From an uncultured Selenomonas sp. (lineage in GTDB: Bacteria > Bacillota > Negativicutes > Selenomonadales > Selenomonadaceae): DNA of 64,000 nt. Where the stretch lies: positions 62,001-126,000 of the forward strand of contig CAMVGU010000003.1 in the NCBI GenBank assembly GCA_947167105.1, given 5' to 3'. Both the position numbers and the translations under genes were made by a program. A model generated the notes under the pieces. The model did no database searches. It worked only from the letters and a program-made list of their open reading frames with translations, and was not told the DNA's origin. This document shows positions 1 through 64,000 of the stretch, piece by piece (position 1 is the stretch's first letter; each line of letters opens with the position of its first letter).

Positions 1-1
1 C

Positions 2-703
2 ACGGACGAGGTAACGGATCTGGCCGTGGTGAAGGTGGATGCGGATGATTTGCCGGTGGCAACCTTCGGCGACTCGGACAAAATCGTAGTGGGTGAGCCT
101 GCTATCGCCATCGGCAACCCCATGGGCCTGGAATTCCAGGGCAGCGTGACGGCAGGCGTGATTTCGGCCCTGAACCGCACCCTGGATATTTCCGACCGCC
201 GGGTGAAGCTGCTGCAGACTGATGCGGCCATCAGCCCCGGCAATTCCGGCGGTGCGCTGGTGAATGCGGATGGCGAGGTCATCGGCATCAACAGCGCGAA
301 GGTGGCGGCCTCCGGCGTGGAGGGCATGGGTTTCTCCATCCCCAGCAATACCGTGCAGGCCATCATCAATGAGATTATCGAAAAGGGCTATGTGGCTCGC
401 CCCTATCTCGGCGTCACGGTCTTTGACCCCCAGACGGCAGGTCGCTATGGCTATCAGCTCAATATCGACAAGGGCGTTTATGTCTTCCGCCTCAGCATGG
501 GCGGCCCGGCAGACAAGGCAGGCATGCAGCGCGGTGATATTATTTTGAAGCTGGGGGATACGGATGTGAATTCTGTTTCGGAGTTGCGCACCCAGGTGGC
601 GAACTACAATGTGGGGGACACGGTGAAGGTGACTTTTGACCGCAACGGCTCCACCCGCACGGCAGACCTTGTGCTGGAGGAAATGCCCAGGGATAACGAA
701 TAA
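2..703 (+). CDS. HtrA/DegP-like trypsin-type serine protease with C-terminal PDZ domain (5' truncated by window edge)
   Basis: Frame open from base 2; GNSGGALVN serine protease motif, PDZ-like GVYVFRLSMGGPADKAGMQRGDIILKLGD. Confidence 0.93.
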   Translation, partial: TDEVTDLAVVKVDADDLPVATFGDSDKIVVGEPAIAIGNPMGLEFQGSVTAGVISALNRTLDISDRRVKLLQTDAAISPGNSGGALVNADGEVIGINSAKVAASGVEGMGFSIPSNTVQAIINEIIEKGYVARPYLGVTVFDPQTAGRYGYQLNIDKGVYVFRLSMGGPADKAGMQRGDIILKLGDTDVNSVSELRTQVANYNVGDTVKVTFDRNGSTRTADLVLEEMPRDNE

Positions 704-706
704 GCC

Positions 707-1186
707 ATGAAAATTACAGTTGTCTGCGCAGGCAAGCTGAAGGAAAAGTATCTGCAGGAGGGCCTGGCGGAATTCCTGAAACGCCTGAAGCCCCTGGCAC
801 AGGTGGAAATCCGGGAAATCCATGAGGAAAAGATGCCGGAAGCTCCCTCTGAGGCGGAAAAGCAGCAGGTGCTGGCAAGGGAAGGGGCAAGGCTGCTGAA
901 GCTCGTGCCGGAGGGCAGTTACCTGTTTGTGCTGGATGTCTGCGGCAAGATGCTTTCCAGCGAAGAACTGGCCGCCAAAATCAACGGACTCGCCCTTTCG
1001 GGCCGCAGCAGCCTGACCTTCCTGATCGGCGGTGCCTTCGGAATCTCCGAGGAGGTACGGCAGGCGGGAGATTTTCGCCTTTCCTTTTCCCCCATGACCT
1101 TTACCCACCAGATGGTGCGCCTTCTGCTGGCAGAGCAGATCTACAGGGCTTTCAAGATAAGCAGAGGGGAAAAATATCATTGGTAG
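707..1186 (+). CDS. rlmH: 23S rRNA (pseudouridine1915-N3)-methyltransferase RlmH
   Basis: 159 aa; MKITVVCAGKLKEKYL start, FLIGGAFGISEEV, ending AFKISRGEKYHW. Confidence 0.95.
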   Translation: MKITVVCAGKLKEKYLQEGLAEFLKRLKPLAQVEIREIHEEKMPEAPSEAEKQQVLAREGARLLKLVPEGSYLFVLDVCGKMLSSEELAAKINGLALSGRSSLTFLIGGAFGISEEVRQAGDFRLSFSPMTFTHQMVRLLLAEQIYRAFKISRGEKYHW

Positions 1187-1189
1187 GAC

Positions 1190-1227
1190 AAGCCTTGGCC
1201 GTGAATGGTTGCGGTCAAGGCTTTTTT
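1190..1227 (+). terminator. Rho-independent terminator after rlmH
   Basis: AAGCCTTGGCC / GGTCAAGGCTT stem followed by TTTTTT. Confidence 0.85.
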
Positions 1228-1300
1228 CCTTGTTTAGTAGCATTTTTAGAATAGTATGTGGTATGATATAAGAAAGGTTGCTGAAAAAGGGGTGGAAGCG

Positions 1301-2341
1301 ATGTTGCAGGGACTCTTGGGGGCTTTGGCTGCGGTGCTGTGGGTGGCAGGCGGCTATATGGGGCTGGGCCTTGGCGAGCCGGTCTATGCCTTGCTCCTGT
1401 TGGCAGGGGGCTTCGTGCCGGCAGCCGGAGCCTTTAAGCTGTCGGCCGGGCAGGGCCAGGCACTGCCAAAGCTGGATGCCGCAAGGATGCCGGAGGAGCA
1501 GCGCCAGCTCCTGATGGAGAGCTTTGACAAGGCTGTTGCGGACTATAACGCGCTTGAAAAGCTTCGCGAGGAAATCAAGGACAAGGAACTGGAGAGCCAG
1601 TTGGCGGAAATGCAGGCCATTGCCTACAGGCTCCTGACCTATCTGGAGGAGCATCCCGAGAAGACAGCCAAGGCGAACCGCTTTGCCACTTATTACCAGG
1701 ACAGGGCCGTGCAGCTTGCCCAGCAGTACCGCGACCTGGAGAAGACGGGACTGGCAACGCAGCAGGTGCAGGAAACGAAGCAGAGGGTGAAGGCTACGCT
1801 GGCCTCCTTTGACGAGGCATATGCGGCGGAGTTTGAGAAGCTGCTGTCCGACCAGCTTCTGGATATGGATGCGGAGCTGAAGGTGCTGGGCCAGAATATA
1901 GAGGCGGAGGGGCTGAAAGATGAGGCCATTGTGCAGCGGGCCGAGGAACTGAAGCAGCCCGTTGAGGGAGCAGGTTCCCTGCAGCCGCGTCAGGGCAGTG
2001 AGGTGGCTGTGCGCCAGGAGCAGAGCCCTGTGAACCATGGCGGCCGCAAGCACGGACGCAGGCGCGGCCATGATGCTGCCAGGGAAGTGATGCTGCGCTA
2101 TGCCCACACGCCGGCGGAAATCAGGACGGAGGTCATTAAGCAAAAAGGCATCAACGCGGCCCTGGCCATCCTGCTGGGTACTTTCGGTGCCCATAAGTTC
2201 TATCAGGGCAAGACCTTTACCGGCGTTTTATATGCCCTGTTTTGCTGGAGCACGATACCTACATTTGTCAGCTTTATCGAGGGGCTGCGGTATGCGGTGA
2301 TGCCCGTTGATGACTACTACAAGCAATATTTCAGGGATTGA
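1301..2341 (+). CDS. XpaC-like coiled-coil membrane protein with C-terminal TM2 domain
   Basis: Followed directly by telA; C-term INAALAILLGTFGAHKFYQGKTFTGVLYALF is TM2-like. Start at internal ATG 1301 preferred. Confidence 0.7.
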   Translation: MLQGLLGALAAVLWVAGGYMGLGLGEPVYALLLLAGGFVPAAGAFKLSAGQGQALPKLDAARMPEEQRQLLMESFDKAVADYNALEKLREEIKDKELESQLAEMQAIAYRLLTYLEEHPEKTAKANRFATYYQDRAVQLAQQYRDLEKTGLATQQVQETKQRVKATLASFDEAYAAEFEKLLSDQLLDMDAELKVLGQNIEAEGLKDEAIVQRAEELKQPVEGAGSLQPRQGSEVAVRQEQSPVNHGGRKHGRRRGHDAAREVMLRYAHTPAEIRTEVIKQKGINAALAILLGTFGAHKFYQGKTFTGVLYALFCWSTIPTFVSFIEGLRYAVMPVDDYYKQYFRD

Positions 2342-2372
2342 TGAATAAGTTCTTAAAGGGAGGATGCGCAAG

Positions 2373-3539
2373 ATGGCAGATATCAATCTGGAGGATTTGA
2401 TGAAGGCGAAAAAGGCTCAGGCCGCTGCAGATGAGGCGGCAGCGGCTCCCGGCAAGGAGATCGCAACTGTCGAGCAGGTGACGGCGGCGGTAGAGACGCT
2501 CACCCCTGAGGAGCAGGCCAGGGTGGCGAAAATCAAGGAGGAAATCGACCTGACGGATTCCACTGCCGTGCTGTCCTACGGTGCTCCCGCCCAGAAGAAG
2601 ATTGCGGAGTTTTCCGAGAACGTGCTTTCCCAGGTTCGCACGAAGGACGCGGGCCAGGTGGGGGAGCTCCTGGGCCAGTTGGTGAGCTCGGTAAAGGATT
2701 TTCGCCCGGAACCGGCTTCCTCCGGAACCAGCTTCCTGAAGAAGATTCCGCTGGTGGGCAGCCTGGTGAATAAGGCTGAGGATATGAAGGAAGGCTATAC
2801 GAAGCTGTCCGTGCAGGTGGATAAGATACAGGGCGGACTTGAGCGGGCCAAGGATAAGATGATGAAGGATGTGGCGCTGTTCGATGGCCTGTACGATCAG
2901 AACCTCGCCTATTTCAAGAATCTGCAGGTTTATATCCAGGCGGGGGAGGAAAAACTCAAGGAGATGAATGAGGTCACGCTGCCGAAACTGCGTGCCCAGG
3001 CACAGGCCAGCGGCGACCCGATGGCTGTGCAGGTGGTGGCTGATTTTGAGTCCAGCGTGCAGCGCTTCGAGAAGAAGGTACATGACCTGAAGGTCTCGAA
3101 GACCATTGCCATCCAGACTGCGCCGCAGATCCGCCTGATCCAGAACAATGACAAGGCTTTGATTGACCGTGTGCAGTCCTCCATCTACAACACCATCCCC
3201 CTCTGGAAGAGCCAGATGGTCATTGCCCTCGGCCTGGGGGCGCAGCAGGAAGTGCTGCGCTTGCAGAGGAGTGTCAATGATACGACGAATGAACTGCTGA
3301 GGCGCAATGCGGAGCTTCTGCATCAGAATTCCATTGAGACAGCGAGGGAGAATGAGCGTGCCATCGTCGATATCGAGACTGTGCGTGAGGTCAACGATAA
3401 GCTGATCAACACGATAGAGGATACCTTGCGTATCCAACAGGAGGGCCGCGCCAAGCGGGCGGCTGCGGAGCAGGAACTGGTGCAGATTGAGGGACGCCTG
3501 CGGGATACCCTGATGAAGCACAGCGGACGTGCTCAGTAA
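2373..3539 (+). CDS. TelA-family toxic anion resistance protein
   Basis: KIPLVGSLVNKAEDMKEGYTKLSVQVDKI and ALGLGAQQEVLRLQRSVNDTTNELLRRNAELL typical of TelA. Confidence 0.88.
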   Translation: MADINLEDLMKAKKAQAAADEAAAAPGKEIATVEQVTAAVETLTPEEQARVAKIKEEIDLTDSTAVLSYGAPAQKKIAEFSENVLSQVRTKDAGQVGELLGQLVSSVKDFRPEPASSGTSFLKKIPLVGSLVNKAEDMKEGYTKLSVQVDKIQGGLERAKDKMMKDVALFDGLYDQNLAYFKNLQVYIQAGEEKLKEMNEVTLPKLRAQAQASGDPMAVQVVADFESSVQRFEKKVHDLKVSKTIAIQTAPQIRLIQNNDKALIDRVQSSIYNTIPLWKSQMVIALGLGAQQEVLRLQRSVNDTTNELLRRNAELLHQNSIETARENERAIVDIETVREVNDKLINTIEDTLRIQQEGRAKRAAAEQELVQIEGRLRDTLMKHSGRAQ

Positions 3540-3569
3540 TTTTAAGGATTCTTTGGGGGCAGCAAAGGA

Positions 3570-5546
3570 ATGACCAAGCATAGGCAGCGTGTGCAGAAGC
3601 ATATCGGCTATTTGGTAATGGCTATGTTCATCTGCCTGGGCTGCGTGGTAATGCGCTACGGCTGGTTGCAACTGGTCGAGGGCGATGAATTGGGTGCGCG
3701 CATGCGGGCGCAGGTAGGCCAGAGGTATCTGGTGCAATCCACACGCGGCACGATTTTCGACCGTGACGGGAGGGAGCTTGCGGTTTCGACCATGACGAAA
3801 TCCCTGTTCGTCGATCCGAACCATGTGGAGAACCCTGAGCAGTTGGCTGCGGATCTGGCGCCCCTCATCGGCCTCAGCGAGGAGGAAGTGCTGGACGATA
3901 TTGATGCAGGCGGCGGCTTCCAGTGGGTGAAGCATAATCTGGAGCAGTCGGAGTATGAGGCTGTGCGACGCCTGATGAGGGAAAAGGAATACACTGTCTG
4001 CCTGAATTTTGTCGATGAGGCGAAACGCTATTATCCGAATGATGTGCTAGCGGCTAACGTCCTGGGCTTTGTCGGTGCGGAGGACAAGGGCCTCGACGGG
4101 GTGGAGCAGGCCCTGGACGGCTTGCTGAAAGGTGAAATCGAGGAGGAATACCTGACCACGGATCGCCGCTCACGGCCAATCATGGATTCCATTTTCAAGA
4201 AGCAGCATCGTTACAGCGGTGATTACTGTAAGAATGTGACGCTGACCCTGGACAGCTCCATCCAGTTCATGGTGGAGCAGGAGCTTGACAGGGCAGTGGC
4301 GGAAAATGGGCCCAAGGCCATTACATGCATCGTGATGCAGCCCAAGACCGGTGAGGTTCTGGCCATGGCTTCCCGTCCTTCCTACAATCCCAATAAGTTC
4401 TGGGATTACCAGCCGGAGACCTGGAAGAACCGCTCGGTTTCCTTCATATACGAGCCTGGCTCCACCTTCAAGGCCGTTGTCGCCGGGGCAGCCCTGCAGG
4501 AGCGGCTGGTCTCGCCGAATCAGGTTTTTGTTGACCCGGGCTATGTGATGGTCTCGGGCCGCCGCATCCAGAACTGGAGTGGCGACAGCTTCGGCACGGT
4601 GACTTTTACGGAAATCGTGAAGCAGTCCATCAACACGGGCTTTGCCCAGTTGGGACTGGCCCTGGGGGCGGAAAAGCTCACGGAGTATGCAAAGATCTTC
4701 GGCTTCGGTGAGCCCACGGGCATTGACCTGCCGGGGGAGGAAGCGGGACTGCTGTTCAACCCGGAGGATATGCGTGACTCGGATATAGCGACCATGGCCA
4801 TCGGCCAGAGCATCGCGGTGACGCCCTTGCAGCTCGTGACAGCCATGTCTGCAATCGCCAATGACGGCGTACTGCTGAAGCCCCACATAGTGAAGGAAAT
4901 CAAGAACGCAGACGGAACTGTTTACGAGGAACGGGGCAAGCAGGAGGTGCGGCGCACCATTGAATCCGCCACGGACAAGACACTGGTGGGCATGCTGGAG
5001 CAGGTGGTTGCCAGCGGCGGCGGCAGCAAGGCGGCGGTCAAGGGCTACCGCATCGCAGGCAAGACGGGTACCGCGCAAAAAATCCGCGAAGATGGCGCGG
5101 GCTACATGGATGGCCACTATATAGCCTCTTTCTGCGGCTTTGCTCCGGTGGAAGACCCCAGGGTGACTGTGCTGGTGATGATCGATGACCCCAGCTTGGG
5201 CTCCTTTTACGGCGGGCAGATTGCAGCGCCGGTAGCCGGGCGCATTTTCGCCCAGATTTTCCGCTACCTGCGCATCGAGCCCTCCAGCGACCCCTTCGCT
5301 GGGCTAGCAGCAACGGAGCAGGCCGCACCGAAACCCAAGAAGGTCTATCAGGGCGAGGTGCCCAATGGCAAGGTCGTGGTGCCGGATTTCACGGGCCTGT
5401 CCCTTAGAGAAGCTGCCCGCAAGGCAGCGGATGCCACGCTGAAGTTCCAGGGCTCAGGCTCAGGCGTGGCAAGGCAGCAAAGCATTGAGCCGAATACCCT
5501 GGTAGACCAGGGCACAGAGGTAACGGTGTATTTCGAGCCGGGCTGA
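3570..5546 (+). CDS. Penicillin-binding protein 2 (FtsI/SpoVD-type transpeptidase) with PASTA domain
   Basis: One N-terminal TM, YEPGSTFKAV (SxxK), KTGTAQK, C-terminal PASTA-like VVVPDFTGLSLREAARKA. Confidence 0.92.
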   Translation: MTKHRQRVQKHIGYLVMAMFICLGCVVMRYGWLQLVEGDELGARMRAQVGQRYLVQSTRGTIFDRDGRELAVSTMTKSLFVDPNHVENPEQLAADLAPLIGLSEEEVLDDIDAGGGFQWVKHNLEQSEYEAVRRLMREKEYTVCLNFVDEAKRYYPNDVLAANVLGFVGAEDKGLDGVEQALDGLLKGEIEEEYLTTDRRSRPIMDSIFKKQHRYSGDYCKNVTLTLDSSIQFMVEQELDRAVAENGPKAITCIVMQPKTGEVLAMASRPSYNPNKFWDYQPETWKNRSVSFIYEPGSTFKAVVAGAALQERLVSPNQVFVDPGYVMVSGRRIQNWSGDSFGTVTFTEIVKQSINTGFAQLGLALGAEKLTEYAKIFGFGEPTGIDLPGEEAGLLFNPEDMRDSDIATMAIGQSIAVTPLQLVTAMSAIANDGVLLKPHIVKEIKNADGTVYEERGKQEVRRTIESATDKTLVGMLEQVVASGGGSKAAVKGYRIAGKTGTAQKIREDGAGYMDGHYIASFCGFAPVEDPRVTVLVMIDDPSLGSFYGGQIAAPVAGRIFAQIFRYLRIEPSSDPFAGLAATEQAAPKPKKVYQGEVPNGKVVVPDFTGLSLREAARKAADATLKFQGSGSGVARQQSIEPNTLVDQGTEVTVYFEPG

Positions 5547-5570
5547 TGAGGCTGCGTGTAATTTACGAAG

Positions 5571-5610
5571 AAAAAAGGCAGAGGTGCTTGGAAGCGCCCC
5601 TGCCTTTTTT
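5571..5610 (+). terminator. Rho-independent terminator after PBP gene
   Basis: AAAAAAGGCAG...CTGCCTTTTTT. Confidence 0.85.
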
Positions 5611-5775
5611 CATCACGTCGCACGTATGTTATTTGTTCTCTACTTGGTTTTTCAGTTAAGACTTAATATACAAAGAATATTTAAGTTATTTAAGGCTTTC
5701 AGACAGACAACTTAAAAACATAGTTGAAACTTGTTTACTTTTATGATAAATTTTAAGTTATGGAGGCTAAATAAA

Positions 5776-7227
5776 ATGATAACTGAAGAACTTCTTGAAT
5801 TAACATATTGGATTTTAGAGAAAAAGACTGAACGACAAGATTTAGAAGTCAAAGCTGCTCATGGAGGTTGCCCAAAGCGTCTCTACGATACTCTATCCAG
5901 CTTTTCAAATCAGGATGGCGGCGGCATCCTCTTTTTTGGTATTGATGAGACACAGGACTTCCTGCTTTTGGGCGTCTATGACCTGCAAGATTTGCAAAAA
6001 AAAGTAGTAGAACAATGCAATCAGATGGTTCCGCCTGTTCGTGCTGTCTTTACGGTTGCCGAGATAAATGGTGTCAATGTATGTTCGGCAGAAATTCCCG
6101 GTCTTGATTTATCCGAACGTCCTTGCTATTACAAAGGCGCCGGTCGCTTGAAAGGTGCCTTTATACGTGTTGGCGATGCCGACATGGTGATGACTGAGTA
6201 CGAACTTTACAGTTATGAAGCCTTCAGGAAGCGTCTTCATGACGATGAAAGAGAAATCCCTCGCGCTGAGCCATCCGACCTTGATGAAGGGCTGATAGCG
6301 TTATACATGGCTGAAAAAAAGCGAAAACGCCCGGGATTCGCGCAACTTACCAAGGAGCGTGCCTATGAGCTTCTGGATATTTACCGGGGCGGCAAGCCAA
6401 TTCTGGCTGCTATCATGAACCTGGGAATTTACCCGCAAGGATTTTTGCCACAGCTTTGCATTACAGCCATTGTTGTTCCCGGAACGGAAATAGGCGAAAC
6501 AGATGCCAATGATAATCGATTCATAGACAACAAACGCATTGAAGGCACCCTTGCCGAACAGGTAGAAAAAAGTCTGGCTTTCTGCAAGCGGAATATGAAA
6601 ACACGTACCGTCATTGATAAACAGACAGGTCTGCGGCATGATTATGATGAGTATCCTATTGCGGCTATACGTGAAGCCATTCTTAATGCTGTGGTACACC
6701 GCGATTACAGTATCTATACAGAAGGTACGCCTGTACAGATAGTGATGTACCGTAATCGCCTGGAAATACACAGTCCCGGAAATCTCTATGGGCGCATGAC
6801 GATAGACCAGCTTGGCATAACCCGCCCTGACCTGAGAAATCCAGCACTGGCCACCATGGCAGAATCACTGACTAATGCAGAAAACCGTTATTCCGGCATT
6901 CCCACAATGCGGCGGGAAATGAAAAAATTCGGTCTTCCCGAGCCTATATTTGAAAATAGGCGTAATGAATTTGTAGTTACACTTCTCAACCAAAATGAAC
7001 CTGCAAAATCATCTCTGACCTATGATGAAGAAACGTCCTCCCTGCTCGACTTCTGCAAGGAGCCTCGAACCAGGGAGGAATTGACGGCTTTTATGAAGAT
7101 CGACACCTTTCCTTATTTGCTAAAACGCTATCTGCAGCCGTTGCTGGATGCAGGACTATTGGAACTTGCTATCCCGGACAAACCACGCAGCAGAAACCAA
7201 CGTTACCATACGATTACCCCAAAATAG
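5776..7227 (+). CDS. AlbA_2 (Schlafen-type) DNA-binding / RecG-like HATPase_c_4 regulator
   Basis: RQDLEVKAAHGGCPKRLYDTLSSFSNQDGGGILFFGIDE (AlbA_2), AIREAILNAVVHRDYSIY (HATPase_c_4); GGAGG upstream of ATG 5776. Confidence 0.85.
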   Translation: MITEELLELTYWILEKKTERQDLEVKAAHGGCPKRLYDTLSSFSNQDGGGILFFGIDETQDFLLLGVYDLQDLQKKVVEQCNQMVPPVRAVFTVAEINGVNVCSAEIPGLDLSERPCYYKGAGRLKGAFIRVGDADMVMTEYELYSYEAFRKRLHDDEREIPRAEPSDLDEGLIALYMAEKKRKRPGFAQLTKERAYELLDIYRGGKPILAAIMNLGIYPQGFLPQLCITAIVVPGTEIGETDANDNRFIDNKRIEGTLAEQVEKSLAFCKRNMKTRTVIDKQTGLRHDYDEYPIAAIREAILNAVVHRDYSIYTEGTPVQIVMYRNRLEIHSPGNLYGRMTIDQLGITRPDLRNPALATMAESLTNAENRYSGIPTMRREMKKFGLPEPIFENRRNEFVVTLLNQNEPAKSSLTYDEETSSLLDFCKEPRTREELTAFMKIDTFPYLLKRYLQPLLDAGLLELAIPDKPRSRNQRYHTITPK

Positions 7228-7377
7228 CCTATCAGCAGCCGCTTTGCCGTAATAACGGGGGCGGCTGTTTTCAGCACGCCGGCCGCTTTTTTATAGGCAA
7301 TAAAGGGAAATTAGCATCAATGTCGAATATAAGCCATCAGTGACGTTAATTGCAATCATAATTTCGGAAGTGATGCC

Positions 7378-7797
7378 ATGAAGGAAGAAGAAGGGCTCGT
7401 GATAGCGGTTGATGAAAAGCGGCGCACGGCCACTGTAAAGATTGGCAAGCATGACGAGTGCGTGGAGTGCGGGGCTTGCGGGGGCAGCCGCCATGTCATG
7501 GTAGAGGCCCTGAATTCGCTGGGTGCGGAGGCGGGGCAGCGGGTGAGGCTTCGGAGCAGTGAGCAGAACATGCTGCTGGGGGCCTTTGTGACCTTTATCA
7601 TGCCGCTGCTTCTGGCGGGCTTAGGTGGCTTGCTTGGCTCTTTGGCAGGCGGGAGCGCGGCTTCAGGGGCATATATGCCGATGGCTGGCGCGGCTTTGCT
7701 GGGCTTCCTGCTGGGCGTGGTGCTGGTCAAGCGTTATGACCGCTATGTCTCGGGGCAGGCAAGCCTGCAGCCGGAGATTACGGAGATTGTTTCATGA
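7378..7797 (+). CDS. RseC/MucC-family protein (SoxR-reducing system)
   Basis: CVECGACGG motif, two TMs, first gene ahead of rnfC. Confidence 0.85.
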   Translation: MKEEEGLVIAVDEKRRTATVKIGKHDECVECGACGGSRHVMVEALNSLGAEAGQRVRLRSSEQNMLLGAFVTFIMPLLLAGLGGLLGSLAGGSAASGAYMPMAGAALLGFLLGVVLVKRYDRYVSGQASLQPEITEIVS

Positions 7798-7812
7798 TTT
7801 TGAGGTGATAGT

Positions 7813-9174
7813 ATGTGGAAAAGCTTTTTCGGGGGCATCCATCCTTATGATGGCAAGGACCTCGCGAAGACGCAGCCCATTGAGGAAATGCCGCTGCCGA
7901 CAGAGCTCTCGGTGCCGCTCTCGCAGCATATCGGCGCGCCTTGCCAGCCCACTGTGAAGGTGGGTGATATGGTAAAGCGGGGGCAGCTGATTGCCACCAG
8001 TGAGGCTTTCATGCACGCCGATATCCACGCGCCCACTTCGGGCAAGGTGGCAAAGATTGAGCCGAGGCCCCATTCCGGGCGCGGCATGTGTCCTGCCATT
8101 GTCATACTGCCGGATGGGGAGGACGCCTGGGCCGAAGGGCTGCCCCTGGCCAGAAATTGGGAGGCTATGACAGGAGAGGAAATCCTTACGGCCATCCAGG
8201 AGGCAGGCATTGTGGGCATGGGGGGCGCTACCTTTCCCGCTCATATCAAGCTGAAACCGGCGAAGCCCGTGGATACCCTGATCCTGAACGGCGCGGAGTG
8301 TGAGCCTTATCTGACGGCGGATTACCGCCTGATGCTGGAGCAGCCGGAGGATATCATTACCGGCGCACAGATTCTGGCCAAGGTACTGGGCACGAAGCGG
8401 ACGGTTATCGGCATTGAGGATAATAAGCCGGATGCGGCGGAGGCTCTTGAGAAAGCCGCTTCCGGCACCCAGATAGAGATTGCGCGGCTGAGAACCCGCT
8501 ATCCCCAGGGGGCGGAAAAGATGCTGATCTTTGCCGTCACCGGGCGCGAAGTACCTGCGGGGGGCCTGCCCATGGATGCGGGGGCCGTGGTGCAGAATGT
8601 GGGCACGGTGGCGGCCATCACGGCGGCCGTGGAGCAGGGGCTGCCCCTGACAGAGCGCGTTACTACTGTTTCCGGCGATGCCATTTCCCAGCCGAAGAAT
8701 CTCCGGGTGCGCATCGGCACAAGCTACAGGGCGTGCATTGAGCATTGCGGAGGCTTTAGGGAGGAGCCGGATAAGCTTCTGGCGGGTGGCCCCATGATGG
8801 GCATGGCCCAGCAGTCCCTGGATGTGCCGGTGATGAAGGGCTCGTCGGGCATCCTGGCCTTGACGAAGAAAATCACGGAGCACCCGGAGGAGCGGAACTG
8901 CATCCGCTGCGGGCGCTGCGTGAATGCCTGCCCCATGGGACTGGTGCCCAGCATGCTGTCCATCCTGTCGGAGCGTGGGGATTTCCCGAAGTGCCGGGAC
9001 TCCTACGGTCTGATGAATTGCATCGAATGTGGCTGCTGCACCTATGTGTGCCCTGCCAAGCGCAATATTGTCCAGTATATCCGCCTGGCCAAAGGGGAGA
9101 TACGGGCAGAGGCTGAACGTGCGAAGGCGAAGGCTGCAGCCAAGGCAGCCCAGGCAAAGGAGGCGGCAAAATGA
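7813..9174 (+). CDS. rnfC: Rnf electron transport complex subunit C
   Basis: GIVGMGGATFPAHIKL, LILNGAECEPYLTADYRLM, two CxxCxxCxxxC Fe-S motifs. Confidence 0.96.
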   Translation: MWKSFFGGIHPYDGKDLAKTQPIEEMPLPTELSVPLSQHIGAPCQPTVKVGDMVKRGQLIATSEAFMHADIHAPTSGKVAKIEPRPHSGRGMCPAIVILPDGEDAWAEGLPLARNWEAMTGEEILTAIQEAGIVGMGGATFPAHIKLKPAKPVDTLILNGAECEPYLTADYRLMLEQPEDIITGAQILAKVLGTKRTVIGIEDNKPDAAEALEKAASGTQIEIARLRTRYPQGAEKMLIFAVTGREVPAGGLPMDAGAVVQNVGTVAAITAAVEQGLPLTERVTTVSGDAISQPKNLRVRIGTSYRACIEHCGGFREEPDKLLAGGPMMGMAQQSLDVPVMKGSSGILALTKKITEHPEERNCIRCGRCVNACPMGLVPSMLSILSERGDFPKCRDSYGLMNCIECGCCTYVCPAKRNIVQYIRLAKGEIRAEAERAKAKAAAKAAQAKEAAK

Positions 9175-10244
9175 GCGAAAGGGAAATGAAAGCCACGGCT
9201 GCGCCTGCAGAAGCCAGGCCTGCGGCACCTGCCGATCCGGTGTTCACGATTTCATCTTCGCCCCATATCCGTGACGGCGAGACCATTGACCACATTATGT
9301 GGCAGGTAGTGCTGGCGCTCTTGCCGGTGGCGCTGTTCGGTATTTGGTGGTTCGGTTCTTCAGCACTTATCAATATGGCTGTGGGCATCATTGCGGCGGT
9401 AGGCTCAGAGTATATCTGGCAGAGGGCGATGCACCAGCCCCTTACGGCAATGGACGGCAGCGCCTGCATCACAGGACTTTTGCTGGCCATGTCCATGTCG
9501 CCGCTTCTGCCCCCCTATATGGTGGCCATAGGCTCGGCCCTGGCTATTATCGTGGCCAAGCAGTCCATGGGGGGCCTGGGCTTCAATATTTTCAATCCGG
9601 CTCATATCGGCCGTGCGGCGCTGATGGTGTCCTGGCCGGTAGCCATGACCACCTGGACTAAGATGGCTGACCTGAGCGGCGGCGCAGTGGATGCCATGAC
9701 TGGTGCCACACCGCTGAACATCCTGAAAATGCAGGGCTATGATGCCCTGGTTGCTACCTTTGGCGGGCAGGGGCAGATGTACACCTCGATGCTTTTGGGG
9801 ACACGCAACGGTTCCTTGGGCGAGACGAGCACTATCCTGCTGCTGCTGGGGGGCCTGTATCTTATCTACAAGGGCTATATCAACTGGATCGTGCCTGCCT
9901 GCATGATTGGGACGGTGGCAGTCCTGACCTGGATTTTCGGCCCGGCGGGGCTCTTTACCGGCGACCCCCTGTTTCATATGATGGCGGGCGGGCTTTTCCT
10001 GGGAGCCTTCTTTATGGCCACCGATATGGTTACTATCCCCATGACCATCAAGGGACAGATAGTCTTCGCGGTGGGCGCAGGGGCGCTGACAGTGCTTATC
10101 CGTCTGGTGGGGGGCTATCCCGAAGGCGTCTGCTATTCACTGCTGCTGATGAATGCGGTGACGCCCCTTATTGATCGCTGGCTGAAACCCAGGATTTTCG
10201 GCACGGGGCTGGAGCCCCAGGCTGCGAAGGGAGGCGCGAAGTGA
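9171..10244 (+). CDS. rnfD: Rnf complex subunit D
   Basis: Multi-TM, GGAVDAMTGATPL flavinylation motif, order after rnfC. Confidence 0.95.
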   Translation: MSEREMKATAAPAEARPAAPADPVFTISSSPHIRDGETIDHIMWQVVLALLPVALFGIWWFGSSALINMAVGIIAAVGSEYIWQRAMHQPLTAMDGSACITGLLLAMSMSPLLPPYMVAIGSALAIIVAKQSMGGLGFNIFNPAHIGRAALMVSWPVAMTTWTKMADLSGGAVDAMTGATPLNILKMQGYDALVATFGGQGQMYTSMLLGTRNGSLGETSTILLLLGGLYLIYKGYINWIVPACMIGTVAVLTWIFGPAGLFTGDPLFHMMAGGLFLGAFFMATDMVTIPMTIKGQIVFAVGAGALTVLIRLVGGYPEGVCYSLLLMNAVTPLIDRWLKPRIFGTGLEPQAAKGGAK

Positions 10245-10798
10245 TGGCGGAAAATGAGCATGGTATATTCAGGATTGCCTCGAACCTTGCCGGTGCCTGC
10301 CTTATCTCCGGTCTGGTCATAGGCGCGGTCTGGTATGTGACGGCACCGGTGGCGGCGGAAAAGGCCGAGGCCATGAAGCAGGAATCCATGCGCTCCCTGG
10401 TAGCGGATGCGGAAAGCTTTGAGGAAATACCCGGCGAAGGGGGCTGCTTTGCCGCCAAGCAAGGGGGCAAGACCGTGGCCTATATCGTACCTGCCGAGTC
10501 CAAGGGCTACGGCGGCAGGATCAAGCTGCTGGTGGCCGTGACGGCAGAGGGCCAGGTCATTGATTTCAACATTCTGGAGCACAATGAGACGCCGGGCCTC
10601 GGCGACAATGCGAAGAAGCCGGAATTCCGTCGGCAGTTCGCGGGCAAGACAGCGGACAAGTTGGAGGTCACGAAGGACAAGGCCAATACCGAAAACATCC
10701 AGGCCATGACCGGCGCGACCATTTCTTCCCGGGCGGTGACGCTGGGCGTGAAGCAGGCTACGGAAAAGGCAGCGGCTCTGGCGAAGGGGGGCAAGTGA
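10241..10798 (+). CDS. rnfG: Rnf complex subunit G
   Basis: FMN-binding; MTGATISSRAVTLGV. Confidence 0.94.
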   Translation: MMAENEHGIFRIASNLAGACLISGLVIGAVWYVTAPVAAEKAEAMKQESMRSLVADAESFEEIPGEGGCFAAKQGGKTVAYIVPAESKGYGGRIKLLVAVTAEGQVIDFNILEHNETPGLGDNAKKPEFRRQFAGKTADKLEVTKDKANTENIQAMTGATISSRAVTLGVKQATEKAAALAKGGK

Positions 10799-10799
10799 G

Positions 10800-11453
10800 A
10801 TGGACAAGCTGAAAGAACTCTGGCCCATATACAGCAAGGGGCTGATGGCTGAGAATCCCATCTTCATCCTGGCACTTTCCCTCTGTCCGGCCCTGGCGGT
10901 GACGACAACGGTGGTAAACGGCCTGACCATGGGCCTTACCGTGACTTTCGTCATCACCAGCAACAATGTGGTGGTGTCCATTGTGCGAAGCTTTGTGAAT
11001 CCCAAGGTGCGTGTGCCGGTCTACATCACCTCCATTGCCACCATCGTGACGGTGGCGCAGTTGGTGCTGCAGGCATATTTCCCTCATCTCTATCAGGCCC
11101 TGGGCATCTATCTGGCCCTGGTGGTGGTGTTTGCCATCATCCTGGCCAGGGCGGAGGTCTTTGCCTCGAAGAACGGCCCCCTGCGCTCCTTTGCGGATGG
11201 CTTTGGCATGGGCTGCGGCTTTACCCTGGCCATGCTCATCATCTCTGCCATCCGTGAGGTCATAGGCTCCGGCACACTGCTGGGCCAGCCGGTGCTGTGG
11301 GCAGGCTATGACCCCATGCTGATGATGGTGCTGCCGCCGGGAGCCTTTATCCTCATTGGCTATCTGGTGGCTGCCTGCAAGACCTGGAACGCGAAGCGTG
11401 AACGGGAGGCGGCGGTGAGGGAGCGTGAGCAGGAGAAAGGAGCTGAAAGCTGA
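10800..11453 (+). CDS. rnfE: Rnf complex subunit E
   Basis: NPIFILALSLCPALAVTTTVVNGLTMGL. Confidence 0.95.
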   Translation: MDKLKELWPIYSKGLMAENPIFILALSLCPALAVTTTVVNGLTMGLTVTFVITSNNVVVSIVRSFVNPKVRVPVYITSIATIVTVAQLVLQAYFPHLYQALGIYLALVVVFAIILARAEVFASKNGPLRSFADGFGMGCGFTLAMLIISAIREVIGSGTLLGQPVLWAGYDPMLMMVLPPGAFILIGYLVAACKTWNAKREREAAVREREQEKGAES

Positions 11454-12028
11454 TGGCTGAATATCTGACACTCTTCATCGGCGCGGTTATCATCAATAAT
11501 TTCGTGCTGACCAAGTTCCTGGGCCTCTGCATTTTCTTCGGCATCTCGAAGAATTTGTCCGCCTCGGTGGGCATGGGCATGGCGGTGACCTCCGTCATGA
11601 CCATGAGCTCCATACTGGCCTGGATTGTGTATTTCTTCGTGCTGGAGCCTTTAGGAGTTACTTTCCTCACTACTATTGTCTTCGTGGTGCTGACTGCCAG
11701 CTTTGTGCAGCTTCTGGAACTGGTCATCAAAAAGCAGGCTCCGGCCCTCTACAATATGTGGGGCATCTACCTGCTGCTGATTGCGACGAACTGCATCGTG
11801 CTGGCTGTGCCCCTCCTGAATGTGGAGAGCAATTACAGCTTGTTAAAGAGCATTGTCTTTGCCATAGGCTCTGGCCTGGGCTTTGCGGTGGCCATTATCC
11901 TGATGGCCAGCCTGCGGGAGAAGCTGGTCTATGCGGATGTGCCAAAGCCCCTGCAGGGCATAGGCATAGCCTTTATCCTGGCGGGAATGCTGTCCTTGGC
12001 GTTCCTGGGCTTTTCCGGGATGCTGTAA
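11453..12028 (+). CDS. rnfA: Rnf complex subunit A
   Basis: MAEYLTLFIGAVIINNFVLTKFLGLCIFFGISK. Confidence 0.95.
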   Translation: MAEYLTLFIGAVIINNFVLTKFLGLCIFFGISKNLSASVGMGMAVTSVMTMSSILAWIVYFFVLEPLGVTFLTTIVFVVLTASFVQLLELVIKKQAPALYNMWGIYLLLIATNCIVLAVPLLNVESNYSLLKSIVFAIGSGLGFAVAIILMASLREKLVYADVPKPLQGIGIAFILAGMLSLAFLGFSGML

Positions 12029-12097
12029 AACGAAACTGATATGGAGATGCCCGGCATCTCCAGGCTGGTAGTATCTTCTTCATTAGGAGGTTCCAGT

Positions 12098-12928
12098 ATG
12101 GAAACTGCTATCTATATAATCGTCGTCCTGGTCGGTGTCGGAGCCTTTTTCGGCCTGGTGCTGGCCCTGGCGGACAAGAAATTTGCTATGGAGTCCAATC
12201 CCCTGATTGCGGAAGTAGAGGACATCCTGCCCAAAGGACAGTGTGGTGCCTGCGGCTTCGCAGGCTGCGCCAAGTATGCGGAGGCGGTAGTGGAGGACCC
12301 GGAGGTGCCCCCCAATCTCTGTGTGCCCGGCAAGGCGGCGGTGGCGGAGCAGGTCGCCAGGCTCACCGGTAAGCACGCTGAGGCCACGGAGCCCCAGTAC
12401 GCCTATCTGAAATGCCGCGGTACGAAAACGGCGGCAGCCATGGCTGCCCATTACCAGGGAGTCAAGGACTGCGCGGCGGCAAAACTGGTGGGGGGCGGGC
12501 CGAAGGGCTGCAAGTACGGCTGCCTGGGCTTCGGCAACTGCGTGCAGGCCTGTCCCTTTGGGGCCATGACCTTGGGCGGGGATGGCCTGCCCGTTATCGA
12601 CAAGGAACTTTGCACAGGCTGCGGCACCTGCGTAAAGACCTGTCCTCAGGGCCTTATCATCCTGCAGGGCTTGGGTGCACCGGTGCAGGTCACCTGCTCC
12701 TCCCACGACAAGGGCCCGGCAGCCAAGAAACTCTGCCAGAATGCCTGCATCGGCTGTGGCCTGTGCATGCGGAGCTGCACCCATGATGCCATCAAAATCG
12801 ACAATTTCCTGGCGGTGGTGGACACGAAAAAATGTGCGGAGTGCATGGAGCCCACCTGCCTTGCCAAATGCCCCACCAAGGCCATCCAGGGATTGTTGTC
12901 GGCTGAGAAGATGAAGCAGACGGCTTGA
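12098..12928 (+). CDS. rnfB: Rnf complex subunit B (ferredoxin-type)
   Basis: DILPKGQCGACGFAGCAKYAEAV plus multiple CxxCxxCxxxC clusters; start at ATG 12098 after AGGAGG. Confidence 0.94.
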   Translation: METAIYIIVVLVGVGAFFGLVLALADKKFAMESNPLIAEVEDILPKGQCGACGFAGCAKYAEAVVEDPEVPPNLCVPGKAAVAEQVARLTGKHAEATEPQYAYLKCRGTKTAAAMAAHYQGVKDCAAAKLVGGGPKGCKYGCLGFGNCVQACPFGAMTLGGDGLPVIDKELCTGCGTCVKTCPQGLIILQGLGAPVQVTCSSHDKGPAAKKLCQNACIGCGLCMRSCTHDAIKIDNFLAVVDTKKCAECMEPTCLAKCPTKAIQGLLSAEKMKQTA

Positions 12929-12983
12929 AAAAATATGTTGGCGGCAGCGTCCTTGATGCTGCCGCCAGCGTTTGTTTTGCACG

Positions 12984-13009
12984 AAAAAAGGAGCGCCTGC
13001 ACGCTCCTT
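12984..13009 (-). terminator. Rho-independent terminator of the PTS EIIA gene
   Basis: Minus strand AAGGAGCG...CGCTCCTTTTTT. Confidence 0.8.
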
Positions 13010-13023
13010 GACATAACTCTATT

Positions 13024-13491
13024 TCAAATTGCATATTCCAGCACGGCATCCTCGCCTGCTACGACTTCCTCTCCTGCCAGACGGTATTTGAGGTCCTGCA
13101 CTTTTTCAAAGTTCACTATAAGCAGGGGGGAAATCAGGTTGATGTTCTTCTTTTTCAGTAGCTTAAGATCCAGTTTCAGGATGGGAGTGCCGGCCTTGAC
13201 GGACTCGCCGGTATCATGCAGTGCCGTGATGCCCTCACCGTTCATGATAACCGTGTCCAGGCCGATGTGCACCAGTACCTGGACGCCATAAGAATTGGTG
13301 ATGGCAAAAGCGTGCTTGGTATCAAAGAACAGGGTGATCTCACCGTCGCAGGGTGCCAGCACCGTATCGCTGTTGGCGAGGATTGCCAGGCCATCGCCGG
13401 TGAGCCTCTCGGCGAAGACCGGGTCAGGAACACTGTCGAGCTCCACTGTCTGACCGGAGATAGGGGCTATGAGCTGTAGATGCTTTGCCAT
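13024..13491 (-). CDS. PTS glucose-type EIIA component
   Basis: GVQVLVHIGLDTVIMNGEGITALHDTGESVKAGTPILKLDL; start at internal Met (MAKHLQLIAPISGQ). Confidence 0.9.
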   Translation of the reverse strand: MAKHLQLIAPISGQTVELDSVPDPVFAERLTGDGLAILANSDTVLAPCDGEITLFFDTKHAFAITNSYGVQVLVHIGLDTVIMNGEGITALHDTGESVKAGTPILKLDLKLLKKKNINLISPLLIVNFEKVQDLKYRLAGEEVVAGEDAVLEYAI

Positions 13492-13677
13492 GATTTGCTG
13501 CTTCCTGCTGCCGCGGCAGATCCGCGCTGGCCTGAAGCAATTCACCTGCCTTTGTCGTTCATTTTTTATTTACGCACAATAAATAGAAATTTCTTACACG
13601 TTCCCCACGGTTATATTTTACATCATTACAGGGGGAAGTCAAGGAAAAAAGGCGAGATGCCTGCGTGGAAGGAGCTG

Positions 13678-14775
13678 TCAGGGCATATTCGGGATGTTCT
13701 TGCTGATGGCCGTGTGATGGATGATATCATCCACCCGCAGGTCGATGGCCAGTGCTTGCTTGTGCAGTGCCTCGGCGGTATCGAATTCAGACGGGTCATC
13801 CTCTTTGAGCCCTTTGAGGAAATGCTCCCAGGCGGAGAGGGCGGTTTCCGTGCTGAGCTTGCGCTGGACTGCCAGGTACTGTGCCCCCGGTGGGACAGGT
13901 ACGGCATCCAGTTCCTTCTGGCGTTCCGTCAGGCTCGGTATGACGTAATCCCTGATGAGGGTTTGCAGTTCGCCCCGCTGATAGTCAGAGAGCTTGCCTT
14001 TGGCGGTACCGGTCAGGTACTGGAACTGGATTTGCTGGTCGCGGAAGATTTCGTTGAAGGTCGTGACAATGCCCTTGGTGGCCTCTATGTATTGGGAGAT
14101 GTGCTGGTTCTGCAGCGGGGCTATGGTATCGAGATACTGCCGGTAATTTTTGATATAGGCAACTTGCCAGTGTCCATCCTCGGCTTGCTCCATGGATAAC
14201 TCCAGCAGGAATTCGGTCTGGGTGTAGTCCTCGCGTATCCTAAGGGCAGCAGTAGCGGTGGGGCCGTTGCGCTCCACTTTTTCGACAGCCAGAAGCGTTG
14301 TATTGCGTAGCTGGCTGCGCTCCAGGAAGCGTTCGTAATCGATGCCGAGCTGGCGCCCTTTCAGGATGTCCGTGCCTTCCGGCAGTAGCCATTCCCCTGC
14401 GGTCATGCGGCTGAGGATGGCGGCTTCGGTGCCCTGGGTGAGCTGTGGCTTGATCAGGATATAGAATTTCTCGAACATCACGCGGGTCTGGGGCGTGAGC
14501 GTCGCATCATAGGCAAACAAATCCACAGTCAGATCATCATAGGCCCGTGAAGTCAGGAGGTTTAGGTTGACAAAGTGCTTGAATGTTTCTGTGTCCTGCC
14601 TGGCCCAGGCTTCCTGGGCGCTGGTGAGTGCGTATTCCGGCGTGCGCAGGAAGAAGGCGAAATACCAGATGGCAGTGCCTATTGCGGCCGCAAGAAAAAG
14701 GAGCACGACAAAGACCAGCCGTCCTTTGCTCCTGCGCCGCTTTTGTATGTGTTTTTGCCATGTATAATCGTCCAT
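13678..14775 (-). CDS. Membrane-anchored hypothetical protein (one N-terminal TM, long extracytoplasmic domain)
   Basis: 365-aa ORF, single TM RLVFVVLLFLAAAIGTAIWYFAFF; no family recognised. Confidence 0.7.
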   Translation of the reverse strand: MDDYTWQKHIQKRRRSKGRLVFVVLLFLAAAIGTAIWYFAFFLRTPEYALTSAQEAWARQDTETFKHFVNLNLLTSRAYDDLTVDLFAYDATLTPQTRVMFEKFYILIKPQLTQGTEAAILSRMTAGEWLLPEGTDILKGRQLGIDYERFLERSQLRNTTLLAVEKVERNGPTATAALRIREDYTQTEFLLELSMEQAEDGHWQVAYIKNYRQYLDTIAPLQNQHISQYIEATKGIVTTFNEIFRDQQIQFQYLTGTAKGKLSDYQRGELQTLIRDYVIPSLTERQKELDAVPVPPGAQYLAVQRKLSTETALSAWEHFLKGLKEDDPSEFDTAEALHKQALAIDLRVDDIIHHTAISKNIPNMP

Positions 14776-14909
14776 AAGGCAACTCCTTCAATACGCACTG
14801 TCACACGAAGTTCATTTTAGCACAAATTCTTTTTGCGTCAAAGAGCAAGTTTGCCAGCATTTGACGTTACCTCATGCCTTGGCTTACAATGGGAGGGGAG
14901 GGCTGGGCA

Positions 14910-15365
14910 ATGAAATGGATAACTCATGAGGTGGTGACGGGGGTTGTGGTGTTCGCGGCCTTCGATGACCCATTGCTTGCTGTGTACAGCATGGCGGGCT
15001 CCATCATACCCGATAGAGTGGAGGGCTCGCCGGGAAGCTCCGGCTGGTCCTCCTGGCGCAGCCGTCACCGGGGCTGGTCCCACTGGCCCATGCTGTATCT
15101 TCTGCCGCTCTTGCTGCTGCTGCGTCTGGATGAATACACGGTCTACGCGCATCTCGTAGGGGAACTGCGCACAATTGGCATCTTCCTGTGCCTGGGGGCG
15201 TTGCTGCATATTGCCGAGGATGCCCTTTGCGGCAAGGTGCCATTCATTCTGCCCTGGCAGAAAATCGGCGTGAAGCTCTTTAAGGTAGGTTCTTTCCTTG
15301 AATATCTGCTGGCGCTGGTAATTGTGCTTTCCGTCTATGTGCTGCGCCTGCTGTGGACGACGTGA
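14910..15365 (+). CDS. Membrane-bound metal-dependent hydrolase-like (YdjM/DUF457-type)
   Basis: THEVVTGVV, SIIPDRVEG, HRGWSHWP His/Asp motifs in TM helices. Confidence 0.65.
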   Translation: MKWITHEVVTGVVVFAAFDDPLLAVYSMAGSIIPDRVEGSPGSSGWSSWRSRHRGWSHWPMLYLLPLLLLLRLDEYTVYAHLVGELRTIGIFLCLGALLHIAEDALCGKVPFILPWQKIGVKLFKVGSFLEYLLALVIVLSVYVLRLLWTT

Positions 15366-15487
15366 TGTATGGCGTCCTGCCCCTCAAAGGCGGGGCGCTT
15401 TTTCCTTGCGAAATCCTGAACAATGGTCTTATAACGATGCAGAAGCATCGTTGAAAGGCTGAGCGGAAGATTTGCCTATGGCAAATC

Positions 15488-18400
15488 TTGAATAATGGCC
15501 TTATAATAGATACAACAATTCATGCAAAAGGGGCCTTATCCGTGGATAACCAGAAGAAAATCCTGAAGCTGTGCGACTACCTGCGTCAAGTGGCGAGCCT
15601 CAGGCAAAAGACTGTCAAGAATATCAGGGAACAAGAATGGTCCCTGACCCTGGGCGAGCTGCCGGTGGACCCGAAACGCATCCGCCGCTTTGCGCCCGGT
15701 GCCGGGCTGCCGGAAGGTGCGCCCGAGGGACTGCTGCTGGAAGTGCAGAAGCCGGATTTTGTACCCTGCCCGGAACTGCCCTTTGACCTGATTGGCTGGG
15801 TGCGGACACCGCGCTGGAAGAACTTCGAGGTCACGGATCTGGAGCCTTATGAGGAAAGGCAGAAAAATGATCCGCGGCTGGGGGTCGTCACAGAGCGGTT
15901 CGTGGATTCCGGCGTGCGGTTGGCGGCCTGGGAGGATTGGAAGCGTCACCGCAATCTCTGGCGGGCAGGGGAACTGGCCAAGAGCCGCACTCAGAAGTTA
16001 TTCCTGGAATTATACGGCATCTATGACCGCATCCGCCAGGACCCGGAGCGTCTGGAGCTGCTGGTGGGCAACGGGGTGTTCCTGAACGGCCTGCAGATGG
16101 AGCTGGAGCACCCTTTGCTGCTGAAAAAAGTGCGGCTGCATTACGATGCCGAGGGCAATAAGATGCAGGTGCTGGACACGGAGAGCGCCACAGAAGTCTA
16201 CACGGAGCTTTTGCAGGATCTGCCAGGGATTGAGGGCCCCAATATGCGTGCTTTTGCCGGAATCGTGGAGGAGGCGGAGCTGCATCCACTTTCGGAGCAC
16301 CTGCCGAAATTCCTGAGCCGGACAGCGGGGCAACTGTCCCCCCACTGCCGGGCGGCAGCAGAGAAATTTGAATTGCTGCCTACGGACTGGTATCTGATCT
16401 TTCCGCGCCCGGTACTTTTCCTGCGCCGCCATGACGAGGGGACAGCGAGAGCCATCGCGGCTTTGGCTGAGGCTATCGAGGCTGGCGGCGAGGTGCCGCG
16501 CTCCCTGCTGGAAATCGCAGACCCGGATTATGAGCCGGCCAGGGTAGAGCTGCCGGAGGAGGATGAGGCTGCCCGGCTGGCTGCTGCCAGGGGAGAGGCG
16601 AAGGACCTGCTGCTGGCCAAGCCTGCCAATGGGGAGCAACTGGCTATTGCCAAGGAAATAGAGCAGGCTCCGGCAGTGGTCGTACAGGGCCCGCCGGGCA
16701 CCGGCAAGACCCATACCATAGCCAATCTGCTGGGGCATTTTCTTGCCCAGGGGCAGCATGTGCTGATTACAAGCCAGTCGAGCAAGGCCCTGTCCGTATT
16801 GAAGGATAAATTGCCGGGGGGCATGAAGGATCTTTGCGTGTCCCTGCTGTCTGATTCCCGTGAGGATATGGAGCGCTCTGTGGCGGGCATCTGCGAGATG
16901 CTGAGTCGCCACTCGGCTGAGGAATTGCAGGCACAGGCAGACAGGCTGAGCCGCCAGCGTGAGGAACTGCTGAAGCGCCAGGCCCAGGTACGGGAGCAAC
17001 TGGACGCTATCCGCAGAGCAGAGTCCCAGCGGGATTTCTTTGTGCTGGGGGGCAAGGCGTGGTCACTGTCGCGCATGGCGGAGTTTTTGCACCGTCATGA
17101 GGAACTGGCAGGCAGCCTGCCCGGCCCCCTGGCACCGGAGACTCCCTTTCCGCTGAAGCCGGGTGAGCTGGCAGAGCTGTATGTGCTGAATGCGGATTTC
17201 ACGGAGGAAAGCCTGAAGGATCTGGCCGGCAAATTGCCTGCCAGCCAAAAGCTTCTGCTGCCTGCCCAGGCCCGCAAGGTTCTGCAGGGCAGGGGGGAGC
17301 GGCGGCAGGAGGAGGAAAGGCTGCTTGCCGGTCTGAAACAGGCGGGCCTCAACGCCCAGGGCGAGGTGTGCATGGATGATCTGCCGGTGGCAGAGAAACT
17401 TTCCTCTGAGCATTTGCGGGAGGCGCAGGTCTTCCTGCTAAAACTGGATTTCAAAATTTTGGAAGAGCCCTGGGCCAGGGCCGCCATGCTGGCAGGCCGG
17501 GAGGGCGGCGCACGCCGTGAGGTCTGGGAGATGCTGGGCAGCGATATCGAGCGTGTGCAGCAACTGAAAGCCTTGGCAATGAAGCAGCAGTTTGGGCATA
17601 AATTGGAGTATAAGCTGTCTGAGCCACTAAGCGAGGAACTCTTGCAGCAACTGTCTGAAATGGCTGAGGCTGCAGATGCCAACGGCGGGGGACTGTCCTG
17701 GTGGATACGCCTGCGCCATCCTGAGTGGAAGAGAGTCCAACAGGGCTTCCTGCTGGATGGCAAGCCTCTTGCCCGTCTGAAGGATTGCAGGATGGCGATG
17801 CAATATGTCTCCCTGGGTTTAGCCCGCGAACAGGTACACCGCGAATGGGAGCAGTTATTGGTACCCTGCGGCTATCCGTCCTTGAAGGATTTGCAGGATA
17901 AGGCGGCGGGGGAGGACGCAGATGACGTGGCCTCTGCCCGCTGGCGTGAAGTGGCGTCCATGCTGGATTGGTACAAGGAAACCTGGAGCAAGCTGATGGC
18001 GCTCCTGGAGCGGGCCGGGCTGAAACCTGACCTGCTGCTGGCGCGGCGTGAGTATCTGACCCCCCAGGCCAGGTTGCAATATGAGCTGGACTGGCTGGAG
18101 AAGGAACTGCCCAGGTGGTTGCGGCTGATTACCCTGCACTATCTGGAGCAGCCCAAGGAAGACCTGCTGGCTCCCACCAGCGAGGAACTGGCCGCTGCCA
18201 GTGGCGAGGTGACGGCGGAGCTTTCGGCTGCGCTGCAGGAATGCGACCCAGACCGTTACGAAGCGGCTTACGGGCGGTTATTGCATTATGAGGCCCTGTT
18301 GCCGCGCTATAAGCGGCGTCAGGCCCTGCTGGCGCAGCTCGTGCCGGTTGCACATCACTGGGCGGAGACGCTGCTGGAGCAGGCCGGACAGGAAGTGCTG

Positions 18401-20056
18401 CCGCCGGAGAAGGCAGAGGATGCCTGGACTTATGAGCAACTGCGCATGAAGATGGAGAGCCTGCCGAAGCATGATGTGGAGACAATGGCAGCGGAGGCCG
18501 GTGATATCGCCACTGCCCTGGGGGAAATAACCCAGGAACTGGCGGAAAAGCGTGCCTGGCAGCACTTGCTGGAGCATGTTGCGGGGGGCAGCCTGCAGGC
18601 CAGCCTGATCGGCTGGAGCAAGGCCGTGCAGAAAATCGGCAGAGGCAAGGGGAAATATGCTGCACGCCATATGCGCGAAGCGCGCAGGTGCATGCTGGAA
18701 GCCCAGGCAGCAGTACCGGCCTGGATTATGCCTCTCTCCCGGGTCTGGCAGAATCTGCGCCCGGACAGCCCGAAATTTGATCTCATCATCATGGATGAGG
18801 CAAGCCAGGCGGATATACTGGCCCTGCCCCTGCTTTATTTCGCCAGGAAGGCCATCATTGTAGGTGACGACCAGCAGGTCAGCCCCGCAGATGTGGGCCT
18901 GGCGGCGGAGGATGTGCTGCAGCTTCAGAGCGCCAATATCGAGGGCGTGGTGGCCCATGCTTCCCTCTACACCATGGATACCTCTCTCTACGATATAGCC
19001 CAGATGCACTTTTCTGCCCGCATGCTGACCGAGCATTTCCGCTCGGTGCCGGAAATCATCGGCTACAGCAACAAGCTTTGCTATGGCGGGCGCATTCAGC
19101 CCTTGCGCGAAGCCGGTACCAGCCCTTTCAGCCCCCTGGTGGATCATTTATCTTCCGGCAGCCGCGCAGGCAAGCTCAACGAGGGTGAGGCAGAGGAACT
19201 GGTGGCGCTGCTGGCGGCCTGCCTGGAGCAGCCGGAGTATAAGGGCAAAAGCTTTGGCGCCATTTCCATGCTGGGCACGGAGCAGCCCAGGCTTATCCGC
19301 GAGCTGGCAGCAGAGCGGCTGGGGATCACGGTCTTAGAGGAACGGCATTTCCTTTCCGGCACGCCGGCCACCTTCCAGGGGGATGAGCGCGATATTATCT
19401 TCCTGTCCCTGGTGGATTCCCTTGAGGAAGGGGAAGGACAACTGCGCCTGGCAGGTGCGGGCCGCAGCGCAGACAGGCAGAAGCGCTACAATGTAGCGGT
19501 CAGCCGTGCCAGGGATCAGCTCTGGGTAGTCCATTCCATGGAACTTTCTGCCCTGAAAGAGGGCGATATCCGTCGCGGCCTGCTGGAATACGTGCTGGCT
19601 CCTGATGTCAGCCGCAGCCTGCAGCCGGAGGAAGAACCGACGGCTCTGGAATCAGCGGTGAGCTCCGCCTTGTTGCAGGCAGGTTATGTGACCCATCTGC
19701 AGTATCCCTTGGGGAGCTATCGCCTGGGGCTTGTGGTCATCTGCGGCAGGCGCCGTATCTGTATTGACTGCCAGGGGGAGCATTGGTATGAGCCCGAGCA
19801 GGCTGCGGCGGCACAGCGCACCCAGGCCGTGCTGCAGCGCCTGGGCTGGAGCTTCCTGCGGGTGCTGGGCAGTGCCTGGTATCGCGATCCGGAGCAGGAA
19901 CTGGACAGGCTCCTGTCACGTCTCAAGGCCCTCGGCCTGGAGCCGGGCATGACGGAGACCGACCGGGAGGCGGGGGAAACCCGCGCTGCCCTGCTGGAGC
20001 GTGTACAGGCCAGGGCCCGTGAGCTGCTTGCCGAATGGGCAGGCACGGAATCCTGA
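15488..20056 (+). CDS. Large SF1 DNA/RNA helicase (AAA_11/AAA_12 type) with C-terminal Vsr/MTES_1575-like nuclease-fold domain
   Basis: Walker A GPPGTGKTHTIANLL, Walker B DLIIMDEASQAD, motif VAVSRARDQLWVVHS; C-term ESAVSSALLQAGYVTHLQ...RICIDCQGEHWYEPEQ. Start may be GTG 15542. Confidence 0.85.
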   Translation: MNNGLIIDTTIHAKGALSVDNQKKILKLCDYLRQVASLRQKTVKNIREQEWSLTLGELPVDPKRIRRFAPGAGLPEGAPEGLLLEVQKPDFVPCPELPFDLIGWVRTPRWKNFEVTDLEPYEERQKNDPRLGVVTERFVDSGVRLAAWEDWKRHRNLWRAGELAKSRTQKLFLELYGIYDRIRQDPERLELLVGNGVFLNGLQMELEHPLLLKKVRLHYDAEGNKMQVLDTESATEVYTELLQDLPGIEGPNMRAFAGIVEEAELHPLSEHLPKFLSRTAGQLSPHCRAAAEKFELLPTDWYLIFPRPVLFLRRHDEGTARAIAALAEAIEAGGEVPRSLLEIADPDYEPARVELPEEDEAARLAAARGEAKDLLLAKPANGEQLAIAKEIEQAPAVVVQGPPGTGKTHTIANLLGHFLAQGQHVLITSQSSKALSVLKDKLPGGMKDLCVSLLSDSREDMERSVAGICEMLSRHSAEELQAQADRLSRQREELLKRQAQVREQLDAIRRAESQRDFFVLGGKAWSLSRMAEFLHRHEELAGSLPGPLAPETPFPLKPGELAELYVLNADFTEESLKDLAGKLPASQKLLLPAQARKVLQGRGERRQEEERLLAGLKQAGLNAQGEVCMDDLPVAEKLSSEHLREAQVFLLKLDFKILEEPWARAAMLAGREGGARREVWEMLGSDIERVQQLKALAMKQQFGHKLEYKLSEPLSEELLQQLSEMAEAADANGGGLSWWIRLRHPEWKRVQQGFLLDGKPLARLKDCRMAMQYVSLGLAREQVHREWEQLLVPCGYPSLKDLQDKAAGEDADDVASARWREVASMLDWYKETWSKLMALLERAGLKPDLLLARREYLTPQARLQYELDWLEKELPRWLRLITLHYLEQPKEDLLAPTSEELAAASGEVTAELSAALQECDPDRYEAAYGRLLHYEALLPRYKRRQALLAQLVPVAHHWAETLLEQAGQEVLPPEKAEDAWTYEQLRMKMESLPKHDVETMAAEAGDIATALGEITQELAEKRAWQHLLEHVAGGSLQASLIGWSKAVQKIGRGKGKYAARHMREARRCMLEAQAAVPAWIMPLSRVWQNLRPDSPKFDLIIMDEASQADILALPLLYFARKAIIVGDDQQVSPADVGLAAEDVLQLQSANIEGVVAHASLYTMDTSLYDIAQMHFSARMLTEHFRSVPEIIGYSNKLCYGGRIQPLREAGTSPFSPLVDHLSSGSRAGKLNEGEAEELVALLAACLEQPEYKGKSFGAISMLGTEQPRLIRELAAERLGITVLEERHFLSGTPATFQGDERDIIFLSLVDSLEEGEGQLRLAGAGRSADRQKRYNVAVSRARDQLWVVHSMELSALKEGDIRRGLLEYVLAPDVSRSLQPEEEPTALESAVSSALLQAGYVTHLQYPLGSYRLGLVVICGRRRICIDCQGEHWYEPEQAAAAQRTQAVLQRLGWSFLRVLGSAWYRDPEQELDRLLSRLKALGLEPGMTETDREAGETRAALLERVQARARELLAEWAGTES

Positions 20057-20075
20057 AAATAAAATAAAAAAGTGC

Positions 20076-20104
20076 TTGACATGTTGGGGCAAAATGAATA
20101 AAAT
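20076..20104 (+). promoter_or_regulatory. Sigma70-type promoter for tRNA-Gly pair
   Basis: TTGACA (20076-20081), 17-nt spacer, TAAAAT (20099-20104). Confidence 0.75.
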
Positions 20105-20151
20105 ATATTTTGTCAGTCAGCGCTGGGCTTGTCCCAGCGGTCAGGCATGAT

Positions 20152-20226
20152 GCGGAAATAGCTCAGTGGTAGAGCACCACCTTGCCAAGGTGGGGGTCGC
20201 GAGTTCGAGCCTCGTTTTCCGCTCCA
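20152..20226 (+). tRNA. tRNA-Gly (GCC), CCA encoded
   Basis: GCGGAAA...TTTCCGC acceptor stem, TTGCCAA anticodon loop, GTTCGAGC T-loop. Confidence 0.95.
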
Positions 20227-20227
20227 T

Positions 20228-20302
20228 GCGGAAATAGCTCAGTGGTAGAGCACCACCTTGCCAAGGTGGGGGTCGCGAGTTCGAGCCTCGTTTTCCGCTC
20301 CA
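20228..20302 (+). tRNA. tRNA-Gly (GCC), second identical copy, CCA encoded
   Basis: Identical to 20152-20226, separated by one base. Confidence 0.95.
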
Positions 20303-20357
20303 TATGTGAATCAGCCCTCGGTGCGCCGGGGGCTTTTTTTGATGTGCTCATTGATGG

Positions 20358-20407
20358 AAAAGCCTTCCCCTCTGGGGAAGGGGGACCGCGCAAGCGGTGG
20401 ATGAGGT
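20358..20407 (+). repeat. REP-like double-hairpin dispersed repeat, copy 1
   Basis: AAAGCCTTCCCCTCTGGGGAAGGGGGACCGCGCAAGCGGTGGATGAGGT; related copy at 54906-54954. Confidence 0.75.
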
Positions 20408-20539
20408 CTCCTGGCATGAGAAATACTTTTTCTCTATACTCGCAAGCAGGTATCTGTGTTCTTTTGTCGAATAAATACTCTTGTGATTTTAAGGGCTTGG
20501 ACAGTGAAGCCAGGCTTATTGCAGGGAGGGGTTACATTG

Positions 20540-22333
20540 ATGGGTATTTCCAATTCGGTGCGAAACAGGCTGACATTCATGTTTGTGCTGCTCAGCGCCA
20601 TTTCGACGCTGGTAGTCGGTTCCTACTTTATCATTTCCCAGATACGCGGCAATGATGCACAGGTAGAAAATTACAGAAGCCAGCTTGCTGTTCAGTATGA
20701 CCGCGAACTGAAGCTGCAGACGGAAGGCATCATCTCCGCTGTCGAAGGCATCTATAAGGAGCAGCAGGCCGGACGCCTGACAGAGCAGCAGGCTAAGTCC
20801 CTGGCCATGGAGGCGGTGCGCAATACGCGCTTTGATGACGGCAAGGGTTATTTCTCTGTAGATGAGCGCAAGACAGGCATCTGCGTCGTGCATCCCATCC
20901 AGGGAGCGAAGGTCGAGGGCAAGGATCGCTCCCAGAGTAAGGACAGCCAGGGCGTGCTCTACATGCAGGAAATGTTCAAGGCGGCGGATGCCGGCGGCGG
21001 CTTTGTGAATTATTCCTTCCCGAAGCCGGGGGAGAGCACGGACTCTCCCAAGCGTACATATGTGGGCTATTTTAAGCCCTATGACTGGGTTATTGATACA
21101 GGTTCCTATATTGACTACATTGATGCAGAGGCAGCCAAATATTCGGATGAAATGCAGAGCCAGCTTAAGGGCCAGATCATGATTTCCCTGCTGCTGCTGG
21201 TCGTTGTGGAAGCGCTGGTGGTCTTTGTCAGCGTGAAGCTGGCCGCAGGCTTTGCGGAGCCTATCATGTTCGTGACCCGCCGCCTGAGCCAGTTTGCCAG
21301 CGGCGACTACCGCAAGGAGCCTATCAACCCGGACTGGGTGGCGCGCCAGGATGAGATCGGGGCGATGATGCACTCCATCGGCAATCTGGGCTCAAGCATG
21401 CGCAGCCTGATGAACACCATCACCGGCTCTGCGGACAAGGTGGCAAAGGATGCGGCTGCCCTGACGGACACCACCGAGCAGTCTTCCCAGGCCAGCCACA
21501 GCGTGGCTGTTTCCATCACGGATGTGGCCACCTCCACCAATAATCAGCTAACGGCTGTGGATATGGCATCCAAGGCCATCAATCGTCTGGCTGAAACCAT
21601 GGGACGGGTTTCTGCCGGGGCTGCCGAGTCGGCTGAGAGCACCCGCAAGGCAGCCAAATCTGCCTCAGACGGGCGGCATGTGGTGAGGCAGACCGTGAAG
21701 GATATGGAACAGCTCAGCAAGGCAGTGGAAAACTCGGCTGCCTGCATACGTGAGCTGGGTTCCCGCTCTGAAACCATTGGCCAGATTACAGATGCCATCT
21801 CCGGCATCGCGGAGCAGACGAATCTGCTGGCCCTGAATGCAGCCATTGAGGCGGCCCGTGCCGGTGAGCAGGGACGCGGCTTTGCTGTCGTGGCTGAGGA
21901 AATCCGCAAACTGGCAGCCCAGTCAGAGGAAGCTGCGGCGCAGATTGCGAAGCTTATCGGCGAAATCCAGGAAGAAACAAAGCAGGCCGTAAGCAGCATG
22001 GATGACGGCACCCAGCAGCTCACGACAACACGGGAAAGCGTTGACAGGACGGGTGTGGCTTTCAGTGATATAGCAGAGCTCATAGAGAATATCTCCAGCC
22101 AGGCCGGGCATATAGCTGATGCTTCCCGCTCTGCCAGCGAAGATGCGGCCGGTTGCCAGAAATCCATCAATGATATTGATGAAATGAGCAAGAACGTGGT
22201 CAGCGAGTCGGAGAACGTCTCCGCCGCTACCCAGGAGCAATCTGCCTCCATACACGAAATGGCAGGTTCTGTCCGTGAACTGGCAGAAATGGCCGAGGAA
22301 CTGCGGCAGGCCGTCAGCAAATTCAAGGTGTAA
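20540..22333 (+). CDS. Methyl-accepting chemotaxis protein with extracytoplasmic Cache-type sensor
   Basis: Hairpin motif [41 protein letters not shown]; start ATG 20540 after GGAGGGG. Confidence 0.95.
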
Positions 22334-22364
22334 GTGGTTTTTGGTTACACAGTACCATAAATGA

Positions 22365-22413
22365 AAAAGGCTGTGAAGAAAGTGGCTAAGCAATAGCCCA
22401 CATCTTCACAGCC
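22365..22413 (+). terminator. Rho-independent terminator after MCP gene
   Basis: AGGCTGTGAAGA...TCTTCACAGCCT with T-rich tail. Confidence 0.75.
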
Positions 22414-22652
22414 TCTTTGTTTTTGGTAATATCACAGCATCATATCGAACTACGGATTGGCGGCAGGGATTTTCGGATGGAGGGACGGGCATAAATTGCC
22501 CCTTGGGGCAGGAAAAGAGGCGTATTTGACGAATTGTTCAAACGGGGGTAGGGTGTGTGCATGGAGATTGTGCGACAAATTTTGCATCCGATGCACTTCT
22601 GTACCGCTAACCTTTCGATTATGCCGAAAAGGGATTGACCATCACGGCGCTT

Positions 22653-22784
22653 ATGAAAATCAAGCTGCTGAAGCGATACAAGTCAGATGAATTCCCATTT
22701 GCACTGCTCAAAGGGGAATATGGAATTTATGCTGTACGAGGACCGCGAGGAATTCCCCACAGTCTAAGTGAGATGTTGAAATGA
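22653..22784 (+). CDS. Possible 43-aa small protein MKIKLLKRYKSDEFPFALLKGEYGIYAVRGPRGIPHSLSEMLK
   Basis: Complete short ORF ending 11 nt before the next gene; below the supplied ORF-track size cutoff. Confidence 0.3.
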   Translation: MKIKLLKRYKSDEFPFALLKGEYGIYAVRGPRGIPHSLSEMLK

Positions 22785-22795
22785 GGTAATCAACC

Positions 22796-23122
22796 ATGAA
22801 GAAGCTGACAGCCATATTTACAGTTCTGCTACTGCTTGCTATGACAATTCCAGCGATGGCGGCATCTGCCATAAACCAGGATGGCTACTACAAAGGCATA
22901 AAACTATGCGGCAGGGTAAAGGTAGTGGAGCATTTTGCCGATATCAAGGTCAAGGTGGTGGATTCATTCCCTGACCTCAAGGTGAAGGTTGTTGACTCTT
23001 TCCCGGATGATATAGGCGAATGGAAGTTCGTGGAAAGCGGGGAAGACTTCACCGTCCAGTTTGTAGATAGCTTTCCGGATATCAAAATCAAGTATGTGAA
23101 TTCGTTTCCGGGAGTGGAATGA
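22796..23122 (+). CDS. Secreted small repeat protein resembling '7(1) septoil knot' domain proteins
   Basis: Signal peptide MKKLTAIFTVLLLLAMTIPAMAA; tandem (I/L)K(V/I)K(V/Y)V(D/N)SFPD units. Confidence 0.7.
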   Translation: MKKLTAIFTVLLLLAMTIPAMAASAINQDGYYKGIKLCGRVKVVEHFADIKVKVVDSFPDLKVKVVDSFPDDIGEWKFVESGEDFTVQFVDSFPDIKIKYVNSFPGVE

Positions 23123-24486
23123 CAGCACTTTACAACATTATAGGCAGCACGCCAAAACTCTTCGGCCAGTTGAGCCAGTGTATTGAAAAAGTCTGTAGAT
23201 TTTCCCATAGTTTCGGCTTTTGCCCTTAAAGTGTCAAAAAATACCTGCTTTCGTATCTGCTCGCTTATGACAAATCTCAGTTCCTGCGGACTCTGGTCGT
23301 GGAAATCCTTCCAGCAAGCGTGATGGTGGGGCAGTATTTTCATAGCACTGTGAGCAACGTTGACCAAATTCAGCATGCGCTCTATGCCTGTTTTACTGCG
23401 TACCATGTAACGACTCAAGTCCCAAAAGGTTTTCTGCTCATAGTATCCCACCTCGATGTTCCAGCGCATGTCGTAGAGGCGCATGGGAAAATATTTCATG
23501 TCCTTGGAGCCAACATCCTTCAAAGCGGATTTTTCCTGCCAGGCACAGCTCATATGTATTTCGGCAGGATCTGCCGTGCAGAAGAACAAACGACGTGAGC
23601 CGGATGTGCTTTCAGTCACATAGGCATTGACGGGCTTGTCGCCAAAAATATTGGTCAGCACCCGGCGGTATCCAATCTTGAAACCATCATGTTCATAGTC
23701 CAAGTCAAAGTCATCGAGAGACAGTTTCTTACCTCGCTTTGCCGGACGTCCGCGCTTGCCAGCAGGTGTCGGCGGCAAATCAAAAAGAGCAGAGTCATAC
23801 CTGGCGTTGCATATCATGGTCAGGTTTTCAAAGCCTTGCAGCGGCTGGATGAATGTTCTTTTTGCATACCAGCTGTCAAAGGAAAGAATTACTTGACGAT
23901 CTTTCATCAGTGGCATAACAACAGACACCATATCCGCAGCCATCTTCAGTTTGTTGGCTGCCTCGGTCCAAAGTCTATAGCCGAGTGGCACTGCAACATA
24001 GGAAATATAAGCTTTGTCGTGATGCTGCTTCATTATGGGCACACAAAGCATCAGACTGACAAAAGCATGCCCGTTGACATAAAGCTTTCCAGTATGCAGT
24101 GCATGGTCATGCAAAATGGACACTTGTTCAAAGTGTTTGCCGAACTTCACAACGATGGTGTCATCAGTGCTAAGGAACACAGGCTCATTTCTGAGCGTGT
24201 CTGGAATAAGCTCCAGCGCAAGCTTGGCCGTTGTTGTGAGGAAAACATTTTCGTCAAGCTTGGCAACAGCACAAGCCCGGTAGTAGCAGTTCAGGGACTT
24301 GGGATATACCTGCGAAAGGAAGTGACGGTACAGCCAGCGTATGGAGGGCATGCCCTCCAAGACCAGCATGCCAATCAGCAGCCAGGTAAGTAGTGTCCTG
24401 GTTGGCCGGGTGGCTGATGTGAAATAAGCAGAGAAATACTGGAAAAGTCTACCAATTGCCGAATTGTTGTTGTATAATATGCTCAT
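22888..24486 (-). CDS. DDE transposase (IS4-like); frame runs past the IS end into flanking DNA
   Basis: MSILYNNNSAIGRLFQYF...VFLSTDDTIVVKFGKHFE...ILSFDSWYAKRTFI...YDMRWNIEVGYYEQKTFWDLSRY; IS-encoded part ends near 23122. Confidence 0.85.
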   Translation of the reverse strand: MSILYNNNSAIGRLFQYFSAYFTSATRPTRTLLTWLLIGMLVLEGMPSIRWLYRHFLSQVYPKSLNCYYRACAVAKLDENVFLTTTAKLALELIPDTLRNEPVFLSTDDTIVVKFGKHFEQVSILHDHALHTGKLYVNGHAFVSLMLCVPIMKQHHDKAYISYVAVPLGYRLWTEAANKLKMAADMVSVVMPLMKDRQVILSFDSWYAKRTFIQPLQGFENLTMICNARYDSALFDLPPTPAGKRGRPAKRGKKLSLDDFDLDYEHDGFKIGYRRVLTNIFGDKPVNAYVTESTSGSRRLFFCTADPAEIHMSCAWQEKSALKDVGSKDMKYFPMRLYDMRWNIEVGYYEQKTFWDLSRYMVRSKTGIERMLNLVNVAHSAMKILPHHHACWKDFHDQSPQELRFVISEQIRKQVFFDTLRAKAETMGKSTDFFNTLAQLAEEFWRAAYNVVKCCHSTPGNEFTYLILISGKLSTNWTVKSSPLSTNFHSPISSGKESTTFTLRSGNESTTLTLISAKCSTTFTLPHSFMPL

Positions 24487-24598
24487 CGCGTAACACCTTC
24501 CTTTCGAGTGTTTTGTTTGTGGTGAACATATTATACTCTGAAAGTCTGTAAGGATCAGTTACGCGATCTTTATTTGGTTAAAAGTTGTAAAGTGCTGT
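23122..24598 (-). mobile_element. IS element (IS4-like DDE family), about 1.48 kb
   Basis: Terminal inverted repeats ACAGCACTTTACAAC (23122-23136) / GTTGTAAAGTGCTGT (24584-24598) around one transposase ORF. Confidence 0.85.
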
Positions 24599-24605
24599 AG
24601 GTAAA

Positions 24606-24652
24606 AAATACACTGTGAATAAAATGCTCTTGCATTTTGTCACAGTGTATTT
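24606..24652 (+). terminator. Long hairpin, probable original terminator of the septoil-knot-like gene, now displaced by the IS
   Basis: AAATACACTGTGA (24606-24618) / TCACAGTGTATTT (24640-24652). Confidence 0.55.
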
Positions 24653-24675
24653 GCTGTGCAGGAAAATTATTTCCC

Positions 24676-24714
24676 TTGCCTATATGAGCATAAATATGTA
24701 TAATATGCTCATAT
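24676..24714 (+). promoter_or_regulatory. Promoter with overlapping palindromic operator upstream of the ECF S-component gene
   Basis: TTGCCT-17 nt-TATAAT (24699-24704); palindrome ATATGAGCATA (24682-24692) / TATGCTCATAT (24704-24714). Confidence 0.6.
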
Positions 24715-24749
24715 TTCGCATTTACATACTGGCTAAGGAGGTTATTGAC

Positions 24750-25316
24750 ATGAGCAGTTTGAGATTTGAAGCTTCACGCCTGTCTGTCAGGGAACTGACT
24801 TTGGCGGCGGCTATGACGGCGGTGGTATTCCTGCTGACCTTTGTGCCGAAGATTCCCATTCCCTTGGGGTACGCCCATTTGGGGGATGCAGGGATTTTCC
24901 TGATCATCTGTTTGGTGGGGAAGCGCGAGGGTATTTTGGCAGGTTGCCTTGGCTCCATGCTGGCTGATTTCCTGGGAGGTTTTGCCCTGTGGATGGGGCC
25001 GACGCTCCTCATCAAGTGGGCTATGGCCATGACTTTCGTCAATCTCAGCCGCGAAGGAGAACTGGGCAGCCTTCGCTCCCTGCGCACTTATGCAGCTCTT
25101 ATAGCTGCCTGCCTGGTCATGGCTGTAGCCTACGCCTTGTTCGGCGCCCTCCTTTACGACAGCCTGGCTGCAGGCCTGGCTTCCCTGCCGGGGCTTTTGC
25201 TTGAGGGGGCAGTGAATATACTGGCTTTCTGCGCTGCTGCCGCTCCTTTGAGCAGGCATATGGGGCATAGCAGGCATATGGGGCATAGCAGGCATATGGG
25301 GCATAGCAGGCAGTAA
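24750..25316 (+). CDS. ECF transporter S-component-like membrane protein with His/Met-rich repeat tail
   Basis: LRFEASRLSVRELTLAAAMTAVVFLLTFVPKIPIPLGYAHLGDAGIFL; AAGGAGG before ATG 24750; tail RHMGHSRHMGHSRHMGHSRQ. Confidence 0.75.
   Translation: MSSLRFEASRLSVRELTLAAAMTAVVFLLTFVPKIPIPLGYAHLGDAGIFLIICLVGKREGILAGCLGSMLADFLGGFALWMGPTLLIKWAMAMTFVNLSREGELGSLRSLRTYAALIAACLVMAVAYALFGALLYDSLAAGLASLPGLLLEGAVNILAFCAAAAPLSRHMGHSRHMGHSRHMGHSRQ
25251..25312 (+). repeat. 18-bp tandem repeat (3.4 copies) AGCAGGCATATGGGGCAT
   Basis: Exact copies at 25251, 25269, 25287 plus partial at 25305. Confidence 0.95.
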
Positions 25317-25486
25317 GGAGTGGAGAAAATTTTTCCGCAATGATGAGGAAATACCGGGGGAGCAGATGGCTTCTTCGGTATTTTTTTGTCATTATGTCGC
25401 CTATTGCGGAAGGATTTCCTAAATAGGGGGAATTGCGGAAGAAAAAATGCCTATGAGTGTCATGTTTTTGCTTTTATAATGAGAAC

Positions 25487-26445
25487 ACACCACTTTACAA
25501 CTTTTCTGATTGAAAAAATTATCGCGCAAATCACTCCCTTAGTGTAAGATGAAATTACCACACCCCATCTACGCAAAGGAGGTTCGCGCGATGAAGTCAT
25601 TATACAGCAATCCCAACCTGATGTCTATGGTATCTGCCTTGAATGAGCATTTTGCGGCATACTTCCATGAAGCTACCCGCCCCATGCGTAGCCTGCTTTG
25701 TGGCATCGTACTTGCCATGCTTGCATTTGAATCCATCCCCTCGATACGCTGGATGCATAGAAGGTTCCATCTTTCGCTGATGCCAGGTTCTCTGAACAGC
25801 TACTATCGAGCCTTAAAGACATGCACGGTGGATGCTCCGGCGGCATACATTATCTTCATGTGCCTGTCGTCTACTGTCTGTGGACAAAGGAGAAGACCAA
25901 GCTTGAAATGGCTGCCGATGCCATAGATGCAGTAATGAGGGATCTTGAAGGCAAGCACATAGTCGTGCTCTGTGATAGCTGGTACCCGAAAAAGAAATTC
26001 ATCAGCAAAATCCTTTCGCATGAGAACGCCGACATAATATGCAACATACGGGTTGATACGGCCATTTACGATTTGCCACCAGCACGCACAGGGAAAAGAG
26101 GACGCCCCTGCAAGAGAGGTGCCCAGCTATCGCTGGATGACTTCGCTTGCACATACTCCAGGGGCAAGTTCAAGGTGGGGCATCGCTGTGTCAAGACCAA
26201 AATTTTTGGTGACATCACAGTACATGCATATGTGACAGTTTCTGAATCTGGTGCCAGGCGCTTATTTATCTGCACGGCAGAGCCATCCGAAATAAGGTTT
26301 GGGTGTGCCTCACATACTGATGACCCAAATACCACTGTCGGAGATACGGACAGGGAATTTCTGCCTTTGAGCCTTTATAGCATTCGTTGGAACATAGAGG
26401 TGGGTTACTACGAACACAAGACATTCTGGTCAGTAGCCCACACCA
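25487..26445 (+). pseudogene. Decayed IS4-like transposase related to 23122-24598 (internal deletion/frameshift, 3' truncated)
   Basis: CACTTTACAACTTTT end shared with intact IS; MKSLYSNPNLMSMVSALNEHFAAYFHEATRPMRSLL... then in another frame KTKLEMAADAIDAVMRDLEGKHIVVLCDSWYPKKKF...IRWNIEVGYYEHKTFW. Confidence 0.85.
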
Positions 26446-26484
26446 AAGGCGGCTTCTCTAGAAGTTGTCAACAAAACTGTCCTG

Positions 26485-26865
26485 CTAATCCAGGTCGGGC
26501 ATATCGGATAAGTTGACCTTATCATAGGCTCCATTTTTCTTGTCTTCTGGATGCGGCTCCAGACCGATGATTGTTATATCTTGCCGGTCTGGCCCATATA
26601 CCCAGTACATACGCATAGCGCGACTGGTGTTGTTCTCCAGATAAGACTGCCAAACTTTGATACCATATCGTTTGGTTAGCGGCTCGATATCGTGGGTATG
26701 CAGACTGGGATAAGATGGGTCTTGTGACAAAAGCCGCATGGCCTTTCCCCATTTGTTGTAGAGTGACAGTTCTTGTTTGGATATGGTGCCGGCGGTGTTC
26801 TTTTGAGACAGGTCTGTCCATAGCGCCAACATTTCCGGGATTCCCATACGAATAGCAAAACTCAT
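26485..26865 (-). CDS. Putative toxin-like protein of a TA-like pair
   Basis: 126 aa; starts 2 nt after the 81-aa upstream gene; two-gene organisation typical of TA modules. Confidence 0.5.
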   Translation of the reverse strand: MSFAIRMGIPEMLALWTDLSQKNTAGTISKQELSLYNKWGKAMRLLSQDPSYPSLHTHDIEPLTKRYGIKVWQSYLENNTSRAMRMYWVYGPDRQDITIIGLEPHPEDKKNGAYDKVNLSDMPDLD

Positions 26866-26867
26866 GG

Positions 26868-27113
26868 TTAGAACCCCGTTAAATCGATTGGTGCAGAAAC
26901 ATTGCCAGCTTTGTAGTTGCGGATGGATTCATCAATCATGGCAAGGGATTTTTTAGAGATTTCCTTGGGGACTACCAGTTCACGCGGTTCAAGGACAATG
27001 CAGCCGTTCTCATATTCCTTTACCTGATAATATGCATATTTGGCTCCGCGGAGTGTTAAGCGGTGCTTGGCATCAAGATGAGCAGTATAGTCTACTACTA
27101 CAGATGCATCCAT
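26868..27113 (-). CDS. Putative antitoxin-like (AbrB/MazE-like?) protein
   Basis: MDASVVVDYTAHLDAKHRLTLRGAKYAYYQVKEYENGCIVLEPRELVVP; start ATG 27113 after GGAGG. Confidence 0.5.
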   Translation of the reverse strand: MDASVVVDYTAHLDAKHRLTLRGAKYAYYQVKEYENGCIVLEPRELVVPKEISKKSLAMIDESIRNYKAGNVSAPIDLTGF

Positions 27114-27291
27114 GACGATTCCTCCTTTGATGTGGGATTTCCCACTTGCTTTTTCTTTAATTCTAAGACAAACGGAGTCTTTTGGCAAGAAAAATTTGCT
27201 GCTTATAGCTTATAGCGTTGACTTAATCCAGATCCTGAGTGATAAATGGTGGTAAAAACTGGAAGTAGTGAATTGGCATGACTGACAAAGA

Positions 27292-27480
27292 TAGGAGAGA
27301 AATAACTCGGATGAGATTTCCAAAATGAAGGAAAAGAACCTCGCTGTAGAACTCTTGAAAAAACTCATCGCCGAGCAAGTGCAAATCTATCGTCGCACCA
27401 ATGTGGTGAAATCTGAAAAGTTCAGTGAAATCATCCAGCGGGCAATGAATGCCTATCTCAATGGAATGCTCACTTTTTTG
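27292..27480 (+). pseudogene. Type I restriction HsdR C-terminal remnant
   Basis: DEISKMKEKNLAVELLKKLIAEQVQIYRRTNVVKSEKFSEIIQRAMNAYLNGMLT resembles the HsdR C-terminal region; no upstream helicase/nuclease part. Confidence 0.65.
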
Positions 27481-27557
27481 GCCGCACCATACACCTTTGG
27501 AGGGCGTGGTGGCAACGCCTGGAAACCGATTGTGTTCATTGCTTTTTTATATTGGTA

Positions 27558-27616
27558 TTGACTTTCAATAAAAATGGCAGTAAAATTACATCAATAAATG
27601 AATGATTGCTCATATG
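27558..27616 (+). promoter_or_regulatory. Promoter and operator-like element upstream of HMA gene
   Basis: TTGACT-17 nt-TAAAAT (27581-27586), then ATGATTGCTCATAT sharing TGCTCATAT with two other sites. Confidence 0.5.
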
Positions 27617-27649
27617 TACATATTTATTTTATGAAAGAGGGTCTTACCA

Positions 27650-27868
27650 ATGAAAAAAAGCTATAAAATTGAAGTGGACTGCGCAGCCTGTGCGGACAAG
27701 ATGGAGCAGGCGGCTAATAAGGTTGAGGGTGTGAAGGATGCGAGCGTGAACTTTATGTTGCTGAAGATGAAGGTAGAATTCGAGGAGGGTGCAGACCCGG
27801 CGCAGGTGATGTCTGCTGTGCGTGAGGCTTGCAAGAAGGTGGAGAGCGACTGCGAGGTCTTTTTCTGA
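27650..27868 (+). CDS. Stand-alone heavy-metal-associated (HMA) domain protein
   Basis: YKIEVDCAACADKMEQAANKVEGVKDASVNFMLLKMKVEF. Confidence 0.88.
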   Translation: MKKSYKIEVDCAACADKMEQAANKVEGVKDASVNFMLLKMKVEFEEGADPAQVMSAVREACKKVESDCEVFF

Positions 27869-27902
27869 GGGGGCTCCGCAGCCGGGGCGTTGTTTTGCGA
27901 TC

Positions 27903-27928
27903 AATATATGATTACTTGCTCATATATT
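27903..27928 (+). promoter_or_regulatory. Palindromic operator-like site upstream of P-type ATPase
   Basis: AATATATGA (27903-27911) - 8 nt - TCATATATT (27920-27928), perfect 9-bp arms. Confidence 0.55.
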
Positions 27929-27942
27929 AAAGGGAGTCTGTC

Positions 27943-29883
27943 ATGAACAGGAAACAGAAAAACAATCTGGTGCGCATCATCAGTGCGGCCCTCCTGCTTG
28001 CAGTTTTGTCCTGGGCACCTCTCACGGGCCTGCCCCGCTTCCTGCTGTATCTTGTGCCTTATCTGGTGGTGGGCTATGACGTGCTCTGGAAAGCCGGGCG
28101 GGGCATTATCAATCGCCAGCCCCTTGATGAGCATCTGCTGATGTCCATTGCCACCATTGGTGCTATGGTGCTGGCCGTCTATGAAGATGGAGACTACACG
28201 GAAGGCATTGCAGTGATGCTTTTCTATCAGGTGGGGGAGTGGTTCCAAAGCTATGCAGTGGGCAGGAGCCGTCGGGACATCACGGCCCTGATGGATATCC
28301 GTCCCGACACGGCTAACATTGAGGGGGAGAACGGCCGTCTGGAGCAGGTAGACCCGGATGAGGTGGAAGTTGGCACGGTCATTGTCGTGCAGCCAGGGGA
28401 GAAGGTGCCTATTGACGGTATCGTTGTTGAAGGCAGCTCTTCGCTGAATACTGCGGCCTTGACGGGAGAGAGCCTGCCCCGGGAGGTGTCTGCAGGAGAG
28501 GAAATCATATCCGGCTGCGTGAATTTGACGGGCCTCCTGAAAATCCGCACAACCAAGGAGTTTGACGAGTCCACGGCCTCGAAGATACTGGAACTGGTCA
28601 GTGAGGCCAGTTCCCGCAAGTCGAAGTCCGAGTCTTTCATCACCCGCTTTGCCCGTATCTACACACCTGCAGTAGTCAGCCTGGCTATAATCCTGGCCCT
28701 CCTGCCGCCGTTGGTGCGGCTGGGGGCTTTGGGGCTGGAGCCTGCCTGGGGGGATTGGCTGTACCGTGCCCTGGTGTTTTTGGTCATTTCCTGTCCCTGC
28801 GCACTGGTTATTTCCATCCCCTTATCTTTCTTTGCGGGGCTGGGAGGAGCCAGCCGGGCCGGTGTGCTGGTGAAGGGCTCGATTTATCTTGAAACCTTGT
28901 CCCAGGTGGATACGGTGGTCTTTGACAAGACAGGCACACTGACGCGGGGCGTATTCGAGGTAGCTGCTATCCACCCGGATAAGATGAACAAGCAGGAGCT
29001 ATTGCATCTGGCTGCTCATGTGGAGCGTTATTCCAAGCACCCCATTGCCCTTTCCCTGCGGGCAGCTTATCCCCGCGAAGACGATGCCTGCCATGTGGAA
29101 GCGCCGGTAGAAATTCCGGGCCGGGGCATCCGTGCCCTGGTAAACGGACGCCGGGTGGCTGTGGGCAATGACAAGCTGATGGAGGCCGTGGGTGCTAAAT
29201 GGCATTCATGCGATGAATGCAGTTTGCAACCGGCAGGTACCGTGCTGCATGTGGCTGTTGAGGGTGAATATGCAGGTCATGTAATCATTTCCGACCTGGA
29301 GAAAGCAACGTCCCGCGCGGCCATTGAGGCGCTGGGGCAGACGGGTGTCAGGGAGACCGTGATGCTGACCGGTGATGCCAGGGCTGTGGCAGAATCTGTG
29401 GGCAGACGTCTTGGCCTGACACGTGTTTGCAGTGAGCTCCTGCCGGCGGATAAGGTGGCCAGGGTCGAGGAAATACTGGCCGCAAAAAAGGAGAAAGGAC
29501 AGCAGGGCAAGGTGGCTTTTGTCGGTGATGGCATCAATGACGCCCCGGTGCTCTCCCGTGCCGATGTGGGAATCGCCATGGGCGCCCTGGGGGCGGATGC
29601 GGCCATTGAGGCAGCAGATGTGGTGTTGATGGACGATGATCCGCTGAAGATTGCCCAGGCTATCCGCATTTCCCGGCGCACGCTGCGCATAGTGAAGGAA
29701 AACACCTGGGGAGCCATCGGCATCAAGCTCCTGTTTCTCCTGCTTGGTGCCGCAGGGCTTACGGGCATGTGGGGAGCCATCTTTGCTGATGTGGGTGTGA
29801 CTGTCATTGCGGTGCTGAATGCAACCCGTGCCCTGCTGACCAAAGGCACAGCGCTGCAGGCAGCAACATCAGATAATTTTTGA
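27943..29883 (+). CDS. Heavy-metal translocating P1B-type ATPase (Zn/Cd/Co group)
   Basis: SCPCALVISIPLSFF, DKTGTLTRG, VGDGINDAPVLSRADVGIAMG; lacks an N-terminal HMA domain. Confidence 0.93.
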   Translation: MNRKQKNNLVRIISAALLLAVLSWAPLTGLPRFLLYLVPYLVVGYDVLWKAGRGIINRQPLDEHLLMSIATIGAMVLAVYEDGDYTEGIAVMLFYQVGEWFQSYAVGRSRRDITALMDIRPDTANIEGENGRLEQVDPDEVEVGTVIVVQPGEKVPIDGIVVEGSSSLNTAALTGESLPREVSAGEEIISGCVNLTGLLKIRTTKEFDESTASKILELVSEASSRKSKSESFITRFARIYTPAVVSLAIILALLPPLVRLGALGLEPAWGDWLYRALVFLVISCPCALVISIPLSFFAGLGGASRAGVLVKGSIYLETLSQVDTVVFDKTGTLTRGVFEVAAIHPDKMNKQELLHLAAHVERYSKHPIALSLRAAYPREDDACHVEAPVEIPGRGIRALVNGRRVAVGNDKLMEAVGAKWHSCDECSLQPAGTVLHVAVEGEYAGHVIISDLEKATSRAAIEALGQTGVRETVMLTGDARAVAESVGRRLGLTRVCSELLPADKVARVEEILAAKKEKGQQGKVAFVGDGINDAPVLSRADVGIAMGALGADAAIEAADVVLMDDDPLKIAQAIRISRRTLRIVKENTWGAIGIKLLFLLLGAAGLTGMWGAIFADVGVTVIAVLNATRALLTKGTALQAATSDNF

Positions 29884-29967
29884 GCATCTGCATAATTTTT
29901 GCCGAGTTGCATAAAAGAGGCCCGGTTTTGCGGGAAGCCTTGTCATTGCTGAATTGGAGGGATTTTC

Positions 29968-30306
29968 GTGGAATTCCAGGAATTGAAACTTGAGATTTTC
30001 ATTCCTGAATCACATCTGCCCGCTTTGCGCTCGGCGCTCCAATCCGTAGGTGCCGGTCGCTTGGGCAACTACAATTCCTGCCTGGCGTACAGCAGGGTGA
30101 CAGGCTCATGGCGGCCGCTTTGCGGAAGCCATCCCTATTTGGGGTTGGAAGGCGAAGTGAGTGAAGAAGATGAAATCAAGGTTGAAGTCAATATTCTTGC
30201 AGGAGATTTGGAGCAGACATTGAATGCTATCTATAAGGCTCATCCCTATGAGGAGCCGCTTGTAAATGTGATTCCGATTCTTAGTAGGAAGAAGGCGCAA
30301 AAATGA
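29968..30306 (+). CDS. NIF3/YqfO-type CutA-like domain protein
   Basis: LEIFIPESHLPALRSALQSVGAGRLGNYNSCLAYSRVTGSWRPL...KAHPYEEPLVNVIPI. Confidence 0.75.
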   Translation: MEFQELKLEIFIPESHLPALRSALQSVGAGRLGNYNSCLAYSRVTGSWRPLCGSHPYLGLEGEVSEEDEIKVEVNILAGDLEQTLNAIYKAHPYEEPLVNVIPILSRKKAQK

Positions 30307-30659
30307 GCAACCGGATTTTCGTATGCTATCCCCGCTGCACAACTTGCAAAAAGGCAGAGAAGTGGCTTGCCGACCATGGGATAACCGTAACGGTGCGGGA
30401 CATCAAAGAGAACAACCCCACCGCGCAGGAACTCCGCTCCTGGCATGAGAAAAGTGGCCTGCCCCTTAAAAGATTCTTCAATACCAGCGGGCAGAAGTAC
30501 AGGGAACTGGAACTCAAAGATAAGCTGCCTGCCATGAGCGAGGAGGAGCAATATTCACTTCTTGCCACGGATGGTATGCTTGTGAAGCGTCCTCTGCTCG
30601 TTGGTGAGGACAAAGTTCTCGTAGGATTCAAGGAAAAGGAATGGCAGGATATGCTATGA
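30303..30659 (+). CDS. ArsC/Spx-family (YffB-like) protein
   Basis: CYPRCTTCKKAEKWL; RFFNTSGQKYREL; LLVKRPLL-type motif. Confidence 0.88.
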   Translation: MSNRIFVCYPRCTTCKKAEKWLADHGITVTVRDIKENNPTAQELRSWHEKSGLPLKRFFNTSGQKYRELELKDKLPAMSEEEQYSLLATDGMLVKRPLLVGEDKVLVGFKEKEWQDML

Positions 30660-30859
30660 ATTATTGATGGTTTCTGTTTGTTGTAATTGTTCGATAAAGA
30701 AGCAGCATTTACTAGATAACGGGAAACGCCCCTGCCGGATAGAAAACATCCAGCAGGGGCGTTGCTGTGAACAGTTCCTTATGATTCCTGTAGTTTTTTC
30801 AGATAAGATTTGTTATACTATATGGGTGCATTTCAAAAAGATATGGATGGTGAATACAG

Positions 30860-31150
30860 ATGAAAGTGACGAAGGAAGATATTGCCAATGTCGCTGTGCT
30901 GTCCCGTCTCAGCGTTTCTGAGGCAGAGGCGGATAAGTATATGGGGCAGATGGACAAGATCCTGACCTATATGGACAACCTCAGCCAACTGGATACGGAG
31001 AGCGTGAAGCCCACTACCTATGCGTTGCCGATGCAGAACGTGTTCCGCGAGGATGTGGTAAGGGAATCCCTTGACCGCGAGGCGGCCCTGGCCAATGCGC
31101 CGCTGCGGGAGGATGGCTACTTCAAGGTGCCGAAGGTTCTGGAAGGCTGA
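30860..31150 (+). CDS. gatC: Asp/Glu-tRNA amidotransferase subunit C
   Basis: [34 protein letters not shown]; adjacent to gatA/gatB. Confidence 0.95.
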
Positions 31151-31166
31151 GCAGGGAGGATTAAGA

Positions 31167-32636
31167 TTGAGACTGTATGAGAAACCGGCCCATGTTCTCC
31201 ATGACATGCTGGCCCAGAAAGAAATCACGGCAGCGGAACTCACCAGGGACGTGCTGGCGCGGCTGGATGAGACAGAGGGACAGGTGCAGGCTTATCTGAC
31301 TGTTACCAGGGAGTCTGCCCTGGCCCAGGCTGAGGCCGTGGATAAAAAGATTGCCTCAGGTGAGGAAATTTCCTTCCTGGAGGGCATTCCCGGTGCCATT
31401 AAGGACAATATCTGCACCAAGGGCACCAAGACCACCTGTGCCTCGAAGATTCTGGAGCATTTCGTGCCCCCCTACGATGCAACGGTCATGGAGAAGCTCC
31501 GTGCCCAGCAGCCTGTAATTTTAGGCAAGGTAAATATGGATGAGTTTGCCATGGGCGGCTCCACCGAGAACTCTGCCTACCATCCGACCCATAACCCCTG
31601 GGCCCTGGAGCGTGTGCCGGGTGGCTCCTCCGGTGGCAGCGCGGCGGCAGTTGCCGCTGGATCCGCCATCTGGGCTCTGGGCTCCGATACCGGCGGCTCC
31701 ATTCGCCAGCCGGCTTCCTTCTGCGGCGTGGTGGGCCTGAAGCCTACTTATGGCCGCGTGTCCCGCTACGGTCTGGTGGCCTATGCTTCCTCCCTGGATC
31801 AAATCGGCCCCCTGGCTCGTGATGTGACCGATGCGGCCCACCTGCTGAACATCATTGCCGGCCATGATGAAATGGACTCCACCTCCAGCACGGCTCCCGT
31901 GCCGGATTATGCCCAGGCACTGACGGAGGATGTGAAGGGGCTGAAAATCGGCTTGCCCAAGGAGTATTTCACCGAGGGCATGGATGGGGATGTGGAAAAG
32001 ACCGTCCGCGCTGCCATCTCCAAATACAAGGATATGGGAGCGGAAATCCTGGAGATTTCCCTGCCCCATACGGCCTACGCCATTTCCACCTATTACCTCA
32101 TCGCCCCGGCAGAGGCGGCGACGAATCTGGAGCGCTATGACGGCGTGAGCTACGGTGAGCGGGTAGACGGCGAGGATCTGGTGCAGATGATGACCAATAC
32201 CCGCACCCAGCTCTTTGGCGAGGAAGTGCGCCGCCGCATTATGATAGGCAACTATGCCCTGTCTGCAGGCTATTATGATGCCTATTATCTGAAAGCATTG
32301 AAGGTGCGCACCCTGGTGCAGCAGGATTATACGGAGGCCTTTAAGCAGGTGGATGTTATCATGGCACCCACTGCGCCGACGCCGGCCTTCAGACTCGGGG
32401 AAATGATGGCAGACCCCCTGCAGCTTTATTTGCAGGATGTCTGCACCGTGCCCCTGAACCTCGCCGGGCTGCCGGGGCTCTCCGTGCCCTGCGGCTACAG
32501 CAGCAAGGGCCTGCCCATCGGCCTGCAGATTATCGGCAAGGCCCTGGACGAGGCGACCATCCTGCGGGCGGCTTATGCCTATGAGCAGACCCAGAGCTTT
32601 CACAATGATATGGCCAGGATCGGGGGTAACGACTGA
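31167..32636 (+). CDS. gatA: Asp/Glu-tRNA amidotransferase subunit A
   Basis: [53 protein letters not shown] start at 31167. Confidence 0.97.
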
Positions 32637-34078
32637 TGAAATATGAAACCGTAATTGGCCTGGAGATTCACTGCGAGCTCAAGACCAAGACCAAGATTTT
32701 CTGCGGCTGCGAGACGGGCTTCGGCGCTGAGCATAATACCCATGTGTGCCCGGTCTGCCTCGGCCTGCCGGGGGTGCTGCCTACCGTCAACAAGCGGGTG
32801 GTGGAATTTGCCATCAAGGCGGGTCTGGCGACCAACTGCGAAATCAATCAGTATTGCAAGTTTGACCGCAAGAATTACTATTACCCGGATCTGCCTAAAA
32901 ACTGGCAGACTTCCCAGTACGACCTGCCCATTGCCGAGCATGGCTGGGTCGATATTGATGTGGAAGGGGAGAAGAAGCGCATCCGCTTGACCCGTATCCA
33001 TATGGAGGAGGATGCGGGCAAGCTGGTACACTCCGGCACCAACATCAAGGACTCTGCCAGCTCCAATGTGGACTACAACCGCACGGGCGTGCCCTTGCTG
33101 GAAATCGTTTCCGAGCCGGATATGTCCAGCGCCCTTGAGGCCCGCACCTATATGGAAAAAATCAAGGCCATCATGGAGTACATTGATGTGTCCAACTGCC
33201 GCATGGAGGAAGGCAATCTACGGGCGGATGTGAATGTTTCCCTGCGCCCTGCTGGCTCTACCGAGCTTGGCACCCGCACGGAGATGAAGAACATCAATTC
33301 CTTTAAGTCCCTGGAAGATGCCATCAACTACGAAATCGAGCGCCAGACGGAGGTGCTGGAGGACGGCGGCGAAATCATCCAGGAGACCCGTACTTGGGAC
33401 CCGGAGCGGGGCATCACCCTTTCTATGCGCAGCAAGGAAAATGCCCATGACTACCGTTATATGCCGGAGCCGGATTTGCCCCCCATTGTCACCAGCCCGG
33501 AAACCATCGAGAAATTCCGCAGTGAATTGCCGGAACTGCCGGATGCACGCCGGGCACGCCTGGAAAAGGATTTTGGCCTGTCCGACTACGATGCCGGCAT
33601 TATCACCAGCTCCCGTGCCATGGCCGAATACTATGACGCAGTAGTTGCCACCGGTGCGGATGCGAAGCTGGCGGCTAATTGGATGATGGGCGACCTGCTG
33701 AAGAATTTGAACGCAGAAGCCATCGACATATCCAAGTCACCGGTGGAAGCGGAGCGTCTGGGGGAGATGATCCGGCTTATCGAGAAGGGCACGATTTCCT
33801 CCAAAATCGGCAAGAAGGTTTTCGCCGAGATGTGGACCTGCCCCGATGCTCCCGCCAAGATTGTGGAGGACAAGGGCCTGGTGCAGATTACAGATACTGG
33901 TGCCATTGAAGCCATCGTGGATCAGGTCATCGCGGATAACCCGAAGCCTGTTGAGCAGTACAAGGCCGGAAAGAAGAAGGCCATAGGTGCCCTTGTGGGA
34001 CAGGTTATGAAGCAGTCCAAGGGCAAGGCCAATCCCCAGATGGTCAATGAACTACTGGCCAAGAAATTGGATAGCTGA
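32636..34078 (+). CDS. gatB: Asp/Glu-tRNA amidotransferase subunit B
   Basis: [23 protein letters not shown]...[19 protein letters not shown]. Confidence 0.97.
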
Positions 34079-34141
34079 CAAAAAGTATATATGCTGCAGG
34101 GGCGCATAATTGCGCCCCTGCAATGTTCAGAAAGGAAACTT

Positions 34142-34843
34142 ATGCAATATATCAGCCCTAACGCAGTGACCTGCCAGGCAGCCATTTTCGATTTGGACGG
34201 CACTCTTATTGATTCGCTGGAAGACCTGGCGGACAGTGCCAATGCCATGCTGGCAGGCTACGGATTCCCCTCGCATGACGTGGATCTCTATCGTCTCATG
34301 GTGGGCAACGGCTCCCGCAAACTGATTGAACGTTGCCTGCCGGAGGAAAGCAGGAAAGATGCCGCTTTTATTGATGAGGCACTGGCCAGATACAAGCAGG
34401 AATACGAAGTGCGCCTGACGACCAAGACCCGTCCTTATGCCGGTATCCTTACCATGCTGGCACGCTTGCGGGATATGCAGGTTCCCATGGCCGTCTGCAC
34501 CAACAAACACCAGAGTGCGGCTGATGCCATCACGGCGGCGCTGTTTCCGGCGGGTACCTTCCGCGAGGTCATCGGCGACACAGAAGGCATGCCCCGCAAG
34601 CCCGACCCGGCTAAGGTGCTGAGGCTGGCAGAAAATATGGGGGTTAAGCCGGAAAAGGTCGCCTATTTCGGCGATACCAGCGTGGATATGGACACGGCGA
34701 AAAACGCCGGTGCGGTGGCCCTGGGAGTGACCTGGGGTTTCCGTAGCCGTGAAGAACTGGAGCAGCATGAAGCCAGGTTCATCCTGGATATGCCTGCGGA
34801 ATTATTTACCAAAGTGGCCTTTGAAAAAGCAGGCAAGGAATAA
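34142..34843 (+). CDS. HAD hydrolase, phosphoglycolate phosphatase-like
   Basis: AIFDLDGTLIDSLEDL, VAYFGDTSVDMDTAKNAG. Confidence 0.88.
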   Translation: MQYISPNAVTCQAAIFDLDGTLIDSLEDLADSANAMLAGYGFPSHDVDLYRLMVGNGSRKLIERCLPEESRKDAAFIDEALARYKQEYEVRLTTKTRPYAGILTMLARLRDMQVPMAVCTNKHQSAADAITAALFPAGTFREVIGDTEGMPRKPDPAKVLRLAENMGVKPEKVAYFGDTSVDMDTAKNAGAVALGVTWGFRSREELEQHEARFILDMPAELFTKVAFEKAGKE

Positions 34844-34846
34844 GCT

Positions 34847-36220
34847 ATGAAGCAGACAGTACCAGTCAGACAGGGACAGAATTACGAGATAGAAATAAAC
34901 ACCCTGGGCAGCAGCGGCGAGGGCGTGGGACGTTATGAGGGCTTCACGGTCTTTGTGCCCGGCCTGCTGCCGGGGGAGAAAGCCCTTGTGAGAATCACAG
35001 AGGTCAAGAAGACCTATGCCATAGGCAGTATCGCGGAACTCTTGCGCCGGAGCCGTGACCGTGCAGAGCCTCTGTGTCCTGTTTATGAGCAGTGCGGCGG
35101 CTGCCAGCTGCAGCATCTGAGCTATGAAGCCCAGCTAACGGCCAAGCGCCAGCAGGTCATTGACTGCGTGACCCGCATCGGCCATCAGCCGGGGCTTTAT
35201 GTGGAGGAAACCCTGGGGGCGGAGAACCCCTGGAACTACCGCAACAAGATGCAATTTCCCCTTGGCAGGCGCAAGGGCAAGGCTCTGGTGGGCTGTTTTG
35301 CTAAGGGCAGCCATGATATCATCGACACCAGGGACTGCCATATTCAGCATGAATCCCTGAGCCAGCTTGCCAATGCCATGCGTGAAGCCGTGGATAAACT
35401 GCAACTGCCGGTCTACGATGAGGACAAGCACACAGGCGTCATGCGTCATATCGTGGGCCGTGTCGGCGAGCAGGGCGAGCTGATGGCGGTCATTGTCACT
35501 GCGACACGCAAACTGCCCAGGGAAAAAGAACTGGTGAATTTCCTGCGCAGGCAACTGCCTGGGCTGGTCAGCGTCCACCAGAACATACAGACCTATCACA
35601 ATAATGTCATCATGGGCAGGGAGACCCGCCTCCTGTGGGGCCAGCCCACCATCAGGGATCGACTGGGGTTCCTGCACTTCCACATCTCCCCCCGCTCCTT
35701 CTTTCAGGTCAATACCCGCCAGGCGGAACTGCTCTACGGCAAGGCGCTGGAATTCGCCCAGCTTACGGGCCGGGAGATTGTCATTGACGCCTACTGCGGC
35801 ACAGGCACCATCACCCTGTTCCTGGCCCGGAAGGCCCGCCAGGTCTATGGTATTGAGATTGTGAAGCCCGCCATCAAGGATGCCATCAAGAACGCCCGTG
35901 ACAACAATGTAAAGAATGCCGAATTCATAGTAGGCGACGCCACGGAAGTCATGCCCCGTCTCTATCGCGAAGGCATCCGGCCTGACGTAGTAGTGGCAGA
36001 CCCCCCCAGGGCAGGCTGCACCGAAACAGTCCTCAAAACCTTCGCCCAAATGCAGCCCCGCCGCATCGTCTATGTCTCCTGCAACCCGGCCACCCTGGCC
36101 AGGGATATGGAGATACTGGCAGGTCTGGGCTACAAGGCAGAGCAGGTTCAGCCCGTGGATATGTTTCCGCAGACGGCGCATGTGGAATGTGTAGTGTCGA
36201 TACGTCGAGTAGAGTCTTGA
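34847..36220 (+). CDS. rlmD: 23S rRNA (uracil-C5)-methyltransferase RlmD/RumA family
   Basis: TRAM domain N-term, CPVYEQCGGCQLQHLSYEAQ, YCGTGTITLFLA, VVVADPPRAGC, YVSCNPATLARD. Confidence 0.93.
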   Translation: MKQTVPVRQGQNYEIEINTLGSSGEGVGRYEGFTVFVPGLLPGEKALVRITEVKKTYAIGSIAELLRRSRDRAEPLCPVYEQCGGCQLQHLSYEAQLTAKRQQVIDCVTRIGHQPGLYVEETLGAENPWNYRNKMQFPLGRRKGKALVGCFAKGSHDIIDTRDCHIQHESLSQLANAMREAVDKLQLPVYDEDKHTGVMRHIVGRVGEQGELMAVIVTATRKLPREKELVNFLRRQLPGLVSVHQNIQTYHNNVIMGRETRLLWGQPTIRDRLGFLHFHISPRSFFQVNTRQAELLYGKALEFAQLTGREIVIDAYCGTGTITLFLARKARQVYGIEIVKPAIKDAIKNARDNNVKNAEFIVGDATEVMPRLYREGIRPDVVVADPPRAGCTETVLKTFAQMQPRRIVYVSCNPATLARDMEILAGLGYKAEQVQPVDMFPQTAHVECVVSIRRVES

Positions 36221-36269
36221 AAGCATTGAAATAGAAGACTTGGCCGTGTGACAACACTGAGCCAGTAGG

Positions 36270-36309
36270 AGCTATTTGCGCAGAGCTATTTGTGTGCAAA
36301 TAGCTTTTT
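36270..36309 (+). terminator. Rho-independent terminator after rlmD
   Basis: AGCTATTTGCGC...GTGCAAATAGCTTTTT. Confidence 0.75.
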
Positions 36310-36337
36310 ACATTTTTCTGAACATAATGTTTTCTTT

Positions 36338-36367
36338 ATGGCAGGAGCTTAGGGATTAGTGTATAAT
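36338..36367 (+). promoter_or_regulatory. Candidate promoter of the three-gene helicase/HEPN/GHKL operon
   Basis: ATGGCA (4/6 to TTGACA)-18 nt-TATAAT (36362-36367). Confidence 0.4.
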
Positions 36368-36694
36368 GGAAATGAAATATGAGGGTATAAAAGTTTACAT
36401 GAGTATGAATAGAGCAGGCAGGAACGATATGAAGATGGAAGCTCAAATTGAGGATAAGCGTACGGACCAAAGGTATGGTGCTAACATCAATTTTGTTTTA
36501 TAGGGAGGTATAGACTATGGCAACTTTGGCCACAGGCATGATGTTTTTACACATGACGCCATGCTGCCATATTATGGTGAGTCCTGTATTATCAAGGTTT
36601 AAGCAGTCAGAACACAGTACGTAGGCGTAATATGACGGATTTGAAATTCACTTTTAATATACAGTGAATCTCGTCAGGCAAGGAGGACTGGATT

Positions 36695-39600
36695 ATGATA
36701 CAGCATATTTCTGTAAGAGTACCGTGGCATGACAACGGCTGGGATGGTACTATCTGCCAGGATCCGGCGGGCAACTCTGCTTGCCTGAAACTGAAGAACA
36801 TTGCTGAGAACCGCAACGACCGGATGGAAATAGCCATTCGTGGGGAACGCATGGAAGATCATATGGAAAAAGTATGCTGTATCGCCGAAGGCGGTGCCTT
36901 TATGTCGCCTGAGGATTTGACACGCAAGGCTGAGCATCCGTATGTCAGTACAAAAACACCTTCACATAGCCACTTGTTGCCAACGTCAGTAGTCTATCCA
37001 GCTTATAGCTTTCCTACAAGGCCGTTTGCCTGGTTGATGCGCGATTGGATTAAGGAAAGGGCTGCTACTTATGGCGTAGGTTATGATGATGACAGAGAAC
37101 CAGAGATGCGCTTTACGTCTAATTGGGTGCAGGACGGAGACAATCATAAGGCCATCTTTGATTATTTCTACGGCGATGTCTACCCAGAAAAGTCGCTCTG
37201 CCTTGCTTATGCCAAGCAGGTGCCATTTACGGATGACCACAGGCGTGTAATCTTGGGCATGGGGCATGTGCGTAAAATCATACCAGCAAAGGAATATGAC
37301 CATACTGATGCCGGACAACTGCGACCACTGATTTGGGAGACAATGGTCTGTCACACCATACGGTCAGAGCATAAAGATGGTTTTCTGATACCGTATCAGG
37401 AGATGCAGGCCTATGCAGACGAACACCCTGAATTCGATATGGAATCCATTATTGTCTATGCCCCTGCTTATGCCATGCCGGAATTCTCCTATGCCACGGA
37501 GCATGTCAGCTACGATGCAGTGATTGACGTAATTCTGTCATGCATCAAATCCTTTACCATCATCAATGAATGTTTGGATGAGGACTATAGCAATGTGCTA
37601 TCCTGGTTAAACAGCCAGTTGGCTGAGGTCTGGGAGGAACGTGGTGCCTTCCCAGGTCTGGGGCCGATGCTTTGTGCATTCGGCGTGAAGCAGGGTGTCA
37701 TGATGGCAAGGGAAATGCAGGATCGGGGCTTTGCAGAGGCGGATGTATGCGAGTGGGTGGATCATGTCATGGCTACACCGCAGAAATATCTGTCCAGCGG
37801 AGTAGCCAAGGGAGTAACGCCTATCCTGCGCAAGACATGGAAATCCCTGGGGCAGGAACGGCGGACTTTGTTCACACTGCTGGCAAGATTTACGTTGAGC
37901 CTGTCGCAGGCAGAGATGTTGTTTGAAGAAAATGAACGTCGCAAGAATGGGCTGGAGTGCTCAGATGCTGAAATAATTGCAAATCCATATCTGCTTTATG
38001 AGGAAACCCGCTTGAAACTGGAGGGCAGCTATATAGATATCTCCACGGTCGATAAAGCTGTCTTCCCTGTATCCTCTATCGCTGTGCTGTATCCGCTGGC
38101 AGAGCCTACAAAGCTTGCTTCTGATAATGATGAACGTCGTGTCCGTGCCCTGGCCATAGCTGTACTCGAAGCTGCGGCCCAAAGAGGACATACCTTCCTG
38201 CCTTGCAATATGCTGGTCAATTGGATGCAGAAGATCAATCTTGACCCGCCTTGTAAAGTGACGTCGGATATGGTAGCTGCTCTGGAAAAGTATATGGAGC
38301 AGCTAATCATGAAGCGTGAGATGAAGGATGGTACGGAGTACTACAAGCTCGTGCGCCTCCACAAGTTTGATCAGATTATAGAAAAACGTGTCAGTAAACG
38401 ACTCGAGGCTGAAAAAATAGAAGTCCTGGCTGATTGGCGGTCTATGCTGGATGCTAAATTCAATTCGGAAGGTACGGAGAAGCTATCAATCGATGAAGAG
38501 CGAGCGCGGCAGGAAAAGGCTGCCGTGCTGAATGTACTGGCTGAATCAAGGCTTTCAGTGCTGGTCGGCAACGCAGGTACAGGAAAGACAACGGTACTGT
38601 CCGTACTTTGTAGCGAAGACTCCATCCGTACAGGTGGAGTTCTGCTTCTTGCACCAACGGGGAAGGCTACCGTGCGTCTTAAAGAGAGCGTGGGCAGTGA
38701 TGATGACCATTTCGTATCATTGAATGTAGCACAGTATCTGGTTCGCAATAGTAGATTTGATTGGAATGACCTGAGATACAAACTGGCCAGGTTTACACCA
38801 TCGGACGTGCCAGAAACTGTTATCATAGATGAAGCGTCTATGCTGACAGAGGAAATGTTTGGTGCAATCCTTGATGCAGTGGGCAGAAAAGCCAAACGCA
38901 TAATCTTTGTGGGAGATCCCAACCAATTACCGCCGATAGGCGCGGGCAAACCATTTGTTGATTTGGTGAATTTACTGAAGGAGAAACTGCAGCCGGGTAA
39001 ATTCCCACGCACCTGCGAATGCTACGGCGAGCTGATTGTAAATCGCCGTCAACAGCAGGGCGAACGGTTGGATGTGGCTCTGTCAAAGTATTTTACACGG
39101 ACAGAAGATGTGCCAGACGACGATGATGTTCTGGCCGCTATTCAGAAAGGCAAGAGCAAGAATATTAGCATTGAGCGCTGGAATACCAGGGAAGAACTGG
39201 AAAGCAAGCTGCTAGATACTGTATCAGCAGTATTGGGCCTGCAAGGGCCAGATGATGTAGACGGTTTCAACCGCACGTTCGGTGCAGATGTTGGAGAATA
39301 TGTGACCTTCTTCAATGCTGATGCCGCTACTCATGTCGATGATTGGGAAGTGCTGGCACCTGTTCGCAATATGCCTCATGGTGTACAAAACATCAATAAT
39401 TTGTTCCATCAGAAGTATCGCCAAAGACAAATGGATATGGCCAAAGCACCATGGCGGAGCATACCCAAGGCTATGGGCGATGAAGGCATAGTGTATGGCG
39501 ATAAGGTCATCAATGTCCAGAATAAGTCCAGGAAGTACTGGGATGTCGCAGATAAGGCCAATCATGATGGGTATGTGGCAAACGGCGAGCTGGGACTGGT

Positions 39601-40384
39601 TTGCGGCCTGTATGCCAGAAAAAAGCAGCCGAAGTATATGCATGTAGTATTTTCTTCGCAAAATGGACGTACATATTCTTTTGATGGAAGGGATTTTAAC
39701 GATGAGGACGGTACACATACGTTGGAACTGGCTTATGCCTTGACGATACATAAGGCCCAGGGCAGCCAGTTTAAGACCGTCATTCTCGTTTTGCCGGCAA
39801 CCTGTCGGATAGCGTCACGGGAGCTCATGTATACGGCAATGACGCGACAGATTGAGCGTATCATCATTCTTTATCAGGGTGAGCCATACCAGCTTTTGCA
39901 GTATGCGGATGAGGCTAATTCGGATATTGCCCGTCGCTTTACGGACCTTTTCGCTGATGTTTTCCCTGACAATGACTATAAGCCGCAGATTGTGGAGGTA
40001 AAGGGGACGTTCTTTGATGAGCGCTTGATTCACAAGACAGTGCGGGGAGAGCTGGTGCGTTCCAAGTCTGAAGTTATCATTGCGAATGCTCTTTTCTATA
40101 ACGATATTGATTATGAATATGAGCCGGTGTTGGAGGTGGAGGGCCATGTAAAGCGTCCAGATTTTAAAATTTTGGATGGCGACACTGGAAAGGTTTGGTA
40201 TTGGGAGCATTGTGGCATGATGACCGACCCGCGGTATAGGAAACACTGGGATGACAAAAAGAAGTTTTATGAAAAGAATGGCATAGTGGAAGGCAAGAAC
40301 CTGATTGTGACCATGGATGATGAGCAGGGCGGTTTGGATGCCAGTGAAATCGATGAACTGATTAAAGAAACATTTGACCTTTGA
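36695..40384 (+). CDS. RecD-like SF1 helicase with C-terminal PD-(D/E)XK-like nuclease domain
   Basis: Walker A VLVGNAGTGKTTVLSVL, Walker B ETVIIDEASMLT, FVGDPNQLPPIG, YALTIHKAQGSQFKTVIL; C-term RSKSEVIIANALFYNDIDYEYEP...RPDFKI...VWYWEHCGM. Confidence 0.88.
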   Translation: MIQHISVRVPWHDNGWDGTICQDPAGNSACLKLKNIAENRNDRMEIAIRGERMEDHMEKVCCIAEGGAFMSPEDLTRKAEHPYVSTKTPSHSHLLPTSVVYPAYSFPTRPFAWLMRDWIKERAATYGVGYDDDREPEMRFTSNWVQDGDNHKAIFDYFYGDVYPEKSLCLAYAKQVPFTDDHRRVILGMGHVRKIIPAKEYDHTDAGQLRPLIWETMVCHTIRSEHKDGFLIPYQEMQAYADEHPEFDMESIIVYAPAYAMPEFSYATEHVSYDAVIDVILSCIKSFTIINECLDEDYSNVLSWLNSQLAEVWEERGAFPGLGPMLCAFGVKQGVMMAREMQDRGFAEADVCEWVDHVMATPQKYLSSGVAKGVTPILRKTWKSLGQERRTLFTLLARFTLSLSQAEMLFEENERRKNGLECSDAEIIANPYLLYEETRLKLEGSYIDISTVDKAVFPVSSIAVLYPLAEPTKLASDNDERRVRALAIAVLEAAAQRGHTFLPCNMLVNWMQKINLDPPCKVTSDMVAALEKYMEQLIMKREMKDGTEYYKLVRLHKFDQIIEKRVSKRLEAEKIEVLADWRSMLDAKFNSEGTEKLSIDEERARQEKAAVLNVLAESRLSVLVGNAGTGKTTVLSVLCSEDSIRTGGVLLLAPTGKATVRLKESVGSDDDHFVSLNVAQYLVRNSRFDWNDLRYKLARFTPSDVPETVIIDEASMLTEEMFGAILDAVGRKAKRIIFVGDPNQLPPIGAGKPFVDLVNLLKEKLQPGKFPRTCECYGELIVNRRQQQGERLDVALSKYFTRTEDVPDDDDVLAAIQKGKSKNISIERWNTREELESKLLDTVSAVLGLQGPDDVDGFNRTFGADVGEYVTFFNADAATHVDDWEVLAPVRNMPHGVQNINNLFHQKYRQRQMDMAKAPWRSIPKAMGDEGIVYGDKVINVQNKSRKYWDVADKANHDGYVANGELGLVCGLYARKKQPKYMHVVFSSQNGRTYSFDGRDFNDEDGTHTLELAYALTIHKAQGSQFKTVILVLPATCRIASRELMYTAMTRQIERIIILYQGEPYQLLQYADEANSDIARRFTDLFADVFPDNDYKPQIVEVKGTFFDERLIHKTVRGELVRSKSEVIIANALFYNDIDYEYEPVLEVEGHVKRPDFKILDGDTGKVWYWEHCGMMTDPRYRKHWDDKKKFYEKNGIVEGKNLIVTMDDEQGGLDASEIDELIKETFDL

Positions 40385-40426
40385 GCATGATTGCAGCCCA
40401 ATAGTGTGGAATGGGGGAATATAGCG

Positions 40427-43400
40427 GTGGATACAACTGCAATTACAAGTAAAATGAACGAATATATGTTTCGGTTAAATGGACAGCTAGGGCAGTGGCT
40501 TTCAGAGAAATTGCCTCAAATCACGGATAAATGGTGGCGTGAGCTTGTTTTTAGCAACCTGACATATTTGCAGCGTGATGCCGCTGAGAAAGGACATGTC
40601 AAGGAAATCAGTGGTTTGGATTTGGCTGCCAATTTGCGTATCATAGACAGGTGCTGGTTTGTACTTAGGAGTCGCTTCTTCTTGAATGATAAAGATAGGA
40701 AAAGCATCAGGAAAATGCAAGCCATCAGGAACGATTGGGCTCATATCGCTCCCGGTAAAATAACAAAAGAGAGAGTCACCACAAATGTACAGGTGATTAT
40801 TGACTTGATGCAGGCTTTTGGGGCCTCGATGAAAGACACCGGGGATATGGAACGCTTTTCTCTGGATGTAGAAGATGATAAGAATATCAGCACAGAGCTA
40901 ACTAAAACTACTGCCAAGCCTGCAGAGATTGCTGATAAGTTGTCACTGGAAACTGATGATAAAAGTCAAATACAGTTGGGCAGCATTGTCTGTCTGACCA
41001 GTAATGAGAGCAAGTCGGGGGCTGTCATTGGCATCAATGGCAATAGGTATACGGTATTCATCGATAACATGCCTAGTGTGTTTTACGCGGAACAGATCAA
41101 GTTGAAGCCGGTAGTGAATGAAATTGAGCGTTATGCCTCTTTGTCACAGGTGAGATCAGCTTTGACTGCGTATCAAATCAGTAATCCCGGTTCAGGCAGT
41201 CTATACTCGCTGAATGCAGCACGAATTGATTTTGTGCCGTTCCAGTTCCGTCCAGCCCTTAAAATGATAAAGGCCTATAGTCCACGAATTTTGGTCGCAG
41301 ATGATGTAGGTGTCGGTAAGACAATTGAGGCAGGCCTTATCTTGAAGGAGTTGGAAGCTAGGCATGGTGAGGTATCAGTTCTCGTTATTTGTCCTCGTCC
41401 TTTGGTGGCAGAGCGGAAATGGCAGTTAGAGATGAAGCGTTTTGATGAGAACTTTACCCAGCTCGATGGCAAAGAGCTGGCAGAAGCTATTTCCGAAACT
41501 GACAGGGATGGTGAATGGCCAGAGCGTCATTCTAAGACTGTGATACCATATTCTCTCTTTAGTGAAGATTCTATATTGGGGCGGCAGTCCAGTACCAACC
41601 GGAGGCACAGGAACATGGGCTTGTCGGAGCTAGACCCGTTGCCTCATTTCGACCTTGTGATTGTAGATGAAGCTCATAACATCCGTAATCCGAATACCTG
41701 GGCCTACAGAGGCGTAGAGTTGTTCTGCAGGAGTGCGGATGCGGTTATCTTTTTGACAGCTACGCCACTTCAGAACAGTAACGACGACCTTTATACGTTG
41801 TTGAATCTTTTACGTCCTGATATGGTCATAGATAAAGATACATTCAAGACTATGTCTGCCCCTAACCAATATGTGAATAACCTTCTGCGAATATTACGCA
41901 GGCAAGAAAATGGCTGGCAAGCAGCAGGCAAGGCCGAAATTGAACATATACTCAGCACAGATTGGGGGCGGAATGTAATTCAGCATAGTCCGGATTTTGA
42001 GTATGTCTTCAATTTCATGGAGCAAAACAATCCTTCCAGGGAAGATAAGATGGATATTATTTCTCGTGTAGAGGGACTGCATTCCTTCCATACAATTATC
42101 AATCGTACACGTCGTAAAGATATTGAGGATTTCTGCGTACGTAAAACTCAGACATTGGATGTGCCTTTCAGTGAAACGCAGCGTGAACTCTATGATTCGT
42201 TGCTGACTTTCGAGAAAAGAGCATTGTCAAGGCTACATGGCAGTCGTGGTGCGCGTTTTATGATGTGTACTATTATGCGTCAGGCTGCTAGTTGTATTTA
42301 TGGTCTGGCTCCCTTCATGGAAGACTTAGTACAAAAGCGCCTTAAGCAGATACAAGACGATGGTGAGTTATATGAAGAAGAATTCACTCTGACCAATGAT
42401 GAAGAGAAATCCTTATGGAAACTGGCAGATGAAATTAAGTCCCTGTCCCGCAACCTGCCTGATGACGATCCAAAGTTCGATAAAATGCTGGAGGCAATCC
42501 AGCAGAAACAGAATGAGGAAAATAATCGTGTGATTATTTTCAGCTCTTTCCGTCACACGTTGCGATATGTGCGCGAAAAGCTGATGCGGGCAGGACTGCG
42601 CATTGGTCAGGTAGATGGATCTGTTCCCGATGAAGAGCGTTACGCTCTGCGCAAGCGCTTCCTGCTGGACAGATCCGATAGTCATGCTATTGATGTCCTG
42701 TTGTTTAGTGAAGTCGGCTGTGAAGGCTTGGACTATCAGTTCTGTGACACAATGATTAACTATGATTTACCGTGGAACCCTATGCGTATTGAGCAGAGAA
42801 TCGGACGTATCGACAGACGTGGTCAAAAGAGTGATACTGTCAGGATTTACAATATGATTACCCAGGACACTATAGATGCCGTTATTTATGAAAGATGCCT
42901 TTTGAAGATCGGTGTCTTTGAGGCCAGTATCGGTGACTGTTCGGAAATCTTGGGAGATATCAGTGATAAGATTTTGCAAATCATGTTTAACCCGGAACTT
43001 TCTGAACAAGAACGTCAGGCAAAGATTGAGCAGATGGCGGATAATAAGGTAATGAAAGTACAGGAGTTGCAACGCTTGGAGCATGAAGAGAAGTCGTTGT
43101 ATGGTTTCGATCTATCTTCATATATGCTTGATAAGGATGTCCAAGGCGCAGAGAATCCTTGGATAAGTCCGACAAGCTTCCAGGAATTGTTGACTGCCTA
43201 TTTGAATGATGTTTTGGGTGAAGGAGAATACATCCTTGGTAAGCAGGAAAAGAAAACCTTACGACTATCAGCTGATAAACGTCAAAAATTATTGGCCGAT
43301 TTGATAGAGCAGCCTACCAGTAGCAATAATTATGCCTTTAAGCTCTGGAAATCATATTTGAAATCCAATTCTCCGAATCTGTCAATAACCTTTGACAGCC

Positions 43401-44005
43401 AGACAGCAAAGGATAATCGTGAGATTACTTTCCTGACCCAGATGCACCCGCTGATTGTACAGGCTGCAAGACATGAGTCCAGTGAGCAACCTTGCAAGCT
43501 TGCCATCGAGGTTAGTGATTCTGAGATTAAGCCGGGGGAGTATGAGTTTTTGGTTTATGCCTGGAAATATATTGGGCTGCGTCCTGACATCAAACTGGTG
43601 GCAGTAAGCAATGAGCCGAGCGTTGAGCAGAACGTACTGTCTTATTTGCAGTATGCAGCTGAATATGAAGGTGATGGACTTAACCATGATGCTGGCTGGG
43701 ATAGTATGGACTCCCGTCACTATGAGCGTTGGCAGGAGGCTAAGCAGAAGTATACTGATGATGTTCATGCTGAATGTGAATATAGACAGGAGCAACTGCA
43801 GCACTCCTGGCATCAGCAGGAGACCATACTTAAGAATCAGATTAATGCAGCAGAGGATGAACGTATACGTCGTATGCGTTCATCACAGCTAGAAAATACA
43901 CGGCTGAAATACGAGAAGCAAGTCAAGAAGCTTGATGACATTACTGTGCAGGCTGATATACATACGAGGGTGCTTGTTAAAGGCTTGCTTAGGGTTGATG
44001 GATAA
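40427..44005 (+). CDS. Swt1-type HEPN domain fused to SNF2/RapA-like helicase-translocase
   Basis: N-term RKMQAIRNDWAH (HEPN Rx4-6H); DDVGVGKTIEAGLIL, DLVIVDEAHNIRN, FLTATPLQNS, IEQRIGRIDRRGQ. GTG start at 40427 (or TTG 40391). Confidence 0.88.
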   Translation: MDTTAITSKMNEYMFRLNGQLGQWLSEKLPQITDKWWRELVFSNLTYLQRDAAEKGHVKEISGLDLAANLRIIDRCWFVLRSRFFLNDKDRKSIRKMQAIRNDWAHIAPGKITKERVTTNVQVIIDLMQAFGASMKDTGDMERFSLDVEDDKNISTELTKTTAKPAEIADKLSLETDDKSQIQLGSIVCLTSNESKSGAVIGINGNRYTVFIDNMPSVFYAEQIKLKPVVNEIERYASLSQVRSALTAYQISNPGSGSLYSLNAARIDFVPFQFRPALKMIKAYSPRILVADDVGVGKTIEAGLILKELEARHGEVSVLVICPRPLVAERKWQLEMKRFDENFTQLDGKELAEAISETDRDGEWPERHSKTVIPYSLFSEDSILGRQSSTNRRHRNMGLSELDPLPHFDLVIVDEAHNIRNPNTWAYRGVELFCRSADAVIFLTATPLQNSNDDLYTLLNLLRPDMVIDKDTFKTMSAPNQYVNNLLRILRRQENGWQAAGKAEIEHILSTDWGRNVIQHSPDFEYVFNFMEQNNPSREDKMDIISRVEGLHSFHTIINRTRRKDIEDFCVRKTQTLDVPFSETQRELYDSLLTFEKRALSRLHGSRGARFMMCTIMRQAASCIYGLAPFMEDLVQKRLKQIQDDGELYEEEFTLTNDEEKSLWKLADEIKSLSRNLPDDDPKFDKMLEAIQQKQNEENNRVIIFSSFRHTLRYVREKLMRAGLRIGQVDGSVPDEERYALRKRFLLDRSDSHAIDVLLFSEVGCEGLDYQFCDTMINYDLPWNPMRIEQRIGRIDRRGQKSDTVRIYNMITQDTIDAVIYERCLLKIGVFEASIGDCSEILGDISDKILQIMFNPELSEQERQAKIEQMADNKVMKVQELQRLEHEEKSLYGFDLSSYMLDKDVQGAENPWISPTSFQELLTAYLNDVLGEGEYILGKQEKKTLRLSADKRQKLLADLIEQPTSSNNYAFKLWKSYLKSNSPNLSITFDSQTAKDNREITFLTQMHPLIVQAARHESSEQPCKLAIEVSDSEIKPGEYEFLVYAWKYIGLRPDIKLVAVSNEPSVEQNVLSYLQYAAEYEGDGLNHDAGWDSMDSRHYERWQEAKQKYTDDVHAECEYRQEQLQHSWHQQETILKNQINAAEDERIRRMRSSQLENTRLKYEKQVKKLDDITVQADIHTRVLVKGLLRVDG

Positions 44006-44032
44006 CAGGGATAAGAGATAGGCGGTACGGTG

Positions 44033-47000
44033 ATGGATAGCATAAGCGATATTTTCAATAAGTATGCAAACATTGAAGCAGGGGATTTAAGCAGCAATCA
44101 GAAACGACAGTTGTATGATCTGTTGGGGACAATGCAGCCTGAGGCATTGAAGACTTTGGATGAGCATCGAATGTATGTGCAGATTCTGCAAAAATTCAGG
44201 CAGTCCAGCATGGATGACATGCGCTTGAATGGCAAGAAATTTATCAAAACATTAGAATCATTGCTTTCTGTAGGTGAAGACGGTGTTTATTCCAATAATC
44301 AACGCTTCATTTATGAGTTAATTCAGAATGTCGATGACTGTGAATATGAAAATATGAGTGATGCCAGCCTGGAGATACAGTTCAAGTATACTAATGAGCC
44401 TGGCAAAGTTATCCTTACCTACAACGAGAAAGGCTTTACGCCAGGGAATGTGTTTGCCATTACTGGTATTGCGGAAGCCTCAAAAAACATTTCGGCTGAT
44501 AAGGTAGAAATAGGCGAGAAAGGCATAGGTTTCAAATCGGTTTTTGGCATAGCAGATAAAGTGCGCATTGAGAGTGGCATGTTCGCTTTTGAACTGCACA
44601 AAGATAATTTTACCGTACCAGTGCCATGTTACGATGGCTTTGAGCCTGTTCACGGTACCAGGATGACACTTTTTATGCCAGTGCTGAAATGTCGTGATCT
44701 ATATCGCAGCCTTGCCCAACAGTACATCAAGCCAGATGCTGCGCTAAACAGGAATCCTATCTTGTTCCTGAATAAGCTGACTCATTTGAAAATGTTTTTT
44801 GATGGCTTCCGTTATTTGGAATTCGATGTTCAGCGTGCTGAGCCAGAGATAAGAGGTAGCCTCCTATTTGAAGCAATGGTATCTGTTTCTGTAGATATGA
44901 AAGATACTCATAATGGTATTGACCGCTCTGAGAAAAACGAGATTATGTGCCATAGATATACCGAGCCCATCATTTATGGACGTAGGGAGTGTTTGGCTCG
45001 TTATGGCGATGATGCTCCATTCCAGGAAAGACGACACAATCTGATAATGGTATTTCCAGTTCTGGGCAAAGGGTTGGAGGAATACAATGGTGTAATGTAT
45101 TCTTTTCTCCCTACACAAGTTAAAGTCAATGCTCCTATTGTGATGCATGTTCCTTATAAACTTGATGGTTCACGTGAGTTCGTAGATCCGCAGGGTGAAA
45201 ATGATTGGTTTACATATACAAATTCCCGACTGGCTGATTTCTTGCATAAGGTTTACCTAGATTTTGCTCATGTCATAAAAGAAAATATAGTTTCATACAT
45301 CCCATCACATAATAAGTATTTCTTTATCCGTGATAATGAAAAAGTAACAGCACTCTGCACAGAAGAACTTCGTAGCACCAGCCTCTATAGAGATAAGATT
45401 TTCTACACGACAGACGGTACATTTGAATCGGCTGTCAATGTAGTGGCCTTTGCTAAAAATGAAGCAATTGCCGATCAGCAAGAGGTGTATAGCCTTTTGG
45501 GACATAAGTATAAGCTCTTTATACCACCTAGACCTATGGATATGAGCCAATATGGTGTTAAGGTCATAGAGAACGTCAGGAAACAACTTTTCAAAAGGGC
45601 AATGGAAGATGAATCAGTTACAGATGATATATTTTCTTGGTTGGAACAACCAGGGCAAGATACAAACTATGTAAAAATGCTGACTGAGGTAGAACCTGTA
45701 ATACTGAGTAAAAAACAAATCGCAGCTATTGCAAAGTATCCGTCAGTAATGCAGGGGCTCAGGCAACGTGCCCATGACGCTATTGCCTATGGACGATCCA
45801 TGGGTGTAACAATTAAGGATAAAGGTATGGTTCATCTGCCTGATACGGTAAAAGAGAGTATTGCAGATGCAGTAAATATGGCAGATTTGGATGGTGCCTA
45901 TAGTGCATATCTCAAGAAAATTGAATTGAATCTTTTTGGCTTAGAAGGTGTGAAAGGTGAATTCGCTCTGGCTGCAAGCAATGGCATAGTAGTTTCTGTT
46001 GAAACAGCTTTGAGTTCCTTTGCGGCTTTTTCCCGCAGATTTGATTCGAGGAAAACATTTACAGCTTCACTGGAAATACGCCAGGCAACAGAAAGGCTGA
46101 ATGCCGTTGATAATCAGAATATGACGAAAGATGAGTATCTGAATTTGTTGCGTGGTGTTAGAAATAGTTTATGTAGTGCTTTTGGCGAAAGAATGTACAA
46201 TAGCTACATACGTATTATCAAAGAGGCGGGAGCAGATAAGAAGCGCTTTCTTAAGGAACTGCTGCAAAATGCTGATGATTGTATTTACCCGGATGGTGTA
46301 GTGCCGGAGTTCAAATTGGATGAAGAAGAATCTGTCCTTAAAATTTCATATAATGAGCAAGGATTTACCAGGGATAATGTACGTGCTATTACAGCAATAG
46401 GGGAATCTACCAAGAATTTACTTCTGTCAGGTGATAAGCGTTCTATAGGTGAAAAGGGAGTTGGATTCAAATCTGTCTTTGGTGTTGCAGAATCAGTAGA
46501 TATTCATAGTAATGGTTTCGACTTTAGGCTAACAGAAAATAAACCGACAGTTCCAGACCGTTGCGATTCAATGGAGGTGTCGGAAGGAACTGTCATGATT
46601 TTTAGAATGAAGCCAAATGCAAGACCAAAACTCTCAAATGCTAGGATACTGCAGCTTTGCATGTGCTTGCGTCAATTAAAAAGCTTGTATATCTATGCTC
46701 ATCATGTGACAATTCTTGACAAAGGAAATAGTAGAATCGTGACGATTGATGGTATTCAGCATAAATATAAAAGATTTGAATATGTTTTTGCTGTCAAGGA
46801 TAAAACTGCAATCAAAGAGCGTAACAAGGGTGGCAGGCAAATCAGTGCAGAGCAGAAGATTGTTTGCTATATTCCAGAGAAAATAAAAGACCAGCCTTGT
46901 TATGTATACTCTGGCCTTCCTGTAGAGGGCGTTACCAGTTTGGTGCCGTTGATTATAGATGCACCGTTTGAGCTCACTACTTCCAGAGAAGAAATTTTGC

Positions 47001-48787
47001 AAAACAGCTGGAATGATGTTGTTAAAGAGCATATGTATAACGCCATACTGTCTTTGATGAAATCTGAAATGGCTTCCGGCATGGAAATTATGCGTTACAT
47101 TTATTTCCGTGCACAGGGCGGTCAGGTTGTCACATGGGGCAATTTCAATGTACCATATCTGAATAATGCTGAGTTACCGGAAATGTTGAAGAAACAGGTC
47201 ATATTGCCTGTGCTAGGTATGAATAATCATGTCTCTGCGATGCAAGGGTGTAAGGTTATACCTGATTTTATAGCCAGGATAAACCGAGAAACAAATATAA
47301 CAGGCCATTTTAAGGGCAATATACTGGACACTGTAGGTAAAACTCAGTATGTGCCGTTACTGGAGAGCATTGGTTGTGTAAAGGTATCTGGCCAAGAAAT
47401 ACTGTCATGTTTGAAGAAAATTGTTGAAACACATATACAGGATACTGTGTTTAGGGATGGACTTTATGCTTATTTATCCAACAACCAAGGTAATATCAGT
47501 TTCGATGGCATTGGTGAGGGAATACTGGAACTACCAGTATTCCCTGTGAAAGTCCGTGGAGGTACTGATTATATTCAGTACGCTGATAATTTGTATACTG
47601 CAAAAGGAAAAATCTCCAATGATGAGTATTGGATATTGAATGAAGAAATTATGCCTGTGACATTGGCAGATAAAATTCTGGATAAGTATGGCCGAGTAAA
47701 TGCTTTGACGCAGGAAGTCTTTGATTCAAGATACCAAAAAAATCTTGAAGAATTGATACAAGGGCATAATGACGACAAGGATGTCGCTATACATTTGCTA
47801 CAGGAATATGAAGATAATCATAGTGCTTTGGTTAAGTGCAGAAATGCTCTGCGAGGTTTGAGAAATCAAATACCGATGAAGATGGAGGATGGTTCTTATA
47901 AAAGAGGATATAAGTTCTTGAATCCTACAGAGCAGGTATTTGCTGGGAAACTCATGCATGGTCTTATTGTTGATAGGCGTTTTGCTAATTTGGCTGGTTT
48001 TCTAGAATGTGGCGATGTTCTGAAAATCCATTATAATGAGATGGACAATATTACGTATTTGGAAGATGAGGATATAGAGGACTTGCATTGTGGACAGTAT
48101 GATGTTGGTGGTGGCTTCGAGTACTTCTATGAAATAATTAGGAATGTAGTCAGCCAGGGATTAGTTTCTGATGAGCAAATTGAAAAATATAACCTGAATT
48201 TTGGTATGCCAATCGAAACAGACCTAGATACGAATGAGCCCTTTCCTGCTCTAAGAGTGAAAAATGCAGAGAAGTTAAAAAGTCATATCCAAAAATTGTG
48301 GGAAAACCCAAATCCTTATGTCGAGAAGAGGTATATCCAATGGCTTCCTAGCCATGCTTTGGAAAAGAGAAATTACACAACAGGTATGTATAAAAGTCAT
48401 TCCGGTGTGGATAAATCTTTTTGTCAAATGTGCAAAAAGAAATACAACAACAAGTATATTGAGCTGAATAATATCGAAAAACTTCCAGTATATGCGTGGA
48501 GCCAGATGTATTTGAATCTTTGCCTAACTTGTAGCAAAGACTATATCGAGCTACGTAATAACGATGCGTTATGGGGGCAGTTTATAGCTGGAATCATGAA
48601 TGTTAATCCTATGAGTGCTGATTGTTTTGATATACGTATCGGTGATAGTACAATTACTTTCACAGCAACTCACTTGGCGGAGGTGCAGGAAATACTGAAG
48701 CAAGAGGGTTGGGGCAAGAAAGCACCTAAACGTAAACCAAAGTTGGGTAATTCAAGTGATGATGAATTGGTCAGTAATAAAGAATAA
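44033..48787 (+). CDS. 1585-aa protein with two sacsin/NOV-type GHKL (HSP90-like) ATPase modules and C-terminal Cys4 motif
   Basis: Module 1 FIYELIQNVDDCEY...IGEKGIGFKSVFGIAD; module 2 FLKELLQNADDCIY...IGEKGVGFKSVFGVAE; C-term FCQMCKKKY...LCLTCSKDYIEL. Confidence 0.88.
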   Translation: MDSISDIFNKYANIEAGDLSSNQKRQLYDLLGTMQPEALKTLDEHRMYVQILQKFRQSSMDDMRLNGKKFIKTLESLLSVGEDGVYSNNQRFIYELIQNVDDCEYENMSDASLEIQFKYTNEPGKVILTYNEKGFTPGNVFAITGIAEASKNISADKVEIGEKGIGFKSVFGIADKVRIESGMFAFELHKDNFTVPVPCYDGFEPVHGTRMTLFMPVLKCRDLYRSLAQQYIKPDAALNRNPILFLNKLTHLKMFFDGFRYLEFDVQRAEPEIRGSLLFEAMVSVSVDMKDTHNGIDRSEKNEIMCHRYTEPIIYGRRECLARYGDDAPFQERRHNLIMVFPVLGKGLEEYNGVMYSFLPTQVKVNAPIVMHVPYKLDGSREFVDPQGENDWFTYTNSRLADFLHKVYLDFAHVIKENIVSYIPSHNKYFFIRDNEKVTALCTEELRSTSLYRDKIFYTTDGTFESAVNVVAFAKNEAIADQQEVYSLLGHKYKLFIPPRPMDMSQYGVKVIENVRKQLFKRAMEDESVTDDIFSWLEQPGQDTNYVKMLTEVEPVILSKKQIAAIAKYPSVMQGLRQRAHDAIAYGRSMGVTIKDKGMVHLPDTVKESIADAVNMADLDGAYSAYLKKIELNLFGLEGVKGEFALAASNGIVVSVETALSSFAAFSRRFDSRKTFTASLEIRQATERLNAVDNQNMTKDEYLNLLRGVRNSLCSAFGERMYNSYIRIIKEAGADKKRFLKELLQNADDCIYPDGVVPEFKLDEEESVLKISYNEQGFTRDNVRAITAIGESTKNLLLSGDKRSIGEKGVGFKSVFGVAESVDIHSNGFDFRLTENKPTVPDRCDSMEVSEGTVMIFRMKPNARPKLSNARILQLCMCLRQLKSLYIYAHHVTILDKGNSRIVTIDGIQHKYKRFEYVFAVKDKTAIKERNKGGRQISAEQKIVCYIPEKIKDQPCYVYSGLPVEGVTSLVPLIIDAPFELTTSREEILQNSWNDVVKEHMYNAILSLMKSEMASGMEIMRYIYFRAQGGQVVTWGNFNVPYLNNAELPEMLKKQVILPVLGMNNHVSAMQGCKVIPDFIARINRETNITGHFKGNILDTVGKTQYVPLLESIGCVKVSGQEILSCLKKIVETHIQDTVFRDGLYAYLSNNQGNISFDGIGEGILELPVFPVKVRGGTDYIQYADNLYTAKGKISNDEYWILNEEIMPVTLADKILDKYGRVNALTQEVFDSRYQKNLEELIQGHNDDKDVAIHLLQEYEDNHSALVKCRNALRGLRNQIPMKMEDGSYKRGYKFLNPTEQVFAGKLMHGLIVDRRFANLAGFLECGDVLKIHYNEMDNITYLEDEDIEDLHCGQYDVGGGFEYFYEIIRNVVSQGLVSDEQIEKYNLNFGMPIETDLDTNEPFPALRVKNAEKLKSHIQKLWENPNPYVEKRYIQWLPSHALEKRNYTTGMYKSHSGVDKSFCQMCKKKYNNKYIELNNIEKLPVYAWSQMYLNLCLTCSKDYIELRNNDALWGQFIAGIMNVNPMSADCFDIRIGDSTITFTATHLAEVQEILKQEGWGKKAPKRKPKLGNSSDDELVSNKE

Positions 48788-49103
48788 TTCAAACCTTGCA
48801 CCACAAAATTACGCAAAAATATCATTGCATTTAGGTGTGGCATAGGAGTACTAGGCTCCAAATAGGCACTCTTATGCACACTGTTTCAAATATCTATTCC
48901 ATAAACTGGGACGGATGCAGAAGGTAGATGTGTCAAGGATTCAGTACTACGATGTGGGCGTTGTTGTAAGACTGGAATATCGTATGCGTTTTATACATAC
49001 AACCTATACAAAATTCCTAATTGCATTACAACGCATGTGGAAGCTAGCGTGAAACTTGTCAGAGCAGATCTTCTGTGATAAGTAAGGGCAGATACACAGC
49101 ATT

Positions 49104-49616
49104 TCACTGTGCGCGTTTGTAATGCCCGCTTTTCCCGCCGCTTTTTTCCTCCAGGTGGATGTCTGTGATCTCCATGCCCTTGTCCAGGGCTTTGCACATG
49201 TCATAGATGGTGAGCAGGGCAGTGCTGACGGCGGTGAGGGCTTCCATTTCTACTCCGGTTTTGCCAGTTATCCTGGCAGTGGCGGCTGCTTCTACGGCGC
49301 AGTCTTCCGGCAGCAGGGTGAATTCCACGCTGACGCCGGTGATGGGCAGGGGGTGGCAGAGGGGGATGAGGTCGCTGGTTTTTTTGGCTCCCATGATGCC
49401 CGCCAGCCTGGCCACTCCCAGCACATCACCCTTTGCGGCGGTGCCCCGGACTATTGTCTCGTAAACCTGGGGGCTGACCTTGATGCGGCCCCTGGCTGTG
49501 GCAATCCGCAGGCTGTCTGCTTTGGAGCTGACATCCACCATATGGGCCTGTCCCTCGCTATCGAAATGGTTGAGGGCAGGCTTTTTTTCTGTCAGCGTCC
49601 CATGAGAAAGAGACAT
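49104..49616 (-). CDS. moaC: Cyclic pyranopterin monophosphate synthase MoaC
   Basis: [68 protein letters not shown]. Confidence 0.96.
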
Positions 49617-50683
49617 AATTCCACCGCCTTTTCCGTGTTGTCCAGGTGATATTCATATAGCTCAGTTGCCTTTGTCTGGGGGGCAAAGGTAAAGAGGGCG
49701 ACTGCATCCTCCCCCTTCAGAGGCTCTCCCTTGCCACGCCAGAGGGAGATGGCGGGCATGGTGCCGTGGCTGCGGCTTTCTGTAAGGAGCAGGTCAATCC
49801 CGTCCATCTTGGCGGCTATAGCCTCCAGGCTGGCTCTTTTTTCCGTCCTTTGGCTGAGGAACCAGCCCTTGGGGGAAACTACGGCTACGCTTTGGGCACC
49901 GGCCTGGGTGAAGCGGAAACTGTCTTTGCCCTCCATATCCAGAGTGAAGCCGTGGCTGTCGCTTTTCACTACTCCTGCCTTTATTCCCCGTGCTGCCAAA
50001 GAGGGCAGAAGCCTTTCTATGAAAGTGGTCTTGCCGGTGCCGGAGGCGGGGGCAGTGACGGAGATAAGGGGCACCTTGCGGTGCAGGTTGGCAAATCTTC
50101 CCTGGGCCAGCCGCCAGTCAGCAGGGGTGTTCACGTTGAAAAAATCAGCAGGGGAGCCGGTGTATTCCCTTTGGGCATGGGCAAAGGCAGCCAGAACCTG
50201 CCGAATTTTCCGTATATCTTTTTGCAGGGATGTTTGAAAATAGGGAGCAGTTTCCTTGCGGTAGAAAGCCGCCAAAGGCTGCAGCCTGCCTGATGCCTTG
50301 GGCAGCAGGGCAAGATCGGCGGAGGCAAGAGCGTTTCCGAAGCGGCAAAGCTCCTCTAAATCCAAAAAGGGCATATCTCCTGCCACTGCCAGGGCATAAG
50401 GGGAACTGATAAGGCTAAGTCCCTGGGCCAGCCCGGACACGGGGCCAAGTCCCGGCCTAACGTCAAAGGCAAGGGAGGCAGCGTATTTTTTCGCCAATTC
50501 GTCAAGAAAGGGGGAGGGGGCTTCGGCGCAAAGGAAGATTTCCCTGAAACCTGCTTTTTTTCCCTTGGCCAGGGTGATTTCCAGCAGGGGCAGCGTCCCA
50601 AGTTTCAGCTCTCGCTTGTCCCTGCCCAGGCGGGAACTTTTGCCCCCTGCGATGATCAGCAGGGTCAGCTCCTTTGGATTCAT
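49592..50683 (-). CDS. MobA-MobB fusion (molybdenum cofactor guanylyltransferase + GTP-binding adaptor)
   Basis: N-term [22 protein letters not shown] (MobA); C-term [30 protein letters not shown] (MobB). Confidence 0.92.
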
Positions 50684-50696
50684 GGCATACTCTCCC

Positions 50697-51629
50697 TTAC
50701 TTGCGGGCGCATTCCCCGGTTTCCCCCCGCAGGATGTCTAGGCCGTGCCCAAGGGTTGGCAGGATAAAGCCCAGGCATTCCTCCACAGCCTTGGGACTGC
50801 CGGGGAGGTTTACGATGAGGCTGCGTTTGCATATTCCTGCAGCAGCCCGGCTCAGCATGGCTCTGGGGGTGATTTTCAGGGACAGGGCACGCATGGCCTC
50901 GGGGATGCCGGGAGCCAGTTTCTGGCAGACCTCCAGGGTGGTCTCCGGGGTTACGTCCCTGGGGGAAAAGCCTGTGCCGCCGGTGGTGAGGATAAGGGCT
51001 ATGCCAAGATCGGCATATTCGCGCAGCTTGGCAGCCAGTTCCTCCTTTTCATCCGGCAGCATGGACCTGTATACTTTTGTGTAGCCTGCTTCTTTCAGCA
51101 TGGCCTCTGCCTTGTCCCCGCTTTTGTCCTCCCGCTCGCCTTTGGCTCCCTTGTCGCTGGCAGTGATGACTGCAGCCTCCAGAGGGAGCTTGTCTTCTGT
51201 GAGGGAAAGGGTGTCACCGGCTTTCAGGGTGCCGCCATGGAGTACCCTGCCAAAGACCCCTTTCCGGGGCATGATGCAGTCTCCCACCCGCTTGAAAATC
51301 TCGCAGTGGCTGTGGCATTTTTTGCCAATCTGGGTTATTTCAAAGAAGACCTCTCCGGCCTGCAGCCGGGTGCCTATGGGCAGGGTGTCGAAGGGGATGC
51401 CCTCAGCCACGATATTTTCCCCGAAATCACCGAATTCCACCTCGCCCCCCCGGCGGCGGAAGTCCTCGATTTCTTCCAGTGCCAGGAAGCTTACCTGCCG
51501 GTGCCAGTCTCCGGCATGGGCATCACCTTTGAGGCCGTGTTCTGTCACAAAGAAAGCCTTTTCTACGGGCCTTTTGGCGGTGCCTTTTTTTTCGCTGATG
51601 CAGATTGCCTTGATTTTGCCTGTACTCAT
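50697..51629 (-). CDS. MOSC domain-MoaB/Mog fusion protein
   Basis: MOSC: AFFVTEHGLKGDAHAGDWHRQVSFLALEEI; Mog: AAVITASDKGAKGEREDKSG, LILTTGGTGFSPRDVTPE. Confidence 0.92.
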   Translation of the reverse strand: MSTGKIKAICISEKKGTAKRPVEKAFFVTEHGLKGDAHAGDWHRQVSFLALEEIEDFRRRGGEVEFGDFGENIVAEGIPFDTLPIGTRLQAGEVFFEITQIGKKCHSHCEIFKRVGDCIMPRKGVFGRVLHGGTLKAGDTLSLTEDKLPLEAAVITASDKGAKGEREDKSGDKAEAMLKEAGYTKVYRSMLPDEKEELAAKLREYADLGIALILTTGGTGFSPRDVTPETTLEVCQKLAPGIPEAMRALSLKITPRAMLSRAAAGICKRSLIVNLPGSPKAVEECLGFILPTLGHGLDILRGETGECARK

Positions 51630-51631
51630 GA

Positions 51632-52618
51632 TTAGCCTCCCACCTGATACATATAGCGGCTGTCCCGCTCTCTTTGTTCCTGTGCGGAAAAACGGTGCTC
51701 CGCAGGTTTTCTCCTTACCGCTTCCGCGATAGCACGGGTCAGTTCCTCATCTGTCGCTCCCTGCCTGATGAGCCCCCGCAGATCCAGCCCCGCAGAGCTG
51801 TGCAGGCAGAGCTTCAGGAAGCCCTCGGCGGTGAGCCGCAGGCGGTTGCAGGAGGAGCAGAATTTATGCTCCATGGCGTCTATGAAGCCGATTTTTCCTG
51901 CAAAGCCGGCGGGCCTTACATATTCGGCAGGCCCCCAGAGGCTTTCACGGGCCTTGGCTTCCTGCAGGGGGCCGAAGGATTCTTCCAGGATTTTTCGCAC
52001 CTCTGCCATGGGGATTCTTTCCAGCCCCGTCTCGTAGGCACAGCCCACGGGCATCAGCTCAATGAAGCGGACATTTACCTCCTCCCTGCGGGCAAGTTCT
52101 GCCAGCCGGGGAATGTCCTGTTCGTTTATGCCTCTCAAGGGCACGCAGTTGATGCGGGTATGCCTGAACCCTGCTTCTTTCAGGGCAGCCAGGCCGGAGA
52201 GGACAGCGGGCAGGGAAGGACGGCGGGTCAGGCGGAAGAATGTTTCTTCATCCAGTGTGTCAAGGCTGACGTTGATATAGTCCAGCCCCGCTTGCCTGAG
52301 TTTCCCTGCCATCTGGGGCAGCAGTACGCCGTTGGTGGTGAGGACTGCCACCTCTATGCCGGGAACCTGCTTGATTGCCCTGATAAGCTCCAGAATGCCC
52401 TGCCTGACAAGAGGCTCGCCTCCGGTCAGGCGGATCTTTCTGGCACCCAGGCGGGCAAAGCAGCCTGTCAGCCGCAGGATTTCCTCAAAGGTGAGTATGT
52501 CCTCATGTCGAAGCTTGGCTATGCCTTCTTCCGGCATGCAGTAGCGGCAGCGCAGGTTGCAAAGGTCTGTGACGGAAATGCGCACATATTCTATGTGCCT
52601 GCCTAAATCATCGTACAT
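51632..52618 (-). CDS. moaA: GTP 3',8-cyclase MoaA (radical SAM)
   Basis: RISVTDLCNLRCRYCMPEEGI; C-term CSSCNRLRLTAEGFLKLCL. Confidence 0.97.
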   Translation of the reverse strand: MYDDLGRHIEYVRISVTDLCNLRCRYCMPEEGIAKLRHEDILTFEEILRLTGCFARLGARKIRLTGGEPLVRQGILELIRAIKQVPGIEVAVLTTNGVLLPQMAGKLRQAGLDYINVSLDTLDEETFFRLTRRPSLPAVLSGLAALKEAGFRHTRINCVPLRGINEQDIPRLAELARREEVNVRFIELMPVGCAYETGLERIPMAEVRKILEESFGPLQEAKARESLWGPAEYVRPAGFAGKIGFIDAMEHKFCSSCNRLRLTAEGFLKLCLHSSAGLDLRGLIRQGATDEELTRAIAEAVRRKPAEHRFSAQEQRERDSRYMYQVGG

Positions 52619-52627
52619 GGCCTTACC

Positions 52628-53836
52628 TCACAGCAGCAATACTTCTACCCTGTCGCCGGGGAGAAGCTTGCCCGTGCCTGGCGGCAGGTCAATCAGGGCG
52701 TTGCAGCCGACGGCGGAGAACAGGGAGCCGGAGGAGTGCTGGCCGGGCAGGCTGACGGTGCCGGCAACCACATCAAAGCGTGCGCGGATAAAGCGCCTGC
52801 CCCGGCTCTCCTTGGGAAAGGCATCCTTCAGGGTGGCCTTTACCCTGGGGAGGGGGCGTGGCAGGCGTCCTGCCAGCTTGTCTATCAGGGGGCGGGCGAT
52901 GAGCTCGAAGGTGGTGCAGGCGGCAAAGGGATTGCCGGAAAGAGCCACCCCTAAAGACCTGTCCCCTTCATAGGCCAGCAGGGGATAGCCGGGCTTCATT
53001 TGCACTCCCCAGAAAAGCCGCCGGGCAGGCAGGAGCCTTATAACCTCATGCATGATATCTTTTTTCCCTACGGAAACCCCGCCGGTGGTGAGAAGAAGGT
53101 CTGCCCAGTCCTGGTGGGGACGCAGCTCAGCCGATGCCCGCTGGGGCTCATCGGGGATGATGCCCAGGATTATTGTCTCTGCTCCAAGTTCTTGCAGCCT
53201 GGCTGAGAGCAGGTACAGGTTGCTGTTGTAAATCTTGCCGGGGGCTAGTGGCTCCCCTGGCTGCAGCAGCTCGTCCCCTGTGCCTCCCAGCACAATGCGG
53301 GGGCGGCGAAAGACTTTGGCCTTTGCCCGGCCCTGGCTGGCAAGCACACCTATGCGGGGCGCGTCAAGGATTTCCCCTTGCCTTACAAGCAGGGCTCCCT
53401 GCTTGACATCCTCACCGGCAAAACAGTAGTTTTCATGGTGCCGGAGGGCGTAGGGGACAGACAGTACCTCTCCTGTAGCCTGTACATCCTCCTGACGTAT
53501 CACCGCATCCGTGCCCTGGGGCATGGCCCCTCCCGTCATGATGCGCAGGGCCTCCCCGGAATGAATGGTGCCGGAAAAGAAGTCCCCCGCACATTCTTCC
53601 CCCACAATGCGCAGCCGGACAGGGGACTCTTTCGTTGCTCCAGCGGTATCCGCGGCTATGAGGGCATAGCCGTCCAAGGGGGAGCGGTCAAAGGGGGGAT
53701 TGTCAAACTCCGCCCGCATATCCTCTGCCAGGGTGCGGCCCAGGGCTTCTGAGAGGGGAATTTCATCTGTCCCGGCGGGGCTGGATGCCCTAGAGAGCAG
53801 TAGCTCCACGGCCTCTTCCAAGGTGATTCCTTCCAT
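52628..53836 (-). CDS. moeA: Molybdopterin molybdotransferase MoeA
   Basis: FDRSPLDGYALIAADT, GGAMPQGTDAVI, LLLTTGGVSVGKKD, ALSGNPFAA. Confidence 0.95.
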   Translation of the reverse strand: MEGITLEEAVELLLSRASSPAGTDEIPLSEALGRTLAEDMRAEFDNPPFDRSPLDGYALIAADTAGATKESPVRLRIVGEECAGDFFSGTIHSGEALRIMTGGAMPQGTDAVIRQEDVQATGEVLSVPYALRHHENYCFAGEDVKQGALLVRQGEILDAPRIGVLASQGRAKAKVFRRPRIVLGGTGDELLQPGEPLAPGKIYNSNLYLLSARLQELGAETIILGIIPDEPQRASAELRPHQDWADLLLTTGGVSVGKKDIMHEVIRLLPARRLFWGVQMKPGYPLLAYEGDRSLGVALSGNPFAACTTFELIARPLIDKLAGRLPRPLPRVKATLKDAFPKESRGRRFIRARFDVVAGTVSLPGQHSSGSLFSAVGCNALIDLPPGTGKLLPGDRVEVLLL

Positions 53837-53845
53837 GGCTCTCCC

Positions 53846-54874
53846 TCACTTTCCGAAGCCGCAGTTGGGATAGTGGCAGACCTTGCAGTTCCGGCACAAT
53901 CCCCCGGCTCCCAGACGGCGGATATCGCGGCGCGTGATCTCTATGCCCGCCACTAGCCTGGGCAATACGATGTCAAAGATGGTGGCGGGGCAGTACATGA
54001 CGCAGCCCGGCAGGCCCAGGATGGGCACCCGTTTTTCCCCTTTGGTGAGATAGGCCAGCATGAACATGGCTCCCGGCAGCACCGGCGCTCCGTAGGTGAC
54101 GACCTGCGCTCCCGTGGCCTTGATGGCGGCGGGGGTGCGGTCATCCGGGTCAACGCTCATGCCTCCGGTGCAGAGAATCATATCCATGCCCAGTTCCAGC
54201 AGGCTGTTCACTTCCTTCAGGGTGCAGTCCGTGCTGTCATCTGACAGGCGGTGCTCGTCAACCTTGAGGTGGAACTTTTTCAGCTTGGCTTCGATTACGG
54301 GGGTAAAGGTGTCCTTTATAAGTCCCTTGAAAACCTCGCTGCCTGTGGTGACTACCCCCACTTTCAGGGGCCGGTAGGGATGAAGCTCCAGCAGGGGGCG
54401 GCCTTCTGCCACTCTTTTAGCTTCCTCCATTTTCTCCCTGGCAATGGTGAGGGGGATTACCCGCATGCCTGCCAGCTTCATGCCGGCTGTAACGGGCATA
54501 TGGGGGGGAAGGGTGGCGATGGTGATATCATCCAGGTCGTTGAGGGCATTCAGCCTGTCAATGTCGATTTCCAGCACCCCGTCATAGGCGGCGGTGAGTT
54601 CGATTTTCCCTTCCTTCGGCTCCGAGGCAGTCATGCCTCTGCCCTGGGCAAGCTCTTTGAGGATTGCGGCGGCTTCGTCCTCATGGAGTATACTGCCGTC
54701 ATTTTCCCAGACAAAGAGATGTTCTTTCCCCATGGAAAGGAGCACGGGAATATCTTCTGCCATCACCACATGCCCCTTGCGGAAGCGGGGGCCTTTGGCG
54801 ACTCCTTTGATAATTTGGGTCAGGTCATGGCAGAGGATATGGCCGATGGCTTCGGTGGTCTTGATTTCTTTCAT
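53846..54874 (-). CDS. Second MoeA-like molybdopterin-binding protein with Cys-rich C-terminus
   Basis: VGVVTTGSEVFKGLIKDTF, ILCTGGMSVDPDDRTPAAI; tail CRNCKVCHYPNCGFGK; start at MKEIKTTEAIGH. Confidence 0.85.
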   Translation of the reverse strand: MKEIKTTEAIGHILCHDLTQIIKGVAKGPRFRKGHVVMAEDIPVLLSMGKEHLFVWENDGSILHEDEAAAILKELAQGRGMTASEPKEGKIELTAAYDGVLEIDIDRLNALNDLDDITIATLPPHMPVTAGMKLAGMRVIPLTIAREKMEEAKRVAEGRPLLELHPYRPLKVGVVTTGSEVFKGLIKDTFTPVIEAKLKKFHLKVDEHRLSDDSTDCTLKEVNSLLELGMDMILCTGGMSVDPDDRTPAAIKATGAQVVTYGAPVLPGAMFMLAYLTKGEKRVPILGLPGCVMYCPATIFDIVLPRLVAGIEITRRDIRRLGAGGLCRNCKVCHYPNCGFGK

Positions 54875-54905
54875 TGGTTCTCTCCTAAACAGTTGTGCAG
54901 GCCGT

Positions 54906-54954
54906 ACCTCATCCGCCCCTAACGGGGCACCTTCCCCAGAGGGGAAGGCTTTTT
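54906..54954 (-). repeat. REP-like double-hairpin dispersed repeat, copy 2
   Basis: Minus strand AAAAAGCCTTCCCCTCTGGGGAAGGTGCCCCGTTAGGGGCGGATGAGGT. Confidence 0.75.
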
Positions 54955-55602
54955 GGTTCCCCAGGCATTCATGGCCAGTATGAAGACCAGGGAGAATAAG
55001 ACAAGGCTCACTGCCCACTGCATGGCCAGGTCGTAGTCATTGGCCTGGACAGCGGCGTAGATGGCGGTGGACATGGTTTGGGTGCGGCCCGGGATATTTC
55101 CGGCGAACATGATGGTGGCGCCGAATTCTCCCATGGCCCGGGTGAAGGACAGCACCAGCCCCGCCAGGATGCCGTGGCGGGCATTGGGGATGAGCAGGTG
55201 CCAGAAGATACGCCACTCGCTCACCCCCAGGGTGCGGGCGGCATAGATGATATTGGCATCCAGTCCCTCAAAGGCTCCCCGTGCGGTGCGGTACATTAGG
55301 GGCAGGGATACCACCACAGCAGCTATCACCGCCGCCTGCCAGCTAAAGACCAGGCTGAGGTCAAACTGCAGCAGGAATTTCCCTATGGTGCTGCGCTTGC
55401 CGAAAAGCAGCAGCAGGAAGAAGCCCACCACCGTGGGAGGCAGTACCAGGGGCAGGGTGATGACAGCATCCATGAAACCCCGTCCCCTGTCCATGCGGAT
55501 AACCCCATAGGCCAGGGCCAGCCCCAGGAAGAAGGTGATAAAGGTGGCGGCAGCAGCGGTTTTGAGTGTGATGATCAGGGGACTGAGCTCCATCGGCTGC
55601 AC
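54919..55602 (-). CDS. modB: Molybdate ABC transporter permease ModB
   Basis: LPLVLPPTVVGFFLLLLFGKRSTIGKFL, RAMGEFGATIMFAGNIPGRTQTM. Confidence 0.95.
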   Translation of the reverse strand: MQPMELSPLIITLKTAAAATFITFFLGLALAYGVIRMDRGRGFMDAVITLPLVLPPTVVGFFLLLLFGKRSTIGKFLLQFDLSLVFSWQAAVIAAVVVSLPLMYRTARGAFEGLDANIIYAARTLGVSEWRIFWHLLIPNARHGILAGLVLSFTRAMGEFGATIMFAGNIPGRTQTMSTAIYAAVQANDYDLAMQWAVSLVLFSLVFILAMNAWGTKKPSPLGKVPR

Positions 55603-55605
55603 ACC

Positions 55606-56652
55606 TCAGCTTTCCATAACCATTATCTGCTCGGGGGGGAAGTAGAGATACAGCTCCCGTCCTTCGAGCCGCTGCCATTCCTCCTTGGCCAGCTCCCAGC
55701 GCAGGGGGGCAGCCTCACTGCCCAGGGGGCGAACCATGACTATGTAGGAGAAGATGTCTTCGATGATCTGCACCGCTTCCATGGGAAAGACATTTTCTCC
55801 TGCTGCTGATTCCCTGGCCTGGAGGAAATGGGCGCGGATGCCAGCATATTTTGTCCCTTCCGGGGGAGGCTCTGCCGTTTTGAGGGTCAGATTCCAGTCC
55901 ACCGCATAGATATGCTCCCCGTCCTGCCTGCGGGCAGCGGAAATATTTTTGCAGCCCGTCAGCAGGGTGGCGGCAAGGGTGCCGGGGTGACGGAAAAGTT
56001 CTTTCTTATCTGCAGGCGGCTCCATGGCTCCCCGGTTGATGACAGCCACCCTGCTGGCCAGCCGGTAGACCTCCCCCCGGTCATGGGATACCAGAAGGGC
56101 TGCCCCTCCGTAGGAGGGCAGGATCTCCATCAGCTCCATTTCCATCTGCCATTTGAGATAGCTGTCCAGGGCGGAGAAGGGTTCGTCCAGCAGCAAAAGC
56201 CGCGCTTTTGAAGCCAGGATGCGGGCCAAGGCCGCCCGCTGCTGCTGCCCCCCGGAAAGGGCGCCCGGATAGGCATTTTCCAGCCCTTCCAGATAGAAGC
56301 GCCGCAGGAGGCCGTGTGCCCTCTGCTTCTTCTCAGCTTTGCTCCCCTCCATGACGAAGCACAGATTCTCAGCCAGGGTCATATTGGGAAAGAGGGCGTA
56401 ATTCTGGAACAAATAGCCCACCTGCCTCCTTTGGGGAGGCAGGTCGATGTCCTTTTTGCTGTCAAAGAGAATTTCCCCGTCCAGCAGGATGCGGCCCCGG
56501 TCAGGCCTTTCGATGCCCGCAATACATTTCAGGGTCATGCTCTTGCCGCAGCCCGAGGCGCCCAGGAGGGCGAAGACTTCATCACGCAGGGTGAAGTCAA
56601 TTTGCAGGGTAAAGTCTCTGAGTTTTTTTTCGATGCAGACAGACAATTCCAT
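55606..56652 (-). CDS. modC: Molybdate ABC transporter ATP-binding protein ModC
   Basis: LLGASGCGKSMTLKCIAG, ALSGGQQQRAALARILASKARLLLLDEPFSALD. Confidence 0.93.
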   Translation of the reverse strand: MELSVCIEKKLRDFTLQIDFTLRDEVFALLGASGCGKSMTLKCIAGIERPDRGRILLDGEILFDSKKDIDLPPQRRQVGYLFQNYALFPNMTLAENLCFVMEGSKAEKKQRAHGLLRRFYLEGLENAYPGALSGGQQQRAALARILASKARLLLLDEPFSALDSYLKWQMEMELMEILPSYGGAALLVSHDRGEVYRLASRVAVINRGAMEPPADKKELFRHPGTLAATLLTGCKNISAARRQDGEHIYAVDWNLTLKTAEPPPEGTKYAGIRAHFLQARESAAGENVFPMEAVQIIEDIFSYIVMVRPLGSEAAPLRWELAKEEWQRLEGRELYLYFPPEQIMVMES

Positions 56653-56658
56653 GGCAGC

Positions 56659-57465
56659 TCACTTACAAACAAATCCGTGTTTTTCAAAGATAGCCCTGGC
56701 TCCTTCAGAGGCGGCAAAGTCCAGGAAGGACCTGGCTTCATCAACATGCCTGGAGGATTTGATAACGGCGGCAGGGTAGATGACCGGTTTATGGGAGCCC
56801 TCGGGAGCTTTGGCAACAACCCTCACTTTAGGCTCAATGGCCGCGTCTGTGGCGTAGACCACACCGCAGTCCGCCTCTCCGGCTGCCACCCAGGCGAGTA
56901 CCTGGCGCACATCGGAGCCGTAGACAGCCTTTTCCCTGACCTCTTCCAGTATGCCAAGCTTAGCGAGAATCTCCTCGCCGTACTGTCCCACGGGAACTCC
57001 CCTGGGTTCGCCCAGGGCAATGTGCTTAAGCTCCGGCCTGGTGAGGTCATTGAAGGAGCTTAGGCCAAGGCTGCTGTCCGTGGGTACAATCAGGACCACG
57101 GCGTTTTCCAGCAAATCCCTGCGGGTACCGGGGGCAAGGTTGTCTGTCTTCTCCAGGGCATCCATCTGCTTCCGGGCGGCAGAGAAGAATAAATCCGCCT
57201 CGCCGCCGTTTTCAATGGCCTGCTGCAGGGCGCCGCTGCTGCCGAAGTTAAAAGTGAGTGTCACCTCCGGGTGCTTTTCCCGGTAAACTTCTGCCAATTC
57301 CTTCATGACATCCGTAAGGCTGGCGGCTGCTGCCACATGCAGCTCCACCCTGGGGGCGGAGTTAGCTTTCTGTGGCGGGGAGGCGGGAACTGTCTTTTCA
57401 CCGCCGCAGCCTGTCAGCAGGAGGGCGGCCAGGGCCATGCAGAGAAGAATAGGATTTTTTTTCAT
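56659..57465 (-). CDS. modA: Molybdate-binding lipoprotein ModA
   Basis: Lipobox LLTGCGG; VAAAASLTDVMKELAEVYREKHPEVTLTFNFGSSGALQQAIENGGEADLFFSA. Confidence 0.95.
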   Translation of the reverse strand: MKKNPILLCMALAALLLTGCGGEKTVPASPPQKANSAPRVELHVAAAASLTDVMKELAEVYREKHPEVTLTFNFGSSGALQQAIENGGEADLFFSAARKQMDALEKTDNLAPGTRRDLLENAVVLIVPTDSSLGLSSFNDLTRPELKHIALGEPRGVPVGQYGEEILAKLGILEEVREKAVYGSDVRQVLAWVAAGEADCGVVYATDAAIEPKVRVVAKAPEGSHKPVIYPAAVIKSSRHVDEARSFLDFAASEGARAIFEKHGFVCK

Positions 57466-57492
57466 GCAGACTATCCCCTTTCTTTGGGCAAG

Positions 57493-57516
57493 AAAAAAGA
57501 CCGTCCCTCCGCGGTC
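57493..57516 (-). terminator. Intrinsic terminator in modA leader (candidate riboswitch expression platform)
   Basis: Minus strand GACCG CGGAGGGA CGGTC TTTTTT, about 28 nt before modA ATG. Confidence 0.75.
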
Positions 57517-57529
57517 GCAAAAAGACAGT

Positions 57530-57668
57530 CCTCGCCCACTGCATGATGGGGGGCCATCTCTCCTTTTCAAAGCGGAAGGCCAGGGGATTTCTCCCCAAAC
57601 CCTGTGGACGCAGAGCGCCCAGGCGCAGCATCATGGCAAAGCCTGCTTTAGATGCTTTTGCTCGGAGG
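57530..57668 (-). ncRNA. Candidate Moco (molybdenum cofactor) riboswitch aptamer upstream of modA
   Basis: Leader of Mo operon; CCTCCGAGC, GCATC/GATGC stem, GCGCCTGGGCGC, GGGGA-GAAA-TCCCC GNRA hairpin, closing CGAGG, followed by terminator. Confidence 0.55.
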
Positions 57669-57770
57669 GATATTCTATGAATTTTTTAGGAAATTCCTTT
57701 TTCTTAATTTTATAACGGTTTTGGCAGGTTGGCAAGGGGGAATTTGGTATGTTTATTTCGCTACAGTTCC

Positions 57771-57935
57771 TAGGGCGTGTTGATTAATTCGCTCAGCCCA
57801 TCTTCACGGGTCTTGACTGCCCCTGCTGCGTTGACAAATCCTCAGCATAGCCCCACTATGCCTGCGGTTTGTCGCCTTGCATGGACAGCCAATCCCCACA
57901 AATCTGGACTAAGCTCATTTAATCAACACGCCCTA
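57771..57935. mobile_element. MITE-like palindromic element, about 165 bp
   Basis: TAGGGCGTGTTGATTAA (57771-57787) / TTAATCAACACGCCCTA (57919-57935), 17-bp perfect TIR; imperfect stem continues inward; internal GACAAA...TTTGTC hairpin. Confidence 0.75.
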
Positions 57936-58002
57936 AGCAGGAACTGCAGGAGGCCTTGAAGAATTGAGAGGCATGGCAAATAGTTTTTTTTGGAAGGGAG
58001 GG

Positions 58003-58248
58003 ATGTATATGGCTCTTGGCAGCATGCTGCTGCAAATGAAGCCCGAAGCTGAGAAGAACCTCAGAAGCCGCCTGGCGGAGCTTCCGGGCGTAAGCGTGGA
58101 AGAACGCACTCCCGGCGGGGAACTGGTGCTGGTGGCGGAGACAGAAGACCTGGCCGCCCTGCACAAGCTCAGCCGGGAGATAGAGCAGCTTCCGGGGGTG
58201 CTGGGGCTGTACCCCAGCTATGTCACCACGGAGGATGAAGGAGAGTAA
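58003..58248 (+). CDS. napD: Chaperone NapD
   Basis: LGSMLLQMKPEAEKNLRSRLAELPGVSVEERTPGGELVLVAE; next to nap genes. Confidence 0.85.
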   Translation: MYMALGSMLLQMKPEAEKNLRSRLAELPGVSVEERTPGGELVLVAETEDLAALHKLSREIEQLPGVLGLYPSYVTTEDEGE

Positions 58249-58376
58249 GCATGGTTATGGAGCCGGTCAGCCGGCTCTTTTTTTGCAAATAGTGACTATG
58301 GCAACATATAACGAATTATAAAAATTGTATAATATTAGAATAAGCAATATTTATCTGTATAGCAAGGAGGAATTCC

Positions 58377-58928
58377 ATGGAAAGGAGGACCTTTGTCAAG
58401 ATGGCATTCGGAGGAGGAATCCTGGGACTGCTGCTGGGCATGGAGGGCAGCAGCGAGGCTGGGGATGGGCTGATACGTCCACCGGGGGCGGTGCCGGAGG
58501 AAATGTTTCTGAGTACCTGTGCCCGCTGCGGCAAGTGCGCGGAAATCTGTCCCCTGGGATGTATCAGGATTGCCCACGGGGAGCAGGGCCTGGCCATCGG
58601 CACACCCTATATCGTGCCCCAGGAAGGCTACTGCGACCTTTGCCTGAAGTGCATAGATGTGTGCGCTGCAGGAGCCTTGAAGCCTGTGGAGAAGGAAAAG
58701 GTGCGCATGGGCCTGGCGGAAATAGACAAGGATATCTGCCTGGCCAGGAAGGGGGAAGACTGCCGGGTGTGCCACGCCGCCTGCCCCTTCTATGACAGGG
58801 CCATCAAGCTGGAGGATTACAAGTATCCCCAGGTGGACCCGGACTACTGCACAGGCTGCGGACGCTGCGAGAATGTCTGCATTGCCAGCCCCCGGAAGGC
58901 CGTCACCGTAAAGCCCAGACGGGAATGA
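58377..58928 (+). CDS. napG: Ferredoxin-type protein NapG
   Basis: Multiple CxxCxxCxxxC motifs (CARCGKCAEICPLG, CDLCLKCIDVCAAGAL, CRVCHAACPFY, CTGCGRCENVCIAS). Confidence 0.88.
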   Translation: MERRTFVKMAFGGGILGLLLGMEGSSEAGDGLIRPPGAVPEEMFLSTCARCGKCAEICPLGCIRIAHGEQGLAIGTPYIVPQEGYCDLCLKCIDVCAAGALKPVEKEKVRMGLAEIDKDICLARKGEDCRVCHAACPFYDRAIKLEDYKYPQVDPDYCTGCGRCENVCIASPRKAVTVKPRRE

Positions 58929-58945
58929 CTTGGGAGGGGCGTGAC

Positions 58946-59698
58946 ATGAAAATAAAAGTTATCCGCAAAATCCTGCAAATATTCTTCCTTGTCCTGCTGC
59001 TGCTGCCCATCTGGTATACGGATCTTATCTGGTACGGCACCTATATTTCAGCAGAGCTTATGGGGCTGCAACTGACCGACCCCTTGACGGCATTGGAGAT
59101 CACCCTGGCGGGCAAGAGCCTGTGGGTGCCGCTGCTTCTTTCGGCTCTGCCCCTGGCTCTGGCGGCAATCCTTCTGGGCAGGGTGTTCTGCAGTTTTGTC
59201 TGTCCCCTGAATTTCCTGCTGGAGCTGATACCGCTTAAGAGGAAGAAGAACATCAGGGAGAAGAACCTGCCTTTGCTGGCCCTTGTCATTACTTTGCTGC
59301 TGTCATTTATTATCTCCTTGCCGGTGTTCAATATAGTATCCCCGGTTTTTGCCCTGCAGCGGCTGTTGCTCTTTGGGGTTGGAGTGGAGATTGTGCTGCT
59401 GGTTCTGGCGGTGGGAGCGGGCCTTATCTGGGGCTCGAAGATTTGGTGCCGTACCCTCTGCCCCCTGGGAGCCCTGTACGGCCTTTTGGGAGTGAAAAGG
59501 CTTTTAAGGGTTAAGGTGGAGGAAAGCAAGTGTACCCAATGCGGCAAGTGCGCTGCTGCCTGCAGCATGGGCACAGCGCCGGGGCGGAGGAGCCTTGCTG
59601 ACAGGGTGCTCTGCACCAACTGCGGGGACTGCATAGGAGCCTGCGAGGCCGGGGCAGTGACCTTCGGCATGAGTGAGAAGAAGGAGGGAGAACCATGA
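58946..59698 (+). CDS. napH: Ferredoxin-type quinol dehydrogenase NapH
   Basis: Four TM helices, GRVFCSFVCPLNFLLELIPLKRK, CRTLCPLGALYGLLG, CTQCGKCAAACSMG. Confidence 0.9.
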   Translation: MKIKVIRKILQIFFLVLLLLPIWYTDLIWYGTYISAELMGLQLTDPLTALEITLAGKSLWVPLLLSALPLALAAILLGRVFCSFVCPLNFLLELIPLKRKKNIREKNLPLLALVITLLLSFIISLPVFNIVSPVFALQRLLLFGVGVEIVLLVLAVGAGLIWGSKIWCRTLCPLGALYGLLGVKRLLRVKVEESKCTQCGKCAAACSMGTAPGRRSLADRVLCTNCGDCIGACEAGAVTFGMSEKKEGEP

Positions 59699-60222
59699 GC
59701 CTGGGAGAAAAGCAAGTAAAGCTTAAGCATATTGCCATAGCAGGCATAGCCTGCATTGTGGCCTTCTCTGCCGCCTACGGCATGATCGAGGCCACCAACC
59801 AGAATACCTTCTGCGGGGAGCAGTGCCATGAGATGGACCCCATGTACGTTTCCTGGCAGCATTCCAACCATCAGACTGTGGACTGCGCCGACTGCCATGA
59901 GCAGCCGGGATTCACGGGGCTGGTGAAATCCAAGATGAAGGGCACCAAGGAACTTATTCTCCATGTGACGGGGAATGTACCTGACCCCATCAAGCTGCAG
60001 GATACCAATGAGGTGAACTGCTACACCTGCCATCAGGACAAGGTTAAGACAGCGGAGATAGCAGGTCCCCGCAAGGACCCCCATACCGCCAAACATTTCG
60101 AGAACGGCATGAACTGCGTCACCTGCCATACGGGCCTGGTACATAATGAGGAGGCCAACAAGGTGCTGCCCAGCCGTGAGCGCTGCTATACCTGCCATCT
60201 TGATGCCATGGGTTCCCTGTGA
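59695..60222 (+). CDS. NapC/NirT/NrfH-family multiheme cytochrome c
   Basis: Heme motifs CGEQCH, CADCH, CYTCH, CVTCH, CYTCH; N-terminal TM. Confidence 0.93.
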   Translation: MSLGEKQVKLKHIAIAGIACIVAFSAAYGMIEATNQNTFCGEQCHEMDPMYVSWQHSNHQTVDCADCHEQPGFTGLVKSKMKGTKELILHVTGNVPDPIKLQDTNEVNCYTCHQDKVKTAEIAGPRKDPHTAKHFENGMNCVTCHTGLVHNEEANKVLPSRERCYTCHLDAMGSL

Positions 60223-60236
60223 AGGAGGGTCGGATA

Positions 60237-62510
60237 ATGGAATTTACCAGAAGAGATTTTTTGAAGGCTATTGCTGTCTCAGCCGCCATGATGGCTGCAG
60301 GCTGCGGCAACAAGCGTGATACGACTAAAGGCCCCGTGGATCAGAAGGATGCAGAGAAGTGGGTGAAGGGTGTCTGCCGTTACTGCGGCACGGGCTGCGG
60401 CGTGCTGGCAGGTGTCACCGGGGGCAAGATCGTGGCTGTGAAGGGCGATCCTGACTGTGCTGTGAACAAGGGCCGCCTCTGCGTGAAGGGCATTCTGCTG
60501 CCCAAGATTATAGACACCCCGGACAGGCTCAAAAAGCCCCTTATCAAGAAGGACGGCAAGTTTGTGGAAGCCAGTTGGGATGAGGCCATGAACCTGGTGG
60601 TGGAAAAATTCAAGGAAGCTATCGCAAATTACGGCCCGGATTCCGTGGGCTTCTACGGCTCAGGCCAGACCTTTGCCGAGGAAACCTACACCATGCAGAA
60701 GATTTTCCGAGCGGGCATCGGCACCAACAATGTGGAGGGCAATCCCCGCACCTGCATGGCCAGTGCCGTGGCGGGCTTTGTCACCACTTTCGGGGCAGAT
60801 GAGCCCATGGGAACTTATGCTGACATTGAGGCAGCGGACACCTTCTTCCTGATTGGCTCCAACTCCGCCGAGGCCCATCCCGTGCTGTTCTCCCGCATCG
60901 TGGACAGGAAGAACAGCGACCCAAATGTAAAGATTATCGTGGCAGATCCCAGAAAGACCCGCACGGCGGATATTGCCGATTACTACTTGCCCTTCATACC
61001 CAGCCGGGATTTGGCCCTGATGAACGCCATGGCCTATGTCATCATTGAGGAAGGGCTTACGGATGAAAAATTCATTGCCGACCATACGGAATTTATGAAG
61101 GGCGCCAGCGACAAGCTCACCTATGAGGAGTACAAGGCATTTTTGCAGGATTACACGCCTGAGAAGGTGGCGGGGGCCTGCGGCATCCCTGCTGAGACCA
61201 TTCGCGAGGTAGCCCGGCTCTTTGCCGACCCCAAGCGCAACACCATGTCCATGTGGTGCATGGGCTTCAACCAGAGAACCAGGGGGGTGTGGGCCAACAA
61301 TCTGGTACACAATCTGCACCTCCTGACGGGCAAAATCTGCAGGCCCGGCAATACGCCCTTCTCCCTTACGGGGCAGCCCAGCGCCTGCGGCAGCGTCCGG
61401 GAGACAGGAGGACTTTCCCATATCCTGCCGGCCCATCGCTTTGTGGCCAATGAAAAGCACAGGAATGAACTGGAGGAAATCTGGGGGGTGCCCAAGGGCA
61501 CTATGCCGAGTAAGCCGGGCTATCATACTTTGGAAATGTTCAAGGCGGCGGTTACGGGGGATCTCAAATGCCTGTGGGTCATGACCACTAACCCGGGCCA
61601 GTCCTTGCCGAATCTCAACTACTACCGTCCCGGCATGGAGCAGGTCTTTATGGTGGTGTCCGAAACATATCACCCCACCCGCACCTCGGAACTGGCCGAT
61701 GTGGTGCTGCCTGCCGCCCTGTGGATGGAAAAGGAAGGAGTCTACGGCAACGGAGAGCGGCGCACCAACCATATCGCCAAGGCCGTGGAACCGCCGGGAG
61801 AGGCAAGAAGCGATTTGGAGACCATCATTGACTTCGGCAAGCGCATGGGCTATGAGCATCTGGTGCCCTTTAAGACTCCCGAGGAAGTCTGGGCAGAGTA
61901 CCAGAAGTGCCAGGAGGGCACGGACATGCAGATGGCCTCCTACAGGCGTCTCAGGGAGGGCCACGGCTTCACCTGGCCCGTGGCGCCAGACCCGGACAGC
62001 TCCCCGGAGACGTACATCCGCTATGCGGAAGGGTACGACCCCTATGTCAAGGAAGGGGAGGGCATCAAGTTCTACGCCCGCAAGAACAACAGGGCCGTCA
62101 TTTACGCCCGTCCCCAGATAGACGCCCAGGAAATGCCGGATGCGGAGTATCCCTTCTTCCTTACCACGGGCCGCATGCTGGAGCACTGGCACACCGCCAC
62201 CATGACAGGGAATGTGCCGGAGCTGAAAAATGCCGCGCCTGAGATGTATGTGGAGATTAACGAGGAAGATGCCAAGCGCCTGGGCATCGCCGACGGCGAC
62301 CTGGTGAATATCACCTCCCGCCGGGCAACTTGCAAGTTCAAGGCCAGAATCAATGGCCGGGGCAAGCCCATGCCGGGGCTGGTGTACGTGTCCTTCCATG
62401 ATAAGGAAGATGACCGCCTCATCAACAAGGTGCTCCTGGATGCCTTTGACCCCGGCTCCAAGCAGCCGGAGTACAAGGTCTGTGCCGTGCAGGTCTCCAA
62501 GGCTTCCTAA
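60237..62510 (+). CDS. napA: Periplasmic nitrate reductase NapA-like molybdopterin oxidoreductase
   Basis: TAT motif TRRDFLK, CRYCGTGCGV Fe-S site, EGNPRTCMASAVAGF with Mo-ligand Cys, next to napDGHC. Confidence 0.9.
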   Translation: MEFTRRDFLKAIAVSAAMMAAGCGNKRDTTKGPVDQKDAEKWVKGVCRYCGTGCGVLAGVTGGKIVAVKGDPDCAVNKGRLCVKGILLPKIIDTPDRLKKPLIKKDGKFVEASWDEAMNLVVEKFKEAIANYGPDSVGFYGSGQTFAEETYTMQKIFRAGIGTNNVEGNPRTCMASAVAGFVTTFGADEPMGTYADIEAADTFFLIGSNSAEAHPVLFSRIVDRKNSDPNVKIIVADPRKTRTADIADYYLPFIPSRDLALMNAMAYVIIEEGLTDEKFIADHTEFMKGASDKLTYEEYKAFLQDYTPEKVAGACGIPAETIREVARLFADPKRNTMSMWCMGFNQRTRGVWANNLVHNLHLLTGKICRPGNTPFSLTGQPSACGSVRETGGLSHILPAHRFVANEKHRNELEEIWGVPKGTMPSKPGYHTLEMFKAAVTGDLKCLWVMTTNPGQSLPNLNYYRPGMEQVFMVVSETYHPTRTSELADVVLPAALWMEKEGVYGNGERRTNHIAKAVEPPGEARSDLETIIDFGKRMGYEHLVPFKTPEEVWAEYQKCQEGTDMQMASYRRLREGHGFTWPVAPDPDSSPETYIRYAEGYDPYVKEGEGIKFYARKNNRAVIYARPQIDAQEMPDAEYPFFLTTGRMLEHWHTATMTGNVPELKNAAPEMYVEINEEDAKRLGIADGDLVNITSRRATCKFKARINGRGKPMPGLVYVSFHDKEDDRLINKVLLDAFDPGSKQPEYKVCAVQVSKAS

Positions 62511-62523
62511 AGTTAAAAAAGAC

Positions 62524-62561
62524 GCAAGCCGCGCATCCCGTGACGGAATGCGCGGCTTTGC
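62524..62561 (+). terminator. Rho-independent-like hairpin after napA
   Basis: GCAAGCCGCGCATCC / GGAATGCGCGGCTTTGC. Confidence 0.65.
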
Positions 62562-62644
62562 GGTGCACTGAGATAAGATATGAAGCAAAAAAGTATTGAT
62601 TATGGTATACTAGGAGAAAAACGCGCGAGAGGAATGATTTGCAG

Positions 62645-63508
62645 ATGAAGATATTGGTAACGGGCGTGACGGGCCAGTTGGGCCATGACTGCGTGCAGGA
62701 GCTGCAGTCCCGCGGTATTGAAGCCCGGGGCGTGTCCAGCAGGGATTTTTCCCTGACGGACGGGGAGGCGGTGCGTGCATACTTGCTGTCCTATCGTCCT
62801 GATGCAGTCATACACTGTGCTGCTTATACGGCGGTGGACAAGGCAGAGGATGAGCGGGAGCTATGCGAGGCCGTGAATGGGGCAGGCACCCGCAATATTG
62901 CCTCTGCCTGCCGGGAGCTGGACTGCAAGCTGGTTTATATCAGCACGGACTATGTGTTTCCGGGAACAGGCGATTCGGCCTACGAGGTGGATGGGGAGAA
63001 ATCCCCCTGCAATGCCTACGGCCTTTCCAAGCTGCACGGTGAGCAGGCAGTCCAGGAACTCATGCAGAAGTATTTCATTGTGCGCATCTCCTGGGTCTTT
63101 GGCGTGAATGGCAAGAATTTCATCCGCACCATGCTGAAACTGGCGGAAAGCCACGACAAGCTGACGGTGGTGGCTGACCAGGTGGGTTCACCAACTTATA
63201 CAAGGGATTTGGCCAGGCTGCTGGCAGATATGGTGCAGACGGAAAAATACGGTGTGTACCATGCGACCAACGAAGGCTATTGCTCCTGGGCCGAGCTGGC
63301 TGCAGAAACCTTCCGCCAGGCGGGCTGCGGGGCAGTGGTGGAGCCGGTGCCCAGCACTGCCTATCCCACTAAAGCCGTGCGCCCGAAAAATTCCCGCCTG
63401 TCGAAAGCAAGCCTGGATGCAGCCGGCTTCGAGCGCCTGCCGCGCTGGCAGGATGCAGTGGGGCGCTACTTGATTGAGCTGGCAAGCAGTGATGTAAAGA
63501 CTAAATAA
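62645..63508 (+). CDS. rfbD: dTDP-4-dehydrorhamnose reductase (RfbD/RmlD)
   Basis: ILVTGVTGQLGHDCVQEL, AAYTAVDKAEDE, STDYVFPG, YGLSKLHGEQAV. Confidence 0.93.
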   Translation: MKILVTGVTGQLGHDCVQELQSRGIEARGVSSRDFSLTDGEAVRAYLLSYRPDAVIHCAAYTAVDKAEDERELCEAVNGAGTRNIASACRELDCKLVYISTDYVFPGTGDSAYEVDGEKSPCNAYGLSKLHGEQAVQELMQKYFIVRISWVFGVNGKNFIRTMLKLAESHDKLTVVADQVGSPTYTRDLARLLADMVQTEKYGVYHATNEGYCSWAELAAETFRQAGCGAVVEPVPSTAYPTKAVRPKNSRLSKASLDAAGFERLPRWQDAVGRYLIELASSDVKTK

Positions 63509-63520
63509 ATATTGGACCCC

Positions 63521-63575
63521 AAACAAAAAGCATAGCATCTCCGGTGATGAGCCTAAGGTGCTATGCTTTTTGTTT
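63521..63575. terminator. Bidirectional terminator between rfbD and xre
   Basis: AAACAAAAAGCATAGCA / TGCTATGCTTTTTGTTT perfect 17-bp arms. Confidence 0.9.
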
Positions 63576-63926
63576 GCATTTATTATCCGAAAGCTTCACT
63601 ATGGCTTCTATGATGTCCTTTGATTTCTCATCCAGATATGGATAGGCAGCAATCAGCGACTCCAGACGGCTGTCAGTGGCAGATTCCCTCACATAACTCG
63701 TCTCCGGCATAGGTACCAGGGTGTATTGGGTGGCAGGGACGAAGAATCGCATATCGGTGTCCAGGGCGGCAGAGAGCTGCTGCAGGTCATCAGCAGCGAT
63801 GCCGGTGGTGTAGCCTCTCTCCCAGTTGGAAATAACCTGTGAAGACTTGTGCACGCGTTTGCCCAGCTCCGCCTGGGTAAGGCCCAGTTCCTTACGCCTT
63901 TGGCGGATTTTGTTGCCGATGGACAT
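63561..63926 (-). CDS. XRE-family HTH transcriptional regulator
   Basis: IGNKIRQRRKELGLTQAELGKRVHKSSQVISNWERGYTTGIAADDLQQLSAAL. Confidence 0.93.
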   Translation of the reverse strand: MSIGNKIRQRRKELGLTQAELGKRVHKSSQVISNWERGYTTGIAADDLQQLSAALDTDMRFFVPATQYTLVPMPETSYVRESATDSRLESLIAAYPYLDEKSKDIIEAIVKLSDNKCKQKA

Positions 63927-64000
63927 AATTTTATCACCTCTAAGGGGATTATATCTCAAAAGCCCTGTCAGAAAAGAAAACCAACGGCATTTGAGAAAAA

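Follow-up and report, generated by a model that had tools for sequence, protein, structure and literature searches.

What the island in this stretch of DNA encodes is a matter of both unit and function: three very long neighbouring genes had been proposed, in a sequence-only reading, to be an undescribed anti-phage or conflict system, and it may be asked which of them belong together, what is new about them and what they might do. The genes (g1, g2 and g3) are co-directional ORFs on the + strand of the window, meaning the whole stretch of 64,000 nt that was analysed, and the ORF listing gives products of 1229, ~1192-1204 and 1585 aa.

Layout and limits of the island

34847-36220: left neighbour, taken as rlmD on the first reading
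36677..48787, + strand: island unit (blastn vs L004/L072 and L091)
36695..40384, + strand: g1, PDC-S68 family RecD-like SF1 helicase-nuclease (ATG start, 1229 aa)
40391..44005, + strand: g2, HEPN-SNF2 translocase (TTG start, 1204 aa; Pfam HEPN_Swt1, SNF2-rel_dom, Helicase_C)
44030..48787, + strand: g3, double sacsin-type GHKL ATPase (GTG start, 1585 aa)
49104-49616, minus strand: right neighbour, taken as moaC on the first reading

The ORF coordinates confirm that the three genes nearly abut, and the GC values that the island is AT-richer than both flanks: it has a GC of 0.435 vs 0.58 for flanking DNA (g1 0.482, g2 0.443, g3 0.393; flanks 0.575 and 0.589) and is the sole 12-kb stretch this AT-rich in the whole window. 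Large ORFs other than g1-g3 were not found in it, and the genes on either side look metabolic. Identity with the copies of congeners has its left limit at 36677-36679, and identity with a deletion scar has its right end at 48787, the stop codon of g3 (blastn vs L004/L072 and L091). The scar lies in one congener at another site, and island copies sit in differing chromosomal contexts among congeners; the rlmD and moaC neighbours are far apart or on separate contigs in those congeners where both were located. g2 is rare and patchy (4/392, 1/399 and 1/399 genomes in three sets), and it was not found in 398 genomes of the Bradyrhizobium order in a search run without a positive control. The scar, the differing contexts and the patchiness of g2 speak for a mobile unit, and the horizontal acquisition implied by the earlier idea of an island is supported.

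The three proteins

36695..38149, + strand: g1 N-terminal domain, aa 1-485 (AF2 prediction)
38462..39874, + strand: g1 RecD-like helicase core, aa 590-1060 (Pfam AAA_30, UvrD_C_2; RecD2/RecD PDB chains)
39878..40381, + strand: g1 predicted C-terminal PD-(D/E)xK-type nuclease domain, aa 1062-1229 (AF2, Foldseek, conservation)
40469..40816, + strand: g2 HEPN domain, aa 27-142 (Pfam HEPN_Swt1)
40727-40744, + strand: g2 RNase motif R-N-x-W-A-H, aa 113-118, reading RNDWAH
41123..43090, + strand: g2 SNF2 motor, aa ~245-900 (invariant alignment columns)
44288..44929, + strand: g3 GHKL module 1 (ELIQNVDD at aa 96, GEKGIGFK at aa 162)
46232..47212, + strand: g3 GHKL module 2 (ELLQNADD at aa 743, GEKGVGFK at aa 807)
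48422..48673, + strand: g3 C-terminal zinc-ribbon-like tail CQxC-x(n)-LCxxC...H, aa 1465-1548 (conserved columns)

Profile matches and structure prediction bear out the domains first proposed for all three proteins. Judged by its sequence, g1 is the already catalogued PADLOC candidate PDC-S68, hence not new, and the term "undescribed" fails for it: the match is full-length (1498 bits; aa 2-1227 of 1229, model 5-1219 of 1221). PADLOC lists PDC-S68 as a single gene, without the g2-g3 pairing. PDCs are computational "guilt-by-embedding" defence candidates, mostly unvalidated (PMC12988326), and neither the name PDC-S68 nor anti-phage activity for it was found in the literature searched. A DNA-level search did not find g1 in E. 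coli genomes. Identity with RecD2 (197.6 bits, cut-off 500) and with exonuclease V RecD (160.7 bits, cut-off 310) was rejected. In an alignment of 48 sequences, Walker A (625-632), D712-E713 and motif VI (1046-1052) are kept. The N-terminal domain has a confidently predicted fold (mean pLDDT 93.3, pTM 0.92) that gave zero Foldseek matches in PDB and BFVD at E<=0.001; its conserved residues are W11, D13, C21, C30, C62, E215 and H220. The tail, described earlier as nuclease-like, is predicted (AF2 pLDDT 88.1) to adopt a restriction-endonuclease-like PD-(D/E)xK fold, with R2 endonuclease, Bax1, TnsA, DrdV and Can2 as the best Foldseek matches, and is a putative nuclease. It conserves E1126, D1156, E1171 and K1188; the third motif is E-H-C, and K1188 lies beyond it.

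The true start of g2 is probably the GTG at 40427, which gives the 1192 aa of the sequence-only reading, a length favoured by the starts of homologues. The HEPN_Swt1 match (39.7 bits, cut-off 27.5) contains the R-x4-6-H signature of HEPN RNases as RNDWAH at 113-118, making g2 a predicted RNase. The motif is kept in 8/9 full-length HEPN-bearing alignment rows (lost in L015) and also in L128, L129, L130, L132 and L133. The motor carries Walker A DDVGVGKTIE (304-313), DEAH (426-429) and QRIGRIDRRGQ (802-812), and its closest solved structure is RapA. The best PADLOC relative is DISARM DrmD (381 bits), but identity with DrmD was rejected, the score of 283.4 bits being below the NCBIfam equivalog cut-off of 610 (homologues 300-314); unlike DrmD, g2 carries a HEPN domain, and no DISARM gene set was recognised adjoining it. 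The BREX model BrxHI|BrxHII scores 195 bits. HEPN-SWI2/SNF2 fusions are listed in the accessible part of Anantharaman 2013 (PMC3710099), where an Abi2/Swt1-family HEPN domain is joined to a SNF2 ATPase much as in g2; that part gives the fusion only and describes neither a GHKL partner gene nor g1.

g3 matches SACS/GHKL (61.7 bits, cut-off 32.8; N-boxes at aa 96 and 743) and, over two stretches, NCBIfam P_loop_sacsin (116.5 bits, cut-off 50), and the best matches to the profile of its second half are the sacsin structures 5v44-5v47 in the PDB. ATP turnover is not certain, because the G1-box reads NEKGF/NEQGF instead of the usual DxGxG. The tail has HNH-like spacing, yet without the catalytic histidines; C1465, Q1466, C1468, C1498, C1501 and H1548 are conserved in an alignment of 14 sequences, and the CxxC pairs are present in L119, L122 and L128 and absent in L129 and L132. 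Tiamat consists of one gene, whereas g3 is paired with a SNF2 gene. The TmtA models match g3 partially (240 bits), and identity with Tiamat was rejected: the 240.6 bits fall on three separate stretches (best aa 710-835), not the full length.

No name for a system combining g1-g3 was found in NCBIfam (June 2026), PADLOC or the open literature. The earlier claim of novelty thus stands for the combination, which matches no named system, but not for g1 or for the component classes, noted in 2008 and 2013. Mobile operons uniting a GHKL ATPase, an SF2 (including SWI2/SNF2) helicase and a nuclease, with a restriction-type theme, were described by Iyer 2008 (PMC2292703), and the window module shares this set. 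However, those operons use MORC/paraMORC GHKL proteins, and the word "sacsin" does not occur in that paper; here the GHKL protein is sacsin-type by Pfam and NCBIfam, mostly with the CQxC...LCxxC tail. No methylase was seen adjoining the window island, a further difference from MORC/paraMORC R-M operons. HEPN, RecD, sacsin, GHKL and DrmD are all missing from the text of the ARMADA paper.

A two-gene core with an optional third gene

The SNF2 gene has a co-directional sacsin-GHKL partner in 20 of the 21 loci that could be evaluated, and the genes of the module abut in nearly all loci. The pair spans Bacillota, Succinivibrionaceae, rhizobial plasmids, an archaeal plasmid and viral-collection contigs. 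In the viral_contigs set, single-protein queries with P0002 and P0003 gave no match, but the g2 alignment query did; in plasmids, the P0003 query gave no match because g3 is too divergent, and a rhizobial g3 query recovered relatives. The conserved core unit is the g2-g3 pair, and g1 is a recurrent yet optional third gene, so the trio first proposed is not the basic unit. The three genes do co-occur elsewhere, which the first reading had made the touchstone of its idea: nine genome loci and one viral-collection contig hold further full trios, in three gene orders, a count of 10 that leaves out the window and the 99%-identical copy in its congener. The rhizobial, G352 and archaeal pairs lack both HEPN and g1, and both are therefore non-essential to the core. 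The small gene preceding rhizobial g2 was rejected as a detached HEPN (no consistent motif) and had no match in Pfam or PADLOC; by eye, one might guess at a sigma-factor-like protein.

It is possible, if rather unlikely, that the island holds two independent neighbouring defence units, a solo PDC-S68 (g1) and a two-gene SNF2-GHKL system, with no joint working. Most of the 68 g1 loci have no close relatives of g2/g3, g2-g3 occur without g1 in eight (L101, L102, L103, L117, L119, L122, L128 and L129), and g1 is polyphyletic among trios. However, most trios are tightly packed as operons, and PDC-S68 has joined the pair independently at least four or five times, in three orders, which exceeds mere neighbourhood; in Ensifer, a TM0106-family SF1 helicase-nuclease fills the place of g1, 11 bp behind g3. 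We give about even chances to a broader reading, in which the SNF2-sacsinGHKL pair forms an immune core, rare yet broad in taxonomy and as yet without a name, and acts alone or as an interchangeable effector tail (as a BrxL substitute or with type I/III restriction), with a swappable third part (PDC-S68 or another helicase-nuclease).

Linkage to BREX and restriction-modification

In five loci (L006, L007, L046, L119 and L121) the pair lies directly behind the BREX gene pglZ. BrxA/B/C, PglX and PglZ were found in L107 and L007, and in L107 brxA-brxB-brxC-pglX was checked upstream of the module; PglZ was located in G006, G007 and G014. BrxL was not found in G006, G007, G008 or G014, the linkage in G008 being cut by contig ends. 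The module of these relatives forms the 3' end of brxA-brxB-brxC-pglX-pglZ operons (compare BREX types 1, 5 and 6). A 2026 BREX census reports that helicases replace BrxL in types 5/6, and its text mentions neither GHKL, HSP90 nor RecD (PMC12839542). In L132 the module follows type I hsdM-S-R, and in both L120 and L133 it follows type III mod-res; other copies stand alone, as in the window. PglZ (PF08665) was not found in the window genome (G000), and BREX was rejected as a name for the window locus.

The linkage to pglZ and the four genomes without BrxL would also suit an orphaned tail of a BREX variant, BrxL-replacing elsewhere and here perhaps non-functional or responding to BREX-like signals from other sources. 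This is improbable: stand-alone copies occur in distant taxa, type I or III R-M precedes others, and the window ORFs are intact with conserved motifs, though their genome lacks PglZ. How BREX carries out its effector step is unsettled, and some systems can do without BrxL; natural operons in which a motor, a GHKL protein and a nuclease stand in for BrxL offer a direct way to probe its role.

Proposed function and mechanism

We favour, with moderate confidence, a horizontally mobile, modular system that targets the DNA of mobile elements and keeps an RNase as backup. The conflict or defence role proposed earlier is supported by genomic context, co-localisation with defence genes being a matter of company, not of function. 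The sequences themselves show which domains and conserved motifs are present, how the genes pair and move, their linkage to BREX and R-M and the lack of BrxL; a complex, the sequence of its steps, its targets and an anti-phage effect are inferred, as in the following scheme. Its core would consist of g2 as SNF2 motor and g3 as sacsin-type GHKL ATPase, and g1 would be a recurrently recruited DNA-degrading effector. By analogy with the RapA, DrmD and BrxH motors, g2 would track along double-stranded DNA; by analogy with the GHKL modules of MutL, HSP90 and MORC, g3 would be an ATP-gated clamp or switch. Together they may form a surveillance complex that loads g1 upon non-self, stalled or end-containing DNA, which g1 would then unwind via its RecD core and cut via PD-(D/E)xK. 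The HEPN RNase of g2 would serve as a backup, stopping growth should the DNA not be cleared. Where relatives carry BREX, the module would replace BrxL and read BREX methylation as the self/non-self mark; in the window genome it would act alone. Counted against this mechanism are the unusual G1-box of g3, the window genome, where neither PglZ nor an adjoining methylase was seen that would explain a self/non-self cue, and the rhizobial, G352 and archaeal pairs without HEPN and g1.

A horizontally spread, non-immune stress or DNA-repair module (a RapA-like remodeller, a RecD-like exonuclease and a sacsin-like chaperone) would agree with g2 and g3 being closest, among solved structures, to RapA and sacsin. 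It is very improbable, since patchy distribution, carriage on plasmids and in viral collections, and repeated BREX/R-M attachment are unlike housekeeping repair. As a defence system, the module would give sacsin-type GHKL ATPases a defence-linked prokaryotic setting and link the orphan candidate PDC-S68 to partners.

The exchanged GHKL subunit, the congener scar and the BREX link in the place of BrxL had been missed in the first reading. g2 and g3 of the window fall in conflicting, well-supported clades: on the evidence of their sequences, the GHKL subunit of the window has been exchanged. Such exchange between otherwise related operons means that the parts of these systems are swapped piecemeal.

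The island and its products

The island holds three co-directional open reading frames between the genes called rlmD and moaC, with the sizes that the sequence-only reading had given:

36695-40384, + strand: g1, RecD-like helicase-nuclease, 1229 aa
40391-44005, + strand: g2, HEPN-SNF2 protein, 1204 aa from TTG; an alternative GTG at 40427 gives 1192 aa
44030-48787, + strand: g3, double sacsin-type GHKL ATPase, 1585 aa

Homologues of g2 start at the position of the GTG, not the TTG, favouring the protein of ~1192 aa. GC content drops gene by gene (0.482, 0.443 and 0.393); at 0.435 overall versus 0.575 and 0.589 in the flanks, the island is AT-richer than both, as had been noted, and is the lowest-GC 12-kb stretch in the window. 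The flank names are those of the first reading and do not derive from family models. A partial, 99% identical copy is found in the Selenomonas sp. RGIG9219 record (L004), and congener G004 has a contig with the same content (L072). The window genome is thus Selenomonas-like.

The domains proposed from the sequence alone are all borne out. The centre of g1 is a RecD-type SF1 helicase, as found by domain searches, with motifs conserved among 48 aligned sequences. PADLOC covers the whole protein with its candidate defence family PDC-S68 (1498 bits). Residues 1-485 are modelled confidently by AF2 (pLDDT 93.3), with no structural counterpart in PDB or BFVD at E<=0.001. Residues 1062-1229 (pLDDT 88) match R2 endonuclease, Bax1, TnsA, DrdV and Can2; the predicted fold is restriction endonuclease-like, the class of matches being consistent despite modest TM-scores (0.3-0.44). 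Together with E1126, D1156, E1171 and, later, K1188, kept across the 48 sequences, these matches support the suggested nuclease-like tail. g2 joins an Abi2/Swt1-type HEPN domain, with RNDWAH at 113-118, to a SNF2 motor; the motifs of this motor are all invariant, and its nearest solved relative is RapA. PADLOC likens g2 to the DISARM protein DrmD (381 bits), but this identity is rejected, as g2 reaches 283 bits versus the 610 required by NCBIfam, and its homologues likewise fall under that threshold. The two GHKL modules of g3 are sacsin-type (N-boxes ELIQNVDD at 96 and ELLQNADD at 743, GxxGxGFK boxes present), and structure matches to the profile of its second half rank sacsin first and HSP90 next. 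Its C-terminus (CQxC...LCxxC...H) has a spacing like that of an HNH treble clef, with the catalytic histidines missing. Most g3 relatives carry a single module and this tail; those of L033 and L128 also have two modules, and the tail is missing in L129 and L132.

A conserved pair with a frequent third gene

With g1 as query, 68 loci were retrieved, and profile searches found complete trios in L006, L007, L008, L015, L016, L023, L033, L036 and L046; having been found via g1, these nine are uninformative on how often g1 accompanies g2 but informative for g3. Loci found with g2 are free of this bias. Of the four Lachnospirales matches to g2, three lie in G006, G007 and G010 and coincide with the trio loci there (G007 being the centre genome of that search, its trio known beforehand), and the fourth, G352 (L117), has g2 and g3 without g1. 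The pair is also present in three rhizobial plasmids, an archaeal plasmid of Methanomethylovorans hollandica, gut contig L119 and the viral-collection contigs L128, L129, L130 and L132, the last with g1 too. Several of the contigs classed as viral or phage may in fact be of bacterial origin, and MAG contigs may be mis-binned.

A co-directional sacsin-GHKL gene accompanies g2 in 20 of 21 evaluable loci, the window included, lying directly downstream in 19 and two genes upstream in L033; the sole exception, L131, has a weaker, oppositely oriented GHKL-like ORF. L004/L072, L120, L121 and L133, truncated by contig ends, are outside this count. Where the two genes adjoin and were measured, spacing is -29 to 40 bp. 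It is therefore the pair g2-g3 that is conserved, with g1 frequently joining it as a third gene. Thus the proposal that the three genes form one recurring set holds in that the trio recurs elsewhere (the nine g1-found loci and L132), but its basic unit is the pair. Trio gene order is g1-g2-g3 in the window, g2-g3-g1 in the majority and g3-g1-g2 in L033.

Other combinations were also seen. An Ensifer plasmid (L102, 20168-23557) has a TM0106 RecB-like helicase-nuclease in third place behind SNF2-GHKL, possibly a stand-in for g1. In L022 (13692-18629) and L020 (13683-18563), a giant protein of another kind, which the g3 profile also matches, is encoded directly behind g1; the L022 protein combines a SACS GHKL domain with an SF1 helicase (AAA_11/AAA_12). 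This is another g1-GHKL pairing.

BREX and restriction company

In L006, L007 and L046, a PglZ gene ends 28-33 bp before the trio (PF08665 matches fall within the upstream ORF in all three), and PADLOC finds brxA-brxB-brxC-pglX-pglZ upstream of L007. PglZ likewise lies 22 bp and 2 bp ahead of g2 in gut contigs L119 and L121. BrxL (PF13337) was not found in genomes G006, G007, G008 and G014; it is present in G011, whose trio is unlinked to its PglZ. In the BREX-linked loci the module therefore occupies the customary brxL position. A January 2026 BREX census reports helicases replacing BrxL, its text making no mention of GHKL, HSP90 or RecD (PMC12839542). Elsewhere, a type III methylase and a ResIII/type III restriction-like helicase form the two genes ahead of g2 (L120, L133), or a type I system precedes it (L132). 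The window genome has no PglZ, and no BREX or restriction-type company was seen adjoining its island. In L119 (4100-5710), a 536-aa gene between PglX and PglZ of the BREX-like operon gives a weak pAgo match (48.5 bits).

Probable subunit exchange and relation to described systems

In the g1 tree (FastTree), trio members are scattered over several separate places: the window lies near L011, L012 and L017; L036, L046 and L132 each stand apart; and one trio group (L006, L007, L008, L015, L023) falls together with L033. This quick tree, with some weak supports, is consistent with g1 having joined the pair separately four or five times. The window groups with L016/L023 in the g2 tree (99/99) and with the two-module proteins of L033/L128 in the g3 tree (100/100), while L033/L128 form their own g2 clade away from it. 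Most simply, this conflict would mean that the GHKL subunit of the window operon has been exchanged; long branches (L122, L119, L132) blur deep structure and leave the conflict unaffected.

In 2008, operons of GHKL ATPase, SF2 helicase and nuclease had been put forward for MORC/paraMORC proteins as systems resembling restriction (PMC2292703), HEPN fusions to SWI2/SNF2 were already listed in 2013 (PMC3710099), and PDCs are computational candidates, most of them unvalidated (PMC12988326). No NCBIfam model (June 2026) names g1, g2, g3 or the tested relatives beyond domain level, and the open literature yielded no description of the combination, although one is possible in subscription journals and most preprints, which lay outside the search. 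The system had been proposed as undescribed; this stands for the combination but not for its parts, g1 being listed as PDC-S68 and both themes being known. The notable features of the module are BREX substitution and subunit exchange, and all its functional readings are inferential.

Mobility of the island

The suggestion of a horizontally acquired island is upheld by several observations. Its two flanking genes are not adjacent in congeners. Identity with L004/L072 begins at 36677, 18 bp ahead of the g1 start codon, and the sequence further upstream differs; L004 has a tRNA-Val ~0.9 kb upstream of its copy. Locus L091, from a third species (G003), shares with L004 an upstream stretch of ~520 bp. 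All that it retains of the island is a scar in which the start of g1 (~110 codons) runs straight into the end of g3 (~33 codons), at 95% identity; about 11.7 kb has been deleted internally, and a few bases of sequence are shared at the joint. Finally, g2 is rare (4/392 Lachnospirales genomes and 1/399 in each of two phylum samples, one match in every sample being the centre genome itself).

Two congener contigs, L092 (G003:C44) and L094 (G002:C25), carry a second, partial rlmD copy (3' third, aa ~292-456, TAG stops). It lies ~1 kb past the complete rlmD, and the two are separated by a gene for a 197-aa protein with a PBECR4 domain (a phage-linked nuclease family); the rlmD 3' end may be an integration spot. 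An element of ~80-150 bp, which starts near agggcgtgttgattaa and carries its end a second time in inverted orientation (window 57771-57925, L004 361-444, L091 10117-10258), occurs repeatedly at sites unrelated to one another; in both L004 and L091 it lies upstream of the island. It is possibly a small inverted-repeat element. Elsewhere in the window, DDE_5 transposase pieces surround an ECF riboflavin transporter S-component gene in an AT-rich region (22888-27188), and a low-GC pocket (5731-7227) encodes a Schlafen AlbA_2 protein with a RecG-like HATPase_c_4 domain.
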